NCBI RefSeq assembly: GCF_002117915.1
Contig: NZ_BDJB01000005.1
Coordinates: 186,001-250,000 of the forward strand
Source of the DNA: Sphingomonas sp. TZW2008
GTDB taxonomy: Bacteria > Pseudomonadota > Alphaproteobacteria > Sphingomonadales > Sphingomonadaceae
Direction: 5' to 3'
Length of the DNA stretch: 64,000 nucleotides
The translations under genes and the position numbers were made by a program. The notes under the pieces are model-generated. The model did not search any database. It worked only from the letters and a program-made list of their open reading frames with translations, and was not told the origin of the DNA. This document shows, piece by piece, positions 1 through 64,000 of the stretch; the first letter of the stretch is position 1; each line of letters opens with the position of its first letter.

Positions 1-1233
1 TATGCGTTGGCCGGCATCGGACCCGTTGCGCTAGCGGGTACGCATTTCGCCTTGTCGTTTGTGATGCTGCGGCTCCACACACCTGCCGCGTTCGGTACCT
101 TCACCTTTCTGTTCGTGGCTGCGCAATTCACCGTGGCATTGTCGAGCGCGCTTTTCGGCGCGCCGCTTCAATCCTTCGCATCGACGCGAATGAGTGGCGC
201 GGATGGCCGGGGCGCAGCCGTTTTTGCGGTGGCAAATGCCCTGGCCATGGTGGTGGCAATGAGCTTCCTAGTGCTTGGTTTGGCGATGGAGCTGCCAGGC
301 GCGGCTGCCGCTTGCTATGGCGTCTATACCGGTTCGATGATCGTGCGATGGTTGGGAAGGGCATGGTGCTATGCCGCTGATCGGCCGGGACGGGCGGCTT
401 CGTCAGATATCGTCTATGCTGGGATAACGCTGGCCTGTCTGGCGGCCGCGACGACTGGCGATTTGCTGTCGGCGGACAGCGCCATCTACGCCGCACTGTC
501 GGCTGGCGCGCTCACGAGCCTGCTGCCATTTGGTAAAGAATATTTCGCGTTGGCCTGGCGTCGGCCGACACGAAGGCTCTGGGAAACGTACCGGACCATC
601 TGGCAGGACCATTCACGCTGGTCGTTACTGGGCGTGACGGCGACCGAGCTTGCCGCCAACGCGCACGTCTATCTCGTGACGCTGTTCGCGGGGACGAGCG
701 CGGTCGCGCCGCTCGCGGCGGCGGCGCTGCTGCTTCGGCCGATGAACGTCGTTCAGAACGCGCTGTCGGAATATGAGCGGGCGCAAATGGCTGGCTTGCT
801 CGCCGACCAGGCGTTCGCCGACCTGCAACGATCACGCCGCTTTTTTTTGGCCGTGCTGCTGCTGGCCTGGTGTGCCACCGGCGTGATTGCATGGACCATT
901 CTGCACGTATCGCCTGAAATCGTCCTCTCCGGTCACTACGATGTGACGACGATTCGCTGGGCCGCTTTTGGATGGTTCGTCATCGCACTGCTAATCGTTC
1001 TGCAGATGCCGTCGAGCGTTATGCTTCAAGCCGCCGGTCGCTTTCGCGCGCTCGCAAAGGCGACGTTGTTTTCTTCTGCTACCAACGTGGCCGGTGTCGT
1101 GATCGTGCTGATGATCGCGGCTCCGATCTGGACGGTTGGCGTGATGGTAATCGGCTGGGGCGTCGAGCTTGTGCTTGTACGCCGCGCCGCCCGACGCCTA
1201 CTAATCGAAGAGATCGGCGTGGCGACGGGCTGA
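1..1233 (+). CDS. Polysaccharide flippase-like multispanning membrane protein (5' end outside window)
   Basis: The frame is open from the first base to a TGA at 1231-1233, so the true start probably lies upstream; about 410 residues are visible. The protein is a chain of hydrophobic segments separated by short Arg-rich loops, the pattern of Wzx/MATE-type lipid-linked oligosaccharide flippases (usually 400-500 aa). Near the visible start, a Gly/Ala-rich first membrane helix is followed by an FGTFTFLF segment typical of the second helix of such proteins. It would act in the inner membrane, moving an exopolysaccharide or O-antigen precursor. No glycosyltransferase neighbours are visible, so the polymer is unknown. 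Family assignment comes from hydropathy and general resemblance, not from catalytic residues. It converges on the phosphatase gene at 1288. Confidence 0.6.
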   Translation, partial: YALAGIGPVALAGTHFALSFVMLRLHTPAAFGTFTFLFVAAQFTVALSSALFGAPLQSFASTRMSGADGRGAAVFAVANALAMVVAMSFLVLGLAMELPGAAAACYGVYTGSMIVRWLGRAWCYAADRPGRAASSDIVYAGITLACLAAATTGDLLSADSAIYAALSAGALTSLLPFGKEYFALAWRRPTRRLWETYRTIWQDHSRWSLLGVTATELAANAHVYLVTLFAGTSAVAPLAAAALLLRPMNVVQNALSEYERAQMAGLLADQAFADLQRSRRFFLAVLLLAWCATGVIAWTILHVSPEIVLSGHYDVTTIRWAAFGWFVIALLIVLQMPSSVMLQAAGRFRALAKATLFSSATNVAGVVIVLMIAAPIWTVGVMVIGWGVELVLVRRAARRLLIEEIGVATG

Positions 1234-1287
1234 ACGACACGCAGAAAATATGCCGATGTGGTGCCCGTACGGTTCTACAGCACGGGG

Positions 1288-2040
1288 TCAGCGGGTGGCG
1301 GCAGGCGTTGCCAACACTTCGACTTCGGCGTTTTCGAGGTACACGGCGCTGAGGACGCCGGTAGCGTACGCTCCCGTATCGACACCGATACGATTACCCC
1401 GCATCTCGACGGCGGCCGAGATCGTATGACCGTGAACGATGACGGCGCCATGATCGCGCGGATCAGCAAGGAATTCTTCGCGGATCCAAAGCAGATTGCG
1501 GCGCTGCTGCCGGCGCAGCGCAACGCCGGGACGGACACCGGCATGGCAAAGGAAATAGTCGCCTGAAGTTGCTGTCAGCGGCCATGTGCGGATCCAGTCG
1601 AGCCGCTCCGGCGTCACTGCTGCGCGCAGCTGCTCGATATAGTCGCCGATATCGTCGCCGTCGAACGGTGGCAGCCCAAAGCTCGCAGCCGCTTCTACGC
1701 CGCCGTTGCGCAGCCAGTTCGAAAAGGTCATCGGATCACGCTCGCAGGCGCGAAGCAGCATCTCCTCGTGATTGCCGAGCAGCGTCATGATGCCTGGCAC
1801 CTCGTGCCGCTTGCGATCGAGCCAATCGAGCGCCCCGCGCGTATCGGGGCCGCGATCGACAATGTCTCCGAGGAAGACGAAGTGAGTCGTGTGCGCAGGC
1901 GGGCGGGTGGCGTTGTGCGCCATGATCCGGGCCCAAAGCCCTTCGAGCAGCTCGACACATCCGTGCACGTCACCAATCGCGTAGATCCGCTCGCCACGGG
2001 CGGTGGCGGGAGCGCGGCTTCGGCGGCCAAGGTTGCGCAA
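1288..2040 (-). CDS. PPP-family metallophosphoesterase (serine/threonine phosphatase-like)
   Basis: A 250-residue protein carrying the full PPP signature: GDVHG at residues 23-27, GDIVDRG at 58-64, GNHEE at 89-93 and a late HGHT. These residues bind the two catalytic metals. Members hydrolyse phosphoserine/threonine or diadenosine tetraphosphate; the size fits short bacterial PPP phosphatases related to PrpE/ApaH, and the sequence alone does not decide the substrate. It has no signal peptide, so it should be cytosolic. It lies 91 bp downstream of trpS on the same strand and may be read from the secB-murJ-trpS transcript. The start used is an ATG followed by an Arg-rich N-terminus; a later start just before the GERIYAIGD segment is possible. 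Confidence 0.85.
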   Translation of the reverse strand: MRNLGRRSRAPATARGERIYAIGDVHGCVELLEGLWARIMAHNATRPPAHTTHFVFLGDIVDRGPDTRGALDWLDRKRHEVPGIMTLLGNHEEMLLRACERDPMTFSNWLRNGGVEAAASFGLPPFDGDDIGDYIEQLRAAVTPERLDWIRTWPLTATSGDYFLCHAGVRPGVALRRQQRRNLLWIREEFLADPRDHGAVIVHGHTISAAVEMRGNRIGVDTGAYATGVLSAVYLENAEVEVLATPAATR

Positions 2041-2131
2041 TGCCTTGAGGATCGGTCTGGCTCGCCATCAACGCGCGGCGGGGCGCCGCATCGGCGTGCG
2101 GTGCCACAAACCGCCGGCGCCGACAATCGGG

Positions 2132-3139
2132 TTAGGCGAGCAACCCCATCGCGCGCTGTGCGGCGGCGAGCGTTGGCGCGGCGAGGTCGCGCGCCCTGGC
2201 CGCGCCGCGCGCCAGGATCGTGTCGATCGCGCCGCGGTCCGCCAGCAATCGCACCATCTCGTCGCGGATCGGTGCGAGCTTGGCAACGGCGAGATCGGCG
2301 AGCGCCGGCTTGAACTGGCCGAACCCCTTGCCGGCAAAGTCGGCGACCACATCATCGGGCGTACGATCGGCAAGCGCGGCAAAGATCGTGACGAGATTGC
2401 GCGCCTCGGCCCGACCCTCCAGCGCGGCCCAGCTATCGGGCAGCGGATCGGGATCGGTCTTTGCCTTGCGGAACTTGTCGGCGATCGTCTCGTCGCTGTC
2501 GATCAGCTTGACGACCGATTGTTCGGACGGGTTCGATTTCGACATCTTCGCCGACGCATCGCGCAGGCTCATGATCCGCGGCGCGGCGGCACTGATCAGC
2601 GGATCGGGCTGGGTGAAGAGGTCGATCTCGTAATCGAGGTTGAACTTTGCCGCGATGTCGCGCGCAAGCTCGAGGTGCTGCTTCTGGTCCTCGCCCACCG
2701 GCACGTGCGTCGCATTGTACAGAAGGACGTCCGCCGCCATCAGCACGGGATAGTCGTAGAGCCCGACGCTGGCGCCCTCGCGGTTCTTGCCCGCCTTGTC
2801 CTTGAACTGCGTCATGCGGTTGAGCCAGCCGACGCGCGCGACGTTGTTGAGCAGCCAGGCAAGCTCACTATGCGCGGGAACGCGCGTCTGGTTGAACAGG
2901 ATCGAGCGTTCGGGATCGATGCCTGCGGCGACCAACGTCGCGGTCATCTCGATCGTGTTGGCGGTGAGCTCGGCCGGCGCGATCCACTCGGTGAGACCGT
3001 GGAGATCGGCGATGAAGTACATCGTCTCCCCGCCGGCCGCCTGGATCTCGTCCTGCATCGCGACCCACTGCTTTACCGCGCCGAGATAATTACCCAGATG
3101 GAGATTACCGGTCGGCTTGATGCCGGAAACGACGCGCAT
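2132..3139 (-). CDS. trpS: Tryptophan--tRNA ligase
   Basis: 335 residues, the usual length for bacterial TrpRS. The enzyme charges tRNA-Trp using ATP. The N-terminus MRVVSGIKPTGNLHLGNYLG contains the class I HIGH-type motif (here HLGN), and the KMSKS loop is present exactly. The reading frame stays open far upstream, but the ATG at 3139 matches the family start and lies 8 bp after the murJ stop codon, so translation of the two is likely linked. It belongs to a leftward secB-murJ-trpS group. Confidence 0.97.
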   Translation of the reverse strand: MRVVSGIKPTGNLHLGNYLGAVKQWVAMQDEIQAAGGETMYFIADLHGLTEWIAPAELTANTIEMTATLVAAGIDPERSILFNQTRVPAHSELAWLLNNVARVGWLNRMTQFKDKAGKNREGASVGLYDYPVLMAADVLLYNATHVPVGEDQKQHLELARDIAAKFNLDYEIDLFTQPDPLISAAAPRIMSLRDASAKMSKSNPSEQSVVKLIDSDETIADKFRKAKTDPDPLPDSWAALEGRAEARNLVTIFAALADRTPDDVVADFAGKGFGQFKPALADLAVAKLAPIRDEMVRLLADRGAIDTILARGAARARDLAAPTLAAAQRAMGLLA

Positions 3140-3147
3140 GAACGATC

Positions 3148-4707
3148 CTATCGACGAACGAGGCTTCGCACGTCGGCGGGCCGGAACGCGCCGAACAGGA
3201 AGGTGGCGGCGACGTAGACCAGCGCGCCGGTGGTGACCAGCACCAGCATCGACCCCCAGCGTTCGAGCGCAGGGCCGGTGGTGTAGGGGCGGAACAGATC
3301 GGCGGTGAACCACATCACCGCGCCCATCAGCAGCGCGGCGAGCGCGAGCCGGCCCGCGCGGCGCTTCAGCTGCGCGTCCGCGACGAAATGGCCGCGCGCG
3401 GTAAGCGTGCGCCACAGCAGCGCGACGTTGACGGTGGAGGCGAGCGCGGTGGCGAGCGGCGGGCCGACATGGCCGAGCGGCACGATCAGCGCGAGATTGA
3501 GGACGAGATTGACGACCATCGATACGGTGGCGAACTTGACGGGGGTGCGCGTGTCCGAGCGGGCGTAGAAGCCGGGCGTCAGCACCTTGACGAGGATGTA
3601 CGACGGCAGGCCGATCGAGAAGGCGGCGAGCGACTGGGCGGTAGCCGCTGTGTCCTCGGCGGTGAAGGCGCCGTGCTGGAATAGCGCCGCGACGATCGGC
3701 GTGCCGCAGACGATCAGCGCGACGGTAGCGGGCAGGGTGAGGAACAGCGCGAGCTCAAGCCCGCGGTTCTGCGTCGTCATCGCCGCCGCCTCCTCGCCGC
3801 GCCCGAGCTGCGCCGAGATCGTCGGGAGGAGTACGGTGCCGAGGCCGATGCCGATCAGCCCGAGGGGCAGCTGGTTCAGGCGATCGGCGTAGTAGATATA
3901 GCTGACGGACCCGGCGGAGAGCAGGCTGGCAGCGAGCGCGGTGGATACAACGAGGTTGATCTGAACCGCGCCGGCGCCTGCCGCGGCGGGCCAGATCAGC
4001 GACAAAAGCTTCTTCACCTCGGGACTGAGCGTCGGGCGCTTCAGACGCAGCGCGACGCCGGCGCGCCGGCAGGCCCAGATCAGCCAGAGCAGCTGCAGCG
4101 CGCCCGATATGGTTACCGCGAACGCCTGATTGCGCGCGGTGAACAGCGGCTCGTGATCGTGGAACAGCAGCAAGGCGGCGATCAGCGTCGCATTGAGCAG
4201 GATCGGGGCGGCCGCCGCGACCCAGAAACGGTGCAGCGAGTTGAGCATCCCGCCCAGCAGCGACACGAGGCTGATGAGCATCAGATAGGGAAAGGTGATC
4301 CGCGACAGATCGACCGCGAAGGCGAATTGCGCGGGGCTAGCCGCGTTGAAGCCGCCCGAGAGTAGCCACGTGACCGGCCAGGCGGCGAGCTCCATGACAA
4401 CCGTGAAGACGAGCAGGACGGGCAGCAGCACCGACAATGCGTCGCTGGCGAAGGCCACGCCGTCAGGTAGGCCGCGCCCCCCCTTGTCCGCCACCTTGCG
4501 GTTGAACATGGGAATGAAGGCGGCGGAGAAGGCGCCTTCCGCGAACAGCGCGCGGAACATGTTGGGGAGGCGGAAGGCGATCAGGAACGCATCGGACGCG
4601 AAGCCCGCACCGACGAAGCGTGCGAACAATGAGTCGCGCACCAGCCCGAGGATGCGGCTGGCGAGCGTGAGCCCACCGACGGAGCCGAGCGCGCGCGTAA
4701 GGTTCAT
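3148..4707 (-). CDS. murJ: Lipid II flippase MurJ (MviN)
   Basis: 519 residues with about 14 hydrophobic segments. MurJ flips lipid II across the inner membrane for peptidoglycan synthesis. The N-terminus carries the family hallmarks: an SRILGLVRD segment followed by FLIAFRLPNMFRALFAEGAF, conserved residues of the MurJ central cavity. Length and topology are normal. The gene follows secB by 113 bp and precedes trpS by 8 bp on the same strand. Confidence 0.97.
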   Translation of the reverse strand: MNLTRALGSVGGLTLASRILGLVRDSLFARFVGAGFASDAFLIAFRLPNMFRALFAEGAFSAAFIPMFNRKVADKGGRGLPDGVAFASDALSVLLPVLLVFTVVMELAAWPVTWLLSGGFNAASPAQFAFAVDLSRITFPYLMLISLVSLLGGMLNSLHRFWVAAAAPILLNATLIAALLLFHDHEPLFTARNQAFAVTISGALQLLWLIWACRRAGVALRLKRPTLSPEVKKLLSLIWPAAAGAGAVQINLVVSTALAASLLSAGSVSYIYYADRLNQLPLGLIGIGLGTVLLPTISAQLGRGEEAAAMTTQNRGLELALFLTLPATVALIVCGTPIVAALFQHGAFTAEDTAATAQSLAAFSIGLPSYILVKVLTPGFYARSDTRTPVKFATVSMVVNLVLNLALIVPLGHVGPPLATALASTVNVALLWRTLTARGHFVADAQLKRRAGRLALAALLMGAVMWFTADLFRPYTTGPALERWGSMLVLVTTGALVYVAATFLFGAFRPADVRSLVRR

Positions 4708-4820
4708 CGCTGTGTCGGCTTTCCGGTGGGCGTCACGCGCTCAGCGAAGCCTGCTTTTGCCCGCGCGTGGCGAGGCGGCATGACTTCGACGAACGCGCGA
4801 CGAACGGACCGGGGCTGCTC

Positions 4821-5333
4821 TTACGCGTTGCCGAAATTGCCGGCGGCAAGCTGCGCGTCGCGCTGCTCGGCCTGCTGCATGTAGAGCGCGTTGAAGTCGA
4901 TCGGCTCGAGCAGCAGCGGCGGGAAGCCGCCGTCACGGATCGTGTCGGCGACGACGCGGCGCGCGAACGGGAACAGGAGGCGCGGCCCTTCACCGAGCAG
5001 GAACGGCTGAAGCGCGTCCAACGGCACGTTGCGCACGCCAAACAGCCCGGCATAGGCCAGCTCGACGAGGAAGGTGACGCGGCCCTGCGTTTCGGCACGG
5101 ACCTCGATCTTGAGCACGACCTCGTGCGCGTCGTCGGCGATCTGGTTCGCCGCGATATCGAACTGGACGTTGATCTCGGGACCCTGCTGGTTCTGGAACA
5201 CGGCCGGCGCGTTCGGATTTTCGAACGACAGATCCTTCACATATTGCGAGATCAGCCCGACGGCCGGCGCATTGTCCTCGCCGTTCGGCTGCGGCGTCGT
5301 GTCGAAACCGGTGCCGGTGTTCTGCTCGTCCAT
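4821..5333 (-). CDS. secB: Protein-export chaperone SecB
   Basis: 170 residues. SecB is a cytosolic tetrameric chaperone that keeps secretory preproteins unfolded and hands them to SecA. The segment ISQYVKDLSFENPNAP and the later LFPFARRVVADTIRDGGFPP are SecB signatures. The N-terminal acidic, Gln/Asn-rich extension is common in alphaproteobacteria. The ATG at 5333 (MDEQ) was chosen because the upstream frame does not resemble the family. It is divergent from the Tim44-like gene across a 151-bp region that holds two facing promoter candidates. Confidence 0.96.
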   Translation of the reverse strand: MDEQNTGTGFDTTPQPNGEDNAPAVGLISQYVKDLSFENPNAPAVFQNQQGPEINVQFDIAANQIADDAHEVVLKIEVRAETQGRVTFLVELAYAGLFGVRNVPLDALQPFLLGEGPRLLFPFARRVVADTIRDGGFPPLLLEPIDFNALYMQQAEQRDAQLAAGNFGNA

Positions 5334-5388
5334 CGTGCGTCTTTCCCTGAGAAGATGGTGGGCGCATGCGGAGCGCCGGACCGGCGCG

Positions 5389-5417
5389 CGCCTAGCAGGC
5401 GGCATGATCGGTTTCAA
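5389..5417 (-). promoter_or_regulatory. Candidate sigma-70 promoter for secB
   Basis: On the minus strand a TTGAAA -35 box (5412-5417) is followed after exactly 17 nt by TAGGCG (5389-5394). The -35 is good and the -10 weak, with only TA matching, which is common in GC-rich alphaproteobacteria. The transcript would start roughly 45 nt before the secB ATG. Confidence 0.4.
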
Positions 5418-5430
5418 CGGCGGCACCCAT

Positions 5431-5459
5431 TTGAAACATGGGGCGTTGCGGACTATGTT
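5431..5459 (+). promoter_or_regulatory. Candidate sigma-70 promoter for the Tim44-like / mltA / Smr operon
   Basis: TTGAAA (5431-5436), a 17-nt spacer and TATGTT (5454-5459) lie about 25 nt before the GTG start at 5485, with a GGAGG ribosome site at 5476-5480. Spacing is ideal and both boxes match well for a GC-rich genome. Confidence 0.55.
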
Positions 5460-5484
5460 GAGAGCTTAGCGTATCGGAGGCCTG

Positions 5485-6129
5485 GTGTTCTACATTATCG
5501 TGCTCGCCATGGTTGCCGCGTTCCTGGCGCTCCGGCTCTACTCGGTGCTCGGAAAGCGGACGGGACATGAGCAGCCCCTGCCCAAGCCCGCCGAGGATCG
5601 GGTGGCGCCGCAGCCATTGCCCCGCGCGGTGGAAAAGGTGGCCGAACCTCGTGAGCCGGTAGCAAAGCCGTTCGAAGGCAATGCCGAACCGGGCATTCGC
5701 GCGATCGTCGGGGCCGAGCAGGGTTTCGATGTGGCGCGGTTCCTCGACGGCGCGCAGGCGGCCTATCGCATGATCCTGGAGGCGTTCTGGCGCGGCGATC
5801 GTGCGACGCTCGACGATCTGGTCTCGCCGGACGTCGCCCGCGCTTTCGGTGACGCGATCGCTGCGCGCGAGGCGGCCGGCCACACGCTCGATAATCGTCT
5901 GGTGTCAATCGAGAAGGCGGTGATCACCGGCGCCTCGCTCAATGGCAAGGACGCGCGCATCACGGTGCGGTTCGACGCCGATATCGCGGCGGTGACGCGC
6001 AACGCCGACGGTGAAGTCGTCGCGGGATCGACCAGCGACGCCGTCGAGACGCATGACGTGTGGACGTTCGCGCGGACGCTGCGCAGCGCCGATCCGAATT
6101 GGAAGCTTTCGGACACCGACGAAGCGTGA
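5485..6129 (+). CDS. Tim44/TimA-like putative adaptor protein
   Basis: 214 residues starting at a GTG with a perfect GGAGG six bases upstream. The N-terminus is a single membrane helix, then a charged Pro-rich linker, then a Tim44-like domain from about residue 80 (AYRMILEAFWRGDRATL, then a VSPDVARAF segment). The domain is shared with mitochondrial Tim44 and bacterial TimA, which sit at the inner membrane near the translocase; the bacterial role is poorly defined. Its place directly opposite secB supports a link to protein export. The mltA start codon overlaps its stop (GTGA). Confidence 0.85.
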   Translation: MFYIIVLAMVAAFLALRLYSVLGKRTGHEQPLPKPAEDRVAPQPLPRAVEKVAEPREPVAKPFEGNAEPGIRAIVGAEQGFDVARFLDGAQAAYRMILEAFWRGDRATLDDLVSPDVARAFGDAIAAREAAGHTLDNRLVSIEKAVITGASLNGKDARITVRFDADIAAVTRNADGEVVAGSTSDAVETHDVWTFARTLRSADPNWKLSDTDEA

Positions 6130-7367
6130 GCCTGCGTTCGGGGGTAGTGGCGCTGGCCAGCGCGCTGGCGCTGTCGGCATGCGTCGGGGGCGTGGAGCCG
6201 CCGCGAACGTCATCAGTGCCGTCGCTGCCGTCCCGACTGCCCGTGCGCCAACCCGTTGCCGCGACGCCGATCCCGCCGGTTCCGGTGGCCGTCAACGGCA
6301 GCGCGACGACCGCGGTGGCGGCTGGGCTGATGGCCGGTCCGCCGGTGGCGAGCCTGCCGATCGTTGGCGACACGGCGGCGCGTGCCCTGGCGGCATTTCG
6401 GATCAGCTGCCCCTCGGTCGTACGGCGCGCCGACCCGACGGGACTGACGCGCGGCGAGGACTGGCGTGCCGCATGCGACGCGGCCGCCGGCGGCGCGGGC
6501 GATCCTCGCGACTTCTTCGCTCGGCATTTCGAAGCGGTGCAGGTGGGTGACGGAAAAGCGTTCGCTACCGGCTATTTCATCCCGGAGATCGCGGGTACGC
6601 GCGAGTATCGCGACGGGTACGCGCCGATCTACGCGCGGCCGAGCGACCTCGTCGATGTCGACCTCGGGCTGTTCTCGACCGACCTAAAGGGCAAGAAGAT
6701 CCGCGGGCGTGTCGAGGGGACGAACTTCGTGCCCTATTACGATCGGACCGCGATCGAGCGCGACGCGCTGCGCGGCAAGGCGCGTATCCTCGGGTATGCG
6801 GTCGATCCCGTCGAGCTGTTCTTCCTTCAGGTGCAAGGCTCCGGCCTCGTCCGTCTGCCCGATGGCGAGGTGCTGCGGATCGGTTACGACAGCCAGAACG
6901 GGCGCGATTACACCGGGATCGGCAAGCTGATGCGCGACCGCGGACTGCTCGGGCCGGGGCAGGCGAGCATGCAGGGCATCGTCGCCTGGTTGCATGCCAA
7001 TCCCGAGGAAGGCCGCGCGATCATGCGCGAGAACAAGAGCTACGTCTTCTTCCGCCTGCTCGACGGCCCGCCGCTCGGCGCTATGGGGCTGCCGGTGAGT
7101 GGAGGCGCCACGGTTGCCGCCGACACGCGCTTCGTGCCGCTCGGCGCGCCGGTGTTCCTGTCGATGGACCGGACCGACGCGACGGGGCTGTGGGTGGCAC
7201 AGGACACCGGCGGTGCGATCAAGGGCACCAACCGCTTCGATACCTTCTGGGGCGCTGGCGACGAGGCGCAGGCGATCGCGGGCGGGATGAGCGCGCGCGG
7301 TACCGCCTTCGTCCTGGTGCCGCGCGGTACGCTGGCTCGGCTCGGTGTCGCGCAACCTCGCCCCTGA
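6126..7367 (+). CDS. mltA: Membrane-bound lytic murein transglycosylase A (MltA) lipoprotein
   Basis: 413 residues from a GTG that overlaps the previous stop codon. The first 19 residues form a lipoprotein signal with lipobox LSAC (Cys19), so the mature protein is probably anchored to the outer membrane. It cleaves the MurNAc-GlcNAc bond of peptidoglycan, forming 1,6-anhydro ends. The MltA domain (GYFIPEIAGTREYRDGYAPIY, roughly residues 155-175) and the C-terminal 3D domain (a TGLWVAQDTGGAIKG stretch with conserved Asp residues) are clear. A longer upstream frame exists, but the GTG gives the lipobox at the right distance. Confidence 0.93.
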   Translation: MSLRSGVVALASALALSACVGGVEPPRTSSVPSLPSRLPVRQPVAATPIPPVPVAVNGSATTAVAAGLMAGPPVASLPIVGDTAARALAAFRISCPSVVRRADPTGLTRGEDWRAACDAAAGGAGDPRDFFARHFEAVQVGDGKAFATGYFIPEIAGTREYRDGYAPIYARPSDLVDVDLGLFSTDLKGKKIRGRVEGTNFVPYYDRTAIERDALRGKARILGYAVDPVELFFLQVQGSGLVRLPDGEVLRIGYDSQNGRDYTGIGKLMRDRGLLGPGQASMQGIVAWLHANPEEGRAIMRENKSYVFFRLLDGPPLGAMGLPVSGGATVAADTRFVPLGAPVFLSMDRTDATGLWVAQDTGGAIKGTNRFDTFWGAGDEAQAIAGGMSARGTAFVLVPRGTLARLGVAQPRP

Positions 7368-7896
7368 CGAAGCCGCGCTGTGGGCGCGCGTGATGGCGAG
7401 CGTCCGCCCGCTGCGTGCGATCCGGCCGGTGGCAGCCGCCAAGATCGCGCCGGCGACGCTGCCGCCGCCCGGCACGCCAAAGGTCCGTGTCTTGCCCGTC
7501 CGCCCTGTCCCGCAGCCTAAGCCCGAGCCGCGCAAAGTGCCGCAACCCGGCGTCACGCTCGACGGGGGGTGGGACAAGCGGCTCGCGCGCGGGATGATCA
7601 TCCCGGACGCGACGATCGACCTGCATGGGCACACGCTGCACTCGGCGCACGATCTGCTCGACGCGGCGCTTGATCGCGCGATCCGGCGCGGCGACCGCGT
7701 GATCCTGCTGGTGACGGGCAAGCCACCGCGGCCGGATAGCGAGCGGCCGCACGCGCGCGGCGCGATCCGTGCGGCGACCGGCGATTGGCTGGCCGCATCC
7801 CGGCACGCCGGCGCGATCGCGGCGGTGCGCGGCGCACATCCGCGCCACGGTGGTCAGGGCGCGCTGTACATCGTGCTGCGCCGCCCGCGCGGCTGA
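7345..7896 (+). CDS. Smr-domain protein
   Basis: 183 residues. The C-terminal half (about 88-183) is an Smr domain with its IDLHGHT motif and a later GAHPRHGGQGALYI segment. Smr domains are nucleic-acid binding or nicking modules; stand-alone proteins of this size are widespread and their target is not known. The N-terminal half is Pro/Arg-rich and probably flexible. The GTG start lies 23 bp inside mltA, so the genes are translationally linked. It converges on dapE with a 7-bp gap. Confidence 0.85.
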   Translation: MSRNLAPDEAALWARVMASVRPLRAIRPVAAAKIAPATLPPPGTPKVRVLPVRPVPQPKPEPRKVPQPGVTLDGGWDKRLARGMIIPDATIDLHGHTLHSAHDLLDAALDRAIRRGDRVILLVTGKPPRPDSERPHARGAIRAATGDWLAASRHAGAIAAVRGAHPRHGGQGALYIVLRRPRG

Positions 7897-7903
7897 CGCG
7901 CGG

Positions 7904-9031
7904 TCAACCGCGCGGATCGAGTGCGCGGCCGAGAATGTCGGCGTAGATATCGGCGAGCAGGTAGAGGTCGGCGACGGCGACCGCCTCGTCGAGCTTGTGC
8001 ATCGTCGCATTGACGAGGCCGAACTCGACTGTGGGGCAGAGCGCAGAGAGGAACCGCGCGTCGGACGTGCCGCCGGTGGTCGATAGTTCGGGCACGATGC
8101 CTGTCCGGGCGGTGATCGCATCGGCCACGCTGGCCGATAGCGCGCCGGGCGGAGTGAGGAACGCCTCCCCCGATACCTTGCCCTCGACGCGGGTTTCGGG
8201 AGCATGACGCCGCACGACAGCGGTGATGCGGTCGATGAGCGCGGAACCTTGGTGGCAGTCGTTGAAGCGGATCGAAAGGCGCGCGGACGCCTTGGCGGGA
8301 ATGACGTTGGTCGCCTGATTGCCGACCGCGAGATCGGTGATCTCGATGTTCGACGGCTGGAACCAGTCGGTGCCCTCGTCGAGCACGATGCCGTCGATCT
8401 CGGTAAGCGCGGCGACGAGGCGCGGGATCGGATTATCGGCGAGATGCGGGTAAGCGACGTGGCCCTGGCGGCCAGGAACGTCGATCCAGATATTGACCGA
8501 GCCGCGCCGCCCGATCTTGATCATGTCGCCGAGCCGCGTGGTCGACGTCGGTTCGCCGACGAGGCAGGCGTCGGGACGCAGCCCGCGCGCCGCCATTCGA
8601 TCGATCAGCGCGCGCGTGCCGTAGGTGGCGGGGCCTTCCTCGTCCCCGGTGATGATGAGGCTGGTCGTTCCAGCCGTTTCCACCCGCGCGGCGGCGGCAA
8701 CGAAGGCGGCGATCGCGCCCTTCATGTCGACCGCGCCGCGGCCGTAGAGGAGATCGCCGCGAACCTCCGGCGCAAAGGCGCCGCTCGTCCAGCCATCGCC
8801 CGGTGGCACCACGTCGAGGTGACCGGCAAAGGCGAAATGCCGCCCGCCGCTGCCGCGCACCGCGAGCAGATTCTCCACGGGGCCGTCGGGCGCGGCCCCC
8901 GCGACGAAGCGATCGACCGCGAAGCCGAGCGGTACCAGCGCCGCCTCGAGTACGTCGAACACGTTACCGCGCGCGGGCGTGACGCTCTCGCAGCCGAGCA
9001 GCGCGGCGGCGAGCGCGAGCGGATCGGTCAC
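7904..9031 (-). CDS. dapE: Succinyl-diaminopimelate desuccinylase
   Basis: 375 residues, normal for DapE. This cytosolic M20-family zinc enzyme removes succinate from N-succinyl-LL-2,6-diaminopimelate, giving the LL-diaminopimelate needed for lysine and peptidoglycan. Motifs include FAGHLDVVPPGD (His and Asp metal ligands), GRGAVDMKG, and TGDEEGPA with the general base Glu. The GTG start at 9031 overlaps the stop of the GST gene (GTGA), consistent with coupling. asd, an earlier step of the same pathway, is at 26930 and not linked. Confidence 0.95.
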   Translation of the reverse strand: MTDPLALAAALLGCESVTPARGNVFDVLEAALVPLGFAVDRFVAGAAPDGPVENLLAVRGSGGRHFAFAGHLDVVPPGDGWTSGAFAPEVRGDLLYGRGAVDMKGAIAAFVAAAARVETAGTTSLIITGDEEGPATYGTRALIDRMAARGLRPDACLVGEPTSTTRLGDMIKIGRRGSVNIWIDVPGRQGHVAYPHLADNPIPRLVAALTEIDGIVLDEGTDWFQPSNIEITDLAVGNQATNVIPAKASARLSIRFNDCHQGSALIDRITAVVRRHAPETRVEGKVSGEAFLTPPGALSASVADAITARTGIVPELSTTGGTSDARFLSALCPTVEFGLVNATMHKLDEAVAVADLYLLADIYADILGRALDPRG

Positions 9032-9705
9032 GGTGTGGAGCGGGCGGGGGCGGGCTGTTCGAACTGCTCGATCACCCATTCCTCCTCCTGCGCAGCCGCG
9101 ATCCAGTCCTGCATGTAGGGATGCGTCAGCACCGCCTCGATGTACGGCCCCGCGAAGCGCGCGACGGGAAGCGAGTAGGTGATGATCCGCGTGCAGACGG
9201 GCGCGAACATGATGTCCGCCGCGCCGAAATCGCCGAACAGGAAATCGCCGTTGCCGCCGAAGCGCGCGCGGGCCTGTGCCCACAGCTCCATCATTCGTGA
9301 GAGATCGCGCAGTACCGCTTCGGAAGGCGGCACCGGGGGATAGATCTGGCGGATGTTCATGCTGTGCTCGCGCCGGAGCGCGGCGAAGCTCGAATGCATT
9401 TCCGCCGCCATCGATCGCGCCATTGCGCGTGCCGCCTCGTCTGCCGGCCAGAAACGATTGCGGCCGACCTTGTCGGCGAGATACTCGATGATTGCGAGAC
9501 TATCCCACACCACGGCGTCGCCGTCCCACAGGATCGGCACCTTGCCCGACGAGGGCGCGAACTCGTCACCCTCGCGCCGCTTGTCCCAATCCTGGTCGTA
9601 GAGCGGCACGACCACCTCCTCGAACGGCAGCCCCGCCTGCCGGCAGGCAAGCCAGCCGCGCAGCGACCAGGAGGAATAGGCCTTGTTGCCGATGATCAGT
9701 TTCAT
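9028..9705 (-). CDS. Glutathione S-transferase family protein
   Basis: 225 residues. The N-terminal thioredoxin-like domain (MKLIIGNKAYSSWSLRGWLA, then the SGKVPILWDG cis-Pro loop and an S-x-A-I-I-E-Y glutathione-binding stretch) is followed by an all-helical C-terminal domain. The SxWSLR segment supplies the Ser seen at the catalytic position of many bacterial GSTs. The substrate is unknown. The ATG at 9705 was chosen because it opens directly on the family start; the frame continues upstream without resemblance. The stop overlaps the dapE start. Confidence 0.9.
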   Translation of the reverse strand: MKLIIGNKAYSSWSLRGWLACRQAGLPFEEVVVPLYDQDWDKRREGDEFAPSSGKVPILWDGDAVVWDSLAIIEYLADKVGRNRFWPADEAARAMARSMAAEMHSSFAALRREHSMNIRQIYPPVPPSEAVLRDLSRMMELWAQARARFGGNGDFLFGDFGAADIMFAPVCTRIITYSLPVARFAGPYIEAVLTHPYMQDWIAAAQEEEWVIEQFEQPAPARSTP

Positions 9706-9830
9706 GGCGTCGGGGGTAGAGGCCAGACACGGGGCGTGCAACCGCGCGTGCGTGACTGACCGTGCTTCGGAAACGAGCGGCATGTCTTTAGCTCGATAGG
9801 CCGCGCTTTATGCGGCAGGCGACGGGGACG

Positions 9831-9854
9831 ATAAAGGAAGGCGGCTGAGAGCCG
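9831..9854 (-). terminator. Possible terminator after engB
   Basis: On the minus strand, 19 nt after the engB stop, a short 5-bp stem (arms 9850-9854 and 9842-9846, 3-nt loop) is followed by a pyrimidine/T-rich tract. The stem is short, so this is tentative. Confidence 0.3.
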
Positions 9855-9872
9855 ACGACCCGGGCAGTGCCG

Positions 9873-10568
9873 TCAGCCGATCGCCTCGATCACCGCGGCG
9901 CGCAGCTCGGCGATGCCCATGCCCTTTTCCGACGAGGTCGCGATGATCTCGGGATGCGCGGCGGGGCGCTTGCGCGCCTCGGCAATCGTTCGCTCGGTCA
10001 CCTCGGCGAGCTCGCTCGCCTTGATCTTGTCCGCCTTGGTCAGCACCATGCGGTAGCTGACCGCGGCCTTGTCCAGCATCTCGAGGATTTCGCGGTCGAC
10101 ATCCTTGATGCCGTGGCGCGCGTCGATCAGCACCAGCGCGCGCTTCAGCGCCTGGCGCCCGCGCAGGAAATCGTTGACGAGGAAGCGCCACTTTTTGACG
10201 ACGTCCTTGGGCGCCTTGGCAAAACCGTAGCCGGGCATGTCGACGAGGCGGAAGGCGAGCGGATCGCCGACGTCGAAGAAGTTAAGCTCCTGCGTCCGCC
10301 CCGGCGTGACCGAGGTGCGGGCGAGCGCCTTGCGCCCGGTGAGCGCGTTGAGCAGCGACGATTTGCCGACGTTCGACCGGCCGGCGAAGGCGACTTCGGG
10401 AACGCTGGCGTCAGGCAAGAACTGCAACGAGGGCGCGGACTTTAGGAAGCTGATCGGTCCCGCGAACAGCTTGCGCGCCGCCTCGATCTCCGCCTCGTCG
10501 CGGACCGTATCAGCGACGCCGGCGTCAGCGCCCTCAGCGGCGTCGAAGGAGGAAGCCTCGTCGCTCAC
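9873..10568 (-). CDS. engB: Ribosome biogenesis GTP-binding protein EngB (YihA/YsxC)
   Basis: 231 residues. This TRAFAC GTPase helps assemble the large ribosomal subunit. G1 is GRSNVGKS, G3 is DMPGYG and G4 is TKADK; the [13 protein letters not shown] switch I segment is typical. The first 35 residues are an acidic, poorly conserved extension. The GTG start at 10568 overlaps the yidC stop (GTGA). Grouping with yidC, yidD, rnpA and rpmH is common in proteobacteria and joins protein insertion with ribosome assembly. Confidence 0.96.
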
Positions 10569-12268
10569 TTGGCGGCCGCCTCCTTCAACGCGGGGTGGCG
10601 GGCGTAGAGCAGCCGCTGCTGGAGGATCGTCAGCACGTTGGAGGTGATCCAGTAGACCTGCAGGCCGACCGCGAACGGCGCCATGACGAACATCAGCACC
10701 CACGGCATCAGCGCGAAGACCTGCTTCTGCGTATCGTCCATCGGCTGCGGATTGAGTTTGAATTGGAAGTACATGCTGATGCCGAGCAGGATCGGCACGA
10801 CGCCGATCGCCAGGAAGTGCGGCGGCGTGAAGGCGAGCAGGCCGAACAGGTTGACCGGCGTCAGCGGATCGGGCGCCGACAGATCCTTGATCCAGCCGAC
10901 GAACGGCTGGTGGCGCATCTCGATCGTCAGCATCAGGACCTTGTAGAGCGCGTAGAAGATCGGGATCTGCAGCAGCGTCGGCGCGCAGCCAGCGAGCGGA
11001 TTGACCTTTTCCGTCTTGTAGAGCGCCATAATCTCCTGCTGCTGGCGCGGCTTGTCGTCCTTGTAGCGTTCCTGGATCGCCTTCATCTTGGGCTGGACGG
11101 CGCGCATCTTGGCCATCGAGGCGAACTGGCGCTGCGCGACGGGGAACATCAGCAGGCGAATGGTGAGCGTGAGCAGGATGATCGCAATGCCGAAATTGCC
11201 GAGCATCACGAACAGCCAGTCGAGATAATAGAAAATCGGCTTCTCGACGATGCGGAACCAGCCCCAGTCGATCGCGTAATCGAGCCGGTTGACGCCTTCC
11301 TTGTCGGTGTAGCGGTCGAGCAGACGCACTTCCTTCGCGCCAGCGAAGAAGCGCGTGGTCTGGCTGAGCTGGCGGCCCGGCGGCAGCAGCTGCGCGGCGG
11401 CGGTATAATCGGCCTGATAGGCCTTGTTCGCGCCGGCGCGGAACTGACCGTCGAAGCTGCGTGCCTGATCGGGGATCAGCGCGGTGAGCCAGTATTTATC
11501 GACGAAGCCGAGCCAGCCGGCGCTGGTGGTGAAGCGCTGCGCCCCCTCATCGACATCCTTGAAGTCGACGTCGTAATCGGCCTTGTTGTTGTGCACCGCC
11601 ATCGGACCGGTGTGGATCGTCCAGCTGTCGGGATCCTTCGACATGCCGGCGCGGTTGACGAGACCGTAGGCGGCGACCGGAACCGCGCCCGTGCCGCCGT
11701 TCGCCACCGTCTGCTTGATGCTGAACATATACCCGTCATCGACCGACAGCTCGATCGCGAAGCGCTGGCCGGTCGCGTTGGCGGCGGTGAGCGTTACCGG
11801 GCGGCCGGGGGCGAGCAGCTGCGACGAGGCGGTCCACGTCGTATCCGCGGCAGGCGGCGCAAGGCCTTCGTTGCGCCAACCAAAGGCGGCGAAATAGGCG
11901 TCGGCCGCACCGGCCGGCGAGAGCAACCGCACGGGAGCGGCGTTCTTTGCGATCGTTTCCTTGTAGTTCTTGAGCACCAGATCGTCGATCCGCGCGCCCC
12001 TCAGATTGATCGATCCCTGCATCGTCGGTGTGTCGATCCGCACGCGCGGCGCTTCGGCTAGAACGGCCGCACGGTCGCGCACCGCAGCGGGGCTGTCCGC
12101 CGTCGGATCGGCCGCGGGGTTCGGCACGACCTTGGTCTTGCCGCCCTCGATCTTCGTCACGGGCGGGTTGGCGGTGGGGAAGAACTTGTTCTGCACGACC
12201 GGCCAGCCGAACAGAATCAGCGCCGCGAGCACCGCGAACAGCACGAAATTCTGATTGTCTTTGTTCAC
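10565..12268 (-). CDS. yidC: Membrane protein insertase YidC
   Basis: 567 residues, the size of gram-negative YidC. It inserts proteins into the inner membrane with or without SecYEG. An N-terminal membrane helix ([17 protein letters not shown]) is followed by the large periplasmic beta domain (about 60-350) and the conserved five-helix core (from [20 protein letters not shown] to the end). The GTG at 12268 is preferred over a TTG nine bases upstream because an AGGGAAG ribosome site sits at a better distance from the GTG. It is 15 bp downstream of yidD. Confidence 0.97.
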
Positions 12269-12283
12269 GTGCGCCAACTTCCC

Positions 12284-12496
12284 TTACGGCACCGGATCAT
12301 AGCCGTGCCCGCCCCACGGGCCGCAGCGCGCGATCCGTTTCGCCGCCAGCCAGCCGCCCCGCGCGGCTCCATAGCGGCGAAGCGCCTCGATTGCATAGGC
12401 GGAACAGCTTGGCTGATAGCGGCATGTCGGCGGCAAGATCAGCGACGGCCCAAGCTGCCAGCCGCGCGCGACGAGGATCAGCAGCCGCGCGATCAT
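12284..12496 (-). CDS. yidD: Membrane protein insertion efficiency factor YidD
   Basis: 70 residues with the three conserved Cys of the family: a CRYQPSCSAYAIEAL segment and RCGPWGGHGYDPVP at the C-terminus. YidD is a small peripheral inner-membrane protein that aids YidC-dependent insertion. It overlaps the rnpA end by 4 bp and lies in the usual position between rnpA and yidC. Confidence 0.95.
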   Translation of the reverse strand: MIARLLILVARGWQLGPSLILPPTCRYQPSCSAYAIEALRRYGAARGGWLAAKRIARCGPWGGHGYDPVP

Positions 12497-12828
12497 CGCG
12501 GCGCCGCGTCGCTCCGCGCTACCTTGCGCAGCGCCTTGCCGAGTTCTGTGCGCAGGCTGGCGAAATCGCGCTCGATCCCGCCGTTGCGCCCGATCAGAAC
12601 GTGATCCGCACCCACGACGCCGTCCGCTGGCAGCAGTTCACGCGCGAGCGCGCGCAGCCGCCGCTTCATGCGGTTGCGGACGACCGAATTGCCGATCTTC
12701 TTGGTGACGGTATAGCCGATCCGCATCGTTGGATCGCCATCGTCACGAGGCCGCACCAGCAGCACGAAGCCGGGCATCGGTGCGCGCCGCCCGGCGTTCG
12801 CCGCCAGGAAATCCCGGCGGCGCGTCAA
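12493..12828 (-). CDS. rnpA: Ribonuclease P protein component
   Basis: About 111 residues. RnpA binds RNase P RNA for 5' maturation of tRNA precursors. The family core is clear: TRRRDFLAAN, then RIGYTVTKKIGNSVVRNRMK with the RNR motif. The start is uncertain: the TTG at 12828 gives the expected length and begins right at the conserved TRRRDF; the frame remains open far upstream, and the rpmH stop is only about 20 nt before this TTG. rnpB (the RNA) is not in the window. Confidence 0.93.
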   Translation of the reverse strand: MTRRRDFLAANAGRRAPMPGFVLLVRPRDDGDPTMRIGYTVTKKIGNSVVRNRMKRRLRALARELLPADGVVGADHVLIGRNGGIERDFASLRTELGKALRKVARSDAAPR

Positions 12829-12848
12829 CGTCCGGATTTCGGTCCGAA

Positions 12849-12983
12849 TTAGGCCGACAGCTTCTTGCGGCCGCGCGCGCGACGCGCCCGGATCACCAGC
12901 CGGCCGCCGACCGTCGCCATCCGTGCGCGGAAGCCGTGACGGCGAGCCCGCACCAGGTTGCTCGGCTGAAAGGTCCGCTTCAT
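12849..12983 (-). CDS. rpmH: 50S ribosomal protein L34
   Basis: A 44-residue [21 protein letters not shown] at the start and an Arg/Lys-rich tail ending KKLSA. This is the canonical L34 sequence, one of the smallest large-subunit proteins. It is the first gene of the rpmH-rnpA-yidD-yidC-engB operon. The ATG at 12983 starts the conserved sequence exactly; another ATG 7 nt upstream is out of frame. A promoter and a terminator-like hairpin lie in its leader. Confidence 0.97.
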
Positions 12984-13001
12984 CGTTCATTCCCGAATCT
13001 G

Positions 13002-13031
13002 AAAAAACAGGGCCGCCCCGCAGGACGGCCC
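13002..13031 (-). terminator. Rho-independent-type hairpin with T6 tract in front of rpmH
   Basis: On the minus strand a 6-bp GC stem (arms 13026-13031 and 13010-13015, 10-nt loop) is followed, after two bases, by six T (13007-13002). It lies after the stop of the small membrane protein gene (13083) and before the rpmH ATG, so it can terminate the former. It also falls inside the predicted rpmH leader. Confidence 0.6.
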
Positions 13032-13042
13032 GAATGGTGCGC

Positions 13043-13071
13043 CGCATAGGCGAGGGGGCATGCGAAGTCAA
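13043..13071 (-). promoter_or_regulatory. Candidate strong promoter for the rpmH operon
   Basis: Minus-strand TTGACT (13066-13071), a 17-nt spacer and TATGCG (13043-13048). The -35 matches 5 of 6 and spacing is ideal. The predicted RNA start near 13036 is only a few bases before the hairpin at 13010-13031 and about 53 nt before the rpmH ATG. Confidence 0.55.
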
Positions 13072-13082
13072 CGCGAGGCGGC

Positions 13083-13370
13083 TCATCGCGCGCCGAGCAC
13101 GCGGCGACGCGCGCGGCGGCGAAGCGCACTGCGCCGCCGCATCGCGCGGTGGACGAGATCGGCGACGCGCGGCCAGCGCCGCATCAGCCGCGTCCAGCGG
13201 ATCTGCGCGCGGCGCGAGTTGCGCAGGATCAGGATCATGCCGCCGGCGAACAGGAAGATGCCGCCGGGCCCGGGCAGTGGGCCAAGCAGCGCCGCGCCGA
13301 TGAGCAACAGGCTGCCCAACGCCAGCTGCGCGATACGGGCGACGGGGTGGCGCTGCGACATCTGCGGCAT
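13083..13370 (-). CDS. Small PGPGW-type membrane protein
   Basis: 95 residues with two adjacent hydrophobic segments (about 12-30 and 34-50) separated by LGPLPGPGGIFLFAGG. The PGPG turn between two helices is the signature of the putative transmembrane PGPGW family, whose function is unknown. The C-terminal 45 residues are very Arg-rich and should lie in the cytosol. It sits on the same strand as the rpmH operon but is separated from it by a terminator-like hairpin. The ATG at 13370 is the only good start. Confidence 0.6.
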   Translation of the reverse strand: MPQMSQRHPVARIAQLALGSLLLIGAALLGPLPGPGGIFLFAGGMILILRNSRRAQIRWTRLMRRWPRVADLVHRAMRRRSALRRRARRRVLGAR

Positions 13371-13494
13371 GTGGCTCCGGTGTGTTGGTTATGCAAGACG
13401 CCTGCGATAAGCGCCTGCATCGCTTGGGCTTTGCAGCGCTGGCAAAGCAGCTATGAACGCAAGCGTAACGACGGCGTAGACGGGCGGGGGGTGC

Positions 13495-15003
13495 ATGGCG
13501 GCGATCGTTGCGACGGTGGCGTATCTCGGGCTGGAGGCGCGCGCCGTCGAGGTGCAGGTGCAGCTGATCGCCGGGCTGCCGGCGTTCAACCTCGTCGGGC
13601 TTGCCGACAAGGCGGTGGGCGAGAGCCGCGAGCGGGTGCGCGGTGCGATCGCGGCGATGGGACTGGCGCTGCCGCCGAAGCGCATCGCGGTGAACCTGTC
13701 GCCTGCGGACCTGCCCAAGGAAGGATCGCACTTCGATCTACCTATTGCGCTGGGGCTGCTCGCCGCGATGGGTGTCGTCGATGCCGAGGCGCTGGCGGAT
13801 TACGTCATCGTTGGCGAGCTGACGCTCGACGGGCGGCTGGCGCCGTCACCGGGCGTCCTGCTCGCAGCGCTGCACGCGGCGGAGATCGGCAAAGGGCTGA
13901 TCTGCCCGGCCGCGCAAGGTGCAGAAGCGGCGTGGAGCGGCTCGATCGAGGTGCTCGCCGCGCCCGATCTGCTCGCGCTCATCAACCACTTGAAGGGGCA
14001 TGGTCAGCTCGCCGCACCGGCCGAAGGCGCGGTACAGGCGGCGGGACAGGGGCCCGATCTGCGTCAGGTCCGCGGGCAGGAGACCGCCAAGCGTGCGCTC
14101 GAGATCGCGGCGGCGGGCGGGCATAACCTGCTGATGATCGGGCCGCCGGGGGCGGGCAAATCGCTGATGGCGTCGTGCCTGCCGGGTATCCTGCCGCCGC
14201 TCGATCCCGGCGAGGCGCTGGAGGTGTCGATGGTGCAGTCGGTCGCGGGCACGCTCGACGGCGGGCGGCTGACGCGTACGCGCCCGTTCCGCGCGCCGCA
14301 TCACTCGGCATCGATGGCGGCGCTGACCGGCGGCGGGCTGAAGGTGCGGCCGGGCGAGGTAAGCCTCGCACATCTAGGGGTGCTGTTCCTCGACGAGCTG
14401 CCGGAATTTCAGCGCGCGGTGCTCGACTCGCTGCGCCAGCCGCTCGAATCGGGCAACGTCAGCGTGGCGCGGGCGAATGCGCACGTCACCTTTCCGGCAC
14501 GCGTCCAGCTCGTCGCGGCGATGAACCCGTGCCGCTGCGGCTATCTCGGCGATCCGGGGCTCGCCTGCGCGCGCGCACCGAAATGCGCCGCCGACTATCA
14601 GGCCAAGGTGTCGGGGCCGCTGCTCGACCGGATCGATCTGCACGTCGAGGTGCAGGCGGTGAGCGCCGTCGATCTGATGCTGCCGCCGCCGATCGAGGGC
14701 TCAGTAGAGGTGGCGGCGCGCGTCGCCGCCGTGCGCTCGATGCAGGCGGAACGATACCGCGACCACGCGGTGCGGACCAACGCGGAAGCGGAAGGCGAAC
14801 TGCTCGAAGCGGTGGCGACGCCCGACGACGCCGGACGCTCACTACTTGCGCACGCGGCCGAGACGATGCGGCTGTCGGCGCGCGGCTATACGCGCATCCT
14901 GCGCGTCGCGCGGACGATCGCCGACATGGCGTGTAGCGACGCCGTTACCCGCATCCACGTCGGCGAGGCGTTGAGCTACCGTCGGCAGCCGCCGCGCAAC
15001 TAG
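13495..15003 (+). CDS. comM: YifB/ComM family magnesium chelatase-like AAA+ ATPase
   Basis: 502 residues. The N-terminal ChlI-like domain begins AIVATVAYLGLEA; Walker A is GPPGAGKS (near residue 219), Walker B is LFLDELPEF, and a CRCGYLGDP motif with a C-terminal Mg-chelatase domain follows. In naturally transformable bacteria ComM is a hexameric helicase for branch migration during integration of transformed DNA; non-competent bacteria also carry it. Whether this organism is competent cannot be seen here. Upstream, an inverted repeat (GCTTTGC / GCAAAGC, 13428-13448) lies between it and the divergent membrane-protein gene. Its stop codon shares CTAG with the stop of the convergent GGDEF-EAL gene. 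Confidence 0.93.
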   Translation: MAAIVATVAYLGLEARAVEVQVQLIAGLPAFNLVGLADKAVGESRERVRGAIAAMGLALPPKRIAVNLSPADLPKEGSHFDLPIALGLLAAMGVVDAEALADYVIVGELTLDGRLAPSPGVLLAALHAAEIGKGLICPAAQGAEAAWSGSIEVLAAPDLLALINHLKGHGQLAAPAEGAVQAAGQGPDLRQVRGQETAKRALEIAAAGGHNLLMIGPPGAGKSLMASCLPGILPPLDPGEALEVSMVQSVAGTLDGGRLTRTRPFRAPHHSASMAALTGGGLKVRPGEVSLAHLGVLFLDELPEFQRAVLDSLRQPLESGNVSVARANAHVTFPARVQLVAAMNPCRCGYLGDPGLACARAPKCAADYQAKVSGPLLDRIDLHVEVQAVSAVDLMLPPPIEGSVEVAARVAAVRSMQAERYRDHAVRTNAEAEGELLEAVATPDDAGRSLLAHAAETMRLSARGYTRILRVARTIADMACSDAVTRIHVGEALSYRRQPPRN

Positions 15004-16610
15004 CCTGCACGTCGCTGGTCGGTGGCGTTCATCGCCGGCGCGCTGCCGAGCAGGCGGCGCTCGGCGAGCAGCCGGCGGGCGTTCGCACCGCTCATCGGCC
15101 GACCATAGAGATAGCCCTGGCCGCGCGCGCAGCCGAGCGCGCGCATCCGCGCCTCGATCTCCTTGTCCTCGATGCCTTCTGCCGTGACGGGCAGATTGAG
15201 GCTGGCCCCGAGGCTGGTGATCGCATCAACGATCGCCGCGCTGTCGGGATTGTCGGCGACCGCCTGGACGAAGCTCTTGTCGATCTTGATGCGATCGAAC
15301 GGCAGCGCGCGAAGGTGGGCGAGGCTGGAATAGCCGGTGCCGAAATCGTCGAGCGCAATGCGGATACCCTGGTTCTTGAGGCTGCCGACGATCGATTGAG
15401 CGAGCGCGAGGTTCTCGAACAAGGCGCTCTCCGTAACTTCGATCTCAAGCCGCTGGGCCGGAAAGCCGGTTTCGAGCAGCAGCTTGATGATCTTCTGCGG
15501 TAGCCAGGCGTCGCGCAGCTGGAGCGGAGAGACGTTGATCGCGAGCGATAGCTCGGGGGCCCAGTCGCGCGCGGCGATGAACGCCTGGCGCATGATCGAC
15601 AGCGACAGATCGGCGATGAGCCCGGTCTGCTCGGCAATGGGGATGAAGCGATCGGGCGCGATCGTGCCGTGAACGGGATGCTCCCAGCGCGCGAGCACTT
15701 CGAACCCGTGCAGGCGGCCGGTGGCCAGGTCGATCTGCTGCTCGAAGTACGGCACGATGTGCCCGGCGGGGATAGCATGGCGCAGGCCGTTCTCGAGCTC
15801 GTTACGGACATGCAGCGCGTGCGCCATCGCAGGATCGAACCAGACGTAGCGGTTCCGCCCGCCGTCCTTGGCGGCGTACATTGCGATGTCGGCGGCGCGC
15901 ATCAGTGCGTCGATCGAGCCGCGTTCGAGATCTGAGCGCGCGATGCCGATCGAGGCGGAGACATGAATTGCGGTGCCGGCGACCTGAGCCGGCCCGGCGA
16001 GCCGGCCGACGAGATCCTCCGCGATGCGCTGCACCACCGAAGGCTGCCGCGGATCGAAGACGAACGCGCAGGCGAATTCGTCGCCGCCGAGCCGTGCAGC
16101 GAGCGCGGCGGCGGGCAGCACCGAGGTAATGTCCGCCGCGACGCGGGAAAGGACTGCATCTCCGGCGGCATGGCCGTGAAGATCGTTGATCGTCTTGAAG
16201 CGGTCGAGATCCAGCAGGAGCAGCGCTACCGCCTGACCACGGCGGGCTGCTTCCTGCAGCATTGACGCTCCCTCTTCGACTAGCGTGCGCCGATTGAGGA
16301 AGCCCGTCAGTGGATCGCGCGTGCTGAGCACGCGGACGCGTTCATTGCTTTCGACATGCTGCTCGAGCGCGCGGACGAAGTCGCGGTGCCGCCGCCAGCC
16401 GATCAGGATCAGCGCGATGTTGAGCATCAAGGCGATCAGCAGCGATCGATCAAGGGCCTCGGTGCCGCCGAACCATTGCCGCACGAGCGTGCTGCCGAGC
16501 GTACCCGCGATCGCAACGAAGAGCAGGATCGCGGCGCCGGTGACGAGCGTCGTTGCCGTAGCACGCCGGCTGCCGCATGCGTCCTCCGGCCTTCGGTTGC
16601 CCCGCTGCAT
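15000..16610 (-). CDS. Bifunctional-type GGDEF-EAL membrane protein (c-di-GMP turnover)
   Basis: 536 residues. Two N-terminal membrane helices (about 20-75) precede a GGDEF domain with an intact RLGGDEF active site and then an EAL domain. The EAL motif appears as EVLAR, and the later DDFGTGYSS and KIDKSF motifs are intact. GGDEF makes and EAL breaks cyclic di-GMP; with both sites mostly intact the net activity cannot be read. No PAS or other sensor domain is visible. The ATG at 16610 has a GGAGG ribosome site 8 nt upstream; the frame stays open beyond it, into the antisense of ffh, but that part is not a gene. It diverges from ffh. Confidence 0.9.
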   Translation of the reverse strand: MQRGNRRPEDACGSRRATATTLVTGAAILLFVAIAGTLGSTLVRQWFGGTEALDRSLLIALMLNIALILIGWRRHRDFVRALEQHVESNERVRVLSTRDPLTGFLNRRTLVEEGASMLQEAARRGQAVALLLLDLDRFKTINDLHGHAAGDAVLSRVAADITSVLPAAALAARLGGDEFACAFVFDPRQPSVVQRIAEDLVGRLAGPAQVAGTAIHVSASIGIARSDLERGSIDALMRAADIAMYAAKDGGRNRYVWFDPAMAHALHVRNELENGLRHAIPAGHIVPYFEQQIDLATGRLHGFEVLARWEHPVHGTIAPDRFIPIAEQTGLIADLSLSIMRQAFIAARDWAPELSLAINVSPLQLRDAWLPQKIIKLLLETGFPAQRLEIEVTESALFENLALAQSIVGSLKNQGIRIALDDFGTGYSSLAHLRALPFDRIKIDKSFVQAVADNPDSAAIVDAITSLGASLNLPVTAEGIEDKEIEARMRALGCARGQGYLYGRPMSGANARRLLAERRLLGSAPAMNATDQRRAG

Positions 16611-16678
16611 CAGTAACGCCTCCACACCGGTGCAGCTGTGCGCGGCGGGAGTGTAGAAGGCGTTAAGAGCGCGGTGGG

Positions 16679-16707
16679 TTGCCCTGGACGGGCGATTGGC
16701 GTAGGGA
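16679..16707 (+). promoter_or_regulatory. Candidate promoter for ffh
   Basis: TTGCCC (16679-16684), a 17-nt spacer and TAGGGA (16702-16707). Both boxes are weak apart from TTG and TA, but spacing is exact and the style resembles other candidates here. The leader would be about 110 nt and include the hairpin at 16763-16786. Confidence 0.3.
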
Positions 16708-16762
16708 CCGCGCCACGTTCCGTGTTGAACGCTGAAGGAAAGCGCCCACGTGGTGCACGCTG

Positions 16763-16798
16763 GCCGGCGAGGTTTCGCCCGCCGGCGCTTTTGCGTTT
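16763..16798 (+). terminator. Terminator-like stem-loop in the ffh leader
   Basis: A 7-bp GC stem (16763-16769 with 16780-16786), extended by two pairs past a bulged A, is followed after GC by TTTT and a further TTT. It ends 27 nt before the ffh ATG. No gene on the plus strand ends shortly upstream, so it may attenuate ffh or end a short unrecognised transcript. Confidence 0.4.
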
Positions 16799-16824
16799 GG
16801 CGCGGAAAGATGGAGTTTGATACG

Positions 16825-18342
16825 ATGTTCGACAGCCTGAGCGATCGTCTTGGCGGCGTGTTCGACCGTCTGCGCGGTCGTGGCGCGCTGACGGAAGCGG
16901 ACGTGCGCCAAGCGATGCGCGAGGTGCGCATCGCGCTGCTCGAGGCGGACGTGGCGCTGCCCGTCGCGCGCAAGTTCGTCGACGAGGCGACCGAGAAGGC
17001 GATCGGCCAGAACGTGCTGCGCTCGGTCACGCCGGGGCAGCAGGTCGTCAAGATCGTCAACGACGCGCTGATCGCGATGCTTGGCGGCGAAGATCCGCAG
17101 GCGGCCGAACTGAACCTAGGCGTGACACCCCCCGCCGTCATCATGATGGTCGGCCTCCAAGGGTCGGGCAAGACGACGACGACGGCCAAGATCGCCAAGC
17201 GCCTGTCGGCCGGGCAGACCGTGCTGGGCGGCAGCGGTGCGCGCGATCGCAAAAAGGTGCTGATGGCGTCGCTCGACGTCAATCGCCCGAACGCGCAGGA
17301 GCAGCTGGCGACGCTAGGCACGCAGGTCGAGGTGCAGACGCTGCCGATCATCGCCGGGCAGCAGCCGGTGGATATCGCGCGGCGCGCGTTGCAGGCAGCG
17401 AAGTTGCAGGGCTTCGACGTGCTGATGCTCGATACCGCGGGCCGCCTCCACGTCGATCAGGCGCTGATGGACGAGATGAAGGCGGTGGCGGAGATTTCGC
17501 GGCCGCAGGAAATCCTGCTCGTCGTCGACAGCCTGACCGGTCAGGATGCCGTCAACGTCGCGCAGAACTTCTCCGAGCAGGTGCCGCTGACGGGCGTGGT
17601 GCTGACGCGGATGGATGGCGATGCGCGCGGCGGCGCGGCGCTGTCGATGCGTGCGGTGACGGGCAAGCCGATCAAGTTCGCGGGCACGGGCGAGAAGATG
17701 GACGCGCTCGAGGCGTTCCATGCGGAGCGTGTCGCGGGCCGTATCCTGGGCATGGGCGACGTCGTCAGCCTCGTCGAGCGGGCCGCCGAGTCGATCCAGC
17801 AGGAAGACGCCGAGCGGATGGCGGCGAAGCTGTCCAAGGGGCAGTTCGACCTCGACGATCTGCGCAGCCAGCTGGCGCAGATGCGCCGCATGGGCGGGCT
17901 CGGCGCGCTCGCGGGCATGATGCCGGGCATGAAGAAGGCGCAGGCGGCGATGGCGTCGGGCGCGGTCGACGAACGCATCCTGCTGCGCATGGACGCGATG
18001 ATCACGTCGATGACGCAGAAGGAGCGGTCGAAGCCCGAGCTGATCAACGCCAAGCGCAAGATCCGCATCGCAAAGGGCAGCGGCACGACGGTGCAGGACG
18101 TCAACAAGCTGCTTAAGATGCATCAGGAAATGTCCACCGCGATGAAGAAGATCCGCAAGATGGGTGGCCTCAAGGGCATGCTCGCGATGCTGGGCAAGGG
18201 CGGGCCGGGCGGCGGCATGGGCGGGATCGGCAATGCCATCGGCGGCCCCGAGCTGGGCGAGATGCTGGGCAAGGCGGGCGGCGGGCTGCCGGGGCTTCCC
18301 GGCGGCGGGCTTCCGCCAGGTTTTCCGAAGTTCAAGAAGTAA
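16825..18342 (+). CDS. ffh: Signal recognition particle protein Ffh
   Basis: 505 residues. Ffh binds 4.5S RNA and signal sequences of membrane proteins and docks with FtsY. It has the N domain, a GTPase domain with GLQGSGKTTTTAKIA, DVNRPNAQEQL, DTAGRLHVD and TRMDGDARGG, and a Met-rich M domain. The C-terminus is a long Gly/Met/Pro-rich tail typical of sphingomonads. The ATG at 16825 is preferred over one 15 nt upstream because GGAG lies 9 nt before it. It is followed by rpsP after 33 bp. Confidence 0.97.
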   Translation: MFDSLSDRLGGVFDRLRGRGALTEADVRQAMREVRIALLEADVALPVARKFVDEATEKAIGQNVLRSVTPGQQVVKIVNDALIAMLGGEDPQAAELNLGVTPPAVIMMVGLQGSGKTTTTAKIAKRLSAGQTVLGGSGARDRKKVLMASLDVNRPNAQEQLATLGTQVEVQTLPIIAGQQPVDIARRALQAAKLQGFDVLMLDTAGRLHVDQALMDEMKAVAEISRPQEILLVVDSLTGQDAVNVAQNFSEQVPLTGVVLTRMDGDARGGAALSMRAVTGKPIKFAGTGEKMDALEAFHAERVAGRILGMGDVVSLVERAAESIQQEDAERMAAKLSKGQFDLDDLRSQLAQMRRMGGLGALAGMMPGMKKAQAAMASGAVDERILLRMDAMITSMTQKERSKPELINAKRKIRIAKGSGTTVQDVNKLLKMHQEMSTAMKKIRKMGGLKGMLAMLGKGGPGGGMGGIGNAIGGPELGEMLGKAGGGLPGLPGGGLPPGFPKFKK

Positions 18343-18375
18343 ACGTTTTCATCTATTTGGAAGGAAGAGAATACA

Positions 18376-18792
18376 ATGGCACTCAGCATTCGTCTGTCGC
18401 GTGGTGGCTCCAAGAAGCGTCCCTATTACCGCATCGTCGTTGCCGATGCGCGCAGCCCGCGTGACGGCAAGTTCATCGAGAAGATCGGCAACTACAACCC
18501 GCTGCTGGCGAAGGACGATGCGCAGCGCATCGTGCTCGATTCGGATCGTGCCAAGCACTGGCTGGGCGTCGGCGCGCAGCCGACCGATCGCGTCGCGCGC
18601 TTCCTCGATCTCGCCGGCGTGAAGGAGCGTCCCGCGCGCAACAACCCGAAGAAGGCCGAGCCGGGCGAGAAGGCCAAGGAGCGCGCCGAAGAGCGCGCCG
18701 AGAAGCTCAAGGCGCAGCAGGAAGCCGCCGCCGAGGCGAGCAATGACGGTGCGTCGAGCGAGGCCGAGACGACGGACGCGTCGGCCGAATAA
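18376..18792 (+). CDS. rpsP: 30S ribosomal protein S16
   Basis: 138 residues. S16 is an early assembly protein of the small subunit. The core (residues 1-80: [33 protein letters not shown]) is canonical. The last 55 residues form a highly charged Glu/Lys/Ala tail ending in an acidic stretch, longer than in E. coli but usual in alphaproteobacteria. A GGAAGGAAGAG ribosome site precedes the ATG. Confidence 0.97.
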
Positions 18793-18841
18793 GCATCCGA
18801 TCGGGTTATGGCGCGTTGCTTTCCCTTGAAAGGAATTCGCC

Positions 18842-18979
18842 ATGACCAACGATCCCGATCCCCGGACCGCGAATGACGACGACGAGAAAGTCGCCAGCAA
18901 CGAAGGCGTCTCCGCGACCGAACCGGTCGAAGGCGCCGACGACACCCCCACCGGAGACGAAAACTCTCCCGAGGGATAG
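18842..18979 (+). CDS. Short acidic ORF overlapping the start of rimM (hypothetical)
   Basis: A 45-codon ORF, MTNDPDPRTANDDDEKVASN and onward to a TAG at 18977-18979, very rich in Asp, Glu and Thr. It has a strong ribosome site (AAAGGA, 8 nt before the ATG), better than that of the overlapping rimM start at 18873 in another frame. Third-position GC is similar in both frames, so codon use does not decide which is coding. It could be a leader peptide coupled to rimM, or a rimM N-terminus displaced by a frameshift. Confidence 0.3.
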   Translation: MTNDPDPRTANDDDEKVASNEGVSATEPVEGADDTPTGDENSPEG

Positions 18980-19436
18980 GACGCGCGTCGTCGTCGCGGC
19001 GGTTGCCGGGGCGCATGGCATCGCCGGCGAAGTGAAGCTGAAGCTCTTCGCCGACGATCTCTCCGCGTTCAGCACGTTCAACGACGGCGCGCTGACGCTG
19101 CGCGCGGTGCGTGGTAATATCGCGCGCTTCGCGGAGATCGGCGATCGCACCGCTGCCGAGGCGCTGCGCGGGACCGAATTGACAGTGCCGCGCGCGTCGT
19201 TGCCGCCGCTGGCGGACGGCGAATACTATCATGCCGATCTGCTCGGCCTGCCGGCAGTCTCCGATGCCGGCGACCCACTCGGCGAGGTCGTAGCGGTCGA
19301 GAATTTCGGTGCGGGCGACGTGATTGAGATCGAACGGCCGGGCGGCAAGCGCTTCATGGTGCCGATGTCGCCGCAGGCGGTTCCGGAGTGGAATGCCGAG
19401 CGCATCGTCGTATCCGCGGCATTCGCGGCGGATTGA
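18873..19436 (+). CDS. rimM: Ribosome maturation factor RimM
   Basis: 187 residues from the only in-frame ATG. RimM binds S19 and helps mature the 30S head. The core begins near residue 40 (VVVAAVAGAHGIAGEVKLKL) and ends with the PRC-barrel, where MVPMSPQAVPEWN is seen. The first 38 residues are Pro/Thr/Lys-rich and unlike RimM; they are read from DNA that also encodes the acidic ORF at 18842, so the real start is uncertain. It follows rpsP, as expected, but trmD and rplS lie 2.8 kb further on. Confidence 0.9.
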   Translation: MTTTRKSPATKASPRPNRSKAPTTPPPETKTLPRDRTRVVVAAVAGAHGIAGEVKLKLFADDLSAFSTFNDGALTLRAVRGNIARFAEIGDRTAAEALRGTELTVPRASLPPLADGEYYHADLLGLPAVSDAGDPLGEVVAVENFGAGDVIEIERPGGKRFMVPMSPQAVPEWNAERIVVSAAFAAD

Positions 19437-19442
19437 GCGAAA

Positions 19443-20348
19443 TCAGCGGCGCAGCGGCCTGCGCTCCGCGAGATCGTTGCGGATCGTCGTCGCCGCGACC
19501 CCGGCTTGCCCCATCGCGTGGCTGATCTGATCGAGCCCGCGCACCACATCCCCAGCGGCGTAGAGGCCAGGCAGCGTCGTGCGCTGATGCTCGTCGGTGA
19601 CGATGCAGCCATCGTCGGTACCGCGTGCGCCGGCGGCTAGCGCTAGCTCTGAGCGGATGTGCGAGCCGAGCGCCGGATAGACGCTGTCGAACGCCATCCG
19701 CCCGCTAGCCGTGTCGACGGCCAACCGGTCGCCCTCGATCGCATAGCCGCCGCACGGTCCGTCGACGCGCGTCACGCCCGCAGCATCGAGCGCGGCGGCG
19801 CAATCAGGATCGAGCATGTGCGCGGCATCTGGCGCGATCAGCGTCACGTCGCGCGTGTAGCCGCGCAGGAACAGCGCCTCCTTCATCCCGTGCTGGCCGG
19901 TGCCGATCACGCCGACGCGACGATCGGTGACCTCGTATCCGTCGCAGATCGGACAGTAGCGCAGCTTTCCGGCCGCGAGCGCGGCGTCGTGCAGCGCATC
20001 GTCCATCTTCGGGCGGTTGTTGACGACGCCGGTCGCGAGAAGGATCGTTCGCGTCTCGAACCGTTCCTCACCGGCGTGAACGGTGAAGGCGTCTCCCGAT
20101 TGCTCGATCGCCGTCACGGTGAGCGGTCGGCGATGGAGACCGAAGGTCTGCGCCTGCTCGCCCATGCGCGCGAGGAGATCGCGTCCGCTGATCCCGCCGG
20201 GATAGCCGGCGTGGTTGTGCGTGCACGGGATCAGCGCAGCGCGGCTCGATCCGTTGTCGAACAACGCGACATCGAGGTGAAAACGCGTCAGATAGATAGC
20301 GGCGGTGAGCCCGGCCGGGCCGCCGCCGATGATGATGCAATCCTTCAT
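19443..20348 (-). CDS. Thioredoxin reductase-like FAD/NAD(P)-dependent oxidoreductase
   Basis: 301 residues. The FAD-binding motif GGGPAGLTAAIYL is at residues 8-20, a CPICDGYE redox pair (Cys132, Cys135) sits where thioredoxin reductase has CATC, and a second dinucleotide fold begins GVIGTGQHG. The C-terminal LPGLYAAGDVVRG motif binds FAD. The Cys pair suggests a real disulfide reductase, although the typical NADPH motif is altered, so thioredoxin may not be the partner. It lies on the opposite strand between rimM and trmD, converging on rimM with a 6-bp gap. Confidence 0.85.
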   Translation of the reverse strand: MKDCIIIGGGPAGLTAAIYLTRFHLDVALFDNGSSRAALIPCTHNHAGYPGGISGRDLLARMGEQAQTFGLHRRPLTVTAIEQSGDAFTVHAGEERFETRTILLATGVVNNRPKMDDALHDAALAAGKLRYCPICDGYEVTDRRVGVIGTGQHGMKEALFLRGYTRDVTLIAPDAAHMLDPDCAAALDAAGVTRVDGPCGGYAIEGDRLAVDTASGRMAFDSVYPALGSHIRSELALAAGARGTDDGCIVTDEHQRTTLPGLYAAGDVVRGLDQISHAMGQAGVAATTIRNDLAERRPLRR

Positions 20349-20359
20349 GCGCAGCGGGA

Positions 20360-20377
20360 CGTTCGCCGCGGCGAACG
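20360..20377. promoter_or_regulatory. 18-bp perfect palindrome between divergent genes
   Basis: CGTTCGCCGCGGCGAACG reads the same on both strands. It lies 11 bp before the start of the leftward oxidoreductase and 21 bp before the rightward membrane-protein gene, in a 50-bp divergent region. It could be a shared operator. Confidence 0.4.
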
Positions 20378-20398
20378 GTTCCGAGAAGGGAGCGACAA

Positions 20399-20716
20399 GT
20401 GATTTGGCTGTTGATGACCATAGCTGCCGTTGCAGGTACGACTGCCGGCGCCGCGTATCTGATCGTCGGTCGGGGGATAGCGACGTCTACGATCGGACAG
20501 GTGCTGCTGTCGGCTGCTGCCTTCCCGATCGTCACCGCAATCGTCGCTGCGCTGCTGATCGCGGTGCAATTCGCGCAACGTACGCCGCAGACGCACGGCG
20601 GTAGCTTCGGCATGACGATCTTCGCCATCTGCATGTTCTGGTTCTACGGCGTGATGGCGAGCGCGGTGATCGGCGTGCCCGCGGCGGTGATCGCGGTGCG
20701 CACGTTCCGCGGTTGA
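20399..20716 (+). CDS. Hypothetical four-helix membrane protein
   Basis: 105 residues from a GTG with a GAAGGGAG site 5-6 nt upstream. Hydrophobic segments lie at about 2-24, 33-58, 70-84 and 86-101, leaving few soluble residues, so it is an integral inner-membrane protein. I do not recognise the family. It faces the oxidoreductase across a palindrome and is followed by the serine hydrolase gene 46 bp later. Confidence 0.6.
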   Translation: MIWLLMTIAAVAGTTAGAAYLIVGRGIATSTIGQVLLSAAAFPIVTAIVAALLIAVQFAQRTPQTHGGSFGMTIFAICMFWFYGVMASAVIGVPAAVIAVRTFRG

Positions 20717-20762
20717 CGCCGGGTGGGGCGCGGCTAACCCGGCTGGCGTAGAAGGGATGCCG

Positions 20763-22289
20763 ATGATCCGCGCACTGACTGCCGCCCTGATGATCGCGAC
20801 ACCGGTCGCGGCGCAATCGCCAGCCGCGGCCACAACGCCTGCCGCGGCGGGCGCCGCGTCGGGTGCTGTGTCGGTGCAGGCGATCGAGCCGCGGGCGACG
20901 GCGGTATTTGATGCGTGGATGCGCGAAGCGCACGTGCCCGGCTTGGTCTACGGCATCGTCAAGGACGGCCAGCTCGTGCTGGTACGCGGGCTGGGGGTGC
21001 AGGACACCGCAAGCAAACGGCCGGTGAAGGCGGACAGCCTGTTCCGCATCGCTTCGATGTCGAAGGCGTTCACCGCGCTCGCGATCCTGAAGCTGCGCGA
21101 CGAAGGACGCGTGTCGCTGGAGGCGTCGGCGGAGACGTACGTGCCCGAAATGCGCGGCTGGCGATATCCGACGACGGACAGCCGGCGCGTGCGGGTTGCC
21201 GACCTGCTGCATCACAGCGCAGGCTTCGTCGAGGACAACCCGTGGGGCGATCGGCAGCAGCCGCTGTCAGAGGCGGGTTTCACCGCGATGCTGAAGGCGG
21301 GCGTGCCCTTTGCGCAGGCGCCGGGGCTAAGGATGGAATATTCCAACTTCGGCTATGCGACGCTCGGTCGGATCGTCAGCAACGTTTCCGGCCAGCGCTA
21401 CCAAGACTATATCCGCAGCGAGATCATGACGCCGCTCGGCATGACGGCGACGGGCTATGACGTGCTGCGTGTCGCGCAGGCCGGGCGGGCGCTCGGCTAT
21501 CGCTGGCAGGACGAGCGCTGGGTGCGCGAGCCAGATATGGCGGACGGGGCGTTCGGCGCGATGGGCGGCGTGCAGACCAGCGCGAACGATTACTGGCGCT
21601 GGGTCGCCTATCTCCTGTCGGGCTGGCCGGCGCGCTACGGCGCCGATGCGGGACCGGTGAAGCGTGCAACGCTGCGAGAGATCGTCGAGGGATCGAACTT
21701 CGTCACGGTGCAGGAGCGCCGCCGGGCGGACGGCAGCATCTGCCGCGTGCCGAGCGCCTATGCGATGGGCTGGTCCGTAGTGGAGGATTGCGATCGCGGA
21801 CGCATCGTCCAGCACAGCGGCGGCTATCCCGGCTATGGATCGATCGTGATGCTGCTGCCCGACGCCGGGGTGGGCGTGTTCGCGTTCGCCAACCGTACCT
21901 ATGCCGCGCCGTCGCAGCCGGTTTCGCAGGTGTTGCTGATCCTGCGCGAAGCCGGGCTGGCGGTCGATCGGACGGTACCCGTCTCGCCTGACCTGGCGCG
22001 TGCCTACGGTGTCGCGCAGCAAGTGTGGCGGACGGGTAGCCTCGACGCGGCACCGCTGGCGGAGAATGTTGCGCTCGATCGCGACCTCGCGCAGCGGCGG
22101 CGCGATATCGCCGAGCTCAAGCAGCAGGTCGGGACCTGTCGCACCGACGCGCCGATTGCGCCTGTCTCGGCGATGGAGGGTCGGTTCCGTTGGTCGTGCG
22201 AGCGCGGCACAGTGGCGGGACGGGTGCAGCGCGCGCCGATGCCGGCGCTGAGCCTGCAAGTGCTGGCGTTCGAGGCCGCGCCGCAGTGA
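20763..22289 (+). CDS. Secreted serine hydrolase, beta-lactamase/DD-peptidase fold (class C type)
   Basis: 508 residues with a signal peptide ([18 protein letters not shown]). The SxxK motif is SMSK (Ser98), the YxN motif is YSN, and a C-terminal [10 protein letters not shown] replaces KTG. This is the pattern of the broad beta-lactamase family 12 of esterases and D-aminopeptidases, acting in the periplasm. A true AmpC role is unlikely without closer similarity. The second ATG (20763) was chosen because GAAGGG is well spaced before it; an ATG 6 nt upstream is the alternative. Its stop overlaps the trmD start (GTGA), an odd partner for that gene. Confidence 0.85.
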
Positions 22290-23011
22290 CCTTCGCCGCC
22301 ACTGTCCTGACGCTCTACCCCGAGATGTTCCCGGGTCCGCTCGGCCATGCCATCGCGGGGCGCGCACTCGCCGAGGGGCGCTGGTCGCTCGACGCAGTCA
22401 ACATCCGTGATTTCGCCACCGATCGGCACCGCACCGTCGACGATACGCCGGCTGGCGGCGGAGCGGGCATGGTGCTGCGTGCCGACATCGTCGCGGCGGC
22501 ACTCGATGCGCAAGGGGCGGGGCGCCCGGTGCTGGCGATGACGCCGCGCGGGCGGCCGCTGCGCCAGGCGCGCGTGCGCGAACTGGCGGCGGGGCCCGGC
22601 GCGATCATCCTGTGCGGCCGGTTCGAGGGCTTCGACGAGCGGATCTTCGAAGCGCGCGCGATCGAGGAAGTGACGATCGGCGACTATATCCTGTCGGGCG
22701 GCGAGACCGCGGCGCTGGTGCTGCTCGACGCTTGCGTTCGGCTGCTGCCCGGCGTAATGGGCGCCGCTTCAAGCGGGATCGAGGAAAGCTACGAGAGCGG
22801 CCTCCTCGAATATCCGCATTATACCCGACCGCAACAGTGGGAAGGGCGCACGATCCCCGAAGTGCTGCGATCGGGGGATCATGCGAAGATCGCCGCTTGG
22901 CGCCAGCGCCGGGCGGAGGACGATACACGGCTACGGCGGCCGGACCTGTGGGAGCGCCATGTCGGCGCTCGGGTCGACCGCCCTCTGGCGCGCAGCGACG
23001 AACGGGACTGA
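22286..23011 (+). CDS. trmD: tRNA (guanine-N1)-methyltransferase
   Basis: 241 residues. TrmD methylates G37 of tRNAs reading CNN codons, using S-adenosylmethionine bound in a trefoil knot. Motifs: [15 protein letters not shown] at the start, [14 protein letters not shown], and the knot [11 protein letters not shown] followed by [14 protein letters not shown]. The GTG start overlaps the stop of the serine hydrolase. rplS follows after 6 bp, as in the classical operon. Confidence 0.96.
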
Positions 23012-23017
23012 GTTGAC

Positions 23018-23407
23018 ATGAACCTGATCCAGACGCTCGAAGCCGAGCAGATCGCGAAGCTGACCGCGAACAAAAAGCATCCGGAATTCCGCCCCGGCGA
23101 CACGCTGAAGGTCGGCGTGAAGGTGGTCGAGGGTGAGCGCACCCGCGTCCAGAATTACGAGGGCGTGTGCATCGCGCGCGCGAACAAGGGCATGGGTTCC
23201 TCGTTCACGGTGCGCAAGATCTCGTTCGGCGAAGGTGTCGAGCGCGTCTTCCCGCTCTACTCGCCGAACATCGATTCGATCGAAGTCGTCCGCAAGGGCG
23301 CGGTGCGTCGCGCGAAGCTCTATTATCTGCGTGGTCGCACCGGCAAGTCGGCGCGTATCGCCGAGCGTCGCGACAACCGTCCGAAGGCTGCCGTCGCCGC
23401 CGAGTAA
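23018..23407 (+). CDS. rplS: 50S ribosomal protein L19
   Basis: 129 residues: [20 protein letters not shown], then [20 protein letters not shown], the canonical L19 core. L19 lies at the 30S-50S interface. It is 6 bp after trmD and ends the group, with a strong terminator 27 bp after the stop. Confidence 0.97.
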
Positions 23408-23434
23408 TCGGACGGAAGATCGCCGGATAACGGA

Positions 23435-23470
23435 GGGCGCTGGCGGGAAACCGCCGGCGCCCTTCTCTTT
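23435..23470 (+). terminator. Rho-independent terminator of the trmD-rplS transcript
   Basis: A 12-bp stem (23435-23446 with 23451-23462; one T-G wobble) capped by a GAAA tetraloop is followed by TTCTCTTT. It ends 6 bp before the stop of the convergent K+ channel gene and could serve both directions in part. Confidence 0.85.
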
Positions 23471-23476
23471 TGCGGC

Positions 23477-24508
23477 TCAGGTGATGGCGGCGCCGCGCAC
23501 GATCTCCACGATACGGTCGCCGGGTTCGACCCGCGCTGCCTCGGGCTGATCGTAGCCGATGCAGCGACCGGCGCGGAACAGGCGCACACCAAGGCCTGTG
23601 GCAAGCCCGGTGAGCGGGCGGCCGACATCCTCGGGCGTCGCATCGCGCTCGCGCAAGGCAACGCGGCCGTAGGCGGCGGCGAGATCGGTCAGGTAATCGG
23701 CGACATGCGGGCCGTCAGTCGAGCCGGCGAGGAGCAGGCCGGCGAAGCTCGCGGGATTGATGACGACGTCAGCGCCCGCCTGGCGTGCGAGCGGCTCGTT
23801 GTCGTCCGACCGGATCACCGCGCTGATCCGTACCTTTTCCGACAGACGCCGGGCAGTGAGGACGATCAGGATCGTCGTATCGTCGCGCCCCGCCGCGACC
23901 ATCAGCGTGCCGGCCTGGGCGATGCGCGCGGCCTCGAGCGTCGCGTCGCGCGTCGCGTCGCCGTCCAGCACCACCGCGCCGCACTCCTCGGCATGGTCGA
24001 GCGCGTCGCGGCTACGATCCACGACGACGATCGTCGCGGGATCGACGCCGCGGCGGATGAGCTCGCGCAGCGCCTCGGTGCCGCTGCTGCCGTAACCGGC
24101 GATGACGACGTGGTCGGTCAAGTGGCGCTGGATCACCGACATGCGCCACCGCTGCCACGTGCGCCGAAGCAGGAAATCATAAGCGGTCCCCAGAAAGATG
24201 AGCCACACGAACAGGCGGATCGGCGTCACCACGAACGTGTCGAACATCCGCGCGCTGTCGGTGACCGGCACGATATCGCCGTAGCCGACCGTGGTGACGG
24301 TGATCATGGTGAAATAGAGCACGTCGGTGAAGCTGATGTGGCCGTCGATATTGTCGCGCAGCCCCTCGCGATCGAGCCAGTGCCCGCCAAGAGCGATACT
24401 GACGAGCGCCAGCGCCAGCACGACGCGCAGCGCGAGGCTCGCCCAATCGGGCAGGCGGCTGCGCCGGCGCAGGTGCAGATCGTGGCGAACGCGAAGGCGG
24501 CGCAGCAT
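23477..24508 (-). CDS. Two-helix potassium channel with RCK/TrkA-N domain
   Basis: 343 residues. Two membrane helices (about 25-45 and 85-110) flank a pore loop with the K+ selectivity filter TVTTVGYGD. A cytosolic TrkA-N Rossmann domain follows (VVIAGYGSSGTEAL; acidic VVVDRS), then a C-terminal regulatory part. This is the MthK/Kch-type plan in the inner membrane. The ATG at 24508 was chosen; 30 further in-frame upstream residues are polar and do not match. It diverges from the DPP4-like gene across 108 bp that contains an 8-bp inverted repeat (24548-24555 / 24567-24574). Confidence 0.9.
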   Translation of the reverse strand: MLRRLRVRHDLHLRRRSRLPDWASLALRVVLALALVSIALGGHWLDREGLRDNIDGHISFTDVLYFTMITVTTVGYGDIVPVTDSARMFDTFVVTPIRLFVWLIFLGTAYDFLLRRTWQRWRMSVIQRHLTDHVVIAGYGSSGTEALRELIRRGVDPATIVVVDRSRDALDHAEECGAVVLDGDATRDATLEAARIAQAGTLMVAAGRDDTTILIVLTARRLSEKVRISAVIRSDDNEPLARQAGADVVINPASFAGLLLAGSTDGPHVADYLTDLAAAYGRVALRERDATPEDVGRPLTGLATGLGVRLFRAGRCIGYDQPEAARVEPGDRIVEIVRGAAIT

Positions 24509-24616
24509 CGGGGTATCTTGCCGGCTCGCCGGGCGCGTGTCACCCGAAGACGCGCTTTGCGCCCGCGCGCGTCTCCAGCTAACCCCCCGAACCTTCACAT
24601 CAGCCGGGACGAGTGA

Positions 24617-26863
24617 ATGCGGATATGGGTGGCGGTGATCGGGGCGGGGCTGGCGATCTGGGCGAGCGGCGCGGTGGCTGAGCCGGGGACCAACCGCTCG
24701 GCCGGGGCAGCGGCGGGGCTGACGCTGGAACGCGTGTTTGCGAGCCCGGACCTGAACGGCGATCAGCCGCAGGCGCTGCGCCTGTCGCCCGACGGCACGC
24801 TGCTGACGTCGGTGCGGCCGCGCGCCGACGAGCGCAACCGCTTCGACCTTTGGGCGACCGACACGCGCACCGGCGCGTCGCGGATGCTGGTCGATTCACG
24901 CAAGATCGGCAGCGGGGCGGAGCTCTCCGAAGCGGAGAAGATGCAGCGCGAGCGCGACCGTTCGAAGACCGGCAAGGTCGGCATCCTCGACTACGACTGG
25001 TCACCCGATGGCCGGACGATCCTGGTCCCGATCGACGGCGAATTGTTCGTCGCGACGCTCGACGGTGCGGTACGCAAGCTCGAGGGGACGAAGGGCGCGC
25101 TCAACCCGGTGATCAGCCCGCGCGGCGGGCACGTGAGCTTCGTGCGCGACCAGAATCTGTGGGTGCGTGGCGCCGATGGCGGCGAAGCGCGCGCGATCAC
25201 CACCGGCGGCGGTGGCACGGTCCATTTCGGCGAAGCGGAGTTCGTCGCGCAGGAGGAGATGGGACGGCGCACGGGCTATTGGTGGTCGCCCGACGATCGC
25301 CTGATCGCCGTCGAACGCTTTGACGAGGCGCCGGTGCAGGTGTTCACCCGCGCGTCGATCGGCGCGGCGGGGACGAGCATCTATCAGCAGCGCTATCCGG
25401 CGGCCGGCGCGGCGAACGTGCTGGTCGATCTGTTCGTTTCCAAGCCCGACGGCAGCGGGCAGGTGAAGGTCGATTTGGGGCCGGACCGCGACATCTATCT
25501 GGCGCGCGTCGATTGGCTGCCCGACGGGTCGGCGCTGCTCGTCCAGCGCCAGTCGCGCGACCAGCGGACGCTCGACATGCTGCGCGTCGATCCGGCGACC
25601 GGCAAGGCGACGGTGATGTTCACCGAGCGGGCAGGCGAGAAGAGCTGGGTGAACCTCACCGACGCGTATCGCGCGCTGCGCGACGGCAGCTTCATCTGGC
25701 GCTCCGAACGCGATGGCTTCGGGCATCTCTACCGCTGGAAGGCAGGGAGTTGGGCTCAGCTGACGAAGGGTGACTGGTCGGTCGAGCAATTGGTCGCGGT
25801 CGACGAGCAGGCGGGCCGGCTGTTCTTCACCGGCAATCGCGACGGCGTGCTTGAGCGTCACCTCTACGTGCTCGACCTTGATAGGCCGGAAACGATCACG
25901 CGGCTGACCGAGTCCGGCTGGTGGCTCGCCGGCGCGACCGCCGATGCCACGGGCACGCGCTTCATCCTCTCGCGCTCGAACCCAAATCAGCCCAAACAGA
26001 CCTATCTGGCCGATGCGAGCGGCAAACGAGTGTCGTGGATCAACGAGAACTCGCTTACCGGTGCGCATCCCTACGCCCCCTATGTTGCGGCGCATCGGCC
26101 GACGCAGTTCGGAACGATCAAGGCCAAGGACGGCACGACGCTGCAGTGGCAGATGATCACGCCGGTGATGGAGAAGGGGCGCCGCTACCCCGTTTTCTTC
26201 CAGCATTATGGCGGGCCGCATAGTCAGGACGTGGCACGCGACTGGCCGGGCACGATGCCGCTGCGCCAGTATCTGGTGCAGCAGGGCTGGATCTTCTTTC
26301 AGATCGATAATCGCGGTTCGGCCAACCGCGGCAAGGCGTTCGAGGACGCGATCTGGCACGCGATGGGTTCGGTCGAGGTCAACGATCAGCTGGCGGGCGC
26401 GGCGTATCTGAAGACGCTGCCGTTCGTCGATGCGAGCCGGCTCGCGACCTATGGCTGGTCGTACGGCGGCTATATGACGCTGAAGATGCTGGAGGCGCAT
26501 CCCGGCGTCTTCGCGGCGGGCATCTCGGGTGCGCCGGTGACCGATTGGGCACTGTACGACACGCATTATACCGAACGCTATATGGGCGATCCGACGCGCG
26601 ACGCAGCGGCCTATGCCGCGTCGAGCGCGCTGCCCGATGCGGCCAAGGTCAGCGATCCGCTGCTGCTGATGCACGGCATGGCGGACGACAACGTGTTCCT
26701 CGACAACAGCACTGCGTTCGCGGCGCGGATGCAGGCGGCGAACCGGCCCTTCGAGATGATGCTCTATCCCGGCAAGGCGCACGGCGCGGCGCGTGACATC
26801 CATCCGTGGACGACGATGCTCGACTTCCTCGATCGCCACGTGAAGGCGAAGGGCACGAAGTAA
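24617..26863 (+). CDS. Secreted dipeptidyl peptidase IV-like S9 serine peptidase
   Basis: 748 residues with a signal peptide (about 1-21). An N-terminal beta-propeller with repeated WSPDGRTI/WSPDDRLI-type blades is followed by a C-terminal alpha/beta hydrolase. The nucleophile is in YGWSYGGYM, the Asp in HGMADDNVF and the His in GKAHGA, giving a complete triad. DPP4-type enzymes release N-terminal X-Pro dipeptides and act in the periplasm. Length fits the family (700-760 aa). It is probably monocistronic: a palindrome and asd follow. Confidence 0.93.
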   Translation: MRIWVAVIGAGLAIWASGAVAEPGTNRSAGAAAGLTLERVFASPDLNGDQPQALRLSPDGTLLTSVRPRADERNRFDLWATDTRTGASRMLVDSRKIGSGAELSEAEKMQRERDRSKTGKVGILDYDWSPDGRTILVPIDGELFVATLDGAVRKLEGTKGALNPVISPRGGHVSFVRDQNLWVRGADGGEARAITTGGGGTVHFGEAEFVAQEEMGRRTGYWWSPDDRLIAVERFDEAPVQVFTRASIGAAGTSIYQQRYPAAGAANVLVDLFVSKPDGSGQVKVDLGPDRDIYLARVDWLPDGSALLVQRQSRDQRTLDMLRVDPATGKATVMFTERAGEKSWVNLTDAYRALRDGSFIWRSERDGFGHLYRWKAGSWAQLTKGDWSVEQLVAVDEQAGRLFFTGNRDGVLERHLYVLDLDRPETITRLTESGWWLAGATADATGTRFILSRSNPNQPKQTYLADASGKRVSWINENSLTGAHPYAPYVAAHRPTQFGTIKAKDGTTLQWQMITPVMEKGRRYPVFFQHYGGPHSQDVARDWPGTMPLRQYLVQQGWIFFQIDNRGSANRGKAFEDAIWHAMGSVEVNDQLAGAAYLKTLPFVDASRLATYGWSYGGYMTLKMLEAHPGVFAAGISGAPVTDWALYDTHYTERYMGDPTRDAAAYAASSALPDAAKVSDPLLLMHGMADDNVFLDNSTAFAARMQAANRPFEMMLYPGKAHGAARDIHPWTTMLDFLDRHVKAKGTK

Positions 26864-26874
26864 AGCTTGTTGGC

Positions 26875-26894
26875 ACCGCCGCCGCGGCGGCGGT
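26875..26894. repeat. 20-bp perfect GC palindrome
   Basis: ACCGCCGCCGCGGCGGCGGT lies 12 bp after the DPP4-like stop and 35 bp before asd. Without a T tract it is not a standard terminator, but it could fold as a hairpin in the RNA. Confidence 0.45.
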
Positions 26895-26929
26895 AAGGCC
26901 GCGCACGATCTGAGTGAAGGACGGGTTCG

Positions 26930-27958
26930 ATGGGTTACCGGGTGGTGGTCGCAGGGGCGACGGGCAATGTCGGGCGCGAGATGGTCAACATCCTCGCCGA
27001 TCGCGAATTTCCGGCGGACGAAATCGCGCTGCTCGCCTCGTCGCGCTCGGTCGGCGAGCAGGTCGAATATGGCGACAGCGGCAAGATGCTCAAAGTGCAG
27101 AACATCGAGCATTTCGATCCCGCCGGCTGGGACATCGCGCTGTTCGCGATCGGCAGCGAGGCGACCAAGGTCTATGCGCCCAGGTTCGCCGCCGCGGGCT
27201 GCACCGTGATCGACAATTCGTCGCTCTACCGGATGGATCCGGACGTGCCGCTGATCGTACCCGAGGTGAATCCGGAAGCGATCGACGGCTACCGCGCGCG
27301 CAATATCATCGCCAATCCCAATTGCTCGACCGCGCAGATGGTCGTCGCGTTGAAGCCGCTGCACGATGCGGCAAAGATCACGCGCGTCGTCGTCTCGACC
27401 TATCAGTCGGTGTCGGGCGCGGGCAAGCAGGGGATGGACGAGCTGTTCGAGCAGAGCCGTAACATCTTCGTCGGCGACCCGGCCGAGCCCAAGAAGTTCA
27501 CCAAGCAGATCGCGTTCAACGTGATCCCGCACATCGACAGCTTCCTCGAGGACGGATCGACCAAGGAAGAGTGGAAGATGGTGGTCGAGACGAAGAAGAT
27601 CCTCGATCCGAAGATCAAGGTGACCGCGACGTGCGTGCGCGTGCCGGTGTTCGTCGGCCATTCCGAAGCGATCAACATCGAGTTCGAGAACGAGCTGTCG
27701 GCGGAGGACGCGCAGAAGATCCTGCGCGAGGCGCCGGGTATCATGCTGGTCGATAAGCGCGAGGACGGCGGGTACGTGACGCCGATCGAGTGCGTCGGCG
27801 AATATGCCACCTATGTCAGCCGCGTGCGCGACGATTCCACCGTCGACAACGGCATCGCTCTGTGGTGCGTCAGCGACAATCTGCGCAAGGGCGCGGCACT
27901 CAACGCGGTGCAGATCGCCGAGCTGCTGGGGCGGCGGCATCTGCAGAAGGGCGACTGA
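26930..27958 (+). CDS. asd: Aspartate-semialdehyde dehydrogenase
   Basis: 342 residues. It reduces aspartyl-4-phosphate to aspartate-4-semialdehyde with NADPH, feeding lysine/diaminopimelate, threonine and methionine synthesis. The NADP motif GATGNVGREM is at residues 9-18, the catalytic Cys132 is in NPNCSTAQM, and the substrate loop VSTYQSVSGAG is intact. It has normal length and a cytosolic location. A terminator-like hairpin follows (27991). Confidence 0.96.
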   Translation: MGYRVVVAGATGNVGREMVNILADREFPADEIALLASSRSVGEQVEYGDSGKMLKVQNIEHFDPAGWDIALFAIGSEATKVYAPRFAAAGCTVIDNSSLYRMDPDVPLIVPEVNPEAIDGYRARNIIANPNCSTAQMVVALKPLHDAAKITRVVVSTYQSVSGAGKQGMDELFEQSRNIFVGDPAEPKKFTKQIAFNVIPHIDSFLEDGSTKEEWKMVVETKKILDPKIKVTATCVRVPVFVGHSEAINIEFENELSAEDAQKILREAPGIMLVDKREDGGYVTPIECVGEYATYVSRVRDDSTVDNGIALWCVSDNLRKGAALNAVQIAELLGRRHLQKGD

Positions 27959-27990
27959 GGCCCGCAGGGGGCGATAGGGCGGGGGTACGG

Positions 27991-28006
27991 TGCCGCTTCG
28001 GCGGCG
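27991..28006. terminator. Short hairpin between convergent asd and emrB
   Basis: A 6-bp stem closed by a TTCG tetraloop (27991-27996 / 28001-28006) lies 32 bp after the asd stop and 8 bp from the emrB stop. There is no T tract, so it is a weak candidate. Confidence 0.3.
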
Positions 28007-28014
28007 GCATCGCG

Positions 28015-29595
28015 CTACTCGCTGTGGACGACTTCGACCTTGCCCTTGGGCTTCTGGAGCAGGAGCACCAATGGGACGGCAGCGAACGAGATCCAGCTCA
28101 TCAGGTAGAAATCGTCGAGATAGGCGATCATTGCCGCCTGCTTGTTGACCATACCATCGGCGAACGAGACTGCCGCGTCGGCGAGTGAGCCGAACCGGTC
28201 GAGCTGACCGAGGTCGAGGCCTGCGACGACGTTGCGCGTCACGTGCTGCGACAGATCGGCGTGGCTCGTCTGGATATTGCGCGCGAGCAGCACGGTAACC
28301 ATCGAGATACCGGCGGATTGGCCGATCGAACGGAACAGGTTGAGCAGGCTCGCGCCGTCGGTGCGGTACTTGCCGTCGAGCGTCGCGAAGGCGAGCGCGT
28401 TGAGCGGCATGAAGACGAGCCCCATGCCAAGGCCTTGGACGAAGCCCGCCGTGACGACCGGCCAGTAATCCATCTCGAGCGAGTAGCTCGCCATCTGCCG
28501 CAGCGAGATCGCAAAAATGACGAGGCCGGTCATGATGACGAGCCGCGTGTCGACCTTGCCCATCAGCTGCCCGGCAAGCCACATGGTGAACAGCACACCG
28601 ACGCCGCGTGGCGCCATCATCATCCCGGTGTCGACCACCGGATAGCCGAACAGGTTCTGCAGCATCGGCGGTAGCAGCGCCATCGGCGCCATCGTCGAGA
28701 TGCCGACGACGAGCATGAAGAACAGCCCGGTGACGAGATTGCGGTTGTGAAACAGCGCGCGATCGAACAGCGGCCGTGGCGCAGTGGCGAAATGAACGAT
28801 CGCCATCCAGGTGAAAGCAAGCGCGAGCAGCGCCTCGACGATCACCTCCCAACTGTCGAACCAGTCCTCGCTCTGGCCGCGGTCGAGCATCAGCTGGAAC
28901 GCCGCGACCGCGACGCCGAGATAGACGAAGCCGGCGAAATCGAACGATCGGCGCGCCTTGGGCCGGCTCGGCAGCAGGAACCACAGGATCGCGAAGGTGA
29001 GGATGCCGACCGGCACGTTGACGTAGAACACCCAGCGCCAATTGTAGCTCTCGGTCAGCCAGCCCCCGAGCACCGGGCCCATGATGGGTCCGACCATGAC
29101 GCCCATGCCCCACACGCCCATCGCCTTCGCTGCGCGCTCGGGCGGGTTGATATCCAGCATCGAGGTTTGCGAGAGCGGGTTGATGAATGCGGCAAACACG
29201 CCTTGGAAGACGCGGAAGACCACCATTTCTTCGAGGCTGGTAGCGATGCCGCAGAGCATCGAAGCGATGATGAAGCCACCCACCGCGACGAGGAACAGAT
29301 TGCGGCTGCCGAACCGGTCGGACAGCCAGCCCGTCGCGGGCAGCGCGATCGCCGTCGCGACGATGTAGCTCGTCAGCACCCAGGTGACGGTGTCGACCGT
29401 CGCGCTAAGGCTGGTCTGCATGTGCGGCAGCGCGACGTTGGCGATCGTGGTGTCGAGGATCTGCATGATCATCGCACCCATGATGCCGATCGTCAGCAGC
29501 CCGCGGTTTTTCGTCGCGAGCAGTGGCTGCCCCAGCGCGGGGGCGGCTGGCGTCGCCGCGCGCGGCGTGGTGGAGGACGCGGCGGCGCTCGCCAT
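28015..29595 (-). CDS. DHA2-family drug efflux MFS transporter (EmrB-like)
   Basis: 526 residues with 14 predicted membrane helices, as in EmrB. The motif region IMQILDTTIANVALP in helix 1 and the SWILTSY-like segment VTWVLTSYIVATA are typical of DHA2 exporters, as are GSRNLFL and the GPxxGGWL motif C (PVLGGWLTE). It should pair with the EmrA-like adaptor encoded 1 bp upstream to move hydrophobic compounds across the envelope, driven by protons. It is part of a marR-emrA-emrB operon. Confidence 0.92.
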   Translation of the reverse strand: MASAAASSTTPRAATPAAPALGQPLLATKNRGLLTIGIMGAMIMQILDTTIANVALPHMQTSLSATVDTVTWVLTSYIVATAIALPATGWLSDRFGSRNLFLVAVGGFIIASMLCGIATSLEEMVVFRVFQGVFAAFINPLSQTSMLDINPPERAAKAMGVWGMGVMVGPIMGPVLGGWLTESYNWRWVFYVNVPVGILTFAILWFLLPSRPKARRSFDFAGFVYLGVAVAAFQLMLDRGQSEDWFDSWEVIVEALLALAFTWMAIVHFATAPRPLFDRALFHNRNLVTGLFFMLVVGISTMAPMALLPPMLQNLFGYPVVDTGMMMAPRGVGVLFTMWLAGQLMGKVDTRLVIMTGLVIFAISLRQMASYSLEMDYWPVVTAGFVQGLGMGLVFMPLNALAFATLDGKYRTDGASLLNLFRSIGQSAGISMVTVLLARNIQTSHADLSQHVTRNVVAGLDLGQLDRFGSLADAAVSFADGMVNKQAAMIAYLDDFYLMSWISFAAVPLVLLLQKPKGKVEVVHSE

Positions 29596-29596
29596 G

Positions 29597-30676
29597 TCAG
29601 CGGGCTCCGGTGTCGATCTTAACGTCGGTCGACAGGCCGGCGATCAGCGGCCGCGCGGGCTTGCCCTCGATCGCGATCCGGACCGGCACGCGCTGCGTCA
29701 CCTTGACCCAATTGCCGTTGGCATTCTGTGCCGGCAGGACCGAGAATTCGCTTCCCGTGCCCGCTCCGATCGACTGGACGCGCCCGCGCACCGTCATGCC
29801 GGGATAGGCGTCGAGGGTGAGCTCGGCAGGCTGGCCGACGCGCATGTGATCGAGATCGGTCTCCTTGAAGTTCGCCTCTACCCACGCCGCGTCGCTGACG
29901 ACGAGGCTGAGCGCCGGAACGCCCGAGGGCGTGATGTTGCCGATCTGCAGCCGGCTGGTCTGGCTGACGACGCCGTCCTTGGGCGCGCGGACGGTGGTGC
30001 GCGCGAGATCGAACGCCGCCTTCTCACGCTTCGCCAGCGCGACCTGGATCGCGGCGGGCTGGCCCGAGCCACCGCCCGAGCCGAGCTGCTGCCGCGCGCG
30101 GGCGGCGGATGCCTCGGCGGTTGCGATCTTCGCCCGTGCCGCCGCGACATCCTGCACCGCGGCGTCGAAGCTGGCGCGCGTCGTGAAGCCGCGCTTCATT
30201 AGCGCGTCCTGCCGCGCATAGGTCGCCTGCGCGAGCGTCAGTTCGGCGCGCGCGCTCTGGATGTCGGCGGCGGCGCTGCCCGTGTCGGTCGCCATCGTCG
30301 CGACCTGGACCCGCGCGGTGGCGAGATCGGCGTCGGCCTGCGCGAGCGCGATGCGATAGGGCTCGGGATCGATGCGGAACAGGACGTCGCCAGCCTTCAC
30401 CCGCTGGTTCTCGCGCACGTTCACCGCGACGATCCGTCCCGACACGTCGGGGCTGACTGAGACCATGTCCTGCTGCACATAGGCGTTGTCGGTCGAGATG
30501 TAGCGACCGGAGGTAAGGTAGAAGTAGCCGCCGAGCGCCGCGATCAGGATCGGTACCACGAACATCAGCGCGAGCCGCAGCCAGCGCCGGCGCGGCGGCG
30601 ATGCCGCAGCGGCGACGGGATCGAGCGTCATCGGCTTGTCTGCGACGAACTCGCGGGTGGGATCGGCATCAGCCAT
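29597..30676 (-). CDS. HlyD/EmrA-type membrane fusion protein
   Basis: 359 residues. One N-terminal membrane helix (about 33-52) is followed by a periplasmic adaptor: a lipoyl-like half (VSPDVSGRIVAVNVRENQRV), a long alpha-helical hairpin (about 115-200, Ala/Arg-rich), the second lipoyl half and a beta-barrel. It links the MFS pump to an outer-membrane channel, not encoded here. Its ATG overlaps the marR end by 8 bp. Confidence 0.92.
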   Translation of the reverse strand: MADADPTREFVADKPMTLDPVAAAASPPRRRWLRLALMFVVPILIAALGGYFYLTSGRYISTDNAYVQQDMVSVSPDVSGRIVAVNVRENQRVKAGDVLFRIDPEPYRIALAQADADLATARVQVATMATDTGSAAADIQSARAELTLAQATYARQDALMKRGFTTRASFDAAVQDVAAARAKIATAEASAARARQQLGSGGGSGQPAAIQVALAKREKAAFDLARTTVRAPKDGVVSQTSRLQIGNITPSGVPALSLVVSDAAWVEANFKETDLDHMRVGQPAELTLDAYPGMTVRGRVQSIGAGTGSEFSVLPAQNANGNWVKVTQRVPVRIAIEGKPARPLIAGLSTDVKIDTGAR

Positions 30677-31115
30677 TGGCAGCCTCCATCGCGTCGACCG
30701 GATCGATCAGGTTTTCGCGAATTTGGTTGAGCATCGCCGTCATCTCGTCGACCTTGGCAATCGGGATGCCACGCAGCGTCTGCTTCATCAGGTCGCTCGC
30801 CGTGGCGTGCAGTTCCTCGATCACGGGATGCGCCTTCTCGGTGAGGAACAGCTGCCAGGCGCGACGATCGCGCGGGTCGCGGCGGCGCTCGACGAGCCCA
30901 GCGTCCTCCATCCGGTCGATCAGGCGGCAAAGCGTGATCGGCTCCACCTCGAGCAGATCGGCGAGCCCGCCCTGATTGATCCCCTCATGCCGGCTGATGC
31001 CGAGCAGCGCCTTCCACTGCGCACGTGTTGCGCCATGCTGGCGCGCGCGCTCGTCGAAGCGGCGGCGTAGCAGACGCGCTGTATCACTAAGCAGGAAACC
31101 GAAGGTATCTGTCAT
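30669..31115 (-). CDS. MarR-family transcriptional regulator
   Basis: 148 residues with the winged helix-turn-helix core (a LADLLEVEPITLCRLIDRME recognition segment, then RRRDPRDRRAWQLFLT wing). MarR proteins are dimeric repressors released by phenolic or lipophilic ligands. As first gene of the marR-emrA-emrB operon it most likely represses the pump and itself. A perfect palindrome lies 13 bp upstream of the start and overlaps a -10-like sequence. The ATG at 31115 (MTDTFGF) starts the family match. Confidence 0.92.
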   Translation of the reverse strand: MTDTFGFLLSDTARLLRRRFDERARQHGATRAQWKALLGISRHEGINQGGLADLLEVEPITLCRLIDRMEDAGLVERRRDPRDRRAWQLFLTEKAHPVIEELHATASDLMKQTLRGIPIAKVDEMTAMLNQIRENLIDPVDAMEAANG

Positions 31116-31128
31116 GCGCCGACATATA

Positions 31129-31142
31129 ATAAGCAGGCTTAT
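31129..31142 (-). promoter_or_regulatory. Probable MarR operator
   Basis: Perfect 14-bp palindrome ATAAGC-AG-GCTTAT, 13 bp before the marR ATG. Read leftward, its end overlaps TATTAT (31126-31131), a good -10 box, so a bound repressor would block polymerase. AT content is clearly higher than the surroundings. Confidence 0.6.
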
Positions 31143-31221
31143 CGAGGGAAAGAGGTTTGACGTTGTGGCGTGACCGTCGCAGCGTGGCGCGCGACAACAG
31201 CAGGGCAAGCGGAGAGCGGCG

Positions 31222-31665
31222 ATGGTGGCGATGACAGGGGGGTGCCAGTGCGGCCGCGTGCGCTACACAGCCGACGTCACCGACGACGACGCGTATCTGT
31301 GCCATTGCCGGATGTGTCAGCGTGCGACCGGCGGCGTTTCGATCGCGTTCAAGAGCGTCCCCGCCGCGGCACTGCGTTGGGAAAGCGAACCCGACTGGTA
31401 CCAATCGTCACCGATCGCCCGCCGCCCGTTCTGCGCGCGATGCGGCACGCCGCTGGGCTTCGCGTTCCTGGCCGACGCCGAGAACGTCGACATCACCGTC
31501 GGCAGCTTCGACGATCCCTCGCGCCTCCGCCCGACGCACCATTATGCCGCCGAAAGCATGCACGAGGCATGGATCGACACACGAGACTTGCCACGGACGC
31601 GTAGCGACGAGAATGTGGCCGTCAACGAGCGCTGGATCGAGGCCTGTGGCAGAATACCCGATTGA
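31222..31665 (+). CDS. GFA family (glutathione-dependent formaldehyde-activating type) zinc protein
   Basis: 147 residues. Cys ligands appear in the family order: GGCQCGRVRY near the start, CHCRMCQ around residue 27, and FCARCGTPL around residue 71, for two zinc sites. The family is named for Gfa but most members are of unknown role. The start could be 31222 or the ATG 9 nt later. The stop lies 20 bp inside the next gene. Confidence 0.88.
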   Translation: MVAMTGGCQCGRVRYTADVTDDDAYLCHCRMCQRATGGVSIAFKSVPAAALRWESEPDWYQSSPIARRPFCARCGTPLGFAFLADAENVDITVGSFDDPSRLRPTHHYAAESMHEAWIDTRDLPRTRSDENVAVNERWIEACGRIPD

Positions 31666-32407
31666 AAAGCATGTGTTCGCAAGCTTCGACGGTGTCGAGC
31701 TAGCCTGGCAGGAGATGGGGGCGGGGCGCCCCGTGATCCTCATCCACGGCTATTTCTCCGACGCGGACACGAACTGGATCCGCTACGGCCATGCGGCGGC
31801 CGTGGCGGCGAAGGGCTGCCGCGTCATCATGCCCGACCTGCGCGGGCACGGCGCGAGCGCCAAGCCGCACGATCCGGCGAGCTATCCGCCCGATGCGCTG
31901 GCGCGCGACGGCCATGCGCTCGTCGCGCATCTCGGGCTCCAGGATTATGATCTTGGCGGCTACTCGCTCGGCGCGCGCACGACGGCGCGGATGCTGGCGA
32001 CGGGGGCAACGCCGCGCCGCATCGTCTTCTCGGGTATGGGGCTCGAGGGATTGACGATGGCGGAACGCCGCGCGGGGCATTTCCGCCATATCCTTACCAA
32101 CCTCGGCAAGCACGAGCGCGGCAGCCCTGCCTGGCTGGCGGAAGCTTTCCTCAAGACGACTGGCGGCGATCCGGTGGCGCTGCTCGGCGTGATCGACACG
32201 TTCGTATCGACGCTGCCCGACGTCGTCGCCGGGTTCGATCGGCCGGCGATCGTGGTCAACGGTGTCGATGACGACGACAATGGTTCCGCCGCGGCGCTGG
32301 CGGCGCATCTGCCCGACGCCACGCTGGTCGAGGTGCCGGGTAACCATATGAGCGCGGTGGTGAAGCCCGAACTGGGGCAGGCGATCGCGACGTTCCTCGC
32401 GGGTTGA
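31646..32407 (+). CDS. Alpha/beta hydrolase
   Basis: 253 residues. The oxyanion region PVILIHGYFSD, the MPDLRGHGAS strand, the nucleophile elbow GGYSLGART and a C-terminal GNHMSAV with the catalytic His form a complete alpha/beta-hydrolase set. The substrate cannot be read; esterase or lactonase activity is likely. The GTG at 31646 overlaps the GFA gene by 20 bp; no better start precedes the conserved region. Confidence 0.85.
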   Translation: MAEYPIEKHVFASFDGVELAWQEMGAGRPVILIHGYFSDADTNWIRYGHAAAVAAKGCRVIMPDLRGHGASAKPHDPASYPPDALARDGHALVAHLGLQDYDLGGYSLGARTTARMLATGATPRRIVFSGMGLEGLTMAERRAGHFRHILTNLGKHERGSPAWLAEAFLKTTGGDPVALLGVIDTFVSTLPDVVAGFDRPAIVVNGVDDDDNGSAAALAAHLPDATLVEVPGNHMSAVVKPELGQAIATFLAG

Positions 32408-32461
32408 CCGCTGATCACGGCGGTTCCAGTGTGTCGGCATAACGACACACCGAGGTTCTTC

Positions 32462-34315
<1,854 letters not shown>

Positions 34316-34325
34316 TTGCTGGACC

Positions 34326-34364
34326 AAAAAGCGTATAGGGGCGCCGAGACAAGGTGGGCGCCCC
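34326..34364 (-). terminator. Terminator for the leftward Ala/Lys/Pro-rich gene
   Basis: An 8-bp stem (34338-34345 / 34357-34364, 11-nt loop) followed, in the minus direction, by TATACGC and TTTTT (34330-34326). It lies 35 bp after the stop at 34400 and also separates the gene from the convergent M2 peptidase. Confidence 0.55.
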
Positions 34365-34399
34365 CGCGGGAATGACTGCGCGGCATCACGCGCGACGGT

Positions 34400-34924
34400 T
34401 TATTCCGGGATCGTATTCTCGTCGGCGATGCCGGCGTTGAACGACTTGGTCGCATCGGTGCCGTCGGGCGTGTGCGCATGATCAGCAGTGTTGTCGACCG
34501 GCTTGGCCTTTCCGCCATCCTTGCCCGCAGCCGTTGATCGCGGCGTCGATCCACGTAGCGACAGGAGCGCCGCTGTCGCCGCTGCGCCTACAGCGGCCAG
34601 GCCACCGGCGATCGCGGCCTTGTTCTTCCAGCCGGCGCTCTTCTCGGGCGTGGCCGCGGCTTTCGGGCGCGTGGGGCGCTTGGGGGCCGGGGTTGCGCGC
34701 TTGCTCGACCGCGGCTTCGGGGGCGCGACGGCAGTTTTCTTGGTCGTCGATGCCGTATCGGACGCGGCGGCTGCGGCAGGCTTGCGGCGCGGCTTCGGCG
34801 CGCTGGCCGTGGGCGTGCCGGCGGACGACGCCGTCGCTGGCTTGGCCGGGCTCGTCTTGCGCGGCGCGCGGCGGGCACGCGGCTTGGGCGTGTCGGCGGG
34901 CGGTGTATCTTCGGTATCGGCCAT
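34400..34924 (-). CDS. Ala/Pro/Lys-rich protein with one membrane-spanning segment (hypothetical)
   Basis: 174 residues. Residues 1-105 are a low-complexity, strongly basic Ala/Pro/Lys/Arg/Thr region resembling histone H1-like tails; residues about 108-128 (AAIAGGLAAVGAAATAALLS) could span the membrane; the tail is acidic. The basic half might bind nucleic acid or the inner membrane surface. The family is not recognised. Start chosen at MADTEDTPP with AAAAGGGGAGC upstream. A GGAAAC-17-CGTTAC sequence 34-62 nt upstream resembles a general-stress ECF promoter. Confidence 0.6.
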   Translation of the reverse strand: MADTEDTPPADTPKPRARRAPRKTSPAKPATASSAGTPTASAPKPRRKPAAAAASDTASTTKKTAVAPPKPRSSKRATPAPKRPTRPKAAATPEKSAGWKNKAAIAGGLAAVGAAATAALLSLRGSTPRSTAAGKDGGKAKPVDNTADHAHTPDGTDATKSFNAGIADENTIPE

Positions 34925-34957
34925 CACTTGCTCCCCTTTTCGAGCTTCGTCGGCGGG

Positions 34958-34986
34958 GTAACGCAACGGCACGGCGAAACGTTTCC
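34958..34986 (-). promoter_or_regulatory. Possible EcfG-type (general stress response) promoter
   Basis: Minus-strand GGAAAC (34981-34986), 17-nt spacer, CGTTAC (34958-34963). The alphaproteobacterial EcfG consensus is GGAAC with CGTT after about 16-18 nt; the fifth base of the -35 differs. Confidence 0.3.
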
Positions 34987-35033
34987 TGCGGTGCGTGCGT
35001 GGGAACCATCCGCGCCCGCACCGCAAGGCCCGA

Positions 35034-36464
35034 TCAGCGGAACGGCGGCTCGTTGAACGCGCGCAGCTTGCGGCTGTGCAGCTTGGCGCCCTCGCGCCGC
35101 AACTCCTCGCACGCCTGGATGCCGATCCGCATATGTTCGGAGATCGCGCGCTCATAAAAGCGGTTCGCCTGGCCGGGCAGCTTGAGTTCACCGTGGAGCG
35201 GCTTGTCCGATACGCACAGCAGCGTGCCGTAGGGGACGCGGAAGCGGAATCCCTGCGCCGCGATCGTCGCCGATTCCATGTCGATCCCAACCGCGCGGCT
35301 CAGCGAGAAGCGCAGCGCCGAGCGGCTATAGCGCAATTCCCAGTTGCGATCGTCGGTGGTGACGATCGTGCCGGTGCGCAGCCGGCGCTTGAGTTCATCG
35401 CCCGACTGGCCGCTCACCGCCTCCGCCGCGCGCGCCAGCGCCTGCTGGACCTCGGCAATCGCGGGCACGGGGATTTCGGGCGGCAGCATGTCGTCGAGCA
35501 CGTGATCGTCGCGCAGATAGGCGTGCGCGAGAACATAGTCGCCGATCCGCTGCGACGGGCGCAGTCCACCACAATGCCCGATCATCATCCACGCATCGGG
35601 GCGCGTGACCGCGAGGTGATCGGTGATCGTCTTCGCGTTCGACGGGCCGACGCCGATGTTGACCAGCGTAATCCCGGTGCGATCGGGCGCCATCAGGTGA
35701 TAGGCCGGCATCTGCAAGCGGCGCCACGCGGTATCATCGAGGATCGCGGGATCGTCGCCCGGCTGGAACAGCACGCCGCCCGGGCCCGACAGCGCTGTGA
35801 ATCGGCTGCCCTCGTTGACCTGCGCCGCCGCCCAGCGGACGAACTCGTCGACGTAGCGGTGATAGTTGGTGAACAGGACGTAGCGCTGGACATGCTCGGG
35901 CGGCGTGCCGGTATAGTGGCGCAGCCGTGCGAGGCTGAAATCGGTGCGCAGCCCGTCAAATAGCGCGAGCGGGCGTGTGCCGTCGATCGAGGCCCAAAGC
36001 CCGTCGGCGATCTCGTCGCCGATATGCGCGAGCTCGGTCGCCGGGAAGTAGCGGGCAAGCTGCGCCGCCGATACTTCGTCGAGGCTGAGCGCATGGCCGG
36101 CGTCAAGCACGTAGGGGAAGGGGATCTCGGTCGCGCTCGGCGCGGCGGTGACGGTGACGTCGTAATCCTCGATCAGCAGTTCGAGCTGTTCGATCAGGTA
36201 ATCGGCGAACAGTCCCGGCTTGGTGACCGAGATGCGATATTCGCCCTGCGTCACCAGCCGGCCGAACGAGCGAAGCGGGGTCGGCCGATCGTCGCCGCCG
36301 CGGAAGCTGAGCCGGATTTCCGGGTAAACGAACGAGCCGTCGCGCCGCATCTCGGCTGGCGGTGGGGTGCCGGTGGAGAGGTAGGTGTCCAGCGCGGCCT
36401 GGAGGCGCGACACGGCGCCGGTATACAGCCGATCGAGTTCGGCAACGATGTCCTGTGCAGTCAT
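35034..36464 (-). CDS. amn: AMP nucleosidase
   Basis: 476 residues. It hydrolyses AMP to adenine and ribose-5-phosphate, helping control adenylate pools. The N-terminal AMP-nucleosidase domain (to about 180) is followed by a nucleoside-phosphorylase-like fold with VNIGVGPSNAKTITDHLAV and VGIDMESATIAAQGFRFRVP, the MES-type substrate motif. Length matches E. coli Amn (484 aa). It is cytosolic. In E. coli it belongs to the Pho regulon; no Pho box is visible here. Confidence 0.95.
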   Translation of the reverse strand: MTAQDIVAELDRLYTGAVSRLQAALDTYLSTGTPPPAEMRRDGSFVYPEIRLSFRGGDDRPTPLRSFGRLVTQGEYRISVTKPGLFADYLIEQLELLIEDYDVTVTAAPSATEIPFPYVLDAGHALSLDEVSAAQLARYFPATELAHIGDEIADGLWASIDGTRPLALFDGLRTDFSLARLRHYTGTPPEHVQRYVLFTNYHRYVDEFVRWAAAQVNEGSRFTALSGPGGVLFQPGDDPAILDDTAWRRLQMPAYHLMAPDRTGITLVNIGVGPSNAKTITDHLAVTRPDAWMMIGHCGGLRPSQRIGDYVLAHAYLRDDHVLDDMLPPEIPVPAIAEVQQALARAAEAVSGQSGDELKRRLRTGTIVTTDDRNWELRYSRSALRFSLSRAVGIDMESATIAAQGFRFRVPYGTLLCVSDKPLHGELKLPGQANRFYERAISEHMRIGIQACEELRREGAKLHSRKLRAFNEPPFR

Positions 36465-36499
36465 CGCGGATGGTTAGGTCGCGTCGATGACGCTGGCAA

Positions 36500-36533
36500 G
36501 ACGCCGCTTCGCGCGCGACGGCGAAGCGGCGTC
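36500..36533. terminator. Strong hairpin between the 86-aa gene and amn
   Basis: A perfect 13-bp inverted repeat (36500-36512 / 36521-36533) with an 8-nt loop. It follows the stop of the 86-residue gene and precedes amn. With no T tract it may terminate weakly or protect RNA ends. Confidence 0.45.
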
Positions 36534-36549
36534 CGACATTTCCGGAGCG

Positions 36550-36810
36550 TTACTGTGCCGACTTAGGCTTGCTGCCGGGGCCGTCGTCGGCCGAACCGCC
36601 GAGCTTTGTCGCGGCATAGGCAGCACCGCCAACCGCGGCCGTAACGCCGGCGACGATCCCGGCGGCGGCATAGGGATGGTCCTTTGCCGCCTCGACCGTC
36701 GATGACGCTGCGGCGGCGACCTTCTCGCCGGCGCTGCTTGCCGCCTCGCGTGCACGCTCGGTCAACGATGCGGCGTCGTTCGCGCCACCGGTTTTCTGCG
36801 CGTTGGTCAT
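36550..36810 (-). CDS. Small Ala-rich amphipathic protein with a C-terminal membrane segment
   Basis: 86 residues: a helix rich in Ala, Glu and Lys (12-45), then HPYAAAGIVAGVTAAVGGAA as a probable membrane segment, and a short polar tail. The layout resembles ElaB/YqjD/DUF883 proteins, which tether ribosomes or respond to stress, but the match is by composition only. It lies between the peroxiredoxin gene and amn, all on the minus strand, with a good AAGGAG ribosome site. Confidence 0.6.
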   Translation of the reverse strand: MTNAQKTGGANDAASLTERAREAASSAGEKVAAAASSTVEAAKDHPYAAAGIVAGVTAAVGGAAYAATKLGGSADDGPGSKPKSAQ

Positions 36811-36854
36811 GACTAAACTCCTTGCGTTACCGTCACGACCAACGCGCTCTTTCG

Positions 36855-37334
36855 TCAGAGGTTGCCGAGCAGGTGGTCGGCGGAGCTGACCTTGAACTCG
36901 CCGGGTGCCTCGACGTTGAGCTGCTCGACGACGCCATCGTTGACGATCATCGAGTAGCGCTGGCTGCGCTTGCCCATGCCGAACTTCGACCCGTCCATCG
37001 TCAGCCCGAGCTGCTCGGCGAAATCGCCGTTACCGTCCGCCAGCATGGTAATGTCGCCCGCGTTGCTCGACTTCGACCAGGCGCCGAGCACGAACGGATC
37101 GTTGACCGAGGTGCAGGCAATCTCGTCGATACCCTTCGCCTTCAGGTCCGCGCCCTTCTCGACGAACCCGGGAAGATGCTTGGCCGAGCAGGTGGGGGTA
37201 AACGCGCCCGGCACCGCAAACAGCGCGACACGGCGGCCGGCGAAATACTCTTCCGAGTCGATCGCTTCCGGACCGTTCTCGGTTGCCTTGACCAGGGTTG
37301 CCTTGGGCAGCTTGTCGCCGACGTTGATCGTCAT
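36855..37334 (-). CDS. Peroxiredoxin, PRX5 type
   Basis: 159 residues. The peroxidatic Cys49 lies in VPGAFTPTCSAKHLP, the PRX5 signature, and a second Cys is at 74 (EIACTSVND). It reduces hydrogen and organic peroxides using a thiol donor; cytosolic. Length is normal. The 86-aa gene follows after 44 bp and may be co-transcribed. Confidence 0.95.
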   Translation of the reverse strand: MTINVGDKLPKATLVKATENGPEAIDSEEYFAGRRVALFAVPGAFTPTCSAKHLPGFVEKGADLKAKGIDEIACTSVNDPFVLGAWSKSSNAGDITMLADGNGDFAEQLGLTMDGSKFGMGKRSQRYSMIVNDGVVEQLNVEAPGEFKVSSADHLLGNL

Positions 37335-37431
37335 ATCGAAATCTCCTGAAGCACGCGAAGGTGCGGCGCGGGGTACCTCGCAAGGCCGGCGGGCGTTTTC
37401 AAGCGTGGCGACCGTGCGCAGGGCAACCTAG

Positions 37432-38001
37432 ATGGAGGCAATGGAGACCGCGACCTTTCTTACCGGCCAGTTCCTTCTCGCGATGCCCGGCATCGGGGAC
37501 CCGCGTTTCGCCCAGGCGGTGATCGCTATGTGCGCGCACGACGAGCAGGGGGCGCTCGGCATCGGCATCGGCGCGGAGATCGCCGGGCTTGGGCTGCACG
37601 ACGTGCTGAAGCAGGTCGATATCACGCCGGGCGACGTGCCGAATGCGCCGATCCACTTCGGCGGCCCGGTCGAGACGCGGCGCGGCTTCGTACTGCACAG
37701 TCGCGATTGGGCCGGGCAGGACACGATCGACGTCGCCGGCAAATGGTCGCTGTCGGGTACGCTCGACGTGCTGCGTGCGATTGCGGACCGCAAGGGGCCG
37801 GCGCGCTGGCTGGTTGCTCTCGGCTATGCCGGCTGGGGCGCCGGACAGCTCGACGCCGAGATGACGCGGCATGGCTGGCTCAACGTCGACGACGACGAAG
37901 GCATGCTGTTCGACAGTGCGGCCGATGGCCGGTGGACGCGCGGCTTCGCCTGCGCCGGCATCGACCCGCGGCTACTGGGATCGGAAAGCGGACACGCCTG
38001 A
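37432..38001 (+). CDS. YqgE/AlgH family protein
   Basis: 189 residues. Family features: FLTGQFLLAMPGIGDPRF at the start, APIHFGGPVETRRGFVLHS, and GYAGWGAGQLDAEM. YqgE/AlgH proteins have a conserved fold but no established activity; AlgH was linked to alginate regulation in Pseudomonas. The start could also be the second ATG nine bases later. It diverges from the peroxiredoxin gene. Confidence 0.93.
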   Translation: MEAMETATFLTGQFLLAMPGIGDPRFAQAVIAMCAHDEQGALGIGIGAEIAGLGLHDVLKQVDITPGDVPNAPIHFGGPVETRRGFVLHSRDWAGQDTIDVAGKWSLSGTLDVLRAIADRKGPARWLVALGYAGWGAGQLDAEMTRHGWLNVDDDEGMLFDSAADGRWTRGFACAGIDPRLLGSESGHA

Positions 38002-38080
38002 GCGTCTAGCGTACTTCCCGAAAGCCGGTTTTCTCTCGCGCGCGCCGTATGATGATCGCTCTTGCGCGCTTGTCTTCGAA

Positions 38081-38109
38081 GTGACACACTCCCGTCATAA
38101 AACTGAAAC
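38081..38109 (+). promoter_or_regulatory. Pho-box-like triple 7-mer array
   Basis: Three 7-mers, GTGACAC, CCGTCAT and CTGAAAC, start every 11 bp, separated by ACTC and AAAA. The layout is that of PhoB-type direct repeats (consensus CTGTCAT with 4-nt spacers); the middle unit matches 6 of 7, the flanking ones about 4 of 7. It lies 37-65 bp upstream of the TPR gene start. Confidence 0.35.
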
Positions 38110-38126
38110 CTCGACGTCACGAGGTT
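38107..38126 (+). repeat. Inverted repeat in the leader of the TPR gene
   Basis: AACCTCG and CGAGGTT (7 bp each) around a 6-nt loop, 19 bp before the ATG at 38146. It could be an operator or an mRNA hairpin just upstream of the ribosome site (GGGAG, 38134-38138). Confidence 0.35.
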
Positions 38127-38145
38127 GTCATGTGGGAGATGTGGC

Positions 38146-38496
38146 ATGCGCAAAATGGCACTGGCGGTGGCGATCGTTTCGGCAGCGGTCGCAGCACCGG
38201 CGATGGCAGCGGATCGGGCAGCGTATCAGGCGATCGCGGCCGGCGATTACGCGACGGCCGAGCAGGCGCTTACGACCGAGCGGCGCATTTTCCCGCGTCG
38301 GCCCGAACTGATGATCAACCTGGCGGCGGTTTATGCGCGTACTGGTCGCTCGACTGAGGCGGCGTCGCTGTATCGGGCCGCGCTCACCGCCGAGGACGTG
38401 GAGATGGCGATGCCCGATGGCGCGGTTGCTTCGTCACGCGCGGTCGCGCAGCGCGGGCTTGATCGTCTCGGCGGCGTGGCGCTGGCCGGGCGCTAA
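38146..38496 (+). CDS. Small exported TPR-like protein
   Basis: 116 residues with a signal peptide (MRKMALAVAIVSAAVAAPAM). The mature part holds about two tetratricopeptide-like helices pairs (AAYQAIAAGDYATAEQAL and ELMINLAAVYARTGRSTEAA), suggesting a periplasmic protein-interaction module. Function unknown. The ATG at 38146 has GGGAG 7 nt upstream. The upstream region is unusually AT-rich and repeat-bearing, so expression is probably regulated. It converges on dcd. Confidence 0.7.
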   Translation: MRKMALAVAIVSAAVAAPAMAADRAAYQAIAAGDYATAEQALTTERRIFPRRPELMINLAAVYARTGRSTEAASLYRAALTAEDVEMAMPDGAVASSRAVAQRGLDRLGGVALAGR

Positions 38497-38542
38497 CCCA
38501 GGATCGAGGGCGCGCGGCTTCTGCCGCCGCACAACCCGGGCG

Positions 38543-39097
38543 TCACAAGCGCGGCAACGTGACGCCGCGCTGGCCCATGTATTTGCCCGCGCGGTCAGCG
38601 TAGCTGGTCTCGCACGGCTCGTTCCCCTGAAGGAACAGGAACTGGCACGCGCCCTCATTGGCGTAGATCTTGGCCGGTAGCGGCGTGGTGTTCGAAAATT
38701 CGAGTGTCACATGGCCTTCCCAGCCCGGCTCCAAGGGGGTGACGTTCACGATGATGCCGCAGCGTGCATAGGTCGATTTGCCGAGGCAGATGACCAGCAC
38801 GTCGCGCGGCACACGAAAATATTCCACGGTGCGCGCTAGCGCGAAGCTATTGGGCGGGATGATGCACACGTCGGTCTTGCGATCGACGAAGCTGTTGGCC
38901 GCGAAATCCTTGGGGTCGACCGTCGCCGAATCAACGTTGGTGAAGATCTTGAATTCGTCGGCGACGCGCGCGTCATAGCCGTAGGAGCTGAGCCCGTAGC
39001 TGATGCATCCGTCGCGCCGCTGCGCCTCCACGAACGGCTCGATCATGCCGTTGGCGAGCGCTTGCGCGCGGATCCAGCGATCGGATTGGACGGACAT
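38543..39097 (-). CDS. dcd: dCTP deaminase
   Basis: 184 residues. It deaminates dCTP to dUTP for dTMP synthesis. The core [34 protein letters not shown] and the catalytic Glu segment [16 protein letters not shown] are canonical. The ATG at 39097 has GGGAG 9 nt upstream. It follows the sensor kinase gene on the same strand by 63 bp. Confidence 0.96.
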
Positions 39098-39160
39098 GAT
39101 GGGCGGCTCCCTTTCGCCGCTCCTCTTCGCGATCCGTCGGTCGCTTGGCAAGCAGTGCCG

Positions 39161-40093
39161 TCAGCCGACCGCGCTGCGTCGGGGGAGCGCGATCGTCGCG
39201 GCGAGGCCGCCGCCTTCACGGTTGGCCAGCGTCACGTCGCCGCCGGCATCGTGCACGATCGCCCGTGCGAGCGCGAGCCCCAAGCCGATTCCACCGGTGT
39301 CGCGGTTGCGCGACGCTTCCAGCCGGGTGAACGGATCGAACACCGCTGCCAGCTTGTCAGGCGGAATGCCGGGGCCGCGATCGGCGATGCAGACGAGGAC
39401 ACGCGCACCCTCGTCCGCCACCGATACCTCGACAGCACCGGCGTATTTGACCGCATTCTCGATCAGGTTGCGCACGGCCCGCCGGAACAGCGTGGGCCGC
39501 AATCGCATGCGAAGCCGCGGCGCCTCGTCGAACGAAACGGCGGCGCCGAGATCGCGAAAGTCGTCGACCACGGCGTCCACCAGCGCGGCGAGATCAACCT
39601 CCGTCACCGCCTCGCTCGGCCGGCCGAGTCGCGCCAGCGAGAGGATATCGTCGAGCGTGCGGCTCATCTCCGCAATCGTATCGGCCATGCGCGCGCGATC
39701 GTCCTCGTCGTCGACCGATTCGATCCTGACGCGCAGCGCGGCGAGCGGGGTGCGCAGATCGTGCCCGATCGCGCCGAGCATGCGATCCTTTTCGTCGAGC
39801 ATCGCGGTCATCCGCTGCGTCAGCGCGTTGAACGCGACGATCAGGTCGCGAACGTCGCCCGGCCCCTCGACGGCGAGCGGCGGCGGCGTCGTGCGCGGCG
39901 TGAACTCGCGCGCGGCGGTGGCGAGAGCGCGCATCGGGCGCGCGATGCGGCGTGCGATCCACAGGACCGGCACGAGGATCAGCGCGTAGATGATCAGCGT
40001 CTGCCCGAGCAGCACCCAGAACAAGCGCCCTTCTCCGCGTGGCCAGGGCGCGTTGGTGACAATCCAGCCGTCGGCGCGTTCGACCGCGATCAT
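39161..40093 (-). pseudogene. EnvZ-like sensor histidine kinase, C-terminal part (second half of a frame-split gene)
   Basis: 310 codons if begun at the ATG at 40093. It has a membrane helix (about 25-47), a HAMP segment, HisKA with the phospho-acceptor in IGHDLRTPL (His111 in this numbering), and HATPase with NLIENAVKY, DRGPGIPP and GGIGLGLALARA. All kinase motifs are intact. The first membrane helix and periplasmic sensor are encoded in another frame at 40093-40491. The frame here stays open upstream of 40093 (reading SPRPSHGNGDTL before Met), so the two ORFs look like one gene broken by a single-base loss. The ATG overlaps the upstream TGA (TGATG), so reinitiation is an alternative. Confidence 0.75.
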
Positions 40094-40491
40094 CAGCGTA
40101 TCGCCGTTGCCATGCGACGGCCGGGGCGACGGGGCCGAGGACGATCCTCGAGCGGGCGGACGCCGGTATCGATCCGGCGCGCGCTGACGCCAAGCTCGGC
40201 GAGCTGGCGCCGGAGTTCGGCGGCGACCTCGGGATGACGCTCGAGCGAAGCGGGGATCGGGTTGGCGGCGCGACGGCGTACCCGCCCGCGATCGGGCGCG
40301 AGCGGGCGATCGCCGGCGCGCTCGATCGCGTCGGCGATCCTGATGGCGGCGGGCCGCGTCGCCTGCGCCAGCCGGAAATCGGCGCGGTCGCGCAGCACCA
40401 GCGCGAGGTTGATCGCCTGCGCGACGAATAGCGCGAGCGCGAGCAGAAGTGCGAGCTGCCCCGACAGGTTGCGGGGAAAGGGCAGCCTCAC
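40093..40491 (-). pseudogene. Sensor histidine kinase, N-terminal part (first half of a frame-split gene)
   Basis: 132 codons from a GTG at 40491 that overlaps the response-regulator stop (GTGA). It encodes a membrane helix (about 12-30, LALLLALALFVAQAINLAL) and a periplasmic region, ending at a TGA just where the second half begins. The last residues (RPRPRRPGRR and on) are an Arg/Pro run typical of out-of-frame GC-rich DNA. Two CCCC runs (plus-strand GGGG at 40123-40126 and 40131-40134) are likely sites for the lost base. An intact kinase of about 440-450 aa would be normal for EnvZ-like proteins. Confidence 0.7.
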
Positions 40492-41225
40492 AACCGCGTG
40501 ACTTCGGACGCCAGCGTGTAGCCGCCGCCCCATACCGTCTTGATGAGCTGCGGGTTCTTGACGTCGGGCTCGATCTTCTTGCGCAGCCGGCTGACCTGAT
40601 TGTCGATCGCGCGATCGAACGCCGCCGCCTCGCGCCCCTGCGTCAGATCGAGCAGCTGATCGCGGGTGAGCACCTGCCGCGGGCGCGTGACGAGCGCGTG
40701 GAGCAGATTATATTCGCCCGTCGACAGCGGTACCGCCACGCCCTCGCGATCGACCAGCGTGCGCTCGCCGCTCTTCAGGACCCAGCCGGCAAAGGCGTAG
40801 GCGCCGCCCTCCGGCGCATGCTGGCGGGTGCCTCCGGCCTGGACGCGCCGCAGCACGACCTTGATCCGCGCCGCGAGCTCGCGCGGCGAGAAGGGCTTCA
40901 CGACGTAATCGTCGGCGCCCATCTCCAGCCCGACGATGCGATCGGTCTCCTCCGTTCGCGCCGTCAGGAGGATCACGGGCACCTCGCTCGTTTCGCGGAT
41001 GTGGCGGCACAGACTAAGCCCGTCCTCGCCCGGCATCATGATGTCGAGCACGACAAGGTCTATGGCATAGGCGCCGAGCCGCGTCCGAGCCGCCGCGGCA
41101 TCGCCGACCTGCGTGACGCGAAAGCCCTGTTTGGTGAGATATTGTGCTAGCGGCTCACGGATCGAACGCTCGTCGTCGACGAGCAGCAGATGGGGCACAT
41201 CGGTCATGGGATCGATGTCTAGCAT
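40488..41225 (-). CDS. OmpR/PhoB-family response regulator
   Basis: 245 residues. The receiver has the acidic pair VDDE, the phospho-accepting Asp61 in VVLDIMMPGEDG and the Lys in VVKPFSP; the C-terminal winged helix ends in IKTVWGGGYTLA, a hallmark of the family. The start at 41225 is supported by GGGAAAG upstream; an ATG 18 nt later (MTDVPHLL) is also possible. It is followed by the broken kinase gene and preceded 60 bp by the EF-hand gene, all leftward. Confidence 0.93.
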   Translation of the reverse strand: MLDIDPMTDVPHLLLVDDERSIREPLAQYLTKQGFRVTQVGDAAAARTRLGAYAIDLVVLDIMMPGEDGLSLCRHIRETSEVPVILLTARTEETDRIVGLEMGADDYVVKPFSPRELAARIKVVLRRVQAGGTRQHAPEGGAYAFAGWVLKSGERTLVDREGVAVPLSTGEYNLLHALVTRPRQVLTRDQLLDLTQGREAAAFDRAIDNQVSRLRKKIEPDVKNPQLIKTVWGGGYTLASEVTRL

Positions 41226-41285
41226 GTCGCTTTCCCGCAGGAAGCGCCGGACGGCGCGGATGGCCGCCCGGTGCGATATGGCTCC

Positions 41286-41906
41286 TCAGAGCCCGGTATC
41301 GGCCGCTGCCGGATTCGCGCCGCGCCGTTGCTTCATGCGGTCGGTAACCGCGCCACGTTCGGCCTGATCGATGCGCCCGTCGCGGTTGGTGTCGATCCGG
41401 TCGAACATCGTCTGCGTCGCTGCTACCGCCTCTGCCTTGGTGATGACGCCGTCGCGGTTGGCATCCGCCATCATCAGCATGTGGCCACCGCCGCCGCGCA
41501 TTCCGGGTCCGCCGCGCCGGCCGCCCTCGGCCATGCGCTTGCCGCCGCGGCCGCGAAGCCCGGCGCGCTCGCTCTGCTCGATCTTGCCGTCCTTGTTAAC
41601 GTCGGCGCGATCGAAGCGTGCGACCATGCGCTGGCGCAGCTGCTCGCGCGTCATGTCGCCGCCGCGCATGTTCGGCCGCTCGCTGGCGGAGACGGTGCCG
41701 TCGCGGTTCTTGTCGAGTGCCGCGAAGCGGGCATCGGCCGCCTGCAGCACCTCCGCGCGCGTGATAACGCCGTCCTTGTCGAGATCGAGCGCCGCGCTGC
41801 CGCGCTGGGCGCGATCCGACGTGGCGGGCTGAGGTTGCGGCTGCGCGGCGGCGATGCCGGCGAGCGTGGTGCCGGCGAGCGCCGCAGCGAGCAAGAAGCG
41901 GTTCAT
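41286..41906 (-). CDS. Exported protein with five EF-hand loops
   Basis: 206 residues with a signal peptide (MNRFLLAAALAGTTLAGIAAA). Five DxDxDG-type calcium loops are present: DLDKDGVITRAE, DKNRDGTVSASE, DVNKDGKIEQSE, DANRDGVITKAE and DTNRDGRIDQAE, with a Gly/Arg-rich linker before the fourth. It should be a periplasmic calcium-binding protein. Its position ahead of a two-component system suggests a linked calcium or cation response. A tandem 10-bp repeat lies about 90-110 bp upstream. Confidence 0.88.
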   Translation of the reverse strand: MNRFLLAAALAGTTLAGIAAAQPQPQPATSDRAQRGSAALDLDKDGVITRAEVLQAADARFAALDKNRDGTVSASERPNMRGGDMTREQLRQRMVARFDRADVNKDGKIEQSERAGLRGRGGKRMAEGGRRGGPGMRGGGGHMLMMADANRDGVITKAEAVAATQTMFDRIDTNRDGRIDQAERGAVTDRMKQRRGANPAAADTGL

Positions 41907-41981
41907 GGACAGATCCTTCCGTGGTGGCGGGTTGATCCCCACCGTCACGTCCGCTTTTCTACGCCCGATGTCACGATATTG

Positions 41982-42014
41982 TGCCGTCCCGGCAGCAAAG
42001 TGTCGCAAATTGTC
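41982..42014 (-). promoter_or_regulatory. Tandem 10-bp repeat plus abutting inverted repeat upstream of the EF-hand gene
   Basis: GCAAAGTGTC and GCAAATTGTC (41995-42014, 9 of 10 identical) are directly joined, and TGCCG-TCC-CGGCA (41982-41994) adjoins them. Ten-bp direct repeats are the usual binding architecture of OmpR/PhoB-type regulators, and such a regulator is encoded in this operon. Confidence 0.5.
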
Positions 42015-42029
42015 TTCGGATCGTTCCGG

Positions 42030-42815
42030 CTAGGCGAAGACCGCGACGGACTGCATCTGTTCCGCGACCATCTCGCCGCGGCTGTTCCAGATCCCCATCA
42101 GCTGCGACGAGCTGCCGGCGCGCGCGTAATCGGCGTTCGATCGCAACAGCCACCAACCGTCCTCCGTGGACGGCGTTGGGCCTAGGACGTTGAGGATCCA
42201 GGTGAGCGAGCTCATCGGCACGTTGCGGCCGATCAGGCGCAGCGCCGCGGGGGGCAGGCAATCGCCCACCGCCATCAGCTCGACGATTGGATCGAGCCCC
42301 TCGCGCTCGTTGAGCCGCGTCCAGCGCAGCCATTCGGCGGGCTGCAGATCGGGCCCGTCGCGGCGATCGAGGAATTCGAAGTTCTGCGTGAAGGCGACGT
42401 GCGGGTTGCCCTTGAACGTCTGCTCGCCGGGCTGCGGCTGCGCGAAATTAGGCACCGTCGTCACTGCATAATCCAGCTCGCTCTCGATCGCGCGCATGAA
42501 CACGAAGGTGCAGCGCAGCCCGAGCCCCGCCTCGCTCTCGATATCGGCCTGGATGAAGGCGGCGTTCTTGCCGCGGCGCAGGCGGTGCGCGGTGACGAGG
42601 ATCGGTCCGGCGAGCGGGCCGATGAAGCTGACCTGCGCCGAACGCAGCGGGGGCAGATCGGTGTCCGACTGCATCGCGCAGTGCAGCGCGATCGCGGCGG
42701 AGAGGCCGCCATAGCCGGTTCGACCCTGCAGCCACCCATCCGGGATGGTGCCGCGCCATCCTGGGCCGTCGCCGAGCGGCTCGAGCCCGTCGAGGATTTC
42801 CTTCAGGCTGGTCAT
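42030..42815 (-). CDS. Acyl-CoA thioesterase-like protein (double hotdog type)
   Basis: 261 residues. Sequence such as WLQGRTGYGGLSAAIALHCA near the start and SAQVSFIGPLAGPILVTAHRLRRGKNAAF resembles TesB-like double-hotdog thioesterases, and a second hotdog follows with a late MSSLTWILNVLG strand. It would hydrolyse acyl-CoAs of unknown chain type in the cytosol. Its ATG overlaps the stop of the CoA ligase gene (ATGA), so the two are co-translated. Confidence 0.8.
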   Translation of the reverse strand: MTSLKEILDGLEPLGDGPGWRGTIPDGWLQGRTGYGGLSAAIALHCAMQSDTDLPPLRSAQVSFIGPLAGPILVTAHRLRRGKNAAFIQADIESEAGLGLRCTFVFMRAIESELDYAVTTVPNFAQPQPGEQTFKGNPHVAFTQNFEFLDRRDGPDLQPAEWLRWTRLNEREGLDPIVELMAVGDCLPPAALRLIGRNVPMSSLTWILNVLGPTPSTEDGWWLLRSNADYARAGSSSQLMGIWNSRGEMVAEQMQSVAVFA

Positions 42816-44344
42816 GCAAATTCCCCCGCGGCGATGCGATCGCGCAATTCGCGCTTCAATACCTTGCCGATTGCGCTGCGCGGCAGTTCATCGGCGACGT
42901 AGAGCTTCGACAGGCGCTGCGTCTTGCCGAGCTTCGCGTTGACCGCGCTGCGTACCTCCTCCGCCGTTTCAGACGCGCCGGTGCGCGGGACGTAGAAGCC
43001 GACCGGCGTCTCGCCCCATTCCTCGCTCGGCACGCCAACGACGGTGCAGTCGGCGACGGCGGGGTGCTGCGCGAGCACGGCTTCGAGATCGGACGGGTAG
43101 ATGTTGAATCCGCCCGAGATAATCATGTCCTTCTTGCGATCCATCAGGATCAGAAAGCCGTCCTCGTCGATCCGGCCGACGTCGCCGTGGCGAATGTAGC
43201 GATTGCCCTCGGCATCGTAATATTCGGCGTCGCGCGTGGCGGCCTCACGCCCGTGATAGCCCGTCATCATTGTTGGTGAGCGACCGACGATCTCGCCCAT
43301 CTCGCCCGGCGCGACCTCCTGGCCGTCCTCGTCGATCAGGATCGCCTGGTGCCCGGGCGACAGCTTGCCGACGGTGTGGAGCTTATCGGGGAATTCGTCC
43401 GCGACGAGGATGAACGACGCGCCGCCCTCGGTCATGCCGTAATATTCGACGAGCTTGCCCGGCCAACGATCGAGGATGTCGCGCTTCAGCGTTGCCTTGA
43501 ACGGCGCCGATGTGCACGTCTTGAAACGGAACGCAGACAGGTCGAAGCTGTCGAAGTCGGGCAGCGCCATGATGCGCTGATACTGCACCGGCACGAGCAT
43601 GGTGTGCGTCGCGCGATATCGCTCGGCCAGCGAAAGATAGGTGCGCGCGTCGAACTTCTTCATCAGCACCACGGTGCCGCCCCAGGCCAGCGTCGGCAGG
43701 AAGCTGACGAGCGTGGTGTTTGAATACAGGGGCGTCGCGAGCAGCGTGACCGCGGTATCGAAGCCCGCGCCGGTGTTGCGCGACAGATGCTGCCAGCGCA
43801 TCGCGTGGCTCTGCACGATCCCCTTCGGAATGCCGGTGGTGCCCGACGAATAGATGATGTTGAAGCCGTGCTCGGGCGCGATTTCAGCCGGCGCCGGCTC
43901 CGCGCCGGCAGCGGCGAGCCAGTCGTCGAGCGCCTCGAGCATCACGACGCGCGCGGCAAGCTGCTCGCCCTCGAGCGCTGCGGCGTTGGCGGCGTCGAGG
44001 AAGACGAGGTTCGCGCCACTGTCGCCGATCATCCCGGCGATCTGATCGGGCGTGGCCGACGGCTGGATCGGTGCGGCGATCGATCCGGTGCGTAATGCAG
44101 CGAGGAAGATCACCGACTGCGCGACGCTGGGGTAGCTCACCATCGCGACCGCCTGCTGCGGCTGTGTGCCGTCGCGCTGTAGCGCCGCGGCGGCGCGATC
44201 CATCAGGGCGTCGAGTTCCCGGTAGGTGACTTGCGCGTCGCCATCGGCGATCGCGATCTTGTCCGGCTGGACGGCGGCGTGGTGGCGGATCAGATCGGGC
44301 AGGGTGCCGAACGGTTCCGCCAGCAACTCGTCAATGCGCTTCAT
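42812..44344 (-). CDS. AMP-forming acyl-CoA synthetase/ligase
   Basis: 510 residues. ANL-superfamily motifs are complete: the phosphate loop YSSGTTGIPKGI, YGMTEGG, HGDVGRIDEDGFL with DRKKDMIISGGFNIYPSDLE, and the C-terminal catalytic Lys in SAIGKVLKREL. It activates a carboxylic acid to its CoA ester via an acyl-adenylate. Chain length or ring preference is not readable. It opens the catabolic stretch that runs to the window end and is divergent from the SDR at 44414. Confidence 0.92.
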   Translation of the reverse strand: MKRIDELLAEPFGTLPDLIRHHAAVQPDKIAIADGDAQVTYRELDALMDRAAAALQRDGTQPQQAVAMVSYPSVAQSVIFLAALRTGSIAAPIQPSATPDQIAGMIGDSGANLVFLDAANAAALEGEQLAARVVMLEALDDWLAAAGAEPAPAEIAPEHGFNIIYSSGTTGIPKGIVQSHAMRWQHLSRNTGAGFDTAVTLLATPLYSNTTLVSFLPTLAWGGTVVLMKKFDARTYLSLAERYRATHTMLVPVQYQRIMALPDFDSFDLSAFRFKTCTSAPFKATLKRDILDRWPGKLVEYYGMTEGGASFILVADEFPDKLHTVGKLSPGHQAILIDEDGQEVAPGEMGEIVGRSPTMMTGYHGREAATRDAEYYDAEGNRYIRHGDVGRIDEDGFLILMDRKKDMIISGGFNIYPSDLEAVLAQHPAVADCTVVGVPSEEWGETPVGFYVPRTGASETAEEVRSAVNAKLGKTQRLSKLYVADELPRSAIGKVLKRELRDRIAAGEFA

Positions 44345-44413
44345 GAACCATGTCGCTAGCCGCCCGGTCCGGCAAATGCCATACGCGACCTTCGAGATTT
44401 AAGGAGCGTCAAA

Positions 44414-45199
44414 ATGGACGGAGGGGTTGCGATCGTCACCGGCGGCGGGACGGGGATCGGTGCAGCGGTGGTGCGGCGGCTGGCGGCGCGCGGCGTGCGA
44501 TCGGTGATCAACTACGCGCACAGCCGTGACGAGGCCGAGGCGCTGGCGGCGGAGGTCGGCAACGGATCGATCGCAGTGCGCGCGGACATCGCGGACGACA
44601 CGGCATGCCGTGCGCTGGTCACCGCGGCGATCGACGCCTTTGGGCGGCTCGACTTCCTCGTCAACAATGCCGGCCGCACCAAGCATGTGGCGCACGAGGA
44701 TCTTGACGGGCTCGAGGCGGACGACTTCCTCGACATCTATCGCCTGAACACCGTCGCCGCGTTCCAGATGGTACGCGCGGCGGCGCCGGCGATGCGCGCG
44801 GGGCCGATGAGCGCGGTCGTCAACGTCGCGTCGATCGCCGGGCTGCATGGGGTGGGCTCGTCGATTGCCTATGCCGCGTCGAAGGGCGCGCTGATCACGA
44901 TGACGCAGAGCCTGGCGCGCGTGCTGTCGCCTGCGATCCGCGTCAACGCCGTCGCGCCGGGCTATGTCGGCACCGGCTGGTTCGAAAAAGCGCTTGGGGC
45001 GGAGGGCAAGCTGAAGCTCGACGCGACGATCGCCAAGCGGACGCCGATGGCGATGGCGCCGCAGGCGGAGGATATCGCCGGGCCGATCGAAATGCTGCTC
45101 GATCCCGCGGCGCGCGCGATCACCGGCGAGACGTGGCGCGTCGACGCCGGCTTCCACCTCGATACCGGGGGCAGCCGGCGGCCGGGACGCGAAGGCTAG
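44414..45199 (+). CDS. SDR-family oxidoreductase (FabG-like)
   Basis: 261 residues. TGGGTGIGAAVV binds NAD(P), NNAG is present, and the catalytic Ser-Tyr-Lys set ends in YAASKGA. The C-terminal ITGETWRVDAGFHL resembles FabG-type ketoreductases. It could act on a 3-hydroxyacyl-CoA or other alcohol. AAGGAG lies upstream of the ATG. It is divergent from the CoA ligase. Confidence 0.92.
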   Translation: MDGGVAIVTGGGTGIGAAVVRRLAARGVRSVINYAHSRDEAEALAAEVGNGSIAVRADIADDTACRALVTAAIDAFGRLDFLVNNAGRTKHVAHEDLDGLEADDFLDIYRLNTVAAFQMVRAAAPAMRAGPMSAVVNVASIAGLHGVGSSIAYAASKGALITMTQSLARVLSPAIRVNAVAPGYVGTGWFEKALGAEGKLKLDATIAKRTPMAMAPQAEDIAGPIEMLLDPAARAITGETWRVDAGFHLDTGGSRRPGREG

Positions 45200-45230
45200 C
45201 GGCGGTCGGTCGACAGGCGGGTGTGCGCCG

Positions 45231-46439
45231 TCACGCAAGCTGTCCGCGGCGCAGGACGACGCCGAACAGGAAGATTGAAAAGGTGACGACGCATAGCGCC
45301 GCGGCGAGCGAGAAGGCGCCGCCGCCGAACGACCGCTCTGCACCGAAGGCGAGCGCCTGCGTCATCGCCAATGGGCCGACGATCGCCGCAACGCTCGCAA
45401 GGCTCGCCATCCCACCCTGCAGCGCGCCTTGGTTCGATGCGTCGACGCGCGCGGACAGGATCGCATTGATCGACGGGAAGACGAGCCCGGTAAGCGCACC
45501 GGCCGCGATCAGTGCATAGATCTGCCACCCCTCGCGCGCGACCGCATAGCCGGCGAAGACGATCGCGCCGGCGGCAAGCCCGATCAGCACGGTGCGCTCC
45601 TCGCCGAAGCGCCGGATCGCGCGCCCGGTGAGGAAGATCTGCGCGAGCATCATCGACACGCCCGACGCGGCGAGCGACCAGCCGATCGCCCGCGCGTCCC
45701 ACCCGAGCGCGATCTCGGCGAAGAACGACCAGGTCGAAGGGTAGACCATGTGCGCGATCTGCCACACCACCGCGCCGGCGAGTAGCGCTTTGGCACCGCC
45801 GGCGCGGAGCAGCGGGGCGAACGCGCCGATCGCATTGGCGCGTCGCCACTCGAACGCGCGACGGTTCGCCGGCGCCAGCGTTTCGGGCATGAAGGCGAGG
45901 ATGACGAGTGCGTTGACGAAGGCGAGCGCGGCGGCCGCGACGAACGGCGCGCGCGCGCCGAAGTCGACGAGTAGCCCGCCGATCGCGGGGCCGATGATGA
46001 AGCCGCCGCCGAAAGCCGCGCCGAGCAGCCCGAAGGCCTGGCCGCGTCGTTCGGGTGGTGTGACGTCGGCGATCACCGCGTTCGCCGGACCGTAGGTCGC
46101 GCCCGCGACCCCCGCGATCGCACGGCCGAGGAACAGCCAGGCGAGCGTGGGAGCCACCGCCATCAGCGCATAGTCAATGCCGAAGCAGGTGAGGCTGATT
46201 AGAAGGACGCGGCGCCGACCGTACCGGTCCGACAGACTGCCGATCACGGGGCCGGCGAAGAAATGCGTCACGGCATAGACCGCCAGCATGTAGCCGCCGA
46301 TCCGCGACGCTTCCGCGAGCCCGACGTTGCCCAGCTCGACGATCAGCGAGGGCAGGACGGGCAGGACGATCCCGAACCCGACCGAATCGATCAGCATCGC
46401 GATAAGTGCGATCGGTACGGCGCGGTGATCAAATCGCAT
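45231..46439 (-). CDS. MFS transporter of the TetA/TCR type
   Basis: 402 residues, 12 predicted helices. [14 protein letters not shown] in helix 1 and [14 protein letters not shown] (motif A) are typical of the DHA1 TetA group, as is GPAIGGLL (motif C). Such proteins expel small hydrophobic compounds with proton antiport; similarity to TetA does not show tetracycline resistance. Divergent from the acyl-CoA dehydrogenase at 46564, with a short inverted repeat between them. Confidence 0.9.
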
Positions 46440-46529
46440 CGGCTAATCTCCCCCTGGCATCAGCCTAGCCGATCGCCGCGATGTTGTCGCTTTGCTTCGC
46501 GTCCGGAATGTGCGATGGCGCGGCCATAC

Positions 46530-46546
46530 CCGATCTTCAGAATCGG
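46530..46546. promoter_or_regulatory. Short inverted repeat before the acyl-CoA dehydrogenase pair
   Basis: CCGAT and ATCGG around a 7-nt spacer, 18 bp before the start at 46564, in the divergent region. It may be an operator or chance. Confidence 0.2.
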
Positions 46547-46563
46547 TTTCGGAGAAGCACCAG

Positions 46564-47784
46564 ATGGCAACTGCCGCCGAACTCGACCGCCCGACCGACA
46601 CCCTGGACACCTTCCGCCAGGAAGCGCGTGCGTGGCTTGAAGCCAATTTCCCGCAGAGCCTGCGCGGCAAGGACAATGCGATGTCCGCCGTTGATGGCCC
46701 GACCGACGAGACCGCCGAGCAGAAGCAGTGGCGCGAGGCGATGGGCGCCAAGGGCTGGGGCGTGCCGACCTGGCCGAAGGAATATGGCGGCGGCGGACTG
46801 AACCGCGCCGAGGCGCGCGTGCTGGGCGAGGAGATGATGCGCATCGGCGCCTGGAACCCGATCGGCGGCATGGGCGTGATGATGTTCGGCCCGACGCTGC
46901 TCGAATACGGCAACGAGGCGCAGAAGCAGCAGCATATCCCCGGCATCGTGCGCGGCGAAGTGCGTTGGTGCCAGGGCTATTCCGAACCAGGCGCCGGATC
47001 GGACCTCGCCTCGCTGCAGACCTTTGCTGAGGACAAAGGCGACCATTATGTCGTCAACGGTCAGAAGACCTGGACGAGCGGCGGACAGTGGGCGGACAAG
47101 TGCTTCGCACTCGTGCGCACCGACAAGACGCAGAAGCACGCGGGCATCAGCTTCCTGCTGATCGACATGGACGCCGAGGGCGTCGAGACGCGGCCGATCA
47201 AGCTGATCTCGGGCGCATCGCCGTTCTGCGAGACGTTCTTCACCAACGTGAAGGTGCCCAAGGAGAACCTCGTCGGGCGTGAGGGGCAGGGCTGGGAAAT
47301 CGGCACGCGCCTTCTGCAGCACGAGCGCAACTCGCTGTCCGGTGGTGGCGGCTCGCAGGGCCGGATGAATCAGGGCGAGCCGATCGTCTCGATCGCCAAG
47401 AAGTATCGTGACGTCGATGCGGACGGCAAACTGGCCGACAGCGATCTGCGCACGCGCATCATCAAGCACGAGATGGATCAGCGCGCCTTCGCGTTGACGC
47501 TACGCCGTGCAGCGCTCGAGGCGAAGGGCAATGCAGGCCCGTCCGCGGCGACCAGCGTGATGAAGAACGTCGGCGCGCGCATCACGCAGGATCGTGCCGA
47601 ATTGGCGATCGAGATCATGGGGATGCAGGGCCTCGGCTGGGAAGGCGAGGGCTTCAGCAACGAGGAACTGGCGCAGACCCGCACGTGGCTGTGGGGCAAG
47701 GCGGTGTCGATCTACGGCGGCTCGTCCGAGGTGCAGAACAACGTGATCGCCAAGCGCATCCTGGGCATGCTCGATCACCAGTAA
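46564..47784 (+). CDS. Acyl-CoA dehydrogenase, large (alpha-type) partner
   Basis: 406 residues. FAD-enzyme motifs: WCQGYSEPGAGSDLASLQT (substrate/FAD loop), VNGQKTWTSGGQWAD, and a C-terminal YGGSSEVQNNVIAKRILGM. It introduces an alpha-beta double bond in an acyl-CoA. GGAG lies 9 nt before the ATG at 46564. A second, shorter dehydrogenase gene follows after 120 bp; paired genes of this type form alpha2beta2 enzymes in steroid and related side-chain degradation. Confidence 0.93.
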   Translation: MATAAELDRPTDTLDTFRQEARAWLEANFPQSLRGKDNAMSAVDGPTDETAEQKQWREAMGAKGWGVPTWPKEYGGGGLNRAEARVLGEEMMRIGAWNPIGGMGVMMFGPTLLEYGNEAQKQQHIPGIVRGEVRWCQGYSEPGAGSDLASLQTFAEDKGDHYVVNGQKTWTSGGQWADKCFALVRTDKTQKHAGISFLLIDMDAEGVETRPIKLISGASPFCETFFTNVKVPKENLVGREGQGWEIGTRLLQHERNSLSGGGGSQGRMNQGEPIVSIAKKYRDVDADGKLADSDLRTRIIKHEMDQRAFALTLRRAALEAKGNAGPSAATSVMKNVGARITQDRAELAIEIMGMQGLGWEGEGFSNEELAQTRTWLWGKAVSIYGGSSEVQNNVIAKRILGMLDHQ

Positions 47785-47833
47785 GTCATACGAGATCATC
47801 GGTTAGGCGCGGCGCAGACACGCGTCGGAGAGG

Positions 47834-47877
47834 GCCGGGTCGAGGAGGAGCGCGCAACGACGCTCCTCCTCCCCGGC
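47834..47877 (+). repeat. Long stem-loop between paired acyl-CoA dehydrogenase genes
   Basis: An 11-bp perfect stem (47842-47852 / 47861-47871, 8-nt loop) continues, past a 2-nt bulge, into 6 more pairs (47834-47839 / 47872-47877). No T tract follows. It ends 27 bp before the next start and could tune relative expression of the two subunits. Confidence 0.55.
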
Positions 47878-47904
47878 AAGTCCTTCGAAAAGGGGTTGGG
47901 TTAC

Positions 47905-48969
47905 ATGGCAGCGTTGAACGACGAACAGGTGATGCTCCGCGACATGGCGCGCGAGTGGGCCGATAAAGAATCGCCCACCACCGCGTTTCGCAAGCTTCGC
48001 GACGCGGCGCCGGCGAAGGGCTTCGATCCGGAAGCTTGGAGCACCATCGGCCAGATGGGCTGGGCCGGCGTCGTCATTCCGGAGGAGTTCGGGGGATCGG
48101 CGTTCGGCTATCTCTCGCTCGGCCTCGTCGTCGAGCAGCTCGGGCGCAATCTGGCGGTGAGCCCGCTGTCGTCCACCGCGGTCGCGGCGACGGCGATCGC
48201 GATGGGCGGCGTCGATGCGGCAAAGAGCGAGTGGCTGCCGAAGCTCGCCTCGGGCGAAGCGGTAGCGACGCTCGCGATCGACGAGGGTCCGATCCACGAC
48301 GGCAAGGTGACGACGAGCGCCTCGGGCAGCACGATCAGCGGCACCAAGAAATTCGTGGCGGAGGGTGATGGCGCCGACGTGTTCGTCGTCTCCGCGACCG
48401 ACGGGCTTTACCTCGTCGCGAAGGGTGACGGCGTCACTGTCTCCACCCGCAAGATGGCCGACAGCCGCAGTCATGCCGATGTTATCTTCAGTGATGCGCT
48501 GGGGCAGAAGCTGGGCGGGACCGACCTGACGCAGGCGATCGTCGATCGCGCGACCGCGGTGACGACCGCCGAGATGCTCGGCATGGCGGAGAGCGCGTTC
48601 GAGCAGACGCTCGATTATCTCAAGCAGCGCGTGCAGTTCGGCCAGGTGCTGTCCACCTTCCAGGCGCTGCAGCACCGCATGGCAAAGATGAAGACTGAGC
48701 TCGAGCTGATGCGGTCGGCGGTCGAGGGTGCGCTCGAGGCGATCGATGCCGGGCGCTCGGACGTCGATCAGGCGGTCAGCCTTGCCAAGGCGACTGCGAA
48801 CGATACGCTTCGCCTCGTCAGCCGCGAGATGGTGCAGCTCCACGGCGGCGTCGGCATGACCGACGAATATGACGCCGGCCTGTACCTGAAGCGTGCGGCA
48901 ACGCTTGAGACGATGTGGGGCACCGCGTCCTACCATCGCGATCGTTTCGCCAAGCTCAACGGTTACTGA
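47905..48969 (+). CDS. Acyl-CoA dehydrogenase, short (beta-type) partner
   Basis: 354 residues. The N-terminal domain is typical (GWAGVVIPEEFGGSAFGYLS), the middle beta domain is reduced (GTKKFVAEGDGADVFVVS), and the C-terminus reads LHGGVGMTDEYDAGLYLKRA, as in the shorter partners of heteromeric dehydrogenases. It probably pairs with the 46564 product. The ATG at 47905 has AGGGG 9 nt upstream. A strong terminator follows. The partial gene at the window end resembles this one. Confidence 0.92.
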   Translation: MAALNDEQVMLRDMAREWADKESPTTAFRKLRDAAPAKGFDPEAWSTIGQMGWAGVVIPEEFGGSAFGYLSLGLVVEQLGRNLAVSPLSSTAVAATAIAMGGVDAAKSEWLPKLASGEAVATLAIDEGPIHDGKVTTSASGSTISGTKKFVAEGDGADVFVVSATDGLYLVAKGDGVTVSTRKMADSRSHADVIFSDALGQKLGGTDLTQAIVDRATAVTTAEMLGMAESAFEQTLDYLKQRVQFGQVLSTFQALQHRMAKMKTELELMRSAVEGALEAIDAGRSDVDQAVSLAKATANDTLRLVSREMVQLHGGVGMTDEYDAGLYLKRAATLETMWGTASYHRDRFAKLNGY

Positions 48970-48994
48970 CACTCGTTTCATTAGGAACGGTATG

Positions 48995-49026
48995 GCGGCG
49001 GACATCGGGCGATGTCCGCCGCTTTT
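48995..49026 (+). terminator. Rho-independent terminator after the acyl-CoA dehydrogenase pair
   Basis: A perfect 12-bp stem (48995-49006 / 49011-49022), GGGC loop, then TTTT. It lies 25 bp after the stop at 48969. Confidence 0.8.
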
Positions 49027-49059
49027 GCTGTTGCCGCCTGCAAATCGACACGAACCCGC

Positions 49060-49088
49060 TTGACGCGGCGAGAAGGCCATCGTCTATT
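49060..49088 (+). promoter_or_regulatory. Candidate promoter for the TonB-dependent receptor
   Basis: TTGACG (49060-49065), 17-nt spacer, TCTATT (49083-49088). It follows the terminator and leaves a leader of about 45 nt before the ATG at 49141. Confidence 0.4.
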
Positions 49089-49140
49089 CGAGGAACCGGT
49101 ACGGCACGCATAGATGCTGATCGGCAACGGGAGAGTGATG

Positions 49141-52100
49141 ATGGCGAAGGCGACTTTCGCCCGAGCGAGCGCGTCTGCTGCGCTTGCCTGGGCTCTGGCG
49201 ATCGGCACGGCACACGCGCAGATCGGTGGTGATCCCCAACCGGCACAGGCTGCCACGGATCAATCCTCAAACGCCGACATCGTCGTCACCGGCACGCTGA
49301 TCCGCGGTACGCCGGAAAATCTCGCGGTGCCGGTCGACGTTATCTCGAGCGAGGAACTGTCGAAGCAGGGCGCCCCGACTGTGGTCGACCTCCTCAAGAA
49401 CCTGACCGTTGCCAATGGTACGGTGGGTGACGCGAACCAGTTCGACACTCGCGCGCAAGGTTCCGAAGGCGTTGCCTCGGTCAACCTGCGTGGCCTCGGC
49501 CCGCAGCGCACGCTGGTGCTGCTCAACGGTAAGCGCATGGTGCCGTCGGGTCTCGGCATCCCGATCGTCGACGTCAACATGTTCCCGGCGGGCGCGATCG
49601 GACGGGTCGAGATCCTTAAGGACGGCGCGGCGGCGACCTACGGCTCGGATGCGATCTCGGGCGTGGTCAACTTCATCACGCGCACCGATCAGGAGGGCTT
49701 CCTGGTCTCGGGCGACTATCGCTACATCGACGGCTCAAAGGGCGACTACGGCGGCGCGGCCTCGTTCGGGCACAAGCAGGACGGCTTTCGCGTATTCGGC
49801 GCGGTTGGGTATCAGCGTCGATCGGAGCTGCGCTTTACCGATCGCGACTTCGCCGTGCAGCCGTATCAGGCGAATCCGCAGGGCGCGTGGACTGGCGGCG
49901 GCAATCCCGGCAACTTCGACTTCAATGGCACGGTCGGCGGGATCAATCTGACCACCGATCTCGGCTGTACCGGTCTGGGCGGCTTCCGCAGCGCGCCGGG
50001 ATCGAACACCGACCGCTGCTTCACCAATTTCGGCCAGTTCGACAATCTGGTCGAACCCGAAGAGCGGTTTCAGGCTTATCTTGAGACCGAGTTCGACGTG
50101 ACCGACGACGCGTCACTGCGCTTCACCGGACTGTACTCGTTCACGAATACGCGGGTAACGAGCTCGCCGAGTTATTTGCCGACGTTGCCGCCGTCGACCA
50201 ATGCAGCATTCGGCAACGGCGCCTTGTTCATCATCCCCGGCTACTCGCCCGCACTGCGAGACTATTGCACGCTATATGGTGCGCAGGCGGGATGCACACG
50301 GAACGCCGCCGGTGCGCTCGACAGCGCTGCGGGCCTGCCCGTGCTTTTCCGCCCATTCCTGCTGGGCGGCAATCCGCTGTTCGACAACGGCAGCAACGAT
50401 CGCGGTTCGGCGGTATCGAAGCGTGATACGGAGGCGCTGCGCTTCACCGCGGAAGCCAACGTGCGGCTGACCGACAACCTCGACTTCTCGACGGGCTTCA
50501 CGTTCAGCGAATATCTTCGCGACTACGACGGCACCGATACGTTCGGTGATCTTTTGCAGAACGCGCTTGCCGGTTTCGGCGGGCCGACCTGCGCCTATGC
50601 GTCGACAGCGTCCCGCGCGGGGCTCAGCGCGGCGCAACTCGCGGCACTGGCGGGCACCAACGGGTGCACGTACTTCAACCCCTTCTCGACCGGCGTGCCG
50701 CGCAACGCTGTCACCGATGTCGCAAACCCAAATTATGCTGGGACGCGCAATCCGGCCGGGTTCAACCTGGCGCCGGGGGCAGGGCTCATCAACGATCTTT
50801 CGACGATCGATCTTTTCTTCCGCACGCCCAACACGCAGATCCGCACGCGTCAGTTCGTCGGGGATTTCGCGCTGTCCGGGCGTACGGGGCTGCGGCTGTG
50901 GGCGGACAAGGATATCGGCTTCGCGATAGGTGCCCAATATCGCAAAAACACCTTCAGCACGCAGTTGAATGCTGACGCTAACCTTGCGACCAATCCGTGT
51001 CCGGGCACACCGCTCAATCCCAATGCGACGTGCAATCCGCTAACGGGCGCGCTCGGCTTCTTGGGCACGAACTTCCAGCGTTTCGCCCAGGCTGACGTCT
51101 ATGCGCTGTTCGCCGAGTTGCAGGTCCCGATCATCGATGCGATCAATCTTCAGCTGTCGGCGCGTTACGAGGATTATCGCGGCAACGTGGGTTCGACCTT
51201 CGACCCACAAGCGCGCGTGAAGATCGAGCTCACCGATTGGCTCGGGCTGCGCGGCGGCGTGGGCAGCAGTTTCCGCGGCCCGCCGCCGCAGAACCTGTCG
51301 GGATCGGGCGTGTCGCTACAGGTGATCGGCACCGGCTTCCGCGCCGTCGAGGTATTCGGCAATCCCAATCTGGAGCCGGAGAGCGCGACGACCTACAATG
51401 GCGGCGTGCTGATCGACAGCGGCCCGTTCAACGCCAGCCTCGATTACTGGCGCTACGACTTCAAGGGGCCGATTGAATCGGAGCCGGTGTCGGGTCTTGC
51501 CACGGCGCTATTCGGCGCCAGCGGCACGGCCAATTGCGGCAATCCCGCGTTTGCTGCGCTGCAATCGCGTTTCACCTTCAACGCCGCCGGCTGCGGGATC
51601 AACAACGTCAGCCGCCTGCGCACGCAGGTCTTCAACAGCGCCAATGTGAAGACATCGGGCCTCGATTTCACCGCCAGTTACCGCGGCGAGCTGGGCCCAG
51701 CGCGTATCACTGTCGGCGGGGCCGCGACCTACGTCATCGATTATAAGATCGATGACCTGATCGTGGAGAACATCCTGGTGCAGCCGGCGTTCAACGCGGT
51801 CGGCCTGTTGAACTTCCAGACGACGGCGTATCCGATTCCGCAGTGGCGTGGCAATTGGTACGTCCAGGGCGATGCGGGTCCGCACTCGCTGCGCCTGCAG
51901 TTCAACTATGTCGACGGCTACACCGATCAGCGCGGCGCCGCGATCTACGGCCCGAACCTTGGCGCACTCGGCGGCGCGTCGGTGACGCGCGGCAAGGAGA
52001 TCGGTTCGTGGCGGACGTTCGACGCGACCTATCGTCTCGCGCTCGAAAGCGGCACGACGTTCACGCTTGCGGCGGTCAACATCTTCGATCGCGATCCGCC

Positions 52101-52188
52101 GTTCGCGCGGCTCGATCCGAACTATGACAGCTTCACCGCGTCGCCGCTCGGCTTCACGCTGAAAGCGGGCGTGTCGCAGGCGTTCTAA
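49141..52188 (+). CDS. TonB-dependent outer-membrane receptor
   Basis: 1015 residues. A signal peptide (about 1-26) is followed by a short segment with a TonB-box-like ADIVVTG, a plug domain (SVNLRGLGPQRTLVLLNGKR, then ILKDGAAATYGSDAISGVVN) and a long 22-strand-type beta-barrel ending in Phe (KAGVSQAF). Such receptors import large or hydrophobic nutrients; length and style match the sphingomonad carbohydrate/aromatic receptors rather than short siderophore receptors. The ATG at 49141 has GGGAG 7 nt before it. Neighbours suggest a ligand fed to acyl-CoA catabolism. Confidence 0.95.
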   Translation: MAKATFARASASAALAWALAIGTAHAQIGGDPQPAQAATDQSSNADIVVTGTLIRGTPENLAVPVDVISSEELSKQGAPTVVDLLKNLTVANGTVGDANQFDTRAQGSEGVASVNLRGLGPQRTLVLLNGKRMVPSGLGIPIVDVNMFPAGAIGRVEILKDGAAATYGSDAISGVVNFITRTDQEGFLVSGDYRYIDGSKGDYGGAASFGHKQDGFRVFGAVGYQRRSELRFTDRDFAVQPYQANPQGAWTGGGNPGNFDFNGTVGGINLTTDLGCTGLGGFRSAPGSNTDRCFTNFGQFDNLVEPEERFQAYLETEFDVTDDASLRFTGLYSFTNTRVTSSPSYLPTLPPSTNAAFGNGALFIIPGYSPALRDYCTLYGAQAGCTRNAAGALDSAAGLPVLFRPFLLGGNPLFDNGSNDRGSAVSKRDTEALRFTAEANVRLTDNLDFSTGFTFSEYLRDYDGTDTFGDLLQNALAGFGGPTCAYASTASRAGLSAAQLAALAGTNGCTYFNPFSTGVPRNAVTDVANPNYAGTRNPAGFNLAPGAGLINDLSTIDLFFRTPNTQIRTRQFVGDFALSGRTGLRLWADKDIGFAIGAQYRKNTFSTQLNADANLATNPCPGTPLNPNATCNPLTGALGFLGTNFQRFAQADVYALFAELQVPIIDAINLQLSARYEDYRGNVGSTFDPQARVKIELTDWLGLRGGVGSSFRGPPPQNLSGSGVSLQVIGTGFRAVEVFGNPNLEPESATTYNGGVLIDSGPFNASLDYWRYDFKGPIESEPVSGLATALFGASGTANCGNPAFAALQSRFTFNAAGCGINNVSRLRTQVFNSANVKTSGLDFTASYRGELGPARITVGGAATYVIDYKIDDLIVENILVQPAFNAVGLLNFQTTAYPIPQWRGNWYVQGDAGPHSLRLQFNYVDGYTDQRGAAIYGPNLGALGGASVTRGKEIGSWRTFDATYRLALESGTTFTLAAVNIFDRDPPFARLDPNYDSFTASPLGFTLKAGVSQAF

Positions 52189-52197
52189 TGCGCGGGC

Positions 52198-52229
52198 GGG
52201 GCGGCATCGTGACGAAACGTTGCCGCCCC
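52198..52229 (+). terminator. Stem-loop after the TonB receptor
   Basis: A 9-bp stem (52198-52206 / 52221-52229) with a further CGT/ACG pairing inside the loop, 10 bp after the stop. No strong T tract. Confidence 0.5.
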
Positions 52230-52303
52230 CTCGATGCATACTGACGATCGGGCGGGCCGCAGATAGGCTAGGCCGAACAAGACGTTGAGTTAGGAGAGAT
52301 CGC

Positions 52304-53605
52304 ATGGATGCCAGCACCACGTTGTCGCCCGAGGGGCGCGACGCGCGGGCGCTCCGCCGTCGCGGCTGGACCCTGGCGCTCCTGACCACCGCCTATTTCT
52401 TCAGCTTCATGGACCGGCAGATCCTCTCGATCCTGCTCGAATCGATCAAGGCCGACCTCAAGCTCTCCGACACGCAGCTGGGGCTGCTGTCGGGTCTCGT
52501 CTTCGCGCTGTTTTACGCGACACTCGGCCTGCCGATCGCGCGGCTCGCCGATCGGTCGAGCCGCAGCAACATCATCGCGATCAGCCTCGCGTTCTGGAGC
52601 CTGATGACCGCAGTGTGCGGATTGGCGCAGAATTTCGTCCAGCTGATGTTCGCCCGCATCGGCGTTGGCATCGGCGAAGCGGGGTTCGGCCCCCCGAGCC
52701 AGTCGATCATCGCCGACCTCTATCCGCCCGAGAAGCGGGCGAGTGCGATGGCGATCTACTCGCTCGGCGTGCTGCTCGGGGGCGGTCTCGGCATCGTCAT
52801 CGGTGGGTTCGTCGCGCATTCCTATGGCTGGCGCGTTGCGATGATGGTCGTCGGGCTGCCGGGCGTGGCGCTCGCCATCATCATGAAGCTTTTCGTGGTC
52901 GAGCCGCGTCGTGGCTTGTCCGACGGGCCGGCGGCGGCGCCGATCGCCGATCAGCCGGCGGTGAGCCTGTGGCAGGGGATCGGCGAGATGTGGCGCAACC
53001 GCGCGGCGTTCCACCTGGTCGCGGCGATCACCGTCACCTCGCTGATCGGCTATGCCGTGACTGGCTGGGGCCCGAGCTACATGCAGCGCTCGCTCGGCAT
53101 GTCGATGCTCGACGTGTCCAAATACGTCGCATTGCCCGCCGCCTTTGTCGCCGGCGGCTCGGCGCTGCTCGGCGGGTGGCTGTGTGACCGCGCGGCGAAG
53201 CGCCATGGCATCTTCGCGCAGAGTTACGTCGTCGCGATCATGAAGGTCGTCGCGTTCCCCTTCGCGCTCGCCTTCTACTTCGTCGATGACCTGTGGCTCG
53301 CGCTCGGCTCATACTTCATCGCCGCAATCTTCGCCGGCGCGTACATCGGGCCGACCTATGCGATGATCCAGCACCTCGCACCGCTGCGGCTGCGGTCGAC
53401 CTGGGCGGCGCTGACGCTGCTCGCGACGAGCCTGCTCGGACTGGGGCTGGGGCCTTTCATCGTGGGGCAGGTCAGCGATATCCTGCGACCGACCTATGGT
53501 GCGGAGTCGCTGCGCTGGGCGATGTTCTCGGTCGCGATGCTGACGCCGCTCGGCATCTTCCACTATTGGCGTGCGGGCGTGCTGATGCGTCGCGCGAACG
53601 TCTGA
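52304..53605 (+). CDS. MFS transporter, spinster-like
   Basis: 433 residues, 12 predicted helices. FSFMDRQILSILLESIKADL in helix 1, then LPIARLADRSSRSNIIAISL (motif A region) and GEAGFGPPSQSIIADLYPP are features of the spinster-type MFS proteins common beside sphingomonad catabolic genes. It likely imports an organic acid or lipid-like substrate that the TonB receptor brings into the periplasm. TAGGAG precedes the ATG. A hairpin follows the stop. Confidence 0.92.
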   Translation: MDASTTLSPEGRDARALRRRGWTLALLTTAYFFSFMDRQILSILLESIKADLKLSDTQLGLLSGLVFALFYATLGLPIARLADRSSRSNIIAISLAFWSLMTAVCGLAQNFVQLMFARIGVGIGEAGFGPPSQSIIADLYPPEKRASAMAIYSLGVLLGGGLGIVIGGFVAHSYGWRVAMMVVGLPGVALAIIMKLFVVEPRRGLSDGPAAAPIADQPAVSLWQGIGEMWRNRAAFHLVAAITVTSLIGYAVTGWGPSYMQRSLGMSMLDVSKYVALPAAFVAGGSALLGGWLCDRAAKRHGIFAQSYVVAIMKVVAFPFALAFYFVDDLWLALGSYFIAAIFAGAYIGPTYAMIQHLAPLRLRSTWAALTLLATSLLGLGLGPFIVGQVSDILRPTYGAESLRWAMFSVAMLTPLGIFHYWRAGVLMRRANV

Positions 53606-53613
53606 TCGATCGG

Positions 53614-53639
53614 GAGGCGGGCGGATCACCGCTCGCCTC
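53614..53639 (+). terminator. Hairpin between convergent MFS and TetR genes
   Basis: An 11-bp stem with one G-T wobble (53614-53624 / 53629-53639) and an ATCA loop, 8 bp after the MFS stop and 35 bp before the regulator stop. Confidence 0.5.
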
Positions 53640-53674
53640 GTTCGCACGCTGGCGAACCCTCGCCCGTACGGTGA

Positions 53675-54919
53675 CTAGCCGTCGATCACGCGATCGTCGA
53701 ACATGCCGAACGCCAATGTCGAGGCGTAGAGCGCGATCGCCCGATCGGTCGGCATGGACCAGGCCCATTTCCGCATGTCAAAGGCGGCGTTGAGGAACGC
53801 CATGACGAGCTGGCTCGCGACCAGCGGGTCGACCGCGCGCACCGTGCCCTCGGCAACCCCGTCGGAGATCGTACCGGCGAAACGGCGTGCGATACGGTTG
53901 GAGCGATCGACCATCGTCGCGCGCTCCGCGGTCGGCAGCCCGCTGAGCGCCGTCGTGCGCAGCAGCGGGCCCAGTTCGGAGAATTGCACGCCGAGCAGCG
54001 TCGCGAACATCGCGGACAGCCGTTCCCATTGGGTGCCGCCTTGCTCGTCTGCGAGACGCTGCGCCGCGGAGATCGTATCGAAGCTGCGCCGATAGCAGGC
54101 GATGACGAGATCATCCTTCGCGTCGAGGTGATGGTAAAAGCTGCCCTTGGTGACGTTGAGCGCGCTGGCGATCCGTTGCACCGATGCGCCGCGATAGCCT
54201 AGCTCGTTGATCAGCCGCGTAGCGGCGAGCAGGAAGGCATCGCGCCCCTCGGCGGGATCACGTGGCAGTTCGACAGGGCGGGGCGCCCAGCGCGCATTAG
54301 GTGTCGCAAGGCCGTGGCGGAACACTTCCATCACGCGCGCCTCGACACGGCCAAGTTGGTCAGGTTCGTAGCGCGGCAGCCAGACGGGCAGCCAGAAGGT
54401 GTTTTCCATCAGCACGTGCGCACGCGCACCGTTGAGATCGGTCTGCGCGCGGCCGTGCACTGGTCCCCATAGCCCGCGGGCGCGCCGGAATACCTCGCGC
54501 CAGCCGGCCATCAGCCGCCCGCGGACAGGTTCGTCCATGGCGCGCAGGTCGGACAGGCCGGCGATCTGTCGTTCCTCGCCGCGACGCACGCGTGCGAGCC
54601 GCGCCATATTGAGCGCCAGATACCGCTCGACGCGTGCCTCAGGCGTCGGCGCCTCCATCGCGGTGTCGAGCATGACGAGAAGGTAATCGAGCGTATGCTC
54701 GAATGCCGCTGCCGCCAGATCTTCCTTGCGCTTGAAATAATAGGTGACGCTGGTGGTATTCAGCCCGACGCGACGTGCGACGTCGGCGAACGTCATGCCC
54801 TTCGCACTTTGTTCGTTGATCGCGTCTGCAGCGGCGGCAAGAATGGCTTCGCGCTTCGCCCGGAAGCGGCGCGTGCCGATCTCCTCTCCGTCGCCGCCCG
54901 GTTCCCCCTGAGCCTGCAT
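53675..54919 (-). CDS. Double-TetR transcriptional regulator
   Basis: 414 residues, about twice the size of a TetR protein. Two DNA-binding domains are visible: the first at about 18-68 (MTFADVARRVGLNTTSVTYY), the second at about 227-276 (ASVQRIASALNVTKGSFYHH), each followed by its own helical ligand domain. A single chain could thus act like a TetR dimer. It is divergent from the ACAD10/11-like dehydrogenase at 55073 and probably controls the catabolic genes. The ATG at 54919 was chosen over 24 further upstream in-frame residues of poor quality. Confidence 0.88.
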   Translation of the reverse strand: MQAQGEPGGDGEEIGTRRFRAKREAILAAAADAINEQSAKGMTFADVARRVGLNTTSVTYYFKRKEDLAAAAFEHTLDYLLVMLDTAMEAPTPEARVERYLALNMARLARVRRGEERQIAGLSDLRAMDEPVRGRLMAGWREVFRRARGLWGPVHGRAQTDLNGARAHVLMENTFWLPVWLPRYEPDQLGRVEARVMEVFRHGLATPNARWAPRPVELPRDPAEGRDAFLLAATRLINELGYRGASVQRIASALNVTKGSFYHHLDAKDDLVIACYRRSFDTISAAQRLADEQGGTQWERLSAMFATLLGVQFSELGPLLRTTALSGLPTAERATMVDRSNRIARRFAGTISDGVAEGTVRAVDPLVASQLVMAFLNAAFDMRKWAWSMPTDRAIALYASTLAFGMFDDRVIDG

Positions 54920-55013
54920 CGCGCGATCGTAGCAGTGATTTTTCGAAGAACCAGTCCCTTTCGCATGTGCTTGCGGCAAAGCGCTTGCCACGGCGATCTA
55001 GCCTAAATCAGGT

Positions 55014-55041
55014 GCTTTACCGAAGATGCGGTACGCTTTAC
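55014..55041. repeat. Direct repeat in the TetR / acyl-CoA dehydrogenase intergenic region
   Basis: GCTTTAC occurs at 55014-55020 and 55035-55041, 21 bp apart (two helical turns). A nearby quasi-palindrome GGCAA-AGCGC-TTGCC lies at 54975-54989. Either could be the regulator site. Confidence 0.3.
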
Positions 55042-55072
55042 AGCCGCGTCAAACAGCGAGCGGAGGGATGCC

Positions 55073-56389
55073 ATGGATTTCACCCTGACCGAACGCGAGA
55101 CCTATTTCCGGGATCGCGTCCGAGCCTTTATCGAGGCGGAAATCGCGCCGCGTCAGGCCGAATATCACGAGCAGGCGCATCATGGCGATCGCTGGAAGGT
55201 GATCCCGGTGATCGAGGAAGTGAAGGAAAAGGCCAAGGCCGCCGGGCTGTGGAATTTCTTCATGCCGCCGCATTCGGGACAGCAGCATGTCGACGACACG
55301 TTCGAGTTCGAAGGCACGCAGCTCACCAACCTTGAGTACGCACTGTGCGCCGAGGAGATGGGCAAGATCGGCTGGGCCAGCGAGTGCTTCAACTGTTCGG
55401 CGCCCGATACGGGCAACATGGAAGTGCTGCACCGCTACGGTACGCTCGAGCAGAAGGAGAAGTGGCTCCGCCCGCTGATGAACGGCGAGATCCGCTCGGT
55501 CTTCTTCATGACCGAGCCGGCGGTCGCCTCGTCCGATGCGACCAACATCGAGACGCGGATCGAGCGTGACGGCGATGAGTACGTCATCAACGGCCGCAAG
55601 TGGTGGTCGTCTGGCGTCGGCGATCCGCGCTGCAAGATCGGCATCCTGATGGGCAAGACGAGCTTCGAGGGCTCGCGCCACCAGCAGCAGAGCCAGATCC
55701 TGGTGCCGATGGACACGCCCGGCATCAAGATCGAGCGCATGCTGTCGGTCTACGGCTACGATCACGCGCCGCACGGGCACGGCGAAGTGAGCTTCACCAA
55801 CGTCCGCGTGCCGGTGGAGAACGTGCTGCTGGGCGAGGGACGCGGCTTCGAGATCGCGCAGGGGCGGCTCGGGCCGGGCCGCATCCACCATTGCATGCGC
55901 ACGATCGGCGTCGCCGAGGTCGGCCTCGAGAAGATGGCCAAGCGGCTGCTGAGCCGCGTCGCCTTCGGCAAGCGCATCTCGGACCATTCGGTGTGGGAGC
56001 AGCGGATCGCGCAGGGCCGCATCGAGATCGAGATGACGCGCCTGCTGTGCCTCAAGGCGGCGCAGACGATGGATCACGCCGGCAACAAGGCGGCGCTGCA
56101 GGAAATCGCGATGATCAAGGTCTTCGCGCCGAACATGGCGCTGCGCATCCTCGACGACGCGGTGCAGGCGCACGGCGGCGGCGGCGTTGCGGAGGATTTC
56201 GGTCTTGCGCACGCCTGGGCATCGCAGCGCACGCTGCGCCTCGCCGATGGGCCCGACGAGGTTCACGCGCGAACGATCGCGCGCAACGAGTTCGGCAAAT
56301 ACGGTGACTGGAAGGCCGAGATCGCCAACGATCGCGGCGCGCCGCGCACCGCGGAGGTGTCGAGCGGCGATATCGGCGTCTCGCGCTGA
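55073..56389 (+). CDS. Acyl-CoA dehydrogenase of the ACAD10/ACAD11 type
   Basis: 438 residues. Besides the usual fold it carries stretches characteristic of the dehydrogenase domain of eukaryotic ACAD10/11: [49 protein letters not shown] and [20 protein letters not shown]. The C-terminal arginine-binding and HGGGGV motifs are intact. In ACAD11 this domain is fused to a phosphotransferase; here the counterpart is encoded separately at 57595. Its start has a GGAGGG site upstream. The promoter region is shared with the double-TetR gene. Confidence 0.93.
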
Positions 56390-56509
56390 GCCGGAGGAAG
56401 TAAGCGCCGTCGTTCCGAACCGTTCAGCGACCTGCTCTTCCCGCTCATCGAGGCGACGGAGAGCAGATCGGCGGCAGGTTCTCTAGGACGGCTTCGAAGG
56501 GGAATGAGG

Positions 56510-57598
56510 GTGAAGGCCGCAGTAATTTTCGAAACCAAGGCGCCGCTTCAGATCGAAGACGTCGTCGTCTCCAAGCCCGGCCCGCACGAGGTGCTGATCC
56601 GCACCGTCGCGTGCGGCGTGTGCCGATCCGACCTCCACTTCGTCGACGGCGCCTATCCGCATCCGCTGCCGGCCATTCCGGGCCACGAGGCAGCCGGGAT
56701 CGTCGAGGCGGTGGGCGACGAAGTGCGCACGGTGAAGGTGGGCGATGCGGTCGTCACGTGCCTGAGCGCGTTCTGCGGCCACTGCGAATTCTGCATCACC
56801 GGCCGCATGTTCCTGTGCGTCAGCGCGGAGACGAGGCGCGGGCAGACCAGCGAACCGCGCCTTCGCCTCGCGAATGGCGGCAACGTCAACCAGATGCTCA
56901 ATCTGTCCGCCTACGCCGAGCAGATGCTGGTGCACGAGCATGCGTGCGTCGCGATCGATCCGGAAATGCCGCTCGATCGCGCCGCACTGATCGGCTGTGC
57001 GGTGACGACGGGGGCGGGAGCGGTGTTCAACACCACCGACGTGACGCCGGGCGAGACGGTGTGCATCGTCGGCTGCGGCGGTATCGGCCTTGCAGCAGTC
57101 AACGCGGCGAAGATCGCCGGCGCTGGCAAGATCATCGCGCTCGATCCCGTGCCCGAGAAGCGCGCCGTCGCCGAGAAGCTGGGCGCAACGCACACCTTCG
57201 ATCCGATGGCGAACAACGTCGTCCAAGAGGTGGTGGAGCTGACCAAGGGCGGCGTCCATCATGCGATCGAGGCCGTCGGGCGTCCGCAATCGGCGCAGAC
57301 GACCGTCGACGTGCTTCGCCGCGGCGGCACCGCGACGATACTGGGCATGATGCCGCTCGATCAGAAGGTCGGCCTTTCCGCGATGGAGTTGCTGTCAGGC
57401 AAGAAGCTCCAGGGGGGGATCATGGGATCCAATCGTTTCCCGGTCGATATCCCGCGGCTGGTCGACTTCTACATGCGCGGGCTGCTCGATCTCGACACGA
57501 TCATCGCCGAGCGCCTGCCGCTTTCGCGGATCAACGACGCATTCGACGAACTGCGCAAGGGCGACGCGACGCGCAGCGTGATCGTGTTCGATCAATGA
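56510..57598 (+). CDS. Zinc-dependent alcohol dehydrogenase (class III-like MDR)
   Basis: 362 residues. Catalytic zinc ligands are in ACGVCRSDLHF and PGHEAAGIVEAVG; a four-Cys structural zinc lobe (AFCGHCEFCITGRMFLC) and the Rossmann motif GCGGIGLAAVNAA are present. It oxidises or reduces an alcohol/aldehyde with NAD(H). A GTG start with a well-placed AAGGGGA site is preferred; an ATG six bases upstream lies too close to that site. Its stop overlaps the phosphotransferase ATG (ATGA). Confidence 0.9.
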   Translation: MKAAVIFETKAPLQIEDVVVSKPGPHEVLIRTVACGVCRSDLHFVDGAYPHPLPAIPGHEAAGIVEAVGDEVRTVKVGDAVVTCLSAFCGHCEFCITGRMFLCVSAETRRGQTSEPRLRLANGGNVNQMLNLSAYAEQMLVHEHACVAIDPEMPLDRAALIGCAVTTGAGAVFNTTDVTPGETVCIVGCGGIGLAAVNAAKIAGAGKIIALDPVPEKRAVAEKLGATHTFDPMANNVVQEVVELTKGGVHHAIEAVGRPQSAQTTVDVLRRGGTATILGMMPLDQKVGLSAMELLSGKKLQGGIMGSNRFPVDIPRLVDFYMRGLLDLDTIIAERLPLSRINDAFDELRKGDATRSVIVFDQ

Positions 57599-58665
57599 CG
57601 ACGGCGACGGCGCAGGACACCAGCCTGCAGACGGAGGTTAGCGAGCGCGATCGGCTGGATACCGATCGCCTGTCGGCATGGATGGCGGATCACGTCCCCG
57701 ACTTCGCCGGCCCGCTGAGCTACGCGAAATTCGCGGGCGGGCAGTCCAACCCGACGTACAAGCTGATGACGCCGGATCGCAATTACGTGCTCCGGCGCAA
57801 GCCGATGGGCGAATTGCTGCCATCGGCGCACCAGGTCGATCGCGAATATCGCGTCATGGCCGCGCTTCACCCGACGGGCTTCCCGGTGCCGCGGCAGTAC
57901 GGCCTGTGCGAGGACGATAGCGTCATCGGTTCGGCCTTCTACGTGATGGAGATGGTCGACGGCAGGACGATCTGGGACGGATCGTTCCCGGGCATGGATG
58001 CCGACACCCGGCGCGCGCACTATCACGCGATGATCGATACGCTGGCAGCGCTGCACAACGTCGATCTGAAAGAGACGGGCCTCGAGGATTTCGGGCGACC
58101 GGGCAATTACTTCGAACGGCAGGTGAGCCGCTGGACGAAACAATATCGCGGCGCCGAGACCGAGCATATGCCGGCGATGGAGCGGCTGATCGAGTGGCTG
58201 CCGCGGACGATCCCCGAGCAGACGCGCAGCACGATCGTCCACGGCGACTATCGCTGCGACAACATGAAGTTCGCGCCAGGGCTCGAGCCGCGGGTTGCCG
58301 CGGTGCTCGACTGGGAATTGTGCACCACGGGCGATCCGCTGGCGGACCTCAGCTATTTCTTGATCAGTTGGGTCACGCAGCCCGAGGGACGATCGGGCGT
58401 GATGGGGCTAACCGGACCTGAAACGGGCATCCCGACGGTCGACGAAGTCGTCGCGCGCTACTGCGAGAAGACCGGACGCGATGGCGTTCCCGATCTAAAC
58501 TGGCTGCTGGCGTTCAACCTGTTCCGGCTGGCGTCGATCGTTCAGGGGATCCGCAAACGCTTCCTGATCGGTACGGCCTCCAGCGCGAGCGCCGAGGCAA
58601 CCAGCGCGCGGGTGCCGATGCTCGCCGACGCCGCGTGGGACTCCGCGGTCAAGGCAGGCGCCTGA
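57595..58665 (+). CDS. APH-fold phosphotransferase of the ACAD10/11 kinase-domain type
   Basis: 356 residues. Kinase-like motifs: FAGGQSNPTYKL (nucleotide loop), the Brenner motif VHGDYRCDNMKF with catalytic Asp, and VLDWELCTTGDPLADLSYFL for metal binding. Sequence is close to the N-terminal domain of ACAD10/11, which phosphorylates the hydroxyl of 4-hydroxyacyl-CoA; LvaA of the Pseudomonas levulinate pathway belongs to the same group. It is not a drug-resistance enzyme by context. Translation is coupled to the alcohol dehydrogenase by ATGA. Confidence 0.9.
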   Translation: MTTATAQDTSLQTEVSERDRLDTDRLSAWMADHVPDFAGPLSYAKFAGGQSNPTYKLMTPDRNYVLRRKPMGELLPSAHQVDREYRVMAALHPTGFPVPRQYGLCEDDSVIGSAFYVMEMVDGRTIWDGSFPGMDADTRRAHYHAMIDTLAALHNVDLKETGLEDFGRPGNYFERQVSRWTKQYRGAETEHMPAMERLIEWLPRTIPEQTRSTIVHGDYRCDNMKFAPGLEPRVAAVLDWELCTTGDPLADLSYFLISWVTQPEGRSGVMGLTGPETGIPTVDEVVARYCEKTGRDGVPDLNWLLAFNLFRLASIVQGIRKRFLIGTASSASAEATSARVPMLADAAWDSAVKAGA

Positions 58666-58750
58666 GCGGCAGGCGGGGGAAGGCGCAGCCTCGCACGGCG
58701 CGCCCGTTCCCGCGTCGCCATCCGTTACAATCAGCTAGGGAACAGGGTTG

Positions 58751-59515
58751 ATGAGCCTATTCGATCTGACAGGCAAAGTCGTCGTCATCACCGGATCGTC
58801 GCGCGGGATCGGCAAGGCCAGCGCGATCGCCTGCGCCGAGCAGGGCGCGAAGGTGGTGATATCGAGCCGCAAGCAGGATGCGTCGCAGGCGGTGGCGGAC
58901 GAGATCAACGCGCGCTTCGGCAATGGCACCGCGATCGCGGTCGCCGCGAACATCTCGGACAAGGCGGCGCTCCAGAACCTCGTCGACGAGAGCCGGCGCG
59001 CGTTCGGGCGGATCGACTGCCTCGTCTGCAACGCCGCGTCCAATCCCTATTACGGGCCGCAGGAAGGGATCGCGGACGAGCAGTTCCGCAAGATCCTCGA
59101 CAACAACATCCTGTCGAACCACTGGCTGATCACGATGGTCGCGCCCGAGATGAAGGAGCGCGGGGAGGGATCGATCGTGATCGTCTCCTCTATCGGCGGC
59201 CTCCGCGGATCGACGGTGATCGGCGCCTATTGCATCAGCAAGGCGGCCGACATGCAGCTCGCCCGCAACCTCGCGCACGAATATGGCAAGCACGGCATCA
59301 GGGTGAACTGCATCGCGCCGGGCCTGATCAAGACCGATTTCGCCAAGGCCCTTTGGGAGGACGAGGCGGCGGTGGCCGAGCGCAACCGCACCACGCCACT
59401 GCGGCGCATCGGCGAGCCCGACGAGATCGCGGGCGCGGTCGTCTATCTCGCGTCCAAGGCGAGCGGGTTCATGACCGGGCAGACGCTCGTGATCGACGGC
59501 GGCGTGACGATCTAG
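58751..59515 (+). CDS. SDR-family oxidoreductase
   Basis: 254 residues. TGSSRGIGKASA binds the dinucleotide, the NAAS motif is seen, and the active site is completed by YCISKAA. Such DHRS4-like reductases act on ketones, hydroxyacyl-CoAs or retinoid-like alcohols. It lies 85 bp after the phosphotransferase gene, with a TACAAT -10-like box at 58726-58731. The ATG at 58751 was taken rather than the TTG three bases upstream. Confidence 0.92.
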   Translation: MSLFDLTGKVVVITGSSRGIGKASAIACAEQGAKVVISSRKQDASQAVADEINARFGNGTAIAVAANISDKAALQNLVDESRRAFGRIDCLVCNAASNPYYGPQEGIADEQFRKILDNNILSNHWLITMVAPEMKERGEGSIVIVSSIGGLRGSTVIGAYCISKAADMQLARNLAHEYGKHGIRVNCIAPGLIKTDFAKALWEDEAAVAERNRTTPLRRIGEPDEIAGAVVYLASKASGFMTGQTLVIDGGVTI

Positions 59516-59569
59516 CATCGGGCCGGCGCGGCGGGCGCGGGACAGAGGATCGGCGAAATGGAGGGTGGA

Positions 59570-60367
59570 ATGGCAAGGTTCGAAGGCAAGTCGATCATCG
59601 TCACCGGCGCAGGGTCGGGCATCGGTCGTGCCGCCGCGACGCTGTTCGCCGCCGAGGGCGGACAGGTGATCGTCGCCGACAAGACCGGCGCCGAGGCGAC
59701 GGCGGACGCGATCCGGGCGAGCGGTGGCGCAGCCCATGCGATCGAGATGGACGCCGGCAGAGAGGAGGATGTCGTACGCACCGTCGCGGCGGCGTGCGAG
59801 AAGTTCGGCGGGCTCGACGTGATGTTCGCCAACGCCGGGATTTCGGGCGGCATGGCCAACATCTTCGACACCGATGTCGCGCTGATCACCGAGGTGCTTC
59901 GCGTCAACGTGATCGGGCCGTTCCTGGCGATCAAGCATGCCGCGCCGCGGATCGCGGAGCGCGGCAAGGGCGCGATCATCCTCACCGCTAGCGTTGCCGG
60001 CATTCGGTCCGGCGCGGGATCACCGGCCTATTCGGCGTCCAAGGCAGGCGTGATCAATCTGGCGCAGGTTTCGGCGCAGCAATTGTCGGGATCGAACGTG
60101 CGGGTGAACGCGATCTGCCCGGGGCTGACCGAAACCGGCATGACCAAGTCGGTGTTCGACTATGCGCGCGATGCGGGGAAGATGGATCGCGTCGGTCGAC
60201 TCAACCCGCTGCGTCGCGGCGCGCAGCCCGAGGAACTGGCGCGCGTCGCGCTGTTCCTCGCGTCGGACGAGGCGAGCTACGTCAACGGGCAGGCGATCGC
60301 GGTCGACGGTGGTCTGTCATCGAGCCATCCGGTGACGCGGCAGGAGTACGGTCGCACCACCGCCTGA
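59570..60367 (+). CDS. SDR-family oxidoreductase
   Basis: 265 residues. [21 protein letters not shown] and YSASKAG show a complete classical SDR. It could act as a 3-hydroxyacyl-CoA or secondary-alcohol dehydrogenase after the previous steps. GGAGGG lies just upstream of the ATG at 59570, in preference to an ATG 12 nt before. It is 55 bp after the preceding SDR gene, and probably the last of the operon from 55073. Confidence 0.92.
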
Positions 60368-60382
60368 CCGCAACACGGGGCG

Positions 60383-60396
60383 GGTGATCGATCACC
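60383..60396. repeat. 14-bp palindrome between convergent genes
   Basis: GGTGATCGATCACC lies 16 bp after the SDR stop and 34 bp before the DUF885 stop. It may act in termination on both strands, but it has no loop spacer or T tract. Confidence 0.3.
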
Positions 60397-60429
60397 TGGC
60401 CCGGTTGCCACACGTTCGTGAAGGCGCCG

Positions 60430-62262
60430 TCAGCGCGCCTGTGACGCGACCCAGCGGTCCACGATCTTGCCGAGCACGCCGAGCGGCATGCCGCCCGCTT
60501 GCACCACAACGTCGTTGAAGCCGCGCACGTCGAAGCGGGCGCCGAGCCGCGCTTTGGCATCGTCGCGCAACCGATTGATCTCGTTGTGCCCCATCTTGTA
60601 GCCGAGCGCCTGGCCGGGCCACACGCAGTAGCGGTTCACCTCGGACCGCGCGCGGCTCTCGGTGAAGCCGGTCGCGGCCATCAGCCAGCGCGTCGCTTGG
60701 TCCGCGGTCCAGCGCTTGTGGTGCAGCCCGGTATCGACGACGAGACGTGCGGCGCGGAAGTTCATCGACTGGAGATAGCCAATCCGGCCGAGCGGATCGT
60801 CGGCGTAATAGCCGAGCTCGTCGCCGATCTGCTCGGCATAGAGGCCCCAGCCTTCCGAGTAAGCGTTGAAGCCGAGCAGCGTGCGGATCAGCGGCAGATC
60901 GAAGGTATATTCGCCCTGCCAGATATGCCCGGGGATGCCCTCGTGGAAGGTCAGCGAGGGGAGGCCCAAGCGCGGCCAGTTCGCCATGTCACGCAGGTTG
61001 ATATAATAGATACCGGGCGTCGATCCATCGAGCGCGCCAGGGCCGGCATAGCCATTCGGCGCGCCGTTCTGGATCGCCGGCGGAACGCGCTTGATGACGA
61101 GATTGCCGCGCACCAGCTTGCCGAACGCCTGCGGCAGCCGTGGGCGAAGTCGCGCCACGATCTGTTCCAGATAGGCAAGCAGGGCGGCGCGCCCGTCGTC
61201 GCTGTCGGGGAATAGCAGATCGGGGCGCTGGCCCAGTGCGGCGAGCCGCTCGCCGGCGGTGCCCTTCGACAGGCCCTGCGCGCGGAGCAGCGGGTCGAGC
61301 TCGGCGGCATAGGCGCGGCACTGGTCAAGCCCCGACTGATGGATTTCCTCGGGCGTCCGCTTCGTAGTGGTGCTCGCCTCGACCAGCCATGCGTAGCGGG
61401 ATGCGGCATCGGGCTGACGCCACATGCCGACATCGGCAGGTGCGCGGGCGCGCAGGGCCGCGATCGCGTCGGCCTGTGCCGCCAAGGCAGGCGCGATGCG
61501 GCGCTCGACGATCGTCGTGGCGCGTGCCTGCCAGTCGGAGCCGAGCCCGGCAGCGGCGGTCTTCTCGCCGAAGCTGCGGATCATGCCCTGCTCGCGTACC
61601 GGCTGCGCGGCGCCCGCGCGCAGCTGCGCGACGGTGATGTCGTTGAACGCCGCGGGAAGCAAAACGCCGCGCGCCGCATCGGCACGCACGCGCTCGGTCT
61701 CGTCGGCGAGCTGGACGGCATAGGCCTCGAGCCGCGCGATATAGGCCTCCGCATCGGCGCGGCCGGCGACCTGGTGCTTGTTCTCGAGCAGATCGGGCGT
61801 GTCGACGAACGCGCCGTTGCCCTGTGTCACGATATAGGGTGTCGAGCGGAAGTTGTTGTTCGACAGCAGCGCCATGTCGCCCACCGGCATCCGGCGCCAA
61901 CCCTCTACCCCGATCTCGTGCGCGGCCATGACTGTCTCGACGTGAACCGCGACCGCGGGGCTGAGGCCGCGCAGGTCGAGCCGCCTGAGCTCTGCGAGCC
62001 GCTTCACCGCGCGGTCGCGTCGCGCGGCGTCGGCGCGCGCGCTGCGATCGGTAAGCTTCGCCTTGAGCGCGGCGCGCTTTCCGCTGTCGAGGCCGAGGTA
62101 GGCGGCGCTCTCGGGATAGTCCGCCAGCAGCGCCTCGGCGTGACGATCGAGTGCCGCCAGCGCCTTCGTATCGGCAGTTGGAGCGGCGGCCTGCGCGCCA
62201 AACGGCGTCGTCGCGGCGAGCGCTGCCGCGCCGCCGAGGAAGCCGCGTCGATCGAGGCTCAT
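60430..62262 (-). CDS. DUF885 family protein with Tat-type signal
   Basis: 610 residues. The N-terminus MSLDRRGFLGGAAALAATTP is a twin-arginine-like signal, so it is exported folded. The DUF885 core has FHEGIPGHIWQ, with a His-Glu zinc-site-like motif, and NAYSEGWGLYAEQ further on, the pattern of proposed metallopeptidases of this family. Activity is unproven. The ATG overlaps the stop of the thioesterase gene (ATGA). It may join the peptide-degrading set seen at 24617 and 32462. Confidence 0.85.
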   Translation of the reverse strand: MSLDRRGFLGGAAALAATTPFGAQAAAPTADTKALAALDRHAEALLADYPESAAYLGLDSGKRAALKAKLTDRSARADAARRDRAVKRLAELRRLDLRGLSPAVAVHVETVMAAHEIGVEGWRRMPVGDMALLSNNNFRSTPYIVTQGNGAFVDTPDLLENKHQVAGRADAEAYIARLEAYAVQLADETERVRADAARGVLLPAAFNDITVAQLRAGAAQPVREQGMIRSFGEKTAAAGLGSDWQARATTIVERRIAPALAAQADAIAALRARAPADVGMWRQPDAASRYAWLVEASTTTKRTPEEIHQSGLDQCRAYAAELDPLLRAQGLSKGTAGERLAALGQRPDLLFPDSDDGRAALLAYLEQIVARLRPRLPQAFGKLVRGNLVIKRVPPAIQNGAPNGYAGPGALDGSTPGIYYINLRDMANWPRLGLPSLTFHEGIPGHIWQGEYTFDLPLIRTLLGFNAYSEGWGLYAEQIGDELGYYADDPLGRIGYLQSMNFRAARLVVDTGLHHKRWTADQATRWLMAATGFTESRARSEVNRYCVWPGQALGYKMGHNEINRLRDDAKARLGARFDVRGFNDVVVQAGGMPLGVLGKIVDRWVASQAR

Positions 62263-63161
62263 GCGCTCGCCTCGGGCTTGGGTGCGCGCTGGCGGATCAG
62301 CCCTTCCTGCGCGACCGTCGCGACAAGGCGCCCATCGCGGGTGAAGATCTGCCCGCGGTTCATGCCGCGCGCGTGGCCGGCCCAGGGACTGTCGGTGGCG
62401 TAGAGCAGCCATTCGTCGGCACGGAACGCCTCGTGCAGCCAGATCGAGTGGTCGAGGCTCGCGCTCTGGAAGCCGGGGGTCGTCCAATTGACGCCGTGCG
62501 GCAGCATGCACGTGCCGAGTAGCGCCATATCCGAGGCATAGGAGAGGATCGCACGGTGCATCGCGGGATCATCGCCGATCGGCGCGACGACGCGGAACCA
62601 GCTGTGCTGGATCGGCTCGGTCGGCGTCGGATTGAACCATTTGCGCGGATAGACCGGACGTATCTCGATCGGACGTGGGCGGGTGACCATGCGGCGCTGC
62701 TTCTCGGGCAGATGCACGGCGTCGCGCGCGCGCAGTTCCGCCTCGGTCGGTAGGCTCTCGGGCGCTGGCACGTCGGGCATCGCATCCTGGTGATGAAAGC
62801 CCTCCTCCGGCGTTTGCAGCGAGCAGGCGAGATTGAGGATTGGTGCGCCGCGCTGCATCGCGATCACGCGCCGGGTGGCGAAGCTTCGGCCTTCGAAATC
62901 GCGCACGACACGGTAGATGATCGGGAAGTTCTCGTCGCCCGGCCGCATGAAATAGGCGTGCAGCGAGTGCGCAACCTTTGGCTCGTCGGTCGAGCGCTGT
63001 GCCGCCTGCAGCGCCTGCGCGATCACCTGGCCGCCGAAGACCCGCCCGACGCCGCCGCGCGATCGGCGGCCGCGATACAGATCGGTGTCGATCTCTTCGA
63101 CGTCGAGCAGGTCGACGAGATCGGCGGCGAGCGCCTCGACGGTGGGCGGCGTGTCGTTCAA
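62259..63161 (-). CDS. tesB: Acyl-CoA thioesterase II (TesB-like)
   Basis: 300 residues. Double-hotdog motifs: RVFGGQVIAQALQAA, VAHSLHAYFMRPGD, and the C-terminal ASLDHSIWLHEAFRADEWLLY with the catalytic Asp, followed by RGMNRGQIFTRDGRLVATVAQ, the TesB ending. It releases free acids from acyl-CoA. The TTG at 63161 has GGGGAG 8 nt upstream; no ATG fits. That ribosome site forms one arm of a hairpin (63170-63186). Confidence 0.92.
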   Translation of the reverse strand: MNDTPPTVEALAADLVDLLDVEEIDTDLYRGRRSRGGVGRVFGGQVIAQALQAAQRSTDEPKVAHSLHAYFMRPGDENFPIIYRVVRDFEGRSFATRRVIAMQRGAPILNLACSLQTPEEGFHHQDAMPDVPAPESLPTEAELRARDAVHLPEKQRRMVTRPRPIEIRPVYPRKWFNPTPTEPIQHSWFRVVAPIGDDPAMHRAILSYASDMALLGTCMLPHGVNWTTPGFQSASLDHSIWLHEAFRADEWLLYATDSPWAGHARGMNRGQIFTRDGRLVATVAQEGLIRQRAPKPEASA

Positions 63162-63309
63162 GTCTTCTTCTCCCCGATACGGGGAGGGGTACCACGCGAG
63201 GCAGGGTGGTGGGGAGCCGCCACGAGCGCTTCGCCTGGGGACAGCCCCTCCACCGTTCCCTGCGACTGCGATCCTTCCGCCCGGATGCGGGAAGGAGGAT
63301 CGATCACGA
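63162..63309. repeat. REP-like intergenic mosaic between thioesterase and acyl-CoA dehydrogenase genes
   Basis: 148 bp built from short inverted repeats: CTCCCC/GGGGAG (63170-63175 / 63181-63186), GGTGG and CCACC runs around CGCTTCGC, and CCTTCC/GGAAGG (63273-63278 / 63290-63295). The composition and pieces resemble the mosaic intergenic repeats common in sphingomonads. No coding potential is visible. One hairpin covers the ribosome site of tesB. Confidence 0.5.
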
Positions 63310-64000
63310 TCAGTAGCCGGCAGCCTGTGCGAGGCGATCGGCGTGGTAATTGGCATCGCCGAACAGCTCGGCGAGCACGCGCTGGCGCTTCATGTAGAAG
63401 CCGATGTCGTACTCGTCGGTCATGCCGATGCCGCCGTGCATCTGAATGCCTTCCTGAACGCTGAGCATCGTCGCGAGCCCGGTCATCGCTTTGGCGACCG
63501 AGACAGCGGCATCGGCCTTGTCGTCACCAGCGTCGAGCAGCTGCTGTGCCTTAAGGACCGCGGCGCGCGCCACTTCCATCTCGCTGTAGAGGTGGGCGGC
63601 GCGGTGCTGCAGCGCCTGGAAGCTGCCGATCAGCGTGCCGAACTGCTTGCGCTCCTTGATGTAGCCGATCGTCATGTCCATCGCGCCAGCACCGACACCC
63701 AGCATCTCCGCCGCGGCACCCGCGCGGCCGGCGCGCAGCAGGCGATCGAGCGGATTGCGCCCGGCGTCGACCTCGCCGATCACCGCGTCGGCATCGACCT
63801 CGACGCCGTCGAACTCGATGCGGGCGGCGAGGCTCGCATCCGCCAGTCGCTCGGCGCGCGCCGTCATTCCGGCGGCGTCCTTGGGCACCGCGAAGAGCGT
63901 GACGCCGTCCTGATCGTCCGCCGCGCCGGCGGTGCGCGCGGAGACGATGACGAAGTCCGCAACATGGCCGTGGTGGACGAACTGTTTCGCGCCGGTGAGC
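63310..64000 (-). CDS. Acyl-CoA dehydrogenase, beta-type (5' end outside window)
   Basis: The C-terminal 229 codons are visible; the frame runs off the window end. Features: a GRAGAAAEMLGVGAGAMDMT helix start, ERKQFGTLIGSFQALQHR, and a C-terminal MHGGIGMTDEYDIGFYMKRQ ending in AAGY. These resemble the short dehydrogenase at 47905 (shared HGGxGMTDEYD and QALQHR). It probably also works as part of a heteromeric enzyme with a partner beyond the window. Confidence 0.9.
   Translation of the reverse strand, partial: LTGAKQFVHHGHVADFVIVSARTAGAADDQDGVTLFAVPKDAAGMTARAERLADASLAARIEFDGVEVDADAVIGEVDAGRNPLDRLLRAGRAGAAAEMLGVGAGAMDMTIGYIKERKQFGTLIGSFQALQHRAAHLYSEMEVARAAVLKAQQLLDAGDDKADAAVSVAKAMTGLATMLSVQEGIQMHGGIGMTDEYDIGFYMKRQRVLAELFGDANYHADRLAQAAGY

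Follow-up and report, generated by a model that had tools for sequence, protein, structure and literature searches.

A Likely Two-Protein Version of ACAD10/11 Encoded around an Alcohol Dehydrogenase Gene in Sphingomonas

Our analyses of a 64,000-nucleotide stretch of DNA from Sphingomonas sp. TZW2008 (the window, meaning the whole stretch analyzed) identified a gene pair that very likely encodes a two-protein version of ACAD10/11, in which an acyl-CoA dehydrogenase (ACAD) and a separate kinase would act on 4-hydroxyacyl-CoA by way of a phosphate, with an alcohol dehydrogenase (ADH), short-chain dehydrogenases (SDRs) and a TetR-type regulator as accessories (Table 1). The analysis itself shows that the two sequences are kin to ACAD11, that the active-site residues are present, and that gene order and an upstream site are conserved. 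Because the genes are close relatives of ACAD11, Sphingomonas probably uses the same phosphate route as ACAD11 to burn 4-hydroxy fatty acids. In mammals, the chemistry of ACAD10/11 was not assigned until 2024–2025. The phosphate chemistry of 4-hydroxyacyl-CoA is not in itself new, because publications already describe it in ACAD10/11 and in a split pair from Burkholderia pseudomallei; each domain of ACAD10 could be substituted in vitro by its separate bacterial ortholog (PMC11342911). Not described in the literature searched is the arrangement seen in the genomes compared, an ADH gene between the ACAD and kinase genes in a bacterial family, often with SDRs. In Sphingomonas, the arrangement also includes a divergent tandem-TetR gene. 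The literature searched yielded no description of an ACAD–ADH–kinase arrangement in Sphingomonadaceae and no report on the activity of the window kinase or ACAD; it gave PMC12440821 and a Comamonas genome paper, and four gene terms were absent from the main text of a paper on tomatine (PMC10653915).

Table 1. Positions of the operon, its regulator and neighboring acyl-CoA genes in the window
Feature	Position	Strand	Basis
AMP-binding acyl-CoA ligase, candidate thioester supplier	42812..44344	-	Pfam AMP-binding 9.3e-71
Two other ACADs, large- and small-subunit-like	46492..48969	+	Pfam ACAD domains
Divergent single-chain tandem-TetR regulator, 414 aa counted from ATG	53675..54919	-	Pfam TetR_N x2
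Conserved imperfect palindrome TTTACCGAAGATGCGGTA, proposed operator	55016..55033		Alignment of upstream regions
ACAD10/11-LvaC type ACAD, 438 aa	55073..56389	+	PDB search, identity, active-site set
Zinc-dependent medium-chain ADH, 364 aa	56504..57598	+	Pfam ADH_N, ADH_zinc_N
APH-fold kinase of 356 aa, ACAD10/11 type, proposed to act on 4-hydroxyacyl-CoA	57595..58665	+	Pfam, tree, residues
SDR1	58751..59515	+	Pfam adh_short_C2 1.8e-62
SDR2	59558..60367	+	Pfam adh_short_C2 3.7e-57
Acyl-CoA thioesterase II (TesB-like), convergent, start codon uncertain	62259..63356	-	Pfam Acyl_CoA_thio 4.8e-37
Downstream ACAD, part	63310..64000	-	Locus L127, families

Results

Kinship of the Window ACAD and Kinase with ACAD11

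The window ACAD and kinase genes have intact reading frames. Against all PDB sequences, the window ACAD matched ACAD11 with an E value of 1e-131 (443 bits) and the best ordinary ACAD with 4e-41 (145 bits), and it is 55% identical to mouse and human ACAD11 across 399 residues. Its sequence is thus nearest ACAD11 and far from ordinary ACADs, as in the ACAD10/11-LvaC type. For the kinase, the same search returned 3dxp (2e-112), ACAD11 (3e-76) and 9o56 (8e-59), with the next match at 1e-10; identities are 52% to 3dxp and 40% to the mouse ACAD11 kinase domain, and the Pfam APH match has an E value of 2.4e-53. The match scores of both proteins are far beyond chance, and the identities bear out the original prediction that the dehydrogenase and the phosphotransferase match the two domains of ACAD10/11. 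Both protein stretches that it quoted are present in the window proteins: VHGDYRCDN in the kinase corresponds to VHGDFKLDN in mouse ACAD11, and here, as for the other, 17-letter stretch, the mouse counterpart is similar but not identical. ACAD10/11 proper is a single polypeptide, whereas the window has two genes with the ADH gene between them.

In the kinase tree, the window kinase, the mouse ACAD11 kinase and 3dxp share a branch of 37 of the 54 rows (SH-aLRT 97), in a quick tree in which 17 of the 50 inner branches are open and which carries a long-branch warning. The kinase does not group with unrelated APH families; such a grouping would have spoken against the prediction.

Active-Site Residues

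ACAD11 needs an Arg, HCMR and Asp set for the phosphate (PMC12440821). Alignment revealed the full phosphate-handling set of Arg, Arg, HCMR and Asp in the window ACAD, with an Arg eight residues before the His and the catalytic Asp replacing Glu; these residues read RRHCMRD, as in mouse and human ACAD11. Residue R86 of that paper was placed by its description, not by number. Among relatives with at least 50% identity, the Arg–HCMR–Asp set was found in 40/40 rows (38 distinct genes), while the HCMR His was found in 0/40 ordinary ACAD rows (28 with a letter at that position and 12 gapped). From this count, matches with an internal stop in the matched stretch were dropped (three rows, including L152), and the ACADs of L148-L155 stand outside the 40-row counts. 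HCMR is present in two of the dropped matches, the Croceicoccus ACAD (L124, 72%) and L152, in L148, L149 and L150, and in the distant L151. It is replaced by HAMR in 4hr3 and in a Paraburkholderia ACAD (L153, 56% identity). HCMR is not universal among the relatives, which we count against the two-protein ACAD10/11 reading.

The window kinase has the catalytic Asp of HGD, the Asn of DN, the metal Asp (DWE) and two Arg residues, one beside the helix-C Glu (placed by description) and one in the substrate region. Both Arg residues fit the descriptions of proposed CoA-contact residues. The second Arg is missing from all six other kinases compared (five DUF6285-linked and that of L006), and the first from five of them. 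The split ACAD10/11 reading is thus upheld by the structural relatives, the active-site residues and the kinase tree; its substrate class, proposed as gamma-hydroxylated acids, lactones or similar, is one that we infer.

Conserved Gene Order and Distribution

The ADH between the pair and the two SDRs after it were found as predicted. The ADH and kinase genes share 4 bases at the ADH stop, and the gaps from the ACAD to SDR2 are 114, −4, 85 and 42 bases. In the PDB, the ADH comes closest to chains of class I and class III ADHs. Among the matches listed, the order and spacing of ACAD, one gene and kinase are kept in 105 of 130 genomes, these being the genomes common to the best-listed 134 for the kinase and 138 for the ACAD, with the weaker tails left out. 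The intervening gene is a zinc ADH in 28 of the 30 family loci read. Across 25 named loci, SDR2 is present in all at 57% identity or more, SDR1 in 17 at 60% or more, and the tandem-TetR gene in 24. Neighbors were assigned by BLAST and with a simple picker of open frames, whose choices included some antisense frames (cluster 16, opposite the kinase); the flanks of L024-L053 comprise 1.5 kb only.

The kinase occurs in 200 of the 249 genomes of the family sample, and plasmid copies of the pair occur in other genera. Among the matches listed, 17 of the 130 genomes have kinase and ACAD far from each other or not on the same contig or strand, and no ACAD11-like gene was found near the kinase in 31 more distant loci (L079-L109, with flanks of unequal length), most of them from Acidimicrobiia; such kinases may therefore also serve elsewhere.

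The Tandem-TetR Regulator and a Putative Operator

The open frame of the tandem-TetR gene extends to 54991, and its two halves align to each other with an E value of 4e-06. The palindrome upstream of the ACAD gene is the sole match in the window at up to two mismatches (0.07 expected), and its exact 16-base core occurs once in the genome. The probable regulator of the operon is the tandem-TetR protein, which would act through this putative operator. Elsewhere in nine genomes, sites one mismatch away from TACCGAA were no commoner than a reversed-pattern control, and so only the exact site was used. An inverted repeat, GGCAA-N5-TTGCC, also lies upstream of the ACAD gene; it was set aside, being found in the window and in 0/37 relatives scanned. 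A consensus search for sigma-70 promoters found none.

Neighboring Acyl-CoA Genes

The upstream ACAD pair occupies open frames 46492-47784 and 47896-48969, with probable starts at 46564 and 47905; it makes up part of neighbor cluster 4, and two opposite-strand frames at this position were rejected as genes. Its best NCBIfam matches are pimC_large (290 bits) and IpdE2 (155 bits), both below cut-off. The thioesterase scores 275 bits against TIGR00189 (cut-off 292.85). Beyond the window end, the downstream array continues with a second ACAD, an amidase, a FadB/FadJ-like protein, a serine hydrolase and, about 7 kb out, a second CoA ligase.

The original prediction named the CoA ligase at 42812 as a possible supplier of the thioester. 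This gene lies 11 to 13 kb from the cluster on the opposite strand. Matches at E ≤ 1e-100 were found in 17 of 20 cluster-bearing genomes (none in G091, G260 and G261). Contig placement, which covers 8 of the 17, puts the ligase on the same contig about 11–16 kb from the cluster in G000, G155, G205, G245, G258 and G259, and about 139 kb and 96 kb away in G249 and G251. With these breaks, a fixed link was rejected; because of the distance, the other strand and the uneven linkage, the ligase stands as a candidate and not as an established supplier.

Discussion

In the pathway we propose, 4-hydroxyacyl-CoA would come from a CoA ligase or from preceding beta-oxidation cycles, and the kinase would transfer the gamma phosphate of ATP to the 4-hydroxyl. 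The ACAD, whose bound FAD would undergo no net consumption, would then eliminate the phosphate to give 2-enoyl-CoA, to be burned by hydratase, dehydrogenase and thiolase. The FadB/FadJ-like protein, ACAD pairs, thioesterase and CoA ligase around the cluster provide supporting context. The enzyme activities, substrate and regulation are those that we infer. Most likely, the ADH and SDRs would interconvert 4-oxo and 4-hydroxy forms or oxidize an additional hydroxyl group of the substrate; in the lva pathway, LvaD interconverts the 4-oxo and 4-hydroxy forms of levulinyl-CoA. Since the ACAD10 kinase prefers R-4-hydroxyacyl-CoA about fourfold (PMC11342911), one unlikely variant is a handedness switch, in which the ADH would oxidize the S form to the 4-oxo form and an SDR would reduce this to R. 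A single phosphate-elimination route would thereby become open to 4-oxo acids as well as to either enantiomer. If true, Sphingomonadaceae would have extended the ACAD10/11 route across the lineage and placed it under the control of a single-chain tandem-TetR protein that has its own operator.

The nature of the substrate admits other readings. It is possible, if doubtful, that the kinase and ACAD act on a bulky ring-bearing or branched acyl-CoA with a gamma-hydroxyl, such as a steroid or terpenoid side chain or an opened ring, and not on straight 4-hydroxy fatty acids. The two ACAD pairs that flank the operon point this way, their best NCBIfam matches being pimeloyl-CoA dehydrogenase large and small subunits and IpdE2 (below cut-offs), as does the large downstream ACAD, which in a Sphingomonas relative is nearest the heterotetrameric ACADs 6wy9/6wy8 and 4x28, presumably steroid side-chain enzymes. 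Moreover, the best NCBIfam match of the downstream CoA ligase is steroid-24-oyl-CoA synthetase (below cut-off), one Sphingobium plasmid carries a related ACAD–kinase pair next to genes for P450, epoxide hydrolase and 3-alpha-hydroxysteroid dehydrogenase, and two other pairs likewise have P450 genes close by. However, the kinase is commoner in the family sample than we would expect for a specialized steroid pathway, similar ACADs also serve dicarboxylates, and mammalian ACAD10/11 act on straight chains. The broad conservation of the pair and its FadB/FadJ-like and thioesterase neighbors would instead suit a housekeeping clean-up of hydroxy fatty acids arising in beta-oxidation of mid-chain hydroxylated acids (plant cutin monomers, ricinoleate-type acids or lipid peroxidation products), with the ADH oxidizing an end hydroxyl on these molecules. 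We hold this only tentatively: oleate hydratase, considered as a source of 10-hydroxy acids, had no match in the window genome, and the occurrence of plasmid copies in other genera points to a catabolic role on special substrates.

A levulinate-type pathway like that of Pseudomonas putida, in which an SDR would play the part of LvaD and the ligase at 42812 that of LvaE, would share the logic of kinase, ACAD and SDR (PMC6692424) but seems improbable, as the operon gaps leave no space for a small LvaB-like gene, the regulator is TetR-type and not sigma-54 type as described for LvaR, and the CoA ligase is not always linked to the cluster. We considered DUF6285 proteins, which we took to be possible LvaBs, and dropped them because none of 20 further loci (L128-L147, including some double views of one gene) has an HxMR-type ACAD within 1.5-kb flanks and the kinases in 19 of them are 25–29% identical to the window kinase. 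The one DUF6285 copy in the window genome (C5:464051) adjoins another APH. Hardly credible is an aminoglycoside phosphotransferase adjacent to the ACAD by accident: the kinase has the APH fold, and its PDB relative 9o56 bears that name, but the NCBIfam APH(3') match is weak (31.5 bits, far under the cut-off of 205), which led us to reject an antibiotic resistance gene; the ACAD11 kinase outscores 9o56 (260 against 203 bits), and the gene order is kept across the bacterial family.

The two-protein ACAD10/11 version is our preferred reading. Annotated records name the relatives "acyl-CoA dehydrogenase," "aminoglycoside phosphotransferase" or "phosphotransferase family protein," and a family-wide gene set would correct a misleading name that hints at antibiotic resistance. 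The fixed ADH partner and the likely dedicated regulator make the natural substrate directly testable by genetics, in a bacterium that is easy to grow.

Comparison with Known Systems

Two PDB entries with putative names only are close to the window proteins: 3dxp, which we take to be from Cupriavidus, is 52% identical to the kinase, and 4hr3, presumably from Mycobacterium abscessus, is 52% identical to the ACAD, from which it differs in HAMR versus HCMR. The LvaA/LvaC orthologs of B. pseudomallei (kinase Q63VL0) are, by the description in the available part of PMC11342911, likewise a separate kinase and ACAD, although that description mentions no ADH. LvaABCDE of P. putida resembles the window system, by description, in using a kinase, an ACAD and an SDR through a 4-phosphoacyl-CoA (PMC6692424). 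However, LvaA is just 29% identical to ACAD10/11 kinases (PMC11342911) and is described as working with LvaB, whereas in the window the zinc ADH stands between ACAD and kinase and the gaps, at most 114 bases, hold no LvaB-sized gene; the TetR-type regulator and the extra zinc ADH also set the window apart from the lva operon as described. Common to mammalian ACAD11 (and ACAD10) and the window pair are the two domains, the Arg–HCMR–Asp set and, in the kinase, the catalytic residues and both Arg residues. Unlike the mammalian enzyme, the window pair consists of two proteins, ACAD gene first and kinase later, in a run of genes that includes a zinc ADH and SDRs and is without a HAD domain.

The Window Pair and Its Putative Operon

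Five plus-strand genes fill positions 55073-60367, encoding an acyl-CoA dehydrogenase (ACAD), a zinc alcohol dehydrogenase (ADH), an APH-fold kinase, and two short-chain dehydrogenases (SDR1 and SDR2). The successive intergenic gaps are 114, −4, 85, and 42 bases, the negative value reflecting an overlap between the end of the ADH gene and the beginning of the kinase gene, and this layout fits a single operon. The genome comprises 3.5 Mb in 23 contigs, and the nearest named relatives are Sphingomonas, with kinase identities of up to 94% (Sphingomonas sp. Ag1 and others).

Features of the operon and its upstream flank
Feature	Position	Strand	Basis or remark
MFS pump	45231-46439	-	Tet(A)/(B)/(C) tetracycline efflux model 304 bits, cut-off 475
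Upstream ACAD (large-subunit-like)	46492-47784	+	best NCBIfam pimC_large 290 bits, below cut-off
Upstream ACAD (small-subunit-like)	47896-48969	+	best NCBIfam IpdE2 155 bits, below cut-off
TonB-dependent receptor	49114-52188	+	upstream of operon
MFS transporter	52304-53605	+	upstream of operon
Tandem-TetR regulator	53675-54919	-	two TetR domains in one chain
Candidate site TTTACCGAAGATGCGGTA	55016-55033		upstream of ACAD
ACAD	55073-56389	+	Pfam ACAD domains
ADH	56504-57598	+	Pfam ADH_N and ADH_zinc_N
APH-fold kinase	57595-58665	+	Pfam APH
SDR1	58751-59515	+	Pfam adh_short
SDR2	59558-60367	+	Pfam adh_short

The Dehydrogenase and Kinase Resemble the Two Domains of ACAD10/11

Against all PDB sequences, the window ACAD matched mouse ACAD11 (443 bits; 55% identity over 399 residues), human ACAD11 (439 bits), and 4hr3 (434 bits), whereas the best ordinary ACAD scored only 145 bits; the protein reached the cut-off of no NCBIfam model. 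In the ACAD11 cryo-EM study, R626, H634, and R637 handle the 4-phosphate beside the catalytic Asp, D753 (PMC12440821). When these residues were located by motif in an 88-row alignment, the window ACAD was found to carry Arg, Arg, H-C-M-R, and Asp, the set present in mouse and human ACAD11 and in every one of the 40 relative rows with ≥50% identity, which represent 38 distinct genes. The 4hr3 motif is HAMR. Among 40 ordinary ACAD rows, the His column holds a letter in 28, none of them His, and the control 4n5f has no His there either. The plasmid loci read later showed HCMR in L148, L149, L150, and L152 and also in the distant L151 ACAD (only 31% identity), and HAMR in that of L153 (56%); L154 and L155, of the eight plasmid loci, gave no ACAD match. 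Two other ACADs of this genome, L012 (G000:C3:457535-458692; 33% identity, with the full Arg, Arg, HCMR, and Asp set) and L011 (G000:C3:395912-397081; 35% identity, HGMH), may be remote members of the ACAD10/11 kind.

The window kinase matched the PDB entries 3dxp (379 bits; 52% identity), ACAD11 (260 bits; 40% identity to its kinase domain), and 9o56, named an aminoglycoside phosphotransferase (203 bits), with the next match at 44 bits. A rapid maximum-likelihood analysis of 54 rows placed it in a 37-row branch (SH-aLRT 97) together with ACAD11, 3dxp, and the kinases adjoining ACAD11-like ACADs; the tree does not include L144 or, from this genome, the APH loci L003, L005, and L008, all of which lacked a kinase match. 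The exception is the Deinococcus kinase (L148), which groups with 9o56 despite adjoining such an ACAD. Outside the branch, where long branches call for caution, lie L004 and L006, other APH proteins of this genome, and the kinases linked to DUF6285. The window kinase keeps the catalytic HGD motif, the DN Asn, the DWE Asp, an Arg at the helix-C Glu, and an Arg in the substrate region. In a set of five DUF6285-linked kinases plus L006, the second Arg is missing from all six and the first from five, L007 retaining it; L004 has both. These data bear out the original prediction that the dehydrogenase and the phosphotransferase correspond to the two domains of ACAD10/11, and membership of the window pair in this known kind of enzyme pair is well supported.

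Elsewhere in this genome, a DUF6285 gene is accompanied by a further kinase of the APH fold and by two ACADs of the ordinary type (G000:C5:462734-466755; L007, L126). Such a kinase is also present in 19 of 20 further DUF6285 loci, and the combination may represent a different acyl-CoA kinase system.

The ACAD–ADH–Kinase Arrangement Is Conserved

This genome encodes a second ACAD of the kind (C3:391088; 50-52% identity) and a second kinase (C8:92318; 49% identity), on separate contigs. No partner gene was present within the 18-19 kb read around either, and among these copies the linked pair occurs only in the window. Of 249 genomes sampled from the same family group, 200 have a kinase match (E ≤ 1e-60) and 189 an ACAD match (E ≤ 1e-100). 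Among the matches listed, 130 genomes have both; ACAD precedes kinase on the same strand at 1.09-1.46 kb in 105 and directly (gap ≤186 bases) in 8, while 15 genomes have the two genes on separate contigs or opposite strands and 2 have them far apart.

An ADH (59-100% identity) was found in 28 of 30 kinase loci read with 1.5-kb flanks, the window's own counted; in the other two, ACAD directly adjoins kinase. The 25 named loci L054-L078 all have ACAD and SDR2, with ADH in 23 and SDR1 at ≥60% identity in 17. Pairs without an adjoining ADH occur outside the family group in Ruegeria, Burkholderia arboris, Paraburkholderia, and Deinococcus, the last with ∼1 kb between ACAD and kinase that holds no listed gene or ADH match, and inside it on Sphingopyxis, Sphingobium, and Novosphingobium plasmids. 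The genes next to these pairs differ from case to case, with SDRs, FadJ-like proteins, and CoA ligases among them. In Croceicoccus (L124), ADH adjoins ACAD on the opposite strand, and the 17 kb examined there gave no kinase match.

Regulator and Neighboring Genes

All but one of the 25 named loci have the tandem-TetR gene beside the operon; as a single-chain TetR "dimer," its product could read an asymmetric operator. When the 25 named loci were aligned, the site upstream of ACAD proved conserved in 24, though not letter for letter; the sole exception, L077, also lacks the tandem-TetR gene. At ≤2 mismatches the site has one match in the window (0.07 expected). Its exact 16-base core occurs once per genome in five of nine genomes searched, at the cluster here and likewise ∼2.5 kb before the kinase start in the other four; one-mismatch matches in the nine were not commoner than those of a reversed-pattern control. 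We infer that the tandem-TetR protein binds this candidate site.

Five of the 25 named loci keep the TonB-dependent receptor upstream. On the downstream side, the minus strand encodes a DUF885 protein and a thioesterase resembling TesB. Past the window end the same strand carries two ACADs, whose best matches, both below cut-off, are the small (233 bits) and large (296 bits) subunits of pimeloyl-CoA dehydrogenase, together with an amidase, a FadB/FadJ-like protein, and a serine hydrolase; a CoA ligase there (best match steroid-24-oyl-CoA synthetase, 459 bits; cut-off 750) is encoded on the plus strand. For the large downstream ACAD of a Sphingomonas relative, the nearest PDB chains are 6wy9, 6wy8, and 4x28. 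Across 42 loci examined, the small-kind ACAD recurs in 22, the large-kind ACAD in 24 (a count mixing upstream and downstream copies), and the FadJ-like protein in 24. The pair is accordingly surrounded by β-oxidation genes that could take up its enoyl-CoA product, and the ACAD pairs upstream and past the window end may point to a substrate that bears a ring or is dicarboxylic. Of 20 cluster-bearing genomes, 17 contain a match to the CoA ligase at 42812, a candidate thioester supplier, and 3 contain none; of eight matches placed, six are on the same contig 11-16 kb from the cluster and two lie 96 and 139 kb away.

Proposed Chemistry and Comparison with Known Systems

As described in two reports, the ACAD10/11 kinase phosphorylates 4-hydroxyacyl-CoA, and the ACAD domain, whose FAD is redox-active, eliminates the phosphate to yield 2-enoyl-CoA without oxidizing the substrate overall (PMC12440821; PMC11342911); split orthologs from Burkholderia pseudomallei took the place of each ACAD10 domain in vitro (PMC11342911). 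Judged from its sequence, the window pair would work in the same way, the kinase phosphorylating 4-hydroxyacyl-CoA and the ACAD eliminating the 4-phosphate to give 2-enoyl-CoA. The ADH or the SDRs may carry out a 4-oxo reduction resembling that of LvaD, an SDR that reduces levulinyl-CoA to 4-hydroxyvaleryl-CoA (PMC6692424).

The proposed chemistry is already known, and the points of interest are the conserved arrangement, the regulator, and the question of the substrate. The presumed kinship of the window proteins to LvaA, LvaC, and LvaD of the Pseudomonas putida levulinate operon draws on the figures given in the papers. The ACAD–ADH–kinase arrangement was not found described in the literature searched, whereas the window pair itself belongs to a known kind of enzyme pair.
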